From positions 1-25,085 of IMG/VR virus record IMGVR_UViG_3300030061_002391: a stretch of DNA of 25,085 bases; one strand, written 5' to 3'. Of the stretch, positions 1 through 25,085 are shown piece after piece. Within the stretch, counting starts at the first letter, position 1, and the number at the start of each line of letters is the position of its first letter. Source of the DNA: a virus. Below the pieces are notes generated by a model. It saw nothing but the letters and a program-made list of their open reading frames with translations, searched no databases and had not been told where the DNA came from. The translations under genes were made by a program, and so were the position numbers.

Positions 1-43
1 AAACTACTCTATCCATAAAATTTTCGTTTCAACCATTTTACAT

Positions 44-72
44 AAAAAAAGGAGGAGCGTCAAGCCCCTCCT
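44..72 (-). terminator. Rho-independent terminator after the 55-aa gene
   Basis: On the minus strand a 9-bp stem (positions 64-72 with 50-58, one G-U pair) closes a 5-nt loop and is followed by seven T residues (44-50). It lies about 20 bases past the stop of the gene at 92-259, so it probably ends the small early-type unit that starts near 521. Confidence 0.8.
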
Positions 73-91
73 CTTCAACATGTAAGTGTGA

Positions 92-259
92 TCACTTGCT
101 GTAAGTTTTACCACGATAGCAGAATGTACCGTGAGTTTCCTTACTCTCAACGCAGCGAGTATCATACTCAACACCACGATAGGTAGTGTGAGTGATCTGT
201 GCGTCATGCAATGCAGATGCCTTTTGGATCTGCCTGCGAATGAGATTGAGTGTGTTCAT
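92..259 (-). CDS. Small conserved phage protein with YRG motifs (DUF4278-like)
   Basis: This 55-aa reading frame begins MNTLNLIRRQ and ends CYRGKTYSK. It contains two similar segments, TYRGVEYDTRC and FCYRGKTYSK, each with the YRG pattern typical of DUF4278-type small proteins of cyanobacteria and their phages. An AGGAG ribosome-binding site (267-271) lies 7 bases before the ATG, which decides the start. The stop is 20 bases before a strong terminator. It is the second gene of a two-gene unit driven by the promoter at 528-557. The family assignment comes from motif recall and the function is unknown. Two cysteines lie in the YRG segments. Reality of the gene is well supported by the Shine-Dalgarno site and terminator placement. 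Confidence 0.75.
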   Translation of the reverse strand: MNTLNLIRRQIQKASALHDAQITHTTYRGVEYDTRCVESKETHGTFCYRGKTYSK

Positions 260-266
260 GAGTTTA

Positions 267-271
267 CTCCT
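267..271 (-). promoter_or_regulatory. Ribosome-binding site of the 55-aa gene
   Basis: AGGAG on the minus strand, 7 bases upstream of the ATG at 259. It supports this small ORF over the longer overlapping frames on either strand. Confidence 0.7.
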
Positions 272-277
272 AAAGTA

Positions 278-319
278 ATGGGATGTTTTAAGTCCGTTCC
301 TTTAGTCGTTTGCGTCCCA
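278..319. repeat. Degenerate direct repeat, copy A
   Basis: Three conserved blocks on the plus strand: ATGGGATG (278-285), TCCGTTCC (293-300) and TTGCGTCCCA (310-319). The same blocks occur in the same order at 462-501, with equal 9-base spacing between the second and third blocks. Confidence 0.6.
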
Positions 320-463
320 GTTGCACTCAGGTGTTGCTTCCTTTATGGTTTCAATCACCTCAGTACGAATGACTTCATGTACGCTCTCATTTACCCTGAC
401 ACGGTTAACCATATCAACCGCATCGGTGCATGCTATAGAGGCGTAAAATAAGAACTCAATCAT
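302..463 (-). CDS. Small conserved cyanophage protein, function unknown
   Basis: A 53-aa reading frame starting MIEFLFYASIACTDAV and ending ECNWDAND. It has a short hydrophobic N-terminus followed by a charged, probably helical segment (residues about 20-42) and a Cys-Asn-Trp-Asp C-terminus. The layout resembles small conserved proteins I associate with cyanomyoviruses, but I cannot give a function. A GGAG lies about 10 bases before the ATG. It is the first gene after the promoter at 528-557 and is followed by the 55-aa gene. The last bases of the gene and the following spacer (278-319) are similar to the leader (462-501), suggesting a past tandem duplication. Confidence 0.7.
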   Translation of the reverse strand: MIEFLFYASIACTDAVDMVNRVRVNESVHEVIRTEVIETIKEATPECNWDAND

Positions 464-501
464 GGGATGAACGCTCCGTTCCGCGACTTACTTGCGTCCC
501 A
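462..501. repeat. Degenerate direct repeat, copy B, in the leader
   Basis: ATGGGATG (462-469), TCCGTTCC (475-482) and TTGCGTCCCA (492-501). It occupies the 5' leader and start codon of the 53-aa gene. Copy A spans the 3' end of that gene and its downstream spacer. Confidence 0.6.
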
Positions 502-513
502 CTCAATGTGGGA
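497..513 (-). other. Leader hairpin
   Basis: TCCCAC (497-502) and GTGGGA (508-513) form a 6-bp stem with a 5-nt loop in the transcribed leader of the 53-aa gene. There is no T-run after it, so it is not a terminator; it may be an RNA-stabilising or regulatory stem. A GGGATGAACG element follows it and recurs at 464-473. Confidence 0.4.
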
Positions 514-522
514 TGAACGACA

Positions 523-557
523 GGTCTATTATAGACCACTGTCACCTATTTAGTCAA
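523..557 (-). promoter_or_regulatory. Sigma70-type (early) promoter with palindrome over the -10
   Basis: On the minus strand TTGACT (557-552) and TATAAT (533-528) are separated by 18 bases, close to the bacterial sigma70 consensus. A perfect 15-base palindrome, GGTCTATTATAGACC (523-537), is centred on the -10 box and could be an operator. Transcription would start near 521 and run into the 53-aa and 55-aa genes. Confidence 0.75.
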
Positions 558-603
558 GCAAGACTGTATAATGTGCTACAATTTTGAAAAACCCTGAGGG
601 GCG

Positions 604-634
604 AAAAATATCTGGGATTTTTTTACCCGATATT
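604..634 (-). terminator. Probable terminator after the 86-aa gene
   Basis: On the minus strand an AATATC/GATATT stem plus GGG/CCC with one bulged base encloses an A-rich loop and runs into five T residues (604-608). It sits just past the stop at 640. The stem is AT-rich, so the call is moderate. Confidence 0.5.
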
Positions 635-639
635 TGGGA

Positions 640-900
640 TTATTTTTTCGATTTTGGTTTCGGGGCAGAGTTGCCCCACATTTTAGGATTGACTTTGCCC
701 CCTGATTGGGTCATGTTCTTGAAGTCACTCCTGTAATGATCCCAATAGTGATCAAAGATGTCCACCTGCTTAGCAGCAACGGTGATGTCAAATTTGGTGA
801 TGCCATCTTGCGAATATTCCACAAGATATGCCGTATATGGCAGCTTGGGATCTTCTGAAAGAGTGGGGTCACAGTCTTCATGTAAGATATTCACTTTCAA
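640..900 (-). CDS. Conserved cyanophage hypothetical protein (86 aa)
   Basis: An 86-aa protein beginning MKVNILHEDCDPTLSEDP with a lysine- and proline-rich tail (PKPKSKK). No catalytic motif, signal peptide or membrane segment is visible; residues 20-60 look like a mixed beta-alpha domain (TAYLVEYSQDG, DIFDHYWDHYR). Its ATG overlaps the stop of the DUF6433-like gene by 4 bases (ATGA), so the two are probably translationally coupled. A terminator-like hairpin follows. Function unknown; the basic tail could contact nucleic acid, but that is a guess. Confidence 0.75.
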   Translation of the reverse strand: MKVNILHEDCDPTLSEDPKLPYTAYLVEYSQDGITKFDITVAAKQVDIFDHYWDHYRSDFKNMTQSGGKVNPKMWGNSAPKPKSKK

Positions 901-1346
901 CTACGACCTCCCCAATCAACATCAGGATATGCTTCCTTAATCACATTATGAGTGATACGGTATTTTGATCCTAGTTTCTTGTCTTTGGTCAGACAGACAA
1001 CTTCTGCCTCGTCAGGATGCAGAGATTCTAGCAGTTCAATGAACAGTGCTTCTCTACGAGTCCTCTTGAGACTGTCATTACCACCCTTTACATAGTTGTA
1101 GAGGGTCCTGTATTGACTTGCAAGTTTACTCTGACCATCCACAGTAGGAGAGTCATTAGGTGTAAAAGGAACTTCCCCCTCAGGAAGCGCACTTACTACA
1201 CTGTCGTCAAAGTTCCAAACAAAGATTGCAACTAGTGCAGGAGAACGATGATCTTTCAGCAGTTTGATCTTTGATGCTTTTGTTTTAGCACTAGAGACTG
1301 CTTGTAAAATCTCCGATTGGAGAGGATGTGGGGGTAGTTTAGCCAT
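897..1346 (-). CDS. DUF6433-family protein
   Basis: A 149-aa protein with the pattern I recognise from T4-like cyanophage DUF6433 proteins: N-terminal KLPPHPLQSEILQAVSSAK, a middle LVAIFVWNFDDSVVSALPEG, then RREALFIELLESLHPDEAEV and the C-terminal AYPDVDWGGRS. The length matches the family as I recall it. It is soluble, highly charged and mostly helical. The function is not known to me; family members sit among core genes of T4-like cyanophages. It lies 15 bases after the small membrane protein gene and overlaps the 86-aa gene by 4 bases. Confidence 0.85.
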   Translation of the reverse strand: MAKLPPHPLQSEILQAVSSAKTKASKIKLLKDHRSPALVAIFVWNFDDSVVSALPEGEVPFTPNDSPTVDGQSKLASQYRTLYNYVKGGNDSLKRTRREALFIELLESLHPDEAEVVCLTKDKKLGSKYRITHNVIKEAYPDVDWGGRS

Positions 1347-1361
1347 GAATTCAATTAGTAA

Positions 1362-1586
1362 TTAATCTTCGTCATCATCATCAGTGGGATCAAAGCGGAA
1401 GGCGATGAGAGAGTCGGGGATGATGTTCCCGTCTTCATCATACATTTCAGGATGGAGACCTTGTGGTTGTGGTTGACGGTCGTGATGATACATCATGTAC
1501 TCTCTGAGTACCCATCCTAGCATACAACCGACAATCAGGGCACCAATTACTAGAAATGACCCTGCAACTAAACTGACTGCCAACAT
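1362..1586 (-). CDS. Small membrane protein with acidic tail (74 aa)
   Basis: One hydrophobic segment at residues about 4-26 (VSLVAGSFLVIGALIVGCML) is followed by a cytoplasm-type stretch (REYMMYHHDRQPQPQ) and a strongly acidic C-terminus ending DPTDDDDED. A HPEMYDEDGN motif follows the linker. The 68-aa protein at 24197-24403 has the same layout (membrane segment, then HPE and an acidic tail), so the two may be related. It lies 3 bases from the 84-aa gene and 15 bases before the DUF6433-like gene. Such single-pass proteins are common in cyanophages, but no role is known to me. Confidence 0.7.
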   Translation of the reverse strand: MLAVSLVAGSFLVIGALIVGCMLGWVLREYMMYHHDRQPQPQGLHPEMYDEDGNIIPDSLIAFRFDPTDDDDED

Positions 1587-1589
1587 TTT

Positions 1590-1844
1590 CTATTCTCCGT
1601 TAGGAATGTCTTTCTTAAAATCCAGTGAGAATTCAAAGTGTAGATGGATTTCCCTGTTAAAGAAACGAACCATCTTTCCGAACATCACTTGGAAAGTTTT
1701 TGGTTGATCCTTCCTCTTACCTCCATTGAGAATGAACTCAACTCCACGATTAGGGTGGATGTCATTATTTAGTCCTGGTTCAGACAAGATTCTGCTCTTT
1801 GAAATACTGAACTGTTTCGGCAGCTCCTCCGATAACTTTATCAT
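1590..1844 (-). CDS. Hypothetical protein (84 aa or 65 aa, start uncertain)
   Basis: The ATG at 1844 gives 84 aa but overlaps the glutaredoxin gene by 65 bases in another frame. An in-frame TTG at 1787, overlapping the glutaredoxin stop by 8 bases, gives 65 aa and fits the compact layout better. The part outside the overlap (GVEFILNGGKRKDQP, then FFNREIHLHFEFSLDFKK) has strongly alternating hydrophobic residues like a beta-sheet protein. No motif is recognised. It is followed by the 74-aa membrane protein gene after 3 bases. Confidence 0.55.
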   Translation of the reverse strand: MIKLSEELPKQFSISKSRILSEPGLNNDIHPNRGVEFILNGGKRKDQPKTFQVMFGKMVRFFNREIHLHFEFSLDFKKDIPNGE

Positions 1845-2010
1845 TATGAACTACCTGTGGGAAATACTTTGTGTTAAATTCATTATCGAATTCTTCGATT
1901 GTAAAATCTTCGTTCAGGGTATAAACCACATGTTTTTGTTCTGTAATCTCCATTAGTTGTTTGACTTGACGACAATGGCCGCAACCGACCATAGAGTAGA
2001 TTGTGAACAT
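1780..2010 (-). CDS. Glutaredoxin
   Basis: A 76-aa thioredoxin-fold protein. It has the beta-1 strand MFTIYSM, a redox motif C10-G-H-C13 (more often CPYC in bacterial glutaredoxins), the cis-proline segment YFPQVV (Pro51) and a C-terminal GG (61-62) of the glutathione-binding type. Length matches phage glutaredoxins. The likely role is electron donor to ribonucleotide reductase or thiol maintenance in the infected cell. A TATAAAT late-promoter-like motif lies 25 bases upstream. The next gene may begin inside its 3' end. Confidence 0.9.
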   Translation of the reverse strand: MFTIYSMVGCGHCRQVKQLMEITEQKHVVYTLNEDFTIEEFDNEFNTKYFPQVVHNDKVIGGAAETVQYFKEQNLV

Positions 2011-2034
2011 ACTTTTGATACTACCTACAAGTAA

Positions 2035-2041
2035 ATTTATA
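2035..2041 (-). promoter_or_regulatory. Late-promoter-like motif before glutaredoxin
   Basis: TATAAAT on the minus strand in the 34-base gap before the glutaredoxin ATG, 25 bases upstream. The sequence resembles the T4-type late -10 (TATAAATA), and the spacing matches the motifs before the virion genes. Confidence 0.45.
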
Positions 2042-2044
2042 AAA

Positions 2045-2599
2045 TTAAAATGCTTTACGATATCCTCTAAGTTGTGGAGGAATATGATCTAGATTTGCAG
2101 AAATAACTATTCTCCGTCCCTCAAAATCATCAGGAACCCAATGAGGTAGACTAGCATCAAATCCCAATATCATTCCATTCTCTACATTTCTACATGCATC
2201 CCCAAAACAAATCGGGGCAGAGTTATCTTCTACATCGATGTAAAAGATAACAGACAATGCAGATGGGAAGTGACTATGAAATTTTGTTCCCTCGTTTGAT
2301 CCATAATCCATAGCCCATAGATTAACAATCTCGTAATCTCCGTTGGTATAAAAATACTGATTACCTATAGCCTGAGCAAAGTCTTGAATATATTTTGCTA
2401 TCGGAGTAAATCTACCATCAATTTCATGTAGATTCCAAGCAGATCTCCAGTTAGCATTGACATTGCTGTCCTTAATTGTATCTGGATTTTCTTTTTTGTA
2501 ATCAAGAATGATTTGCTTGAATTCATCCAACTTTTCAGTCCATATTGTCTCAAAAATTGGTAGTTCAACTTGAACTTTTGACAATGTTATGGAAGACAT
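2045..2599 (-). CDS. 2OG-Fe(II) oxygenase-like protein (PF13759 type)
   Basis: A 184-aa protein with the double-stranded beta-helix signature of the phage 2OG-Fe(II) oxygenase group: H108-S-H110 in FHSHFPSALSVIFYIDVE, a distal H153 in LPHWVPDD, and an arginine (R162/R163) in GRRIVISANL that would bind the 2-oxoglutarate carboxylate. The usual acidic ligand of HxD is replaced by the second histidine of HxH. It overlaps the next upstream paralogue by 13 bases, and the two share architecture throughout (residues 14-30, 85-100 and the C-terminal half). The substrate is unknown; hydroxylation of a virion or host protein is inference. Confidence 0.8.
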   Translation of the reverse strand: MSSITLSKVQVELPIFETIWTEKLDEFKQIILDYKKENPDTIKDSNVNANWRSAWNLHEIDGRFTPIAKYIQDFAQAIGNQYFYTNGDYEIVNLWAMDYGSNEGTKFHSHFPSALSVIFYIDVEDNSAPICFGDACRNVENGMILGFDASLPHWVPDDFEGRRIVISANLDHIPPQLRGYRKAF

Positions 2600-3147
2600 A
2601 CTTTATCGATATTCATGGCGATTGCTATTCTTCTTCCCTTGGTTGGTGGAACAAAGTGTGTGAGTAATCCAGGGAATAAGACCATCATACCATTTTTAAC
2701 ATGAACCTCCTTGTCTTCTAAAAAGATAGGAGCAACATCTTCTTCCACATCTATGTAGTAGACGCATGACCATGCTGCAGAAAGGTGATCATGGGGAAGA
2801 GCTTGGTCACCCTTTTCCATGACAACTGCCCATAAGGACACCACTTTATAATCTGCATTAGTGTCAAAGACATGCTTCATGATATATTTTAGCACATGCA
2901 AAGCATAATCGCCAACAGGGAGAAACCTTTCGTCAGTTTCGTATGTGTCCCATTTGGTCAACCATGCTTTAACAGAATGGCCTGCTGTCTCGTTAGTATC
3001 CAGATACTCTGGATCTTTCTCTCTTTTTTCTAAAATTATATCTTTGAATTTAGTAAATTCTTCAGGACCATCTTCAATGACGAAGGTGGGCAGCTGACTG
3101 ACCACCTTGTCGTAATGAATAGTCTTAGATGTAGGTTCTCTCTCCAT
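2587..3147 (-). CDS. 2OG-Fe(II) oxygenase-like protein (PF13759 type)
   Basis: I choose the ATG at 3147 (186 aa) because a GGTGGACAGG sequence precedes it; a TTG at 3159 would add four residues. Motifs are H119-D-H121 in PHDHLSAAWSCVYYIDVE, distal H164 in LTHFVPPTKG and R172/R173 in GRRIAIAMNI. It is a tandem paralogue of the gene at 2045-2599 and overlaps it by 13 bases. Its start overlaps the end of the 1643-aa subtilase fibre gene by 23 bases, so it is probably made together with that virion protein. A substrate in the fibre is attractive but unproven. Confidence 0.8.
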   Translation of the reverse strand: MEREPTSKTIHYDKVVSQLPTFVIEDGPEEFTKFKDIILEKREKDPEYLDTNETAGHSVKAWLTKWDTYETDERFLPVGDYALHVLKYIMKHVFDTNADYKVVSLWAVVMEKGDQALPHDHLSAAWSCVYYIDVEEDVAPIFLEDKEVHVKNGMMVLFPGLLTHFVPPTKGRRIAIAMNIDKVCLP

Positions 3148-6100
3148 CCTGTCCACCAAGCGTCATGATACTGAGTTCGCCCAAGTCTTCAAGGGCAGGA
3201 ATTCCATTATACACCCTAACGGTGTATCCATTAACCGTTCTGTCAGAAATTCTGAGGTTAACGATGCCACCTGGGAAGGCATTAGTACCACTCGCAATAC
3301 CAATGACAGCATAGTCTGTGTCTGCCATGGCATCTGCGAAGTTCACGGTATATGTTCCTGTTGCAGTTTGTAGAATAGAACTTACATTATGTGAGCGATC
3401 ACCAGGAGTGTAGTCACTATTACCAACACCAAGATTGGTGTTTGTGTACCAGGAGGTAGCACGACCTTCATAGAACTGAGTATAGGTAGCAGTCTTGAGA
3501 CCTACAAGGTTCTTAAACTCACCAACTCTGCTGATTTTATGGAAGTCATTGTTGAAGACTTGGATAGAGTTACCCATGCTTCCATATTCAGTTCCAACCC
3601 CAGCACCATAATACAGAAGTTGAGGAGTGTTCTCATCAACAACAATCTCAGTATATGTGCCAGTCTCAGTTACATTATCACCATATGTGACAGGTGTAGT
3701 CGTACCGAAACCAACTGGATCACCAGAGGCGGCATAGTAGAACCTGATTGGATAGTTTGCCTGCTGTGAGGCATTCTCGAAGCGATAGGTTTGACCAACC
3801 TCAAATCTCAGGTACGGAGACTCATAACCCTGAACATTGATAGAACGATCAGATCCAATACCAAAGTATCTGTGATCTGTTGTCTTAGTACCAATGGTTG
3901 TAGGCAGGGGCTTGAATGGTCCCTCATGCTGTGTGTAGAGGTTCTTAGCGGTGTCTGCAGCACCCGTTAAGGTGGAGAAACTAGCACTGTTAGCAAAGAG
4001 TGCATTGTTCGCCTGAGAGGCGAGTCCAGCGAGCGTAGCGAAGGTTGCGATACCAGCAACGATTGCTTCAGATGCAATGCCTGCCAGAGTAGCACGAGGT
4101 GCCTCATTGATCGTTACAGTGACGATACCAGCAGATACTGGACTGACATCAAGACCAGCATTGAAGTTAACTGTACCTGCTGTGCCAACTGCAGAACCAG
4201 AGTCCTGAACAATTACACCAGAACCAGCAGCAACAATGTTAGTCAGTTGAGAACCATCACCGATGAATCTTGGTGCAGTGATATCATTATTAGATGTGAT
4301 TGTAGCATCAACATCCAATTGAGAAGCACTACCAGCAGTTGTTGCACTATCAGCAGTTTGTGCTGAAGTCGCTGTGGTTGCTACCGTAGCCAATCCAGCA
4401 ACAGTTGCAAAGTCTGCTTGAGTAGCCTTAGCAACACTGACACCAGGGGCAAGACTGTTAGCAGTCTCAGCAACACCAACTGTGTCTGCACCTGTGATAG
4501 TTACAATACCAGCAGAGATGGGAGATACAGAGATATTCTGACCAAAGTTGATAGTAGCAGCAGTGCCAATAGGACTGTCATTATCTTTGATGATTACGCC
4601 AGCACCAACACCTGTGACTCCAGTAATACCAGAACCATCACCGAAGAATGCAGAGGCAGTAATGTTACCAGTGGTGTTGACATTGATGTTTGTACCAATA
4701 CCAGAAGGACCAGGATCCTGAGGTACAGAGTGAGCAACGAAAGTCAGATTGGGTTTAGAACCACGAACAATCAAGCTCTGACCCTTAGCAAGAGCGAGGT
4801 TGTCGATCTGAACATCCTGTAAAGGTGCAAGTCTAAGACCGAAAACTAGGTAGTCAGACTCTTGGAACTCAGCAATACCACCAGAGGACAGACCAACTGA
4901 CATACCAACAGTAGAGTCAGAGTTCTGGTTAGTGGCATGAACCGTGACCAGACTATCTTCTTGTGCTGTAAAGAACTCAAGGTTTGTATTGATCTGGAAA
5001 GGAGGATTGAAGCTCAGAGTACCAGATCTTCTTCTACCATGAACCAAAGCAGAGTCAGGACCAAGTTTGTCAAACTTTCTAGTAGCAAAGGCAATGAAAG
5101 AAATGTTAGGATCGAAGGAAGATACGAAGATTTTATCACCAGGTTTGACACCGACCTTCTCAATCAGTCTCGTACCACCTCTATCAAGAGGAATACCAAA
5201 GGTGATAAAGTCACTCTGTTTAAATCCAGGAGTACTAGAGATACCAATAGAGAATGTAGAACGGAAGTCGTTCTGGTTTGCAATACCAATACTAACTTCA
5301 AGAAGGTTGTCTGCCTCATACAAGAGAACAGGTTCAACAACACCATTAGTTAGAGTTGTTTTAATAGATGCAAGTCTACCTACTTCAGCAAGAGCAGCGG
5401 CTGGAGTAGTGAATGTAGTGACAGCAGAGAACGGTGATGTATGAGCAACACCAGATGTACCATTAGCATTAGAAAGATGACGACATCTTACAAAGAAGGT
5501 ATGACTAGAGTTAAGTCCGTCAGAAATTACCTGAGATAAAGAAGTATTATTATTACCAACACTAGTAAATACTATAGTATTAAATCCAATATCCTCGGCA
5601 ACTTCAAATTCAACAGCCTTCAGAGTACCAGAGACTGCCTCACTGTCGATGGCAATAAACGCACTCGATGTAAGAGTAATACCAAATCTCTGCTCCAGAG
5701 TGTCACCATTTAGAGGTGCAATAATTGTCGGTGCCTGAACACCAGGTGCATTACCCAGTGTGGCAAACGAAACAATACCAGCAGAGTAGTTAGAAATATA
5801 CGGAGTAAATGCCGTACCATCAGCATTAGACAGGTGTCTTACGCGAGCATAGTGTGTGGTGAAACCAGCTAACTGAACATCAACTGTTTGCTGTAGGTTA
5901 GTATCATTATTTCCAGTTGTTTCCCATACAATAGAACTAAAGTTAGAAGTTGTAGAGAGTTGGAATTCAACTGCCTTTAGAGTACCTGAAACAGTAGTGC
6001 CACCAATACCATTGAAATTACTAGATCTGATATTGAGTCCTTCAGTATTAACACCAACATCATTATTGATTGGAGAATCAATAGTGGGTTCGTTAATACC

Positions 6101-8056
6101 AGCAGCCTCTGTAAGAATACCAACAGAGGTATCTAAGTATGTGATCTGAACAAGACCATTTCCTTCAGCAGTTCTTTGGTTGAACTGTCCAGTCCACCAA
6201 TTAAAATCATCATTGCCATAGATAACTGACTGGAATTGGTCAAACAATAAATCGCTACCAATTGAGGTGCTACCGCCACCTATAGATCCATAACCATCAC
6301 CTTTACCAACACCAAGACCACAATCATTTAGCAACCACTTTCTTACATCTTGATTGTTAGCAGTAGGATTCCTCTGCATATAAAGAGCAACCAGACCAGT
6401 AACTACAGGAGCAGCAGCAGAGGTTCCGTTAAAGTTATTGTCAAAGTGATTTGGATTATCAAATCTTCTATAGTCAGCATAAGATCCAGAGGGAAGACCA
6501 GCAGCAAGAGTATCTTGTGCAGGTGCATAGATATCAACACCAGGACCACTGTTGGAATAGGATGCCTTTCTTTCTTTGAAGTTTGATTCTACAAAGTCAT
6601 CCAGAGCACCAACATTAATAGTGGGGTGGTAACCTGTGGTGTTATCAAAACCAATACCCTGAGGGTTCATCCAGTCTCTGTGAGATGTTGGAGTTCTTTG
6701 TCCACCAAACTCAGCTCTTGAATCTTGACTATTAAAGTAACGATCCTCAACACCATTTAATCTGTAAGGATCGGTAAAACCAAGACCAACATATTGATTA
6801 TTATTACCAGCAGCAGCAACATAAATGACACCTGCTTCCATCAACTCATCACCAGCCTCATTAGTTGAGTTGGATCTAGATGAAGATGACCAAGATTTAA
6901 AAGCACCTATAACCTGGTTATTAAAACCAATGATCATATCCTCAACACCAGAAGGAGCTCCTGCTGACAGTGTGGATACATCAATGGTGCTAGTGATTCC
7001 AGTGAATTTATAATTTGCAACTCCTGTTGCACTAATAGCAGCTTGGTAACCCCATGAACCATTAACAACTGTAGGATTCTTTACACCTGTCTCAGTGTTT
7101 ACTGGTTTATATTGATGGAAGAACTTAATGAGATCATAAGATGTTTCAATATCCATCCCAACATTATCAGAAATGGCAGGCATTACCCAGACATTTGACT
7201 TAAATGCTAGACCAAAGTTGTTACCAGCAGCAAGAGATGCAGCAGAAGTACCGTGACCACTGCCCAAGTTGTTACTACCTGCTGTGCCAATACCAATAGC
7301 ACCATTTCTATTGTATCCAGGGGGAATAACAACTTCAGGAAGCAGAACAAACTCAGCAGATCTAGCGTTGTTATCTTCCCACCATGCCTCTGCAGCATTA
7401 GTTGCAATACCAGCAGATCCGTCTTCTAAGGTATAAGTAAATCCATTACTGTTAAACCATCCAGGATCAAGGAAGTAAGGGAAGTCAAGAACAATATCTT
7501 TTACTCTACTTGTTCCGTCATCATTTAGAAATTCTGGGTGAGACTGAAGAGTACCAGAGTCATGGATGACAATATCAACATGTCTACCATCATATATGTA
7601 CTCAAAATTACCTTGGATAGGAGCGATTGATCCAGTTACATTAGGATATAGTTCGCCGTTGGTTGCAATACCAGAGATTCTAGGGAGAGCCCAGTTAGTA
7701 CGATTCAGTTCTCCAGCGGTTGCGATACCAGGAGGAGCATTGCTAGTCAGATCCCTATAGATTTTTACATCACTATCAAATCTTTGTGGTTGAACTAATT
7801 GAGGTTCTGGATATGCGTCTTTATTGTCTTTTAATGACAGTTCAATCCATTTAACATGAGGATGACGACCAATCTCCTGGGCCTCATCATCTGTTAACTC
7901 GTATGTACCACGAACTGCACTGATGGAGTGCTCATCTGTACAAGTAACCTGTCTATCAGGAATACCATCCTGATTAGAGTCAATGGTAAGCGCACCATGG
8001 ATTTCATTCCAATGGTCTGCGCTGGTAACCGCAAGGGTATATCTTTTAAGAGTCAT
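3125..8056 (-). CDS. Giant virion fibre protein with subtilisin-like (S8) protease domain
   Basis: This 1643-aa protein carries a complete subtilase domain at residues about 155-580: Asp166 in HDSGTLQSHPEF, His268 in GSGHGTSAA, oxyanion-type Asn418 in VAAAGNN and Ser546 in FNGTSAAAPVVTG. Residues 1-150 may be a propeptide-like or attachment region. Two fibronectin-III-like repeats follow (about 653-766 and 773-884, sharing VSGTLKAVEF and RHLSNA). Then come a duplicated beta module (about 905-1000 and 1030-1110), two GDGS...SAGIVT repeats (1137-1188, 1264-1315) separated by Ala/Thr-rich heptads of trimeric-fibre type, and a C-terminal domain. No signal peptide is seen. A CTAAATA late motif lies 32 bases upstream. 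It could digest host surface protein, mature itself, or be a structural relic; the intact triad argues for activity. Confidence 0.85.
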   Translation of the reverse strand: MTLKRYTLAVTSADHWNEIHGALTIDSNQDGIPDRQVTCTDEHSISAVRGTYELTDDEAQEIGRHPHVKWIELSLKDNKDAYPEPQLVQPQRFDSDVKIYRDLTSNAPPGIATAGELNRTNWALPRISGIATNGELYPNVTGSIAPIQGNFEYIYDGRHVDIVIHDSGTLQSHPEFLNDDGTSRVKDIVLDFPYFLDPGWFNSNGFTYTLEDGSAGIATNAAEAWWEDNNARSAEFVLLPEVVIPPGYNRNGAIGIGTAGSNNLGSGHGTSAASLAAGNNFGLAFKSNVWVMPAISDNVGMDIETSYDLIKFFHQYKPVNTETGVKNPTVVNGSWGYQAAISATGVANYKFTGITSTIDVSTLSAGAPSGVEDMIIGFNNQVIGAFKSWSSSSRSNSTNEAGDELMEAGVIYVAAAGNNNQYVGLGFTDPYRLNGVEDRYFNSQDSRAEFGGQRTPTSHRDWMNPQGIGFDNTTGYHPTINVGALDDFVESNFKERKASYSNSGPGVDIYAPAQDTLAAGLPSGSYADYRRFDNPNHFDNNFNGTSAAAPVVTGLVALYMQRNPTANNQDVRKWLLNDCGLGVGKGDGYGSIGGGSTSIGSDLLFDQFQSVIYGNDDFNWWTGQFNQRTAEGNGLVQITYLDTSVGILTEAAGINEPTIDSPINNDVGVNTEGLNIRSSNFNGIGGTTVSGTLKAVEFQLSTTSNFSSIVWETTGNNDTNLQQTVDVQLAGFTTHYARVRHLSNADGTAFTPYISNYSAGIVSFATLGNAPGVQAPTIIAPLNGDTLEQRFGITLTSSAFIAIDSEAVSGTLKAVEFEVAEDIGFNTIVFTSVGNNNTSLSQVISDGLNSSHTFFVRCRHLSNANGTSGVAHTSPFSAVTTFTTPAAALAEVGRLASIKTTLTNGVVEPVLLYEADNLLEVSIGIANQNDFRSTFSIGISSTPGFKQSDFITFGIPLDRGGTRLIEKVGVKPGDKIFVSSFDPNISFIAFATRKFDKLGPDSALVHGRRRSGTLSFNPPFQINTNLEFFTAQEDSLVTVHATNQNSDSTVGMSVGLSSGGIAEFQESDYLVFGLRLAPLQDVQIDNLALAKGQSLIVRGSKPNLTFVAHSVPQDPGPSGIGTNINVNTTGNITASAFFGDGSGITGVTGVGAGVIIKDNDSPIGTAATINFGQNISVSPISAGIVTITGADTVGVAETANSLAPGVSVAKATQADFATVAGLATVATTATSAQTADSATTAGSASQLDVDATITSNNDITAPRFIGDGSQLTNIVAAGSGVIVQDSGSAVGTAGTVNFNAGLDVSPVSAGIVTVTINEAPRATLAGIASEAIVAGIATFATLAGLASQANNALFANSASFSTLTGAADTAKNLYTQHEGPFKPLPTTIGTKTTDHRYFGIGSDRSINVQGYESPYLRFEVGQTYRFENASQQANYPIRFYYAASGDPVGFGTTTPVTYGDNVTETGTYTEIVVDENTPQLLYYGAGVGTEYGSMGNSIQVFNNDFHKISRVGEFKNLVGLKTATYTQFYEGRATSWYTNTNLGVGNSDYTPGDRSHNVSSILQTATGTYTVNFADAMADTDYAVIGIASGTNAFPGGIVNLRISDRTVNGYTVRVYNGIPALEDLGELSIMTLGGQDGERTYI

Positions 8057-8088
8057 GCCTCAAAATCTATCAGTGAGCACCTTTTTTA

Positions 8089-8095
8089 TATTTAG
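8089..8095 (-). promoter_or_regulatory. Late-promoter-like motif before the subtilase fibre gene
   Basis: CTAAATA on the minus strand followed by TAAAAAAGG, 32 bases before the ATG at 8056. The motif and spacing agree with the other late-promoter-like sites in the window. It lies in the 73-base divergent gap shared with the epimerase gene. Confidence 0.5.
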
Positions 8096-8098
8096 GTA

Positions 8099-8107
8099 TG
8101 GTAGAAT
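8099..8107 (+). promoter_or_regulatory. Possible extended -10 promoter of the epimerase gene
   Basis: TGGTAGAAT matches an extended -10 (TGn plus TAGAAT), about 22 bases before the ATG at 8130. No good -35 is visible, so this is tentative. Some plus-strand promoter is needed, because this is the only gene in that direction. Confidence 0.35.
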
Positions 8108-8129
8108 ATATATTAGAAAGAATTTCACT

Positions 8130-8933
8130 ATGAATATTGTTACGGGTGCCAAAGGTTTCATTGGAGATCATTTTGCTTGCACCGTAGATAAACCTCTCGA
8201 AATTGACATTGACAACTGCTTTGAACTATTAAACAAATTTAATCGGTGGGATGATGTGGATATGATTATCCACATGGGTGCTAGATCATGGACCACTGAC
8301 AAGGATATTGATGCTATCTATCGTTACAACATTGACTATAGCATAAAACTATTTGAGAAAGCAATTCAGTATGGTATCCCCGTCAAGTATGCTTCCTCAG
8401 CATCTACCTATGGTAAATGCTTAACTTCTGATGGAATCATCAATCCACTGAACTACTATGCACTATCAAAGGCAACAGTAGATTACTGGGTGCAAGAAAA
8501 CATGCATCGGTTCTCTCACATCCAAGGGTTCAAGTTCTTTAATGTGTATGGTTCGGGTGAGGTACACAAAGGAGAACAAGCAAGCCTTGTGAGTAAATTC
8601 AAATGGCAATCTGCCACAGGAAAGATTCATCCTTTCCAAGGATCTAATAAGGTCTTCAGAGATTATATTTGGGTAGGAGATATTGTTAATGTTGTCCTTA
8701 CCAACTCTGCTGGCAGTGGTATCTTTGATCTTGGCACTGGTGAATCAATAACTATTCAACAAGTTGCAGATATTATTGCACAAAAAACCGAGGCTATGGT
8801 AGAGGAAATTCCCTTCCCACCAAACCTCGTTGGTAAGTATCAATACAATACACAAGCAGACATGAGTTGGTTGTCTGACTCATATAAGTTTAAAACTGTC
8901 TCGGATTATGTCAATCACCACGATGAATTCTAA
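8130..8933 (+). CDS. hldD: ADP-heptose 6-epimerase-like NAD-dependent epimerase
   Basis: A 267-aa short-chain-dehydrogenase-type epimerase. The Rossmann motif is G6-AKGFIG near the N-terminus (VTGAKGFIG), the catalytic pair is Y110-ALS-K114, and a YASSAST segment carries the Ser/Thr. The second half strongly resembles HldD/RfaD: GFKFFNVYG, HKGEQAS, RDYIWVGD, GIFDLGTGES and EIPFPPNLVGKYQYNTQADM. HldD converts ADP-D-glycero-D-manno-heptose to the L-glycero epimer; it is slightly shorter than the roughly 310-aa E. coli enzyme. I use the ATG at 8130 because the motif starts directly after it. It is the only plus-strand gene, and its end overlaps the cupin gene tail to tail by 23 bases. A related nucleotide-sugar epimerase is the alternative. 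Confidence 0.85.
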   Translation: MNIVTGAKGFIGDHFACTVDKPLEIDIDNCFELLNKFNRWDDVDMIIHMGARSWTTDKDIDAIYRYNIDYSIKLFEKAIQYGIPVKYASSASTYGKCLTSDGIINPLNYYALSKATVDYWVQENMHRFSHIQGFKFFNVYGSGEVHKGEQASLVSKFKWQSATGKIHPFQGSNKVFRDYIWVGDIVNVVLTNSAGSGIFDLGTGESITIQQVADIIAQKTEAMVEEIPFPPNLVGKYQYNTQADMSWLSDSYKFKTVSDYVNHHDEF

Positions 8934-9291
8934 TTGAGTCAGAGTCAAAGTGTTGCGTTGAGAACTCAAACAATTCTGAGTCTTGCAACGCAACCATTTG
9001 GTGCTTAAGACCTACAGGAACATGAAAGTTATCTCCAGGTTCTAAAGTTAGAATCTCTGCCTTCCCAATATCTTCATCCCATCCATAATATAATGAGATG
9101 TGGCCGCTCTGTAAGTAGAAGGTCTCATCTTTTATTTTATGGTAGTGCCATGAACATCTCTTTCCCTTCTCAAGGAATAATAGTTTACCACAATACTTCT
9201 CGTTATTTACGATCCACTTCTCGTGCCCCCATCCCTTAGGAACGAAAGTAATACTGGTCGAAGAATTTGTCTGACTGGATTCCTTTGTCAT
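8911..9291 (-). CDS. Cupin-domain sugar-metabolism protein
   Basis: A 126-aa single cupin with metal ligands H49-Y-H51, E56 and H97 (CSWHYHKIKDETFYLQSG, then VPVGLKHQMVAL). The opening VPKGWGHEKWI resembles the cupin part of mannose-6-phosphate isomerase-like and nucleotide-sugar epimerase proteins. It probably isomerises or epimerises a sugar phosphate or nucleotide sugar in this cassette. Its only plausible ATG lies inside the HAD phosphatase gene (56-base overlap). Its end overlaps the convergent epimerase gene by 23 bases. No isomerase activity can be assigned from sequence alone. Confidence 0.8.
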   Translation of the reverse strand: MTKESSQTNSSTSITFVPKGWGHEKWIVNNEKYCGKLLFLEKGKRCSWHYHKIKDETFYLQSGHISLYYGWDEDIGKAEILTLEPGDNFHVPVGLKHQMVALQDSELFEFSTQHFDSDSIRIHRGD

Positions 9292-9577
9292 CGATGTAGT
9301 AATCTGCTGCAGGTTTTCCTAGGAAGAGAGCGTCGTACTTGCATCCCCAGGATCTTAATTGATTGATAGTAAAGACATAGTATTCTTTACGGGCTGCCTC
9401 ACGATCATTCTTAAATGTCCCCATACCTCTCGCAGTATGATAGATGATCTCGTGCCCCTCATCATGTAGTTTATTTATGATCTTGATTCTGTCGTGACGA
9501 GGGATTGCATTGGTGTATCTCCCATCTCCTTCACCAGGATAGCATATGGTGCCATCGATGTCTACATTGTATCTCAT
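9236..9577 (-). CDS. HAD-superfamily phosphatase, possibly sugar-phosphate specific
   Basis: A compact 113-aa HAD protein with all four motifs: D6-I-D8-G-T (nucleophile and acid/base Asp), T48 in YHTARG, K88 in FLGKP and D96/D97 in YYIDDKG. There is no cap domain, which suits small sugar phosphate or tail-to-tail multimer enzymes such as capsule biosynthesis phosphatases. In a heptose pathway the missing step after the kinase is removal of the 7-phosphate from heptose-1,7-bisphosphate (GmhB); this gene could do it, but it is not close to E. coli GmhB in sequence. Its ATG overlaps the preceding 2OG-like gene by 4 bases. Confidence 0.8.
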   Translation of the reverse strand: MRYNVDIDGTICYPGEGDGRYTNAIPRHDRIKIINKLHDEGHEIIYHTARGMGTFKNDREAARKEYYVFTINQLRSWGCKYDALFLGKPAADYYIDDKGIQSDKFFDQYYFRS

Positions 9578-10146
9578 TCAGAAAAAGTGCAGGTAACATT
9601 AAAAGAAATAGTAATTCTATTATCTTGTGCAGGTTCAGTACAATGGTACATATCAGAGGGAAATATTAATATGTTACCTTCACTAATGTGTTTGGTATCA
9701 TAAGCAAAGTTCTGATATGCAGTATTAGATGTTCCTGCACCAAAGAATATTGTATTATTCTCTTCTCCTACATGGAGAAGATATACTCCAGAGAAGGTAG
9801 AGTCGGCATGAACATGAGGTCCATGCGATTCACCAACCTTATAGTTATTATACCAGATATGCTGTAGGTTTATGTCCTCCGTGTCAGAAATGTCATAAGG
9901 TAAAGACTCCATGCAGGATGCTATTGGATCAAATACAATTTCTGAGAAAAAATCAAGACTTTCAAGGTAATCCCCAAACTCACCAGAATCATCGTTGAAA
10001 TTATCATAGCAAGACTCAACTGGTCTTTCGGTTATCCAGGGAAATAACTTCTCTTTAATTTTATCATGACGCCTTAGTTGTTTGTTATAAAGAAAGGGTC
10101 CTGGGAATAAAACTAAATTAGATTTTGAGTATTCTATCGACATCAT
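9574..10146 (-). CDS. 2OG-Fe(II) oxygenase-like protein inside the sugar cassette
   Basis: A 190-aa protein of the same group as those at 2045 and 2587. Motifs are H111-V-H113-A-D115 (GPHVHADSTFSGVYLL), distal H168 in MYHCTEP and R177 in NRITISFNV. Here an HxD (H113/D115) is available as well as HxH, unlike its paralogues. It lies between the heptose kinase (29-base overlap at the first of two Met codons) and the HAD phosphatase (4-base overlap), so it is firmly embedded in the sugar operon. It might hydroxylate a sugar or the protein acceptor; both are inference. Confidence 0.78.
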   Translation of the reverse strand: MMSIEYSKSNLVLFPGPFLYNKQLRRHDKIKEKLFPWITERPVESCYDNFNDDSGEFGDYLESLDFFSEIVFDPIASCMESLPYDISDTEDINLQHIWYNNYKVGESHGPHVHADSTFSGVYLLHVGEENNTIFFGAGTSNTAYQNFAYDTKHISEGNILIFPSDMYHCTEPAQDNRITISFNVTCTFSE

Positions 10147-10912
10147 CCATTCTCAAAGTGTAAGTGCCAGGGTTTTGTACTGCTATAGCAGCAGATTTAT
10201 TTGCAAATGAGATAGCCTCTTCCATCACTGGTAATTGAATGTAATAAAATACTAGAGCGGCAAGAAAAGTATCTCCAGCACCAGTGACATCAAATGTCCT
10301 AACAAGATCGTTGCAAGGAAACTTTTTTTTATTCCACACTGCACCATCGGCACCGAGAGTAACAATTAAATTTTCCCCATTAGGAATATTATCAGTATCT
10401 AATAGTTCAAATTCTTTTTTATTAATTTTGTAGATGACATTATTAAACTCAGTGGGAAGTTTAGTTTTCTTAGTATCTACAAATACTCTGATGTTAGGAT
10501 ACTTTCTAGCAATTTCACCAATAATCTTAGCTTCAGGTAGATATCCTTTATCATAGTCTGAAATGACAACGGCATCATATGCTCCATGAAGCAATGCCAT
10601 CTGTAACTGAGATGGATGCAAAGGTTTTACATCGGGTTCATTATCTACGCGGACAATTTGCTGGTTACTTTTACTGTCAATGAATCTAGTCTTCTTTGCT
10701 TCCTCTTTATTGCATAGAAAAGTAACAGTAATGCCAAGAGATTCTAAGTTCTCCTTGACATTACCCGCCATACCAGGAGCAGTATCCTTACCATCTTCAA
10801 TGAGGACAGGAACAGGTGCTTCTGGACTTAATCTATCAACATTACCATAAACCCATTCATCGGTACAACTATCCCCGATCAATAATACATTGTATTGTCT
10901 TGCTAGTTGCAT
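10118..10912 (-). CDS. rfaE1: PfkB-family heptose-7-phosphate kinase (HldE kinase domain)
   Basis: A 264-aa ribokinase-fold protein. The N-terminal VLLIGDSCTDEWVYG and LSPEAPVPVL follow the HldE kinase domain pattern; SDYDKGYL, TLGADG and the catalytic DVTGAGDTF (Asp214) are intact. HldE kinase phosphorylates heptose-7-phosphate at O-1. In most bacteria it is fused in front of the nucleotidyltransferase; here it is separate and downstream of it. The start at 10912 lies 44 bases inside the preceding gene, and no later start would keep the essential first strand, so the overlap is probably real. Confidence 0.85.
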   Translation of the reverse strand: MQLARQYNVLLIGDSCTDEWVYGNVDRLSPEAPVPVLIEDGKDTAPGMAGNVKENLESLGITVTFLCNKEEAKKTRFIDSKSNQQIVRVDNEPDVKPLHPSQLQMALLHGAYDAVVISDYDKGYLPEAKIIGEIARKYPNIRVFVDTKKTKLPTEFNNVIYKINKKEFELLDTDNIPNGENLIVTLGADGAVWNKKKFPCNDLVRTFDVTGAGDTFLAALVFYYIQLPVMEEAISFANKSAAIAVQNPGTYTLRMDDVDRILKI

Positions 10913-11273
10913 AATCTTCTAACCTAGGGAAAAAATGTACCTCGGCAGCGTACATGGATCCGATAACTGTTTTATTTTCCCAGTCAGATCCTACTACCAT
11001 TATATCAGGTGATGTAACCCTGATACACTTCTCTAGTTCTTCATCAGAACCAAATAGAACTACATGATCTACTGTCTTGAGACTCTGTAGCATGTAAGCC
11101 CTATCTTCAGCGTTATTTATTGGGCGGGTGGGACCTTTCTTCTCACGCACCCTGTCATCACTATCAATACCTACAACAACCACATCACCCTGAGACTTTG
11201 CATACTCTAGGAGTTCTAAGTGTCCACGGTGTAGGATGTCAAAGGTTCCATTAACAAATACTTTCTTAGTCAT
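10869..11273 (-). CDS. rfaE2: Heptose-1-phosphate nucleotidyltransferase-like protein (HldE C-terminal domain)
   Basis: A 134-aa cytidylyltransferase-fold enzyme. It has the HxGH motif at H15/H18 (VNGTFDILHRGHLELL), KKGPTRPINN in the position of the HldE RPVN segment, DIMVVGSDW, and the C-terminal ATSKTIQCII that corresponds to the STTNII signature. The length equals an isolated HldE adenylyltransferase domain. It would make ADP-heptose from heptose-1-phosphate, although a glycerol-3-phosphate-type cytidylyltransferase cannot be excluded. It overlaps the carbamoyltransferase by 8 bases and the kinase by 44. Confidence 0.85.
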   Translation of the reverse strand: MTKKVFVNGTFDILHRGHLELLEYAKSQGDVVVVGIDSDDRVREKKGPTRPINNAEDRAYMLQSLKTVDHVVLFGSDEELEKCIRVTSPDIMVVGSDWENKTVIGSMYAAEVHFFPRLEDYATSKTIQCIIDRG

Positions 11274-13065
11274 TGAGAATTGTAATCAGTTTACCGAACT
11301 CAGGAAGATACAGGTATTCAATATCAGATTTTGAAAGAGTCCTACATGCATCATCCAAAGTCTCAACCAGTGGTTCTCCACCAAGATTGAAAGAGGTGTT
11401 GAATAGAATGGGACAACCTGTAGCATCATAGAATGCTTTGATCAAATCATAGTAATTTTTATTCTGCTCCTGGGTAACAGTCTGAATACGACATGTACCG
11501 TCTACATGAATGATAGCAGGAATTTTTTCTTCAATACCTGGTTGACATTTTACAGCATACATCATGAAAGGAGTGTCTTCCATTCCACGGAGATCAAACC
11601 ATTCTTCTGCATGTTCTGCAAGAATAGATCCAGCAAAAGGACGGAAGTATTCACGATGTTTTACTGTATTTACAAAGTCTTTACCCTCAGGATCACGAGG
11701 ATCATAAAGGATAGAACGATTGCCAAGAGCACGAGGACCAGCCTCGGATTTTCCTTGGTAAAGTGATACGATATTCTCCTTAGAAATCAAATCAATCACA
11801 TCTTGATTCTGGGCATCACTTACAACACCGCCATACTTATCGGCAGTATCAATAAGTTCTTCAATCGTATAGTTATAGTCGGGTCCATGATAAAGATCAG
11901 TGATCCTAGGAGGAAGAGTTACTTCCTTTTTCATACCAACCATACTTTGATAATAAACATATAAAGCAGCACCGATAGCAGTCCCGCCATCATTACTGAC
12001 AGGTTCTACAAAAAGATTGATGCCATCTTCTTTCAGTTTATCAAGATACCAATAGTTTGCTACACAATTAAGACCATATCCACCAGAAAGAACTACATTT
12101 TTCTTACCAGTAATCTCAACTGCTTTATAGATTAGTTTGAGAACTGCTTCTTGAGTTTCGGTTTGTACCGCATAAGCAAAATCTCTACGATTCTTAAGTT
12201 TAGTTAGATCGTCAGAATCATGATCATTTAAGAAAGGATATTCTTGAGTATTGACATGCCCAGCATTGGGATAGGTAGGAACGATAACATTTCTATCTAC
12301 TGTTCCAGTCTTCTTAAATAAAGTAGGAACCTCATCATTAGGTTCTCCATATGGGAACAGACCCATAGTTTTACCAGCCTCGATAGCATGCCAACCACAA
12401 TATTGTGTCGCAGCTTCGTATGCCTTTACAATACCTGCGGTTTCATCCAAGACATATGAGAAGGTTCCCTCCTCGCCAGGATAAGCTTCTCCTGCTGCCA
12501 TGGCAGTCACATAGTTTGTAGTACAGGGACCACGAGTTCCTAAGTGCTTGTACTTGGTATTGATTGTATTTGGGAATTCACAATCAAAAATAGTCTCAGT
12601 TTCCCAAACAGTTTCTTCCTGACCCATGACCTCAAACTGAATGAAGGTTCCAGCACCGTCAACTACAACTGCTGTAGCATCTTCAAATCCAGAACGATAA
12701 AATGCACAAGCAGCATGGAGTTTATGGTGAACATTACCAACATCAACTACCTGAGGATGCTTCGCGTCTGGGTTTGGACTATCGTCTCTAATCAGTCCAA
12801 GTTTTCTAGCTAGACCAACATAGATATGTTCGTAAGAATACTCAAGACGACTGCAATCTCTATCCATTAGTTGAGTGTGACCAACAACCAGGAAATCAAG
12901 TTTGTCTGTGTATTTTTTAATCTCCAGCATCGATGCAAGAGGTGCGCCATCATACTTACGACGAGACAACCTCTCTTCTTCAATAGCAAAAACTAATTCA
13001 CCATCTTTGAGAAGACATACTCCACCGTTATGTCCGCGAGTAATACCTGCAATCCACTGTGTCAT
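11266..13065 (-). CDS. Carbamoyltransferase (NodU/CmcH family)
   Basis: A 599-aa two-domain enzyme. The N-terminal Kae1-like domain begins WIAGITRGHNGGVCLLKDG, with EEERLSRRK, the metal-binding VHHKLHAACAFY and VVDGAG. The C-terminal domain carries KSEAGPRALGNRS, HREYFRPFAGS and FNTSFNLGGEPLV. The length is typical for the family. Family members transfer carbamoyl from carbamoyl phosphate, through carbamoyl-AMP, to a sugar hydroxyl. Here the acceptor is probably a sugar built or attached by the neighbouring genes. It overlaps the glycosyltransferase by 4 bases (ATGA). Confidence 0.95.
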   Translation of the reverse strand: MTQWIAGITRGHNGGVCLLKDGELVFAIEEERLSRRKYDGAPLASMLEIKKYTDKLDFLVVGHTQLMDRDCSRLEYSYEHIYVGLARKLGLIRDDSPNPDAKHPQVVDVGNVHHKLHAACAFYRSGFEDATAVVVDGAGTFIQFEVMGQEETVWETETIFDCEFPNTINTKYKHLGTRGPCTTNYVTAMAAGEAYPGEEGTFSYVLDETAGIVKAYEAATQYCGWHAIEAGKTMGLFPYGEPNDEVPTLFKKTGTVDRNVIVPTYPNAGHVNTQEYPFLNDHDSDDLTKLKNRRDFAYAVQTETQEAVLKLIYKAVEITGKKNVVLSGGYGLNCVANYWYLDKLKEDGINLFVEPVSNDGGTAIGAALYVYYQSMVGMKKEVTLPPRITDLYHGPDYNYTIEELIDTADKYGGVVSDAQNQDVIDLISKENIVSLYQGKSEAGPRALGNRSILYDPRDPEGKDFVNTVKHREYFRPFAGSILAEHAEEWFDLRGMEDTPFMMYAVKCQPGIEEKIPAIIHVDGTCRIQTVTQEQNKNYYDLIKAFYDATGCPILFNTSFNLGGEPLVETLDDACRTLSKSDIEYLYLPEFGKLITILND

Positions 13066-14048
13066 TTGCCAAATCCTTTAGTACAAGTTTCCTTAGTTTC
13101 TTTTTTCTTTGCCTTTACAGGTGCTCCAAGTCTATCCTTACATGACTTGATTACAGATTGAATATCATCTTCAGTCATGGTCATACACTCATCATTTTGC
13201 ATGTCCTGATAGTCCTCCATCGTCAATCTAATCGGAGAAAATGATCTACGATCTTCACCAAGATCAATTATATCAAATTGATCATCATCTGGATAGGAAA
13301 TATTGACAGGGTAAGTAGATCCAATAACAGCAGTTACACTTGTTTGAGTTGCTGCTGCGATGTGTTGACCAACAGAATCACATCCTAAGAAATGATCTGC
13401 TCTATTAATAATAGATGCCCAGATACGAATGTCCTCAATGTGAGGAAGAATGAATGGAAGTTTACCTTCACCATCTTCAGTCTGGAATGGGAACTCAGAC
13501 ATTACAATGACACAATAATCTTTCTTAAGTTCATTAATAATCTTGCTGATATCTCCAAGATTAAAACTTCTTGAAGTTGGGTCAAAAATATATCCACCCT
13601 CGTCTTGTACACCTCTACCAAAAGGTTGTACAACAATAACTTTATCTCTGCCCGTTACTTTGATAGCCTCATCAACTAACTGAAGACCTTGAATGCCTTC
13701 ATGCTTTGCTAGTTTGATGGATGGTCTGGTAAGTTCTCTTGGTTCATCTACACCATTGATTTCCATATCAAATGCTTGAGCAATACTACACTTCTGGTTA
13801 TAGTAATGCCAGCGACGATATGGTTCTGGAGTAATACAATCTCTCTCTTTGATCTTATCCTCAAAGAGACCTTTATGCCAGATGTCGTAAGCGTATTTGT
13901 GTAATACTGGGTGGGACTTATAGAAATTCATACCACCTTCACACACAATGATAAAATCATCATGGGTTTCTGCGTATTTTTCAAAAGCAGGGATGGAGGT
14001 GATAACTCTACCAGCTCCTCCATTGATGAAGAATGCTTTAGATCTCAT
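13062..14048 (-). CDS. GT9-like glycosyltransferase (heptosyltransferase type)
   Basis: A 328-aa GT-B-fold protein. The N-terminal AFFINGGAGRVITSIPAF matches the start of ADP-heptose transferases, VIVVQPFGRG is the donor-domain beta strand, and DHFLGCDSVGQHIAAATQ followed by AVIGSTYPVN is the GT9 donor-binding signature (the D-S-G-x-x-H motif is D-S-V-G-x-H here). With hldD- and hldE-like genes alongside, an ADP-heptose donor is the natural inference. The acceptor (virion protein or host lipopolysaccharide) is not visible. A basic C-terminal tail (KAKKKETKET) follows the domain. It is followed by the carbamoyltransferase with an ATGA overlap. Confidence 0.8.
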   Translation of the reverse strand: MRSKAFFINGGAGRVITSIPAFEKYAETHDDFIIVCEGGMNFYKSHPVLHKYAYDIWHKGLFEDKIKERDCITPEPYRRWHYYNQKCSIAQAFDMEINGVDEPRELTRPSIKLAKHEGIQGLQLVDEAIKVTGRDKVIVVQPFGRGVQDEGGYIFDPTSRSFNLGDISKIINELKKDYCVIVMSEFPFQTEDGEGKLPFILPHIEDIRIWASIINRADHFLGCDSVGQHIAAATQTSVTAVIGSTYPVNISYPDDDQFDIIDLGEDRRSFSPIRLTMEDYQDMQNDECMTMTEDDIQSVIKSCKDRLGAPVKAKKKETKETCTKGFGK

Positions 14049-14074
14049 ACTAATTTGATCAACAAAGTATATAG

Positions 14075-14812
14075 TTATAAAAAGAAAACCTGATTCACCC
14101 TATCATGACTGGTGAACATCCCATGATCAATATTTTGCGAGTGCAAGATATCGGATTCATAAAAGATACATCTATTATACACCATCTCAGCCTCATATTC
14201 AACATTCCACTCCCTGTCACCATATAACCACTCCCTAATATAAGGATAAACTTGGTCTTGTCTGGTCACTTCCTCATCAAATCCCTCAGGTTTGTCAATA
14301 TAGTCCATCACATTAAATGGAAGAGACATTTCTCCCTTATATGAGTACAAATTTGTTCCTCCAGCACATTCATCTGGAGTATTCAAATATATTACAACAC
14401 CAAATTGAGTGAAGTCTGTTGATATATCACTCGTATAATAGTCCTGATGAGGAACACTACACCAGGCATCTTTGATTACACTCTCATAATTTAGAACATT
14501 ACACATAAATCCAACGGCATCCCATTGGCACTCATACATTCTTTCATGAGTATTCTTGCTCCATATGGAGTCATTCAAGCAATACTTATCAAAAAATGGT
14601 TTGAGATTTTCTTTTATTTCTGATCTCTCTTGAAATATTCTAGATCCAGGAAGACCGTTTATCAATGCAGGATCTCTCACCGCATCAAGTTTTAGTGCCA
14701 GGTCTCTTACTTCGTCTGGATTTTTATAAAAATTATCTGCAATGACAATTCTTTTAGCTTGTGGTCCTACAGTTTTAATCGATACATCGATGTTTTCACT
14801 CAGTTCAAACAT
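14075..14812 (-). CDS. DUF6445-like 2OG-Fe(II) oxygenase-fold protein
   Basis: A 245-aa protein with a canonical-looking facial triad H122-Q-D124 (SVPHQDYYTSD) and H224 (DILHSQNID), followed by R238 (DRVNQVFFL). The N-terminal IVIADNFYKNPDEVRDLAL is the pattern of DUF6445 proteins. A GAGGA ribosome-binding site precedes the ATG by 4 bases. It begins directly after the terminator of the Cys-rich gene and is the first gene of the sugar cassette, 26 bases before the glycosyltransferase. It probably hydroxylates a protein or small molecule; substrate unknown. Confidence 0.78.
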   Translation of the reverse strand: MFELSENIDVSIKTVGPQAKRIVIADNFYKNPDEVRDLALKLDAVRDPALINGLPGSRIFQERSEIKENLKPFFDKYCLNDSIWSKNTHERMYECQWDAVGFMCNVLNYESVIKDAWCSVPHQDYYTSDISTDFTQFGVVIYLNTPDECAGGTNLYSYKGEMSLPFNVMDYIDKPEGFDEEVTRQDQVYPYIREWLYGDREWNVEYEAEMVYNRCIFYESDILHSQNIDHGMFTSHDRVNQVFFL

Positions 14813-14825
14813 AAAATCCTCACAG

Positions 14826-14860
14826 TCAAAAAAATTTCGGGAAAAAATTTCCCGAAATTA
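14826..14860 (-). terminator. Strong Rho-independent terminator after the Cys-rich gene
   Basis: A perfect 12-bp inverted repeat (14833-14844 with 14848-14859, 3-nt loop) is followed on the minus strand by seven T residues (through 14828). It closes the fibre module about 25 bases past the stop at 14885. Confidence 0.9.
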
Positions 14861-14884
14861 TGGAATTAAAAAGTCAATTTCGAT

Positions 14885-15763
14885 TTAGGACCAGGTTGTG
14901 ACCACAACTAGGCCACCTCCACCCCAGTCACCCCAACACTGACCGCCTTGGGTAGATCCAGAGTGACCACCTCCTCCAGGGAACAGTGAAGGACTTGAGC
15001 AACAACCTCTAGCGTTACCATATGAACAACGGTGTGTACCGAAGTTTCTTCCCGAACGCCATGGACCTGGAGGTCCCGATGCAACAGACCAAGAGAGTGA
15101 ATGGCAGTTCACATGCTTCAGTTCACCACCACTTAATCCGCAGATATAGAATTCGTTCTCTGGATTCATAGTGTCTGGCTTAGATTGTGCATCAGGCCAA
15201 GCAGCAGAACAACCGTTCCAGCAGTTAGTTCTTTGTGCCTGCTTCAGACAGGTATAGCAGGAATTGGTACACAAAGTATTAGCATAGGTTCCACCTTGCA
15301 TACAGAATGTTCCAAGACCTCCACCCAATACAAAAGAGGGACACCCATAAAATCCACATCCTGTTCTACCGTGGCAACATCCACAGCAAGAACATCTACT
15401 TGTAGAACCAGCACAAATAGTATATTGAGTGCTATTAGCAGTGAAGTGACCGCAGTTTGCATACTGCATTTTAGTGGCATAACCACCACCACCGCCTCCC
15501 ATGCCAGGTCCACCGCCACAACAGCGAGCACCACCACCTGAACCACCGCCAGATACAATCTCAAACTGAATGGTAGTTACACCCTTTGGAACAGTCCAAA
15601 GATAGCAACAACCACCATTACAGGGTTCATTGTGGCAACAGTTGAAGAAGAAGTTTCTGCAGACAATACCAGTGGAGACACCTGTTACTTTGCCAGGACC
15701 GACTGAGGTATCAAGGAACGCATCGTTTCCATCGATTTTCTTAAAAGTCTGGTAGTCAGCCAT
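14885..15763 (-). CDS. Cysteine- and glycine-rich virion adhesin-like protein, copy 2
   Basis: A 292-aa protein with 29 cysteines (about 10%) and several glycine runs. The N-terminus (ADYQTFKKID) and WTVPKGVTTIQFEIVSGGG are followed by CC pairs at residues about 41-50, 79-80 and 131-139, and a Trp/Gly-rich C-terminus ending LVVVTTWS. By eye it differs from the copy at 16540-17418 at about 25 positions, and all cysteines are conserved. Gly-rich segments recall T4-like fibre-tip adhesins, but I cannot assign a family. Cysteine may form disulfides in the extracellular particle or bind metal. The TATAAAT just before the ATG is too close to be a promoter. Confidence 0.75.
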   Translation of the reverse strand: MADYQTFKKIDGNDAFLDTSVGPGKVTGVSTGIVCRNFFFNCCHNEPCNGGCCYLWTVPKGVTTIQFEIVSGGGSGGGARCCGGGPGMGGGGGGYATKMQYANCGHFTANSTQYTICAGSTSRCSCCGCCHGRTGCGFYGCPSFVLGGGLGTFCMQGGTYANTLCTNSCYTCLKQAQRTNCWNGCSAAWPDAQSKPDTMNPENEFYICGLSGGELKHVNCHSLSWSVASGPPGPWRSGRNFGTHRCSYGNARGCCSSPSLFPGGGGHSGSTQGGQCWGDWGGGGLVVVTTWS

Positions 15764-15768
15764 TTATA

Positions 15769-16509
15769 TCACTCCGCTGGATCTGTATGAGGTTTTGATG
15801 CAAGACCAGTTTCAGGAGTATCACCTGTAAACTTGTCAACATCACCAGGTTCTCTAGGCCATACAATTAAATATGTCTTATCACCAACTGATGACCAAGT
15901 TGAGGGAAGATCTCTAAGTTTTTGACGATATGTTCTCCATGCAGAGGCAAATCCTTCAGGAGCATCAGCAGGAACCATACTATCAGATGACTCAAGCAAT
16001 CTGTTTCTAATATCTCTCACATTTTCCCAACTAAATGCGGCAGATTCACCATCAGGAAGTAAAATCTCTGTATGTTGACCAGAAAATTTACCAGTCTTCC
16101 AAGTGCTATTTGCCATATCATATTCAAACGAACACATATCAAACACTTCATTAAAGTGAAGATAGTCAGGAATGATTGGATTAGGTTCTGAGTTAGGACC
16201 AGCAGGAGTTTCAATCAGATCTGGACCCTCAATGCCACCCCACATAGCAATTGCATTCATTGGATGAGTATCTGCATTTAACTCAACTACTCTAGCAGCT
16301 GCAGGAGGATCTCTTTTTTCTGGTTCATCTGAGGGGAAGCTATGCACTACCTCCCAATTGGGAGCAGCATCAGTTCCATTATTTTCATACCAGAAAGTAA
16401 TTTTATCTGGTCCAACATAGGTGGCAATACCACTTCGGTTTGTGTCCTGATTATCACCGTAGAATTCGGTAGGAACAGGGTAAATAACTGTCTTAGTAAT
16501 CTGCGCCAT
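15769..16509 (-). CDS. Phage tail assembly chaperone-like protein
   Basis: A 246-aa protein whose region at about residues 185-215 (WRTYRQKLRDLPSTW) matches the W-x-x-YRQ-x-LRDLP pattern of phage tail-assembly chaperones, which are often encoded next to tail fibres. The N-terminal part (about 1-130) is beta-rich and unlike the short chaperones, so the motif sits at the end of a longer protein that may itself be structural. It lies between the two Cys-rich paralogues. A GATAAATA motif 24 bases upstream overlaps the stop of the preceding gene. Confidence 0.65.
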   Translation of the reverse strand: MAQITKTVIYPVPTEFYGDNQDTNRSGIATYVGPDKITFWYENNGTDAAPNWEVVHSFPSDEPEKRDPPAAARVVELNADTHPMNAIAMWGGIEGPDLIETPAGPNSEPNPIIPDYLHFNEVFDMCSFEYDMANSTWKTGKFSGQHTEILLPDGESAAFSWENVRDIRNRLLESSDSMVPADAPEGFASAWRTYRQKLRDLPSTWSSVGDKTYLIVWPREPGDVDKFTGDTPETGLASKPHTDPAE

Positions 16510-16532
16510 TGCTAAAATGTACTCCGTTGTTA

Positions 16533-16541
16533 GTATTTATC
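16533..16541 (-). promoter_or_regulatory. Late-promoter-like motif before the chaperone-like gene
   Basis: GATAAATAC on the minus strand, overlapping the TGA stop of the upstream Cys-rich gene and 24 bases before the ATG at 16509. The same TGATAAATACTA sequence recurs at 22024-22034. Confidence 0.6.
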
Positions 16542-17418
16542 AGGACCAAGTTGTGACGACGACTAGGCCACCACCGCCCCAGTCACCCCAGCATTGTCCA
16601 CCTTGAGTAGATCCAGAGTGACCACCGCCACCAGGAAAGAGAGAAGGTGAAGAACAGCAACCTCTAGCGTTACCATATGAACAACGGTGTGTACCGAAGT
16701 TTCTTTGAGTTTGCCAAGGACCAGGAGGAGTAGAAGAAACTGACCATGCACCAGAGTGACAGTCTACATGCTTCAGTTCACCACCACTTAATCCACAAAT
16801 ATAAAATTCGTTCTCTGGATTCATATTGTCTGGTTTGGACTGCGAATCAGGCCAAGCAGCAGAACATGCGTTGAAGCAGTTGCTTCTTTGTGCCTGCTTC
16901 AGACAGGTATAACAGGAATTGGTACATCTCTGACCACCATAGGATCCACCTTGCATACAGAATGTTCCGAGTCCACCACCCAGAACAAACGATGGGCAAC
17001 CGTAGAATCCACAACCAGTTCTACCATGACAACATCCACAGCAAGTACATCTACTGGTAGATCCAGCGCAGATAGTGTATTGTGTAGAGTTTGCAGTAAA
17101 GTGACCACAGTTAGCATACTGCATCTTGGTAGCATAACCGCCGCCGCCACCAGCCATACCAGGACCACCACCACAGCAACGGGCACTACCACCAGTTCCA
17201 CCACCAGATACAATCTCAAATTGAATCGTAGTTACGCCCTTTGGAACGGTCCAAAGATAACAGCAGCCACCATTACAGGGTTCGTTGTGGCAGCAGTTGA
17301 AGAAAAAGTTTCGGCAAACGATACCAGTGGATACACCAGTTACTTTACCAGGCCCTACGCTCTGATCAAGAACTGCATCGTTCGCATCAATTTTCTTAAA
17401 AGTCTGATAATCAGCCAT
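16540..17418 (-). CDS. Cysteine- and glycine-rich virion adhesin-like protein, copy 1
   Basis: A 292-aa protein, paralogue of the gene at 14885-15763. It has 29 cysteines, including C-C pairs and a CTCCGCC cluster near residue 133. Differences from the other copy are concentrated in three places: residues about 74-92 (glycine tract), 161-170 (GGSYGGQRC against GGTYANTLC) and about 222-245 (the SGAWSV...QTQR stretch). Those stretches may be exposed and specificity-determining. No signal peptide or membrane segment is present, as expected for a virion protein. A CATAAATA late motif lies upstream, and a terminator of the 1219-aa fibre precedes it. Confidence 0.75.
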   Translation of the reverse strand: MADYQTFKKIDANDAVLDQSVGPGKVTGVSTGIVCRNFFFNCCHNEPCNGGCCYLWTVPKGVTTIQFEIVSGGGTGGSARCCGGGPGMAGGGGGYATKMQYANCGHFTANSTQYTICAGSTSRCTCCGCCHGRTGCGFYGCPSFVLGGGLGTFCMQGGSYGGQRCTNSCYTCLKQAQRSNCFNACSAAWPDSQSKPDNMNPENEFYICGLSGGELKHVDCHSGAWSVSSTPPGPWQTQRNFGTHRCSYGNARGCCSSPSLFPGGGGHSGSTQGGQCWGDWGGGGLVVVTTWS

Positions 17419-17451
17419 TGCTTATATTCTTAATGGTGGATTTAGTATTAT

Positions 17452-17459
17452 TATTTATG
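17452..17459 (-). promoter_or_regulatory. Late-promoter-like motif before Cys-rich copy 1
   Basis: CATAAATA on the minus strand, 33 bases before the ATG at 17418 and downstream of the terminator at 17471-17493, so it is well placed to restart transcription of the following genes. Confidence 0.65.
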
Positions 17460-17470
17460 AAACCATAGCA

Positions 17471-17493
17471 AAATAAAGGGAGGTTGCCCTCCC
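17471..17493 (-). terminator. Terminator after the 1219-aa fibre gene
   Basis: On the minus strand GGGAGG (17493-17488) pairs with CCTCCC (17483-17478) around a 4-nt GCAA loop and is followed by TTTATTTTG. It begins 12 bases past the stop at 17505. Confidence 0.8.
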
Positions 17494-17504
17494 CCGTAAC
17501 AGAA

Positions 17505-20500
17505 TCAGATAGTGATGATTCTCCAACCTTGTGATCCATCGTAGTAAACGAGTTCAAAGGCGGCACCTTCTGTTGAGACTGTCAAATCAGCAAGAGCACC
17601 CATGATTGGTTGACCATTTCTACCAATCGTGAGAGCGTTGGAATCAAATGAACTAGTGACATCGAAGATTCTGACGCTATCACCTAGAGCAGGAGATGCG
17701 GGCAGGGTAACTGTGAATGATCCACCGCTAGTGTTTGCCCAGACCTGTTGTCTATTAACAGCGGTTACTCCAGAAGTAGCAGTAACATTAGCATAGGCAC
17801 CGAGAGGTAACCATGCAGCACCGTTATAGAATTCAAATCCATCAGCATCGGTATCGTAGCGAAGACCACCTTCAATAAGATCAATACCAACAGGTCTAGT
17901 TGCCTGAGTACCACGAGGTGGAACTAAGATACCAGAGGTGGTATCCATCTTACCGCGAGTGAGGAAGCCACGAACTGCTTTCTCAGTAGGACATGCAGTG
18001 TTAGAGTCACCAGATAGGAACTCATCAGAAGAGAATTCGTTAACTGCTTCACCAATCTGACCACCAATAGCACCCAGTCTCAGTTCCGCAAGACCAGACA
18101 GGTTGAATGCGGAAGCGTCCAAGGTAGCAGCACCAGTCAACTGGTTAACTGAGAAGAACTCACCAACTCTGAAGTTACCGCCTTGGTCAGTAGATACGAA
18201 GAAGATTTTACCAGTGTTAACTACATTGGTTTCGTTACCCTGAGAGGCTGTGTTCTCATCAACAGTAGGATAGTTGGTTTGTGCAGTGTTACCTGTACCA
18301 ATCAAGAGGAAGTCATGACCCGTAAGACGAACCTTGGAGAACTTAGATCTCATCAAGAACTCTTGATCGTCGAAGGAAGCAGGAGCAGATGCTTTAACTG
18401 GTGCAATGTTGATCGTTGCACGACCAGATGCAAAGTCATATTCAGAAACTGTTCTGATAATGTAACTAATTGAATCGGAGAATCCTAATCCAACTGTACT
18501 AAATCCAATCGCGTCACCAACAAGTGGTGTTGTGGTTAGTCCAACTACTTCAAATAGTCCATCTTTCTGTCCACCAACTGCGTTAGATGCAGATGCAATC
18601 TTGACATATCCTGTAGCACCAGCACCAACGCTATCAAACTCAATGAATTCACCAGGTGTGAAGACAGTAGTACCAACACCAACAGCACCGTTAGCACCAT
18701 CAGGGTTACCAAATCCAGTAGCGTACTTAAAGTACAGTTGATCACCAGAGATTTGGTTGTTTGTTACAGTACCACGAGCTCCTGATACAGTTCCTCTCAT
18801 GGTAGCGCCGACTGAAATAGTACCAGCGGAAGTACCTACTTGAGTTGCCATCTTGTCACCAAAGAGGCGACCAGCGCGAGCAACTTCTAATGTAGAGAAT
18901 CCAACAGCCAATGCACCGTAGTCGCCATAGGAATTGTTACCTGAGAGAGATCTAATTTCAGATCCATCATCAGAAACATAACCGAAAGCACAGTAGTAAG
19001 TGAAGGAGGAAACAATCTCAGCAAGAGCATCGTCTTCCAACCAGAAACCTACACCACCAGAGTGAATGTTGGTAAAGGCGTCGAAGACCATCGACTTACC
19101 ACCTCTACCCTCAGGTTTACCCTCGTGTACACCACCCTCAATAAAGATGCCGATAGCACCACCATGTCCAGTACCATCAATACATACATCAGAGAAAGCA
19201 GTACAGTCTTTGATGTAAGGAGAACGCTCAAGAATCGGAGTCTCTGGATTAAGTCTGAAGTAGATACCGCAAGTTGTAGTACCTACGCCAACTTTATTTT
19301 GCCACTTATCAGTATTGAAAGGATCATTAGTGTCATAATTAAATCCTTGGAGACCCTTCATCGTGATCGCCTGAACCGTAGTAGAGTCAGAGACGAAGAA
19401 CATCGTCTGACGACTATTAGGAACAAGACCGTCAGTAGAAACACCTGTGGCAGGCTCAACTGTCGTACCTCTCAGAACATCACCAGCAATGGAGAAGTTC
19501 TTAGGAAGCGTGATAGGAAGTTGTTCTTTGAATACACCAGCAGACAACTTCAGAATGATAGGAGATACATCAGTAACTTCACCGCCACTTACATAGGTGT
19601 GAGCAATCGTGGAGATACCGACATTAGTTACGAAACTGTTAGAGTCAACTACGGAGTCAACTTTAAAGAAGAATCCTTGTGTACCATCTGGGAAGATAGT
19701 AGTTGTGATACCAGAGTGTGCAGCAGCACAAGTAAATCCAATACCTTGAAGTTTAACTTGTCCCTGAGGGAACAGACCATGAGAAGCAGCAGTAACTGTT
19801 GCAACACCACTAGTCTCATCATAAACAAAGTTAGTAATATCTCTTCTAATCTGACCAGCAGTAGAAGCATAAGCAATATTGGCCCAAGCATTATCTGGGG
19901 TAAGACCTGTATTGTCATTGTTACCCTGCTGAGCGTCAACATAGTACACCTTGGTGCGAAGACCAGGATACTGCCATTCCACCTCATCGCTAGAAGAGAC
20001 TCTTAGATATGTACCTTGCGTACCAATACCCTGTCTTGTAGGACCAGTGCCATCTCTAGTAAGCAAGTCACCTTTAGTTGTCAGCAGTGCTGCGCTATCA
20101 CCGATAGCGAACGCTGCCCACATGGTAACAGCAGTACCAGGTTGAACATTAATGTTGGAAGATGCAATCGAGATGTAGGCCGAAGAGGAGAACTCAGCGA
20201 CATCACCAATCTCATATACACCACTATTACTCCAAGTACTTCTCCAATTGAATCCTCTGTTCAGCAGGGACCAACCATTAACACCAGTATCGAATGTGGT
20301 AATTGCATTACCAACAGGTCTCTTATCTTGGAGAATTTTAACTTGGTCGGCAATATAAGAGTTACCACCAAGGGTTACGATCTGACCACGGGCATAGATA
20401 TCACCAGGATCATAGGTAGAACCTGCACCAGTACCAATACCACCAACAAGAACTGACCACTGGTCTTCGTTCTCGTTAGGTTGAGCACCTCTTGGGTTAG

Positions 20501-21164
20501 TACCGATAGCAACATAAGATGCACCGATATACTCTACAATGTCACCTCTTTCGTAGCGTCTGGTGGAGTTGTAGAGACCTTCATTAGTGAAGGCTTTACT
20601 GAAGTCGGTAAAGTTAGATGCTGGAGGGTAGAAACCATCCGAACCAAAACCTGTAGGATCATGTACGGATGTAGAAACACCCTGCATTGTGAAGTCAGCA
20701 GCAACTTGGAATGGTGCTGTTGTTCTATATTCTTGTCCACCATACTTAACAACATCGTTGATGCCGTAGTAGGTGTTTGTAGTAAAGGCACCTCGGAAGT
20801 TCACTCCCTCGGCATAGAGATCCCAATACAGTGGGAAGTCGTTGCTATACCAGTTACTCTGAACACCAATCGAGGTGTGTTGTGCCGTACAGATATATTG
20901 ATTACCGCCTTCCTTGACGATATCGTTTACAACATATCCAGTACCAACTGCCCACTCGCCAGCGTAATTCTGACCCTCGGTGTGGAGGTCCCAGTAAGTA
21001 TTGTCGTTTGGAAAACCAGTAGAGCTAGCGTCCGAAGTATGATTGCCTGTACAAACATAACTGCTGGCACCGTATCTAACGATGTCATCAATAATGAATG
21101 CGGTAGATGCTGTCCAGGCTCCACGCCAGTTAAATTTCAGTCTACCAAGTCTAAATTCTGCCAT
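17505..21164 (-). CDS. Large virion fibre protein with carbohydrate-binding-like repeats
   Basis: A 1219-aa protein. The N-terminus has about six repeats of the CBM5/12-like form N-W-R-G-x-W...Y...D-I-V...G-x-x-Y-x-C at residues 13-40, 66-92, 121-147, 196-219, 253-271 and 305-333. From about 404 (KVYYVDAQQGNNDNTGLTPD) the sequence looks like a right-handed beta-helix typical of phage fibre and lyase domains. The final 100 residues (VTLPASPALGDSVRIFDV ... GWRIITI) form a beta domain that resembles the end of the 156-aa protein at 21527-21997. It has no enzyme motif. It probably binds host surface polysaccharide. It lies 12 bases after the 116-aa gene. Confidence 0.8.
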   Translation of the reverse strand: MAEFRLGRLKFNWRGAWTASTAFIIDDIVRYGASSYVCTGNHTSDASSTGFPNDNTYWDLHTEGQNYAGEWAVGTGYVVNDIVKEGGNQYICTAQHTSIGVQSNWYSNDFPLYWDLYAEGVNFRGAFTTNTYYGINDVVKYGGQEYRTTAPFQVAADFTMQGVSTSVHDPTGFGSDGFYPPASNFTDFSKAFTNEGLYNSTRRYERGDIVEYIGASYVAIGTNPRGAQPNENEDQWSVLVGGIGTGAGSTYDPGDIYARGQIVTLGGNSYIADQVKILQDKRPVGNAITTFDTGVNGWSLLNRGFNWRSTWSNSGVYEIGDVAEFSSSAYISIASSNINVQPGTAVTMWAAFAIGDSAALLTTKGDLLTRDGTGPTRQGIGTQGTYLRVSSSDEVEWQYPGLRTKVYYVDAQQGNNDNTGLTPDNAWANIAYASTAGQIRRDITNFVYDETSGVATVTAASHGLFPQGQVKLQGIGFTCAAAHSGITTTIFPDGTQGFFFKVDSVVDSNSFVTNVGISTIAHTYVSGGEVTDVSPIILKLSAGVFKEQLPITLPKNFSIAGDVLRGTTVEPATGVSTDGLVPNSRQTMFFVSDSTTVQAITMKGLQGFNYDTNDPFNTDKWQNKVGVGTTTCGIYFRLNPETPILERSPYIKDCTAFSDVCIDGTGHGGAIGIFIEGGVHEGKPEGRGGKSMVFDAFTNIHSGGVGFWLEDDALAEIVSSFTYYCAFGYVSDDGSEIRSLSGNNSYGDYGALAVGFSTLEVARAGRLFGDKMATQVGTSAGTISVGATMRGTVSGARGTVTNNQISGDQLYFKYATGFGNPDGANGAVGVGTTVFTPGEFIEFDSVGAGATGYVKIASASNAVGGQKDGLFEVVGLTTTPLVGDAIGFSTVGLGFSDSISYIIRTVSEYDFASGRATINIAPVKASAPASFDDQEFLMRSKFSKVRLTGHDFLLIGTGNTAQTNYPTVDENTASQGNETNVVNTGKIFFVSTDQGGNFRVGEFFSVNQLTGAATLDASAFNLSGLAELRLGAIGGQIGEAVNEFSSDEFLSGDSNTACPTEKAVRGFLTRGKMDTTSGILVPPRGTQATRPVGIDLIEGGLRYDTDADGFEFYNGAAWLPLGAYANVTATSGVTAVNRQQVWANTSGGSFTVTLPASPALGDSVRIFDVTSSFDSNALTIGRNGQPIMGALADLTVSTEGAAFELVYYDGSQGWRIITI

Positions 21165-21176
21165 TGTAGGTTCTCG

Positions 21177-21527
21177 TTAAACAGGTTCAGAGTATGAGTG
21201 GGTTCCATTGACTTGAAGGACTAGATATCCTTCAGTGTCTAGGTAATAAAAAAGGTTTCGCCTATCAAAGCGTATCTGTTGATATTTATCTTGCGGGTTA
21301 TTGGCAAGTGCCTTCTGTTCAGTGGTTTCTTCAACATAATCGTTGTAGTCACCGAACTCTTCAACCTGCGTACCATCCAAACGATGGGGATCAAGAGTCT
21401 CAGTTGTAGACGCCGTGCTTACTTTACTAAAAAAGAGCATGTCGTCTGCATCTCTCCTCAGTGCATAGACATAGTAACCAGTAGAATCTTTAGGTTGAAA
21501 ATGTGCATTACTTAGAGTTAAAGCCAT
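21177..21527 (-). CDS. Probable virion structural protein (116 aa)
   Basis: A 116-aa protein starting MALTLSNAHFQPKDSTGYYVYALRR. It has no known motif. Predicted strands (GYYVYALRR, DDMLFFSKV, LFYYLDTEGYLVLQVNG) and its position between a particle-attachment-type gene and the 1219-aa fibre suggest a baseplate or fibre-adaptor role. Its ATG shares one base with the preceding stop (TAATG). A GATAAATA motif inside the gene (21283-21290) lies about 119 bases before the 1219-aa gene. Confidence 0.65.
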   Translation of the reverse strand: MALTLSNAHFQPKDSTGYYVYALRRDADDMLFFSKVSTASTTETLDPHRLDGTQVEEFGDYNDYVEETTEQKALANNPQDKYQQIRFDRRNLFYYLDTEGYLVLQVNGTHSYSEPV

Positions 21528-21997
21528 TAGCTAATGATTCTCCAATAACTACCTGTCCACAAGAACATAACAGTCACTCCCGAAACATCTAAGTTCACAG
21601 GACCATCATCAATATTTCCAATTGCATCTTTAAATTGGTGTGATGCTGAAGTCAATATAACATTATTTATATTCCAATTTTGTCCGCCATCTGCGATCTC
21701 AATGCTGTCCCCAATAGACAGGTTGACCACTGGCATGGTTGCGTTGATAACCCCAGCGTCTGTGTTAGCAAGATATCTCTTGTTAACAACCAACTGGGTT
21801 GTGATTGGACCAGTAAGATCAGTATAGACGGGAGTGGCACCAGTTGCTGCTTGAGCAACCGTTTCTACATTGTTTCCAGATCTAATATAGATTTTCTGGT
21901 CAACTATATTAATAGCCATCTCGCCATCTTCCAGGTCTTGTAAACCAGGAATCTGACCTTGCGTGGTACTTCTTTTTGGTTTAATGCGTGTAGGCAT
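21527..21997 (-). CDS. Virion attachment-type protein (156 aa)
   Basis: A 156-aa protein with the N-terminus TRIKPKRSTTQGQIPGLQDLEDGEMAINIVDQKIYIR. This is the particle-attachment pattern (PTxxDLExGExAINxxDxKIYxR) seen at the start of many T4-like cyanophage fibre proteins. The C-terminal half (GDSIEIADGGQNWNINNVILTS ... GSYWRIIS) resembles the end of the 1219-aa fibre. The protein is therefore an attachment motif joined to one beta domain. It may be a short fibre or an adaptor. A GATAAATA motif lies 28 bases upstream. Confidence 0.7.
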   Translation of the reverse strand: MPTRIKPKRSTTQGQIPGLQDLEDGEMAINIVDQKIYIRSGNNVETVAQAATGATPVYTDLTGPITTQLVVNKRYLANTDAGVINATMPVVNLSIGDSIEIADGGQNWNINNVILTSASHQFKDAIGNIDDGPVNLDVSGVTVMFLWTGSYWRIIS

Positions 21998-22024
21998 TAT
22001 GACAAAATGAATGTGTGACTCATA

Positions 22025-22033
22025 GTATTTATC
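22025..22033 (-). promoter_or_regulatory. Late-promoter-like motif before the 156-aa gene
   Basis: GATAAATAC on the minus strand, overlapping the stop of the preceding oxygenase gene and 28 bases before the ATG at 21997. Arrangement and sequence are nearly the same as at 16533-16541. Confidence 0.65.
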
Positions 22034-22529
22034 AGAAGTAACTTACCGATAATACAATCCTAGCTTTTTGATCAGTGCATGTGGTGCTACGATGTGGTGT
22101 GGATCCATCAAAAAGAACTACTCTATTGTCAACACTTTCTACCTTTGTTCCATCTTCAAATCCAGTATATCCGTTGCAAGTATTCAAATATAAAACTGCT
22201 GTATTATGATTGTACTGATAATCTTCATGCAAATCATGCTCGACAAGTTTACCAATATTAGGATACAAATTAAATCTTATTCTTATAATAGATTTAACTT
22301 GCAAATAATTTACAAGTAGATGGTCTAGTTCTTTAACGAAAGAACTCTGCGGTTCAAATCTATCAAAGACTCTATGAGTGAAAAAGAAATGCTCATCATT
22401 CATCTCACCTAGGTTAGCAACCTCTTGACAGAAAACCCAAGGAAACGATGTACTGAATACACTATTCTTTAGGTGGTCATAGTAATCCTGCTCTAACCAG
22501 TTGTCAATTATCTTCGGGGTAGTATTCAT
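22032..22529 (-). CDS. Prolyl-hydroxylase-like 2OG-Fe(II) oxygenase
   Basis: A 165-aa protein with a canonical facial triad H101-E-D103 (VEHDLHEDYQYNHNT) and H146 (GSTPHRSTTC), and R157 in ARIVLSVSYF as the 2-oxoglutarate ligand. The spacing fits the prolyl-4-hydroxylase-like group. It is the most canonical of the window's oxygenase-like genes, along with 14075-14812. It starts 26 bases inside the upstream PF13759-type gene and lies directly before the fibre module. A role in modifying virion proteins is inferred only from this position. Confidence 0.8.
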   Translation of the reverse strand: MNTTPKIIDNWLEQDYYDHLKNSVFSTSFPWVFCQEVANLGEMNDEHFFFTHRVFDRFEPQSSFVKELDHLLVNYLQVKSIIRIRFNLYPNIGKLVEHDLHEDYQYNHNTAVLYLNTCNGYTGFEDGTKVESVDNRVVLFDGSTPHRSTTCTDQKARIVLSVSYF

Positions 22530-23097
22530 AGAGATTAAATGCTATAGACATTCTTGTTTCCGAGGTTTCACTTGGAGATACATCGTGAGATAATGATGCA
22601 GGAAACAAGAGCATCATTCCATCTTCAGGGTCTACACTAAAACTAGTGGCCTGAGTTAGCGTTAGGTTGTGGTCATCTAAATGATGCCATGTAAGTTCAC
22701 CAGAATTATCAGGACATTTTATATAGAGAACTCCTGCCAACTGAGATCCAGGATGTGTGTGTCTAACATTATAAGATTGATTGTAATTTATATTGAACCA
22801 CATGTTTGACAACCGAGGTTCAAAATTCATCTCTACATATTCATTCTTCTTATATACATCTATCAAATCAATAATTCTTTCACTCATGTAATTAAGAAAA
22901 GGGGTAAAAGATTTGTCCAGATAAAAATCATCTGGACTCTGATATCCCCTTACATTACTTCTCCAATTCTGCTGATATACTTTGGCATAATTTTCCATCC
23001 AAGACATGAAATCATCTTGGATGTCTCCAAAGTTATCGTCGTGAGATCTTGCCACAACATATGGCAGAATAGGAAATGCCTCACTCAATGTATCCAT
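22504..23097 (-). CDS. 2OG-Fe(II) oxygenase-like protein (PF13759 type)
   Basis: A 197-aa protein with H113-T-H115 in VRHTHPGSQLAGVLYIK, distal H171 in SLSHDVSPSE and R182 in TRMSIAFNLY. The overall pattern equals the genes at 2045 and 2587, with HxH in place of HxD. Residues 95-130 (NMWFNINY) form the conserved strand of the double-stranded beta-helix. It overlaps the secreted HExxH gene by 17 bases and the following prolyl-hydroxylase-like gene by 26. Confidence 0.8.
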   Translation of the reverse strand: MDTLSEAFPILPYVVARSHDDNFGDIQDDFMSWMENYAKVYQQNWRSNVRGYQSPDDFYLDKSFTPFLNYMSERIIDLIDVYKKNEYVEMNFEPRLSNMWFNINYNQSYNVRHTHPGSQLAGVLYIKCPDNSGELTWHHLDDHNLTLTQATSFSVDPEDGMMLLFPASLSHDVSPSETSETRMSIAFNLYEYYPEDN

Positions 23098-23749
23098 TCT
23101 CCCTCAACCACTCTCCTGTCATTGGAGTAGGTGGATATACTTCCCACATATTACCATCAGCACATGCTTGTAATGCTGCCTGAGTCATTCCTTCTGTACG
23201 GCCTGCCCAACCTGCTTCTGCTTCCCAAGGCAATGCTGACTTAGGATAGGTACGCTCTGCCAGTGTACGCCACAGCATAGGAACACTCTCCTCAGGTTTG
23301 ATAATAGCAATCATACTATTCTCAATGGTGCCTGCCATACAATCTTGTGCAGCATGCCAACCTTCGTGACGCATCACTTGCATCAATACATCAGGACGAC
23401 CCATCCAATCTCTATTCAAGTAGAAATTATTACTGACAGTATGATACACACCACGGTGTCCTTGTGGAAAATACTTGGGATCTGCAAGGAAAACTTGAAC
23501 ACCAACTTGATTCAATGAAGCAAGCATGTGATTAAACTCTGCACTTACATGGCTAAAATCTTCCCAGTTTTCATACTGCGTAGAAATATCTAGGAGAGAG
23601 AACACTTCATCTACATTGTCAGTACACTCCTGAAGGAGCATACATCCCATGGCATCATATGAATTATATCCGTGTTCAAGTTTTGGGTCTGAAAGGGCAG
23701 GCAGGGCAACTGCTGCCGCAGCAACCAGGGACGCAATAATTTTTTTCAT
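23081..23749 (-). CDS. Secreted putative zinc metallopeptidase-like protein
   Basis: A 222-aa protein with a clear signal peptide: MKKII, then hydrophobic residues 5-19 and a likely cleavage after LPALS (about residue 20). The mature part carries H128-E-G-W-H132 (VMRHEGWHAAQDC), a textbook HExxH zinc motif. About 45 residues downstream lies WEAEAGWAG, whose E176 or E178 could be the third ligand as in gluzincins. If active it would be exported to the host periplasm late in infection or act on the envelope; this is inference. Its ATG overlaps the 94-aa gene's stop by 4 bases. Confidence 0.7.
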   Translation of the reverse strand: MKKIIASLVAAAAVALPALSDPKLEHGYNSYDAMGCMLLQECTDNVDEVFSLLDISTQYENWEDFSHVSAEFNHMLASLNQVGVQVFLADPKYFPQGHRGVYHTVSNNFYLNRDWMGRPDVLMQVMRHEGWHAAQDCMAGTIENSMIAIIKPEESVPMLWRTLAERTYPKSALPWEAEAGWAGRTEGMTQAALQACADGNMWEVYPPTPMTGEWLRENGYIE

Positions 23750-24030
23750 ACTCTAAAGTGAATTGGTGTGTAGTCAGATTCGGGAAGTGTTTTAATTTGG
23801 ATTCTTCCTGTATCATCGATTTGTACTTTTGCAGCAGGTAATCCTTGTTGCCCAGGTAATTGATTGTCTGTTGTAGCAGTGACATCAATCACTGGGTATT
23901 GTAGATACTTATTTTTGCGATAGGTTCTTCCAGAAACCTTAGCACAAAGACTAATAGCATCTTTTTCCCATCCGCAGTCTGCATACTTCCTACCGTCAGG
24001 AGTATAGACCGTCCAGTATTCTTGTTGCAT
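23746..24030 (-). CDS. Conserved hypothetical protein (94 aa)
   Basis: A 94-aa soluble protein starting MQQEYWTVYTPDGRKYADCG. No known motif. Residues 1-48 look like one small beta-alpha domain (WTVYTPDGRK, DAISLCAKVSGRTYRKN); a Gln/Gly/Pro linker (about 56-65) precedes a short beta segment (KVQIDDTGRIQIKTL). The ATG follows immediately after the T-run of a terminator-like hairpin, and no free ribosome-binding site is visible; a GAAGGG sequence lies inside the stem. It overlaps the secreted HExxH gene by 4 bases. Confidence 0.7.
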   Translation of the reverse strand: MQQEYWTVYTPDGRKYADCGWEKDAISLCAKVSGRTYRKNKYLQYPVIDVTATTDNQLPGQQGLPAAKVQIDDTGRIQIKTLPESDYTPIHFRV

Positions 24031-24054
24031 AAAAAAGAAGGGTATTACCCTTCT
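24031..24054 (-). terminator. Terminator-like hairpin directly before an ATG
   Basis: A 9-base inverted repeat AGAAGGGTA/TACCCTTCT (24036-24054, one central base, so 8 bp with a 3-nt loop in practice) is followed on the minus strand by TTTTTT (24031-24036) and then the ATG at 24030. It would end the psbD unit; it also occludes the only Shine-Dalgarno-like sequence of the next gene. Confidence 0.7.
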
Positions 24055-24081
24055 AATTATAACATATTTAATTTGGTTGTG

Positions 24082-24204
24082 CTATAACATTCCGTAGAAC
24101 ATTATGATAAAACAAATGATAGTAAAGGCGAGTAATATTGCACATCCAATAATTAATTCTCTTAGTGTAGTGCTCTCGCCATTTGGTTCATGATGTTCAC
24201 TCAT
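24082..24204 (-). CDS. Small single-pass membrane protein (40 aa)
   Basis: A 40-aa frame starting MSEHHEPNGESTTLREL with one transmembrane segment (LIIGCAILLAFTIICFIIMF, residues about 18-37) and ending YGML. The ATG overlaps the stop of the 68-aa gene by 8 bases (ATGAGTGA), typical of coupled phage genes. No ribosome-binding site beyond the coupling is needed. It is followed 28 bases later by the terminator-like hairpin. It does not carry the ExxNxR motif of high-light-inducible proteins. Function unknown. Confidence 0.6.
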   Translation of the reverse strand: MSEHHEPNGESTTLRELIIGCAILLAFTIICFIIMFYGML

Positions 24205-24403
24205 TCTCGTATAATCTCTCAAGTTTTTCTCTTGAGAGATCAACATACATTACTTCTTCACCAGGTTCTGGTGCTTCTGGATGCCTTCTGGTTATGATGG
24301 GTCTGTTCATCTCACTGATGGATTGAATGTTTCTATACATCAGTGCAAATGCTGCTCCACCAATACCAAATAGACAAGCAAAGTAAAGTAATCCGATTAA
24401 CAT
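24197..24403 (-). CDS. Small membrane protein (68 aa)
   Basis: A 68-aa protein with one hydrophobic segment at residues 3-22 (IGLLYFACLFGIGGAAFALM) and a polar tail (RRHPEAPEPGEEVMYVDLSREKLERLYENE) that is likely helical at its end. The arrangement recalls the 74-aa protein at 1362-1586. Its ATG shares one base with the stop of the DoxX-like gene (TAATG). Function unknown; the position in the psbD unit makes a membrane or photosynthetic role possible. Confidence 0.7.
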   Translation of the reverse strand: MLIGLLYFACLFGIGGAAFALMYRNIQSISEMNRPIITRRHPEAPEPGEEVMYVDLSREKLERLYENE

Positions 24404-24831
24404 TAGGGCCCCATGAGATCGAAGTTTTCTTTTAATACTGTACCGTATTTGATCTTAATTAAATGATCTACTGAGAACATTCCAGGTCCACATAGTAAGA
24501 CACAGAGTGCTCCACCCCAATACAGACCTAGGAGTTCCAACAGATAGATGTTGAATCCACTAGTCATAACTGCATGGTAGATAGCAATCGACATGGTGCC
24601 TACTATTGAGAGAGCACCGAATCTAGCACCCACTCCTACAATCAATGCCCAACTACCTGCGATCTCAGAGAAAGCAGCAATGTAGGACAAGAAGATTGGG
24701 AATGGTAAATGCAATGGTCTTACGAACGCATTTGCAAAGTTCTCAATGTCGTTTAATTTTTCATATCCATGATGGATAAGAAGCACCCCGACACAGAGTC
24801 GGAGTGCGAGGAACCCGAAAGAGTTTATCAC
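24403..24831 (-). CDS. DoxX-family membrane protein
   Basis: A 142-aa protein with four hydrophobic segments (about residues 5-20, 44-66, 72-88 and 94-116). It has the DoxX hallmarks [17 protein letters not shown] near the start and [23 protein letters not shown] in the middle, and the usual length. Members are quinone- or redox-associated integral membrane proteins and occur in several marine phages. The start is GTG at 24831, overlapping the psbD stop by 4 bases (GTGA), so it is coupled to D2 synthesis. A role in protecting photosynthetic membranes is inference. Confidence 0.85.
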
Positions 24832-25085
24832 AAAGCGTTACCTCTAGGAAGAACTTCCTCAGGGAATACAAAGTTTTCATGTGGTTGGTCAGCGGGTGCC
24901 ATCCAAGCACGAAGACCTTCATTCAAGAGAATATTCTTGGTATAGAAAGTCTCAAACTCTGGATCCTCTGCCGCACGAATCTCTTGAGATACAAAGTCGT
25001 AAGCACGGAGATTAAGAGCGAGTCCAATAATACCGATAGAACTTGTCCAGAGACCCATGACGGGAACGAAGAGCATAAAGAAATG
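24828..25085 (-). CDS. psbD: Photosystem II D2 protein, C-terminal part
   Basis: The frame is open through the right edge of the window, giving the last 85 residues. It reads [13 protein letters not shown], then [28 protein letters not shown] and ends with [12 protein letters not shown], the conserved D2 C-terminus. D2 forms the photosystem II reaction centre with D1; phage copies keep photosynthesis running during infection. It is followed by the DoxX-like gene with a 4-base overlap. The start lies outside the window. Confidence 0.97.

Follow-up and report, generated by a model that had tools for sequence, protein, structure and literature searches.

We analysed a window of DNA comprising a virus record of 25,085 bases, in which a sugar-related gene cassette occupies positions 8130-14048 and every listed open reading frame (ORF) was present at the given coordinates. 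The first gene of the cassette lies on the plus strand and encodes an HldD-like ADP-heptose 6-epimerase of 267 aa (P0001; 8130..8933), assigned by TIGR02197, phrog_540 and its motifs. All the following genes lie on the minus strand. They encode a cupin of 126 aa (8911..9291; Cupin_2, E 1.1e-7), which we propose as a metal-dependent sedoheptulose-7-phosphate isomerase; a short HAD phosphatase of 113 aa, a candidate for the GmhB step (P0003; 9236..9577; TIGR01689, E 2.7e-10); a 2OG-Fe(II) oxygenase of 190 aa that represents a variable insert of the cassette (9574..10146; PF13759, E 3.7e-13); a short HldE-type heptose-7-phosphate kinase of 264 aa (P0005; 10118..10912; TIGR02198, E 3.6e-40); an HldE-type heptose-1-phosphate adenylyltransferase of 134 aa (P0006; 10869..11273; TIGR02199, E 2.2e-34, and phrog_7878); a NodU/CmcH/TobZ-type O-carbamoyltransferase of 599 aa (11266..13065; PF16861, E 2.2e-60, and PF02543, E 3.7e-26); and a GT9-fold glycosyltransferase-like protein of 328 aa (P0008; 13062..14048), assigned by its AlphaFold model, Foldseek and VIA-align. 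A DUF6445 / 2OG-oxygenase-like protein of 245 aa (14075..14812; PF20043, E 1.6e-13) adjoins the cassette, also on the minus strand. A preliminary description of this DNA had reported a clustered epimerase, split HldE, HAD, cupin and NodU/CmcH protein, and the profile matches bear this out; its gene list was right in what it named and omitted the two 2OG-Fe(II)/DUF6445 genes (9574-10146 and 14075-14812).

A similar gene set in nearly the same order was found in more than 100 viral loci, and nearly the same genes and order occur by tail-fibre or neck genes in the cyanomyoviruses P-SSM2, S-SSM7, S-CAM1, S-CAM3 and Sf-FS3; because of this recurrence, the cassette is not a chance assembly. Across 136 related phage loci, the genes for the adenylyltransferase, kinase, HAD, cupin and SDR epimerase travelled together, and this five-gene core stayed together even where the surroundings differed greatly. 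The 2OG-Fe(II) oxygenase gene was found in only part of the related loci, while a DUF6445-type gene was often beside the GT9-like gene. Other SDR genes were present in several phage clusters, and the heptose finally made may vary accordingly. Sullivan et al. 2010 (PMC3037559) raised the possibility that such genes are non-functional filler for headful packaging. We regard this as highly improbable here: the ORFs are intact in dozens of divergent loci, the catalytic residues of the cupin are invariant at 61-79% identity, and the motifs of the kinase, adenylyltransferase and HAD are kept.

The ADP-heptose pathway yields the inner-core sugar of Gram-negative lipopolysaccharide (LPS) and a ligand of innate immunity, and it requires GmhA, the HldE kinase, GmhB, the HldE adenylyltransferase and HldD. 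The epimerase of the window matched the HldD model TIGR02197 (E 2.8e-52) with 178 bits (177.9), compared with 35 bits for galE. Its YxxxK motif corresponds to Y110/K114, and K147, within HKGEQAS, is a candidate second catalytic Lys. The best match of the kinase was TIGR02198, and its GAGD motif with Asp214 was kept across the phage homologues; the best match of the adenylyltransferase was TIGR02199, with HxGH at positions 15-18. In length, the epimerase falls about 50 aa short of the TIGR02197 model; its score was below the equivalog cut-off of that model (274.6 bits), and those of the kinase and adenylyltransferase were also under their NCBI equivalog cut-offs, which is explained by the shortening of the phage proteins. 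On sequence grounds, the matches to HldD and HldE as opposed to other sugar families are unambiguous. The preliminary description had named in advance a placement of the epimerase and kinase in unrelated sugar families as the result that would speak against an ADP-heptose route; in the profile searches, both grouped with HldD and HldE.

The HAD protein P0003 carries the motifs D6xD8, T48, K88 and D96/D97 and matched the EcbF-BcbF model TIGR01689, with no match to the GmhB profiles TIGR00213 and NF006506. The earlier suggestion that it stands in for GmhB holds as far as position and co-occurrence make it a candidate, but by profile it is not a GmhB; it is a possible functional stand-in for the GmhB step. 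In public cyanophage annotations, this HAD is labelled 'phosphoheptose isomerase'. We rejected its identification as GmhA, given its HAD motifs and TIGR01689 matches and the absence of a SIS domain. Its orthologues in P-SSM2, S-CAM1 and S-SSM7 matched TIGR01689 (capsule phosphatase) and no gmhA model, and a SIS_2 gene was found nowhere in the complete genomes of these three phages; the publicly annotated cyanophage isomerase is therefore not one. SIS_2/gmhA genes were likewise absent from the window and from 86 distinct cupin-bearing records of viruses or phages, including five complete genomes, in a search that detected its positive controls. The earlier statement that all the pathway enzymes but GmhA have a candidate here is thus correct as regards SIS-type GmhA genes, in the window as in the related records, and needs amending in that the cupin is likely an isomerase.

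A profile of 33 cupins searched against the PDB recovered the D-lyxose/D-mannose isomerases 7NZO (8e-4) and 2Y0O (1e-3) and also the L-ribose isomerase 5AVP (1.4e-3), and the top Foldseek matches of the cupin model were D-lyxose isomerases (25-26% identity). The metal and sugar ligands of the D-lyxose isomerase TsLI (K62, H75, H77, K86, E88, H143, E156 and D163; PMC8378251) aligned to K36, H49, H51, K54, E56, H97, E109 and D116 of the cupin, respectively. The cupin has a 3-His/1-Glu metal site together with two Lys, one Glu and one acid at the sugar site, and seven of these eight residues did not vary across 39 homologues from phages and bacteria, position 116 being Asp or Glu. The fold is non-discriminating, with a VIA-align Z of 14.8 for lyxose isomerase tied with many cupins (Z 14-16), and quercetinase fits the generic cupin metal motif equally well. 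The interconversions of fructose and mannose and of sedoheptulose and manno-heptose are the same C1-C2 isomerisation. D-lyxose isomerases use free sugars, and TsLI has less than 2% activity on mannose (PMC8378251), so the phospho-heptose specificity of the cupin is something that we infer.

Public cyanophage genomes label the cupin 'cysteine dioxygenase', which is also its PHROG name, or 'nucleotidyltransferase'. Cysteine dioxygenase has a 3-His iron site without Glu. We rejected this identity, given the 3-His/1-Glu site of the cupin, whose Glu (E56, in the HxH...E motif) does not vary among the 39 homologues, and given that its closest full-length sequence matches are sugar isomerases; the cysteine dioxygenase-type structure 4qm9 was 11% identical to the cupin, compared with 26-27% for lyxose isomerases. 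From these residues and matches, together with the gene fusions and the exclusion with GmhA described below, the cupin emerges as the leading candidate for the isomerase in place of GmhA. If it stands for GmhA, each core gene corresponds to one of the five classical steps. No paper joining GmhA, cupin and heptose was found in the literature searched; the two co-mentions of cupin and sedoheptulose-7-phosphate isomerase came from broad papers that contained each term once.

The genomic neighbours of the cupin also connect it to heptose. In three Patescibacteria genomes (L166, L167 and L245/G106), a single ORF encodes a full HldE kinase and, after it, this cupin. The fusions are accompanied by GmhB in all three loci, by an HldE adenylyltransferase in L166 and L167, and by a true HldD above the cut-off in the same two (401 and 427 bits, respectively), while the L245 fusion adjoins a heptosyltransferase II-like gene. 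GmhA (SIS_2) was absent from all three fusion genomes as searched (assemblies of unstated completeness). Weak cupin matches (40-75 bits) in many Patescibacteria were left out of the counts; with scores far below those of the fusions, these are probably stand-alone cupins similar to phosphomannose isomerase (PMI).

Cupin and GmhA excluded each other among the viral loci that had a kinase as well as an adenylyltransferase: the cupin without GmhA occurred in 99, GmhA without the cupin in 12, and the two together in none, the 99 and 12 loci coming from different queries and some of them overlapping on one contig. Another 14 loci from the cupin and kinase queries had neither gene, and at least several of these were on contigs ending near the kinase. 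In locus L261, a short phage-type kinase, HAD and adenylyltransferase are followed by a true GmhA (TIGR00441, 178 bits) and the cupin is absent; GmhA occupies there the place of the cupin. Among the kinase-bearing genomes of the phylum of genome G043, GmhA was present in 153 out of 179 without the strong cupin and in 0 out of 3 with it (Fisher p 0.004). Both a strong cupin and a GmhA-like gene were found in the cellular genomes G044, G046, G047, G053 and G055, and the viral contigs L275 and L305 had GmhA and a more distant cupin, with no kinase.

The cupin of L148 comes after a gene for a GDP-mannose dehydratase. We rejected the reading of this locus as HldE-HldD-cupin, since the dehydratase is the middle gene, and counted it only as HldE plus cupin. 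In some Binataceae, the cupin had neighbours that looked similar to those of L148 (judged by eye), and elsewhere the cupin stood alone; the L148 and Binataceae neighbours fit phosphomannose isomerase. The L148 dehydratase and the closely related cupin-type phosphomannose isomerases, including the structural and sequence neighbours 7zvm and 7zvy from Thermococcus, make a mannose role the main rival explanation. The cupin would then act in tailoring or as another manno-type isomerase, for instance a phosphomannose isomerase, with the heptose 7-phosphate supplied by a host GmhA. It agrees with such a role that the cupin domain of L166 also matched GMP_PMI TIGR01479 (5.9e-6) and that about 28 of 151 Cyanobiaceae genomes had strong GmhA-like matches (counted by eye), but the strong match was missing from most picocyanobacterial genomes sampled. 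The phage cassettes, moreover, have no recognised mannose-pathway enzyme, the fusion partner of the cupin in the three genomes without a GmhA match is a heptose kinase and not a mannose enzyme, and L261 has GmhA swapped for the cupin beside the same kinase type. We consider the mannose role rather unlikely and retain the cupin as the putative heptose isomerase.

The 151 Cyanobiaceae genomes also included 31 with a match to the HldE adenylyltransferase, mostly weak and in one of the 31 on a phage-looking contig. With so few GmhA and HldE-adenylyltransferase matches, the complete route seems to be rarely available from the hosts. A Prochlorococcus single-cell genome (G042) with cupin, adenylyltransferase and HAD was considered as a case of a host-encoded cupin and rejected, since its contig looks T4-like phage; it was excluded as a host because of a UvsX-like gene on that contig (judged by eye). 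The claim that the LPS of marine Synechococcus lacks heptose agrees with the literature for strains WH8102 and CC9311 (PMC4515613).

We then considered the genes for transfer and tailoring. The AlphaFold model of P0008 (pLDDT 86.6) was assigned to GT9 by both Foldseek and VIA-align, with a VIA-align Z score of 23.1 to 3tov (Veillonella GT9) across 281 residues; WaaF followed at 20.6, TibC and WaaC at about 19, and the next GT-B folds at 12. The GT9-like transferase proposed earlier is thus confirmed by fold; its sequence matches reached only 5e-4 to 4e-3, and the PDB sequence search recovered no GT9 relative. P0008 carries GGAGR14V where GT9 enzymes carry Gly-Asp, and Arg14 was invariant in 39 phage homologues; the correspondence of Arg14 to the catalytic Asp of the N-terminal Gly-Asp motif of WaaC (Asp13) was placed by motif. 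P0008 seems to be without the usual GT9 catalytic Asp, and it has a nucleotide-binding-type motif, GCDSVGQH, at position 222.

The carbamoyltransferase scored 92.8 bits with PF02543 and 203.5 bits with PF16861, above curated cut-offs of 24 and 27, respectively, and its PDB relatives are novobiocin carbamoyltransferase, GdmN and TobZ, which gives good support to its prediction as an O-carbamoyltransferase of the sugar type. There are reports of phage carbamoyltransferases that act on DNA bases, and 2OG-Fe(II) genes lie within the block; these enzymes could accordingly modify phage DNA (5-carbamoyloxymethyl-cytosine type), with the sugar genes serving DNA glycosylation. This is very improbable, since the nearest solved relatives of the carbamoyltransferase act on sugars or macrolides, the GT-like protein shares the fold of heptosyltransferases acting on LPS or protein, and fibre genes surround the block, where no enzyme for base modification was recognised.

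The LPS of Pseudomonas aeruginosa carries 7-O-carbamoyl-heptose (PMC7168646), which makes the carbamoylated heptose proposed in the preliminary description a plausible candidate product of the phage by analogy. The activated heptose could also be made while the carbamoyl group is placed on another molecule, in which case 'carbamoylated heptose' would be wrong. The phage loci have one to four carbamoyltransferase genes each, and L035, L045, L060, L071 and L082 carry the heptose core but neither GT9 nor carbamoyltransferase, so the core can be separated from the GT9 and carbamoyltransferase module. Against this, the carbamoyltransferase, adenylyltransferase and kinase genes lie side by side, or almost, in the majority of cyanophage-type loci, and the P. 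aeruginosa sugar occurs naturally. We see a different carbamoyl acceptor as possible rather than probable, and keep carbamoylated heptose as the candidate.

Taken together, we give a probability of roughly two in three to the cassette encoding a complete GmhA-independent ADP-heptose route followed by tailoring. What the analysis shows is the families of the proteins, the active-site residues of the cupin, its fusion to the kinase and its exclusion with GmhA; which reactions take place, when carbamoylation occurs and what accepts the sugar are inferred. In particular, the cupin (8911-9291) would turn sedoheptulose 7-phosphate into D-glycero-D-manno-heptose 7-phosphate, the short HldE kinase (10118-10912) would add a phosphate at C1, the HAD phosphatase (9236-9577) would take off the 7-phosphate, the adenylyltransferase (10869-11273) would form ADP-D,D-heptose, and the HldD-like epimerase (8130-8933) would convert it to ADP-L,D-heptose. 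The GT9-like protein may then transfer the heptose to an acceptor, and the NodU-type enzyme may carbamoylate it. The product would probably decorate virion fibres or the host surface, and the position of the cassette beside fibre and adhesin genes suggests virion decoration.

On balance, we lean towards the broader view that evolution arrived at sedoheptulose-7-phosphate isomerisation a second time in this cupin family, which has no relationship to GmhA, is spread by marine phages, is fused to the kinase in some Patescibacteria and is used by some GmhA-less bacterial lineages, and which would give phages a self-contained supply of ADP-heptose in hosts whose studied LPS has none. If the cupin is the isomerase, the first step of the textbook pathway has a second enzyme that had been overlooked, and the name 'phosphoheptose isomerase' is attached to the wrong gene in the public genomes of cyanophages. 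If true, this would also make testable the puzzle of abundant ocean phages that carry 'LPS' genes while the studied Synechococcus LPS is heptose-free.

Compared with known systems, the phage cupin shares with TsLI (7NZO) and the Bacillus subtilis enzyme (2Y0O) the fold, the metal site and the sugar-binding Lys, Glu and acid residues; it is about 25% identical to them, shorter and without their loop insertions, and its predicted substrate is heptulose 7-phosphate. In the classical ADP-heptose pathway, HldD and the two HldE domains have homologues in the phage, but the phage lacks GmhA, for which the cupin is proposed, its phosphatase is a short EcbF/BcbF-like HAD and not GmhB, and its HldE is split, with a kinase about 50 aa shorter. 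P0008 has the two-domain GT-B fold of WaaC, WaaF and TibC over its full length (Z about 18-23) and a C-terminal nucleotide-binding-type motif, whereas its identity to them is 11-12% and the N-terminal Gly-Asp seems to be replaced by Gly-Arg in the phage proteins. The P. aeruginosa LPS core proves that carbamoylated heptose exists in nature, in that case in a cellular LPS core. Several of the cassette genes were listed as co-occurring 'LPS genes', with their function left open, by Sullivan et al. 2010 (PMC3037559). The 'LPS gene' clusters of P-SSM2, S-SSM7, S-CAM1, S-CAM3 and Sf-FS3 (T4-GC 302-308) are 66-70% identical in DNA to the cassette of the window where aligned, and they vary by extra carbamoyltransferases, a halogenase and oxygenases. 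The cassette is thus a known kind of phage gene cluster, in which a GmhA-independent first step would be new.

The tail-fibre-type protein encoded on the minus strand at window positions 3125-8056 (1643 aa) contained an internal protease domain, a subtilase (PF00082, E 1.1e-20, residues 261-579), in which we found the His and Ser motifs GHGTSAAS and GTSAAAP. Another fibre-like protein (1219 aa; 17505-21164, minus strand) carried a CBM5/12 carbohydrate-binding module (PF02839, 4.7e-16). Two glycine- and cysteine-rich proteins of 292 aa each (14885-15763 and 16540-17418, both minus strand; weak match to Gly_rich_2) were highly similar to each other and are probably adhesin paralogues, and a protein with a Phage_tail_APC domain was encoded between them (15769-16509).

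At least three, and probably five, 2OG-Fe(II) oxygenase-like genes were present in 25 kb, near the fibre genes and all on the minus strand (2045-2599, 2587-3159, 9574-10146, 22032-22529 and 22504-23097). The fibre proteins may be hydroxylated, which would provide glycan attachment sites.

More distant members of the family of the cassette cupin were found in the viral contigs L275 (15296-15685) and L305 (15525-15896), where GmhA and a weak nucleotidyltransferase match lay nearby without a kinase; this arrangement perhaps represents another sugar pathway. Heptose core genes (adenylyltransferase, HAD, cupin and kinase) were also recovered on a 130 kb contig filed under a Prochlorococcus single-cell genome (G042 contig C3; loci L243/L244), which has the appearance of a T4-like cyanophage. 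Finally, one deltaproteobacterial genome (G044 contig C7; locus L150) encoded two HldE-type kinases, one adjoining a cupin of the cassette type and the other located approximately 2 kb from a GmhA-like gene.

Follow-up and report, generated by a model that had tools for sequence, protein, structure and literature searches.

The two cysteine-rich proteins encoded in the whole 25-kb viral stretch analyzed here (the window) belong to a real, conserved family, probably of fiber-tip adhesins. We consider it quite likely that these two proteins, c1 and c2, are chaperone-folded, TNF-like fiber-tip adhesins of a T4-like phage that is a relative of the cyanophages, with loops that contact the receptor and cysteines that tie these loops together. 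In this explanation, the sequences, gene order, predicted fold, conservation and slot specificity are observations, while we infer the presence in virions, the docking, what the chaperone does, the binding of a receptor and the cysteine chemistry. The genes around the adhesin pair all lie on the minus strand, in the order 1219-aa tail fiber, c1, chaperone, c2 and a phrog_1644-type gene, with the following features:

17505..21164, minus strand: tail-fiber gene, 1219 aa, matching phrog_9851 (tail fiber protein, E 1.5e-244)
17476..17495, minus strand: terminator-like hairpin in the fiber/c1 gap, 8-bp stem with 5 GC pairs and a T-rich tail
17452..17458, minus strand: ATAAATA upstream of c1, resembling a T4-type late promoter
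16540..17418, minus strand: putative adhesin copy 1 (c1), 292 aa, 29 Cys, 56 Gly, matching phrog_4205 (E 1.7e-22)
16534..16540, minus strand: ATAAATA overlapping the c1 stop, just ahead of the chaperone gene
15769..16509, minus strand: predicted tail-fiber assembly chaperone, 246 aa, matching PF16778 (Phage_tail_APC), phrog_9740 and phrog_4912
14885..15763, minus strand: putative adhesin copy 2 (c2), 292 aa, 29 Cys, 59 Gly, with a PF21722 score just under the curated cut-off (E 5.7e-5); the copy modeled with AlphaFold2
14833..14859, minus strand: terminator-like hairpin after c2, 12-bp stem with a T-run
14075..14812, minus strand: phrog_1644 minor coat / DUF6445-type gene, next after c2

The 1219-aa fiber contains four CBM_5_12 stretches (Pfam), has homologues in Sf-FS3 (44% identity), S-SSM7 (45%) and Mosig (32%), and is probably the shaft that bears the adhesins. 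The c2 start lies 5 nt past the chaperone stop. The hairpin between fiber and c1 is present in 8/8 two-copy phages examined, as is a strong hairpin 3′ of c2; ahead of c1, 5/8 of them have ATAAATA and the other 3/8 have CTAAATA in that position. Because both hairpins and ATAAATA/CTAAATA recur in all eight, c1, the chaperone and c2 look like one cassette. A TAAATAC stretch, judged by eye, also marks the c1 stop/chaperone junction in 8/8. ATAAATA resembles the consensus of T4-type late promoters, and this 7-mer shows no enrichment over the whole window (7 found, 5.3 expected).

The earlier note on this DNA described two near-identical paralogues of exceptional cysteine density, and two minus-strand ORFs are indeed found there, each of 292 aa, with 25 residues that differ and all 29 cysteine positions identical. 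Cysteine accounts for 9.9% of c1 and c2 versus 1.03% (73/7,110) in 26 other minus-strand ORFs, chosen by us from the 71 ORFs listed in the window (binomial P ~1e-19). Near-identity holds for the proteins (25/292 residues differ) but not for the DNA, which is 82.4% identical: the copies differ at 155 of 879 nt, third codon positions accounting for 114 of these, with a dS of ~1.02 and a dN/dS of ~0.06 (0.063). Given a DNA identity of 82% and a dS of ~1.0, c1 and c2 are not recent copies, and a recent or tandem duplication is rejected. The differences are clustered, as the note had it (8 fall within a single segment of 25 aa, P 0.02; nearest-neighbor P 0.008), but they form about five groups (residues 12–19, 75–89, 159–164, 179–198 and 219–238) and not three short stretches. 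Residues 239–292 carry no difference (P 0.005), and 24/25 differences fall outside the predicted strands (P 0.013). Taken within the pair alone, the conservation of the 29 cysteines is not significant (P 0.065); it becomes significant once relatives are added.

The AlphaFold2 model of c2, computed as a monomer on an alignment of 95 members, has a pLDDT of 72 and a pTM of 0.72, with low confidence at residues 1–12, 22–30 and 179–200. It predicts for c1 and c2 a TNF-like β-sandwich with loops that would continue as a glycine-rich lattice at the distal end, as those of gp24 do in phage Pam3. The closest PDB structures are indeed those of the Pam3 fiber (7ypx, Z 18.6, r.m.s. deviation 2.9 over 199 aligned residues; 7yfw, Z 18.1), followed by the Bxb1 tail tip (9d93, Z 12.6) and the glycine-rich domains of ALK/LTK (Z ~8–9), while the next unrelated structure reaches only Z 4.0. 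Among predicted viral structures, the top two are proteins of S-CAM3 and P-SSM2, and then come many tail proteins annotated as "glycine-rich domain". A PDB sequence search with c2 gave no match.

For Pam3, gp24 is reported to have been detected by mass spectrometry in virions and gp25 not (PMC9608196). The adhesin reading is based on the match of the model to the Pam3 fiber tip and from the presence of gp24 in virions; together with the gene order and the chaperone gene, the predicted fold supports the adhesin role proposed in the note. Pam3 gp24 likewise combines a TNF-like sandwich with a glycine-rich distal domain, here seen in a predicted model, and the Pam3 chaperone gp25 is encoded next to gp24 just as the PF16778 gene of the window adjoins the putative adhesins. 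The Pam3-type tip is a homotrimer, and the window model is that of a single chain. Variable distal loops are described for gp24 (PMC9608196) and are predicted in the window proteins. Unlike in Pam3, the window tip would be a separate protein encoded after a long fiber gene, in two copies around the chaperone. The window proteins are 10% cysteine, whereas the text of the Pam3 paper mentions neither cysteine nor disulfide (PMC9608196), a difference judged by a word search of that text. The Pam3-type tip has an N-terminal α-helical docking domain; in the window model no helix is predicted in residues 1–33, but the pLDDT is just ~44–50 over most of this segment. The conserved N-terminal peptide (residues 1–10) would probably dock the adhesin on the end of the upstream-encoded fiber. 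On this evidence, the cysteine-rich protein most likely caps the tail fibers and recognizes host cells, with the distal loops, mainly 156–200 and 216–240, as the predicted contacts with the host receptor.

The gp38 of T2-like phages such as S16 and PP01 is also a separate glycine-rich tip of the long tail fiber with hypervariable loops (PMC12892980). The window proteins would work alike, but gp38 (PF05268) has a β-helix where a TNF-like domain is predicted here. Membership in the gp38 family is rejected: 0/95 members match PF05268 at E 0.01, whereas S16 gp38 itself matches it at E 4e-73, and hhalign with S16 gp38 gives a probability of 0.5%. S16 gp38 (6F45) is not among the structure matches listed, which is no proof of difference. 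Both window proteins match phrog_4205 (E 8.6e-22 and 1.7e-22), and so do 95/95 aligned members; its label of unknown function would suit non-virion proteins, involved for instance in host takeover or storage, that sit in a fiber operon by chance. The conserved place after the fiber gene, the chaperone partner and the known fiber-tip fold make such a role very improbable.

The middle gene was rightly called chaperone-like: it carries a Phage_tail_APC domain (PF16778) over residues 162–221, scoring 42.6 bits where the curated cut-off is 26.6 (E 5.5e-11), and also matches phrog_9740 and phrog_4912, both tail fiber assembly families. Its model has a pLDDT of 83 and found no match among PDB structures (best Z 3.4), so that a fold like that of Pam3 gp25 or Mu Tfa is not confirmed; the best hit in a PDB sequence search had an E of 0.13. 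The chaperone presumably acts on c1 and c2 and, encoded between the copies, would fold or trimerize them.

Relatives were collected from viral contigs by two overlapping scans, one with the protein (39 loci) and one with the alignment (79 loci, from the best 80 of 117), and from five isolate records. An HMM search of this material gave 183 ORFs, of which 178 are complete, 114 distinct and 112 at least 240 aa long. Relatives devoid of cysteines were looked for and none was found: all 112 complete relatives, a set drawn in part from those best 80 of 117, carry 19–36 cysteines (7.5–11.9%), down to ~30% identity. PF21722 (Gly_rich_2) is matched by 48/95 relatives at E ≤0.01 (best 1.2e-6), and the scores of c2 (23.7 bits) and c1 (14.6 bits) are both under its curated cut-off of 24.3. 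Across 83 distinct contigs or records, the gene architectures are ADH-APC (45, some of them cut by contig ends), ADH-APC-ADH, the type of the window (14), ADHx3-APC (14), ADH-APC-ADH-ADH-APC (6) and partial or other (4); an APC gene occurs in every architecture counted.

Five isolates, S-SSM7, Sf-FS3, P-SSM2, S-CAM1 and S-CAM3, have ORFs of the same family in the same gene neighborhood, all annotated as hypothetical. In S-SSM7, Sf-FS3, S-CAM1 and S-CAM3 the chaperone gene is preceded by two or three copies, unlike the flanking pair of the window, and the proteins of S-SSM7 and Sf-FS3 are ~30% identical to those of the window. The isolate members were reached via S-SSM7; a tblastn search of the phage collection with a window protein gave nothing at 1e-5, and relaxing the limit to 10 yielded weak matches. 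A distribution restricted to phages of cyanobacteria is not upheld. Photo_RC genes (PF00124) are present in 8/15 contigs tested, and PF00504 in 0/7 of those without PF00124, some of which are fragments. One contig lacking PF00124 (L104) has a gp23 87–91% like those of S-SSM7 and Sf-FS3, and the gp23 of two contigs (L115 and L041) is closest to those of PA5oct, Vibrio 2.275 and Sinorhizobium phages (65–71%). A scan of prokaryote genomes returned 5 loci, all in metagenome bins and probably binned phage contigs, which were left out of the counts. In the literature, we found no report on cysteine-rich phage fiber tips and no virion proteomics for the cysteine-rich family; the proteome described was that of S-SM1.

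Cysteine is the best conserved residue type of the family (0.73 versus 0.64 for glycine, mean over the window-protein positions in the 95-member alignment). Ten positions are cysteine in 94–100% of the 95 relatives: 53, 117, 124, 154, 172, 181, 220 and 246 (0.99–1.0), 52 (0.95) and 169 (0.94). Such positions would suit a tip in which most cysteines pair once the particle has left the reducing cytoplasm and stiffen the loops in oxic seawater. The location of 24/29 cysteines outside the predicted strands, although not above chance (P 0.35), agrees with such a lock, and a glycine-rich precedent exists in springtail antifreeze proteins, described as polyproline-II bundles with 2–4 predicted disulfides (PMC10235112). 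If all cysteines paired within the molecule, however, odd totals and odd changes should be avoided, yet of the 95 relatives 48 have an even total and 47 an odd one; on a tree of 112 proteins, a single cysteine changes on 31/89 changed branches and the net change is odd on 56/89. Full obligate disulfide pairing is therefore unsupported, leaving partial disulfides, inter-subunit disulfides, metal sites or plain packing. A disulfide-locked tip, possibly with a partial network, is a plausible reading that stops somewhat short of probable. Co-gain and co-loss could not be used to assign disulfide partners, as the strongest pairs (254/272, 42/43 and 248/277) changed together just 3 times, in an alignment that, relative to the 95-member one, puts Cys129 and its neighboring columns partly out of register.

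Metal sites would tolerate odd numbers of cysteines, so the odd counts are compatible with a tip that binds zinc or iron through clusters such as C124-C126-C127-C129-C130 and C154-C169-C172-C181. These clusters are dense and several of their positions near-invariant. Among PDB sequences, the family profile matches just rabphilin-3A chain 1zbd_B, a zinc-binding domain; the match is not significant (E 0.088) and may reflect composition alone. Iron bound via HxH motifs is reported in phage fibers (PMC11705849). Neither the window proteins nor the 95 members match a recognized metal-binding family in Pfam, however, and no paired CxxC pattern dominates in the window proteins, which makes a metal-binding tip rather unlikely. 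The abundance of cysteine could also be a habit of the lineage, the small residue merely replacing glycine or serine in the lattice and persisting by descent with no special chemistry. Single gains and losses are common, 76 columns have at least 3 cysteine occurrences, and glycine is about half that of cysteine-poor counterparts (19% versus 37% in the C-terminal 250 aa). But the number of cysteines behaves as if selected, since the total is held at 7.5–11.9% down to ~30% identity and cysteine is the best conserved class; we regard such a habit as improbable. Most likely, the cysteines tie the loops together through some disulfides that form extracellularly, through metal sites or through a combination of the two.

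The cysteine-poor counterparts occupy the same position in other phages and are far more diverged than the 112 relatives. For each locus, we considered the first ORF after the fiber of at least 150 aa and with at least 12% glycine. At loci whose fiber is nearest the window type, 99/103 had such an ORF, with 8.8–11.6% cysteine, the same contig being counted twice where fetched by two scans and 4/103 being dropped. At loci whose fiber is nearest that of Pelagibacter phage Mosig, 51/87 had one, with 0–3% cysteine in 44/51; the remaining 7/51, with 7.8–10.6%, are P-SSM2 and six ADH-APC-ADH-ADH-APC contigs. The 36/87 Mosig-type loci dropped comprise 29 that lack any listed ORF, many of them at the ends of contigs, and 7 with an ORF below 12% glycine. 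Like the window proteins, the Mosig-type protein has its place after a homologous fiber and a GSGIVVV-like ending, but it is mostly 510–560 aa long and has 0–3% cysteine and twice the glycine. Its C-terminal half matches PF21722 (E 4e-13 and 2e-13 in the two tested), the family for which c1 and c2 score below the cut-off. A PDB sequence search with the Mosig protein gave no match. The profile comparison between the cysteine-rich and cysteine-poor proteins is weak (probability 29%), and the link between them is one of domain family and genomic place.

The two slots were compared across nine two-copy phages, seven after removal of near-duplicates. Third-position identity is 0.631 within a phage, 0.599 for the same slot across phages and 0.556 across slots, a slot signal reached by 1/256 labelings (1/64 without near-duplicates). 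An old pair that has undergone partial gene conversion accounts for these values better than independent duplication in each phage or a purely ancient pair would, as the identity within a phage exceeds that within a slot, which in turn exceeds that across slots. Two residues separate the slots perfectly, a pattern reached by 1/256 labelings: residue 16, Val in 9/9 c1 and Phe in 9/9 c2, and residue 223, Gly or Arg versus Leu, Phe or Asp. In the window, the corresponding features are:

17371..17373, minus strand: c1 codon 16 (Val), slot-diagnostic
15716..15718, minus strand: c2 codon 16 (Phe), slot-diagnostic
16699..16773, minus strand: c1 residues 216–240, predicted variable loop region including residue 223
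15044..15118, minus strand: c2 residues 216–240, predicted variable loop region

In the protein sequences, residues 11–25 (1/256) and 215–240 (4/256) carry a strong slot signal, which is absent in 241–292 (200/256), where for example c1 of one contig (L005) and c2 of another (L011) have a variant in common. This absence and the common variant suggest exchange between the slots, and other parts of the two copies than the slot-specific residues look homogenized. In 8 two-copy phages, pN/pS is 0.47 in residues 216–240, 0.36 in 11–25, 0.35 in 241–275, 0.28 in 156–200 and 0.01–0.11 elsewhere, and 28–29 cysteines are common to both copies despite 21–45 amino acid differences; residues 1–10 are nearly invariant. 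The proposal that c1 and c2 are alternative receptor binders thus gains indirect support from slot residues kept in 9/9 phages and from replacements in predicted loops. Copies kept different in their distal loops would give one phage two non-identical tips.

Compared with the TNF-like, glycine-rich tip of Pam3, what is new in this family is a probable tip protein that is cysteine-saturated, free-standing and encoded by up to three gene copies beside or on both sides of a chaperone gene. We tentatively suggest, as a doubtful extension, that the tip is clamped covalently or by metal, a dense cysteine network replacing the polyglycine lattice of other phages and maturing only after lysis in a redox- or metal-gated manner, and that c1 and c2, marked at their N-termini by Val16 and Phe16, represent two receptor specificities that coexist on one virion and are exchanged piecewise by recombination between the slots. 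Little is known of how marine cyanophages bind their receptors and by which proteins, and the family points to a likely host-recognition protein of cultured and uncultured cyanophages. Homologous fibers followed by a cysteine-rich or a cysteine-poor tip offer a clean comparison for asking what purpose 29 cysteines serve in a protein synthesized in a reducing cytoplasm, and the two-slot system of c1 and c2 provides a handle on whether a single phage has two receptor specificities.

Beyond the paired cysteine-rich genes, which probably encode fibre-tip adhesins, the window carries the following features:

1780-2010, minus strand, small glutaredoxin (PF00462, E 4.8e-6)
3125-8056, minus strand, 1643-aa protein combining a subtilisin-like protease region and tail-fibre-type domains in one chain
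8911-14048, group of sugar-type genes, for a carbamoyltransferase, a PfkB kinase, a cytidylyltransferase, a cupin and a protein with a weak glycosyltransferase-9 match
23081-23749, minus strand, protein of 222 aa that begins like a signal peptide and carries the motif HEGWH (HExxH), both read by eye
2045-3159, 9574-10146, 14075-14812 and 22032-23097, proteins of one late region resembling 2OG-Fe(II) oxygenase or DUF6445 types, judged by profile scan for 14075-14812 and by eye for the other three

The protease region of the 1643-aa protein matches the phrog_3677 protease (E 1.9e-20) and contains the stretches GHGTSAA and NGTSAAAP; its union with tail-fibre-type domains makes the protein a possible tail-borne protease. 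The 222-aa protein, judging from its motifs, is possibly an exported metallopeptidase. The glutaredoxin gene lies on the same strand as the cysteine-rich genes. In P-SSM2, S-CAM1 and S-CAM3, isolates with relatives of these genes, a gene annotated as "cysteine dioxygenase" occupies a place similar to that of the sugar-type group.

Five cysteine-rich adhesin loci (L211-L215) fall within metagenome bins that bear the labels Actinomycetota, Flavobacteriales, Rhodobacteraceae and Neomarinimicrobiota, and are probably phage contigs that were mis-binned. The order adhesin-chaperone-adhesin-adhesin-chaperone, the chaperone being of the Phage_tail_APC type, is found on contigs L041, L101, L112, L113, L115 and L116. 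Since the gp23 proteins of L041 and L115 are nearest to those of PA5oct-like jumbo phages, the cysteine-rich tips also occur outside the cyanophages proper.
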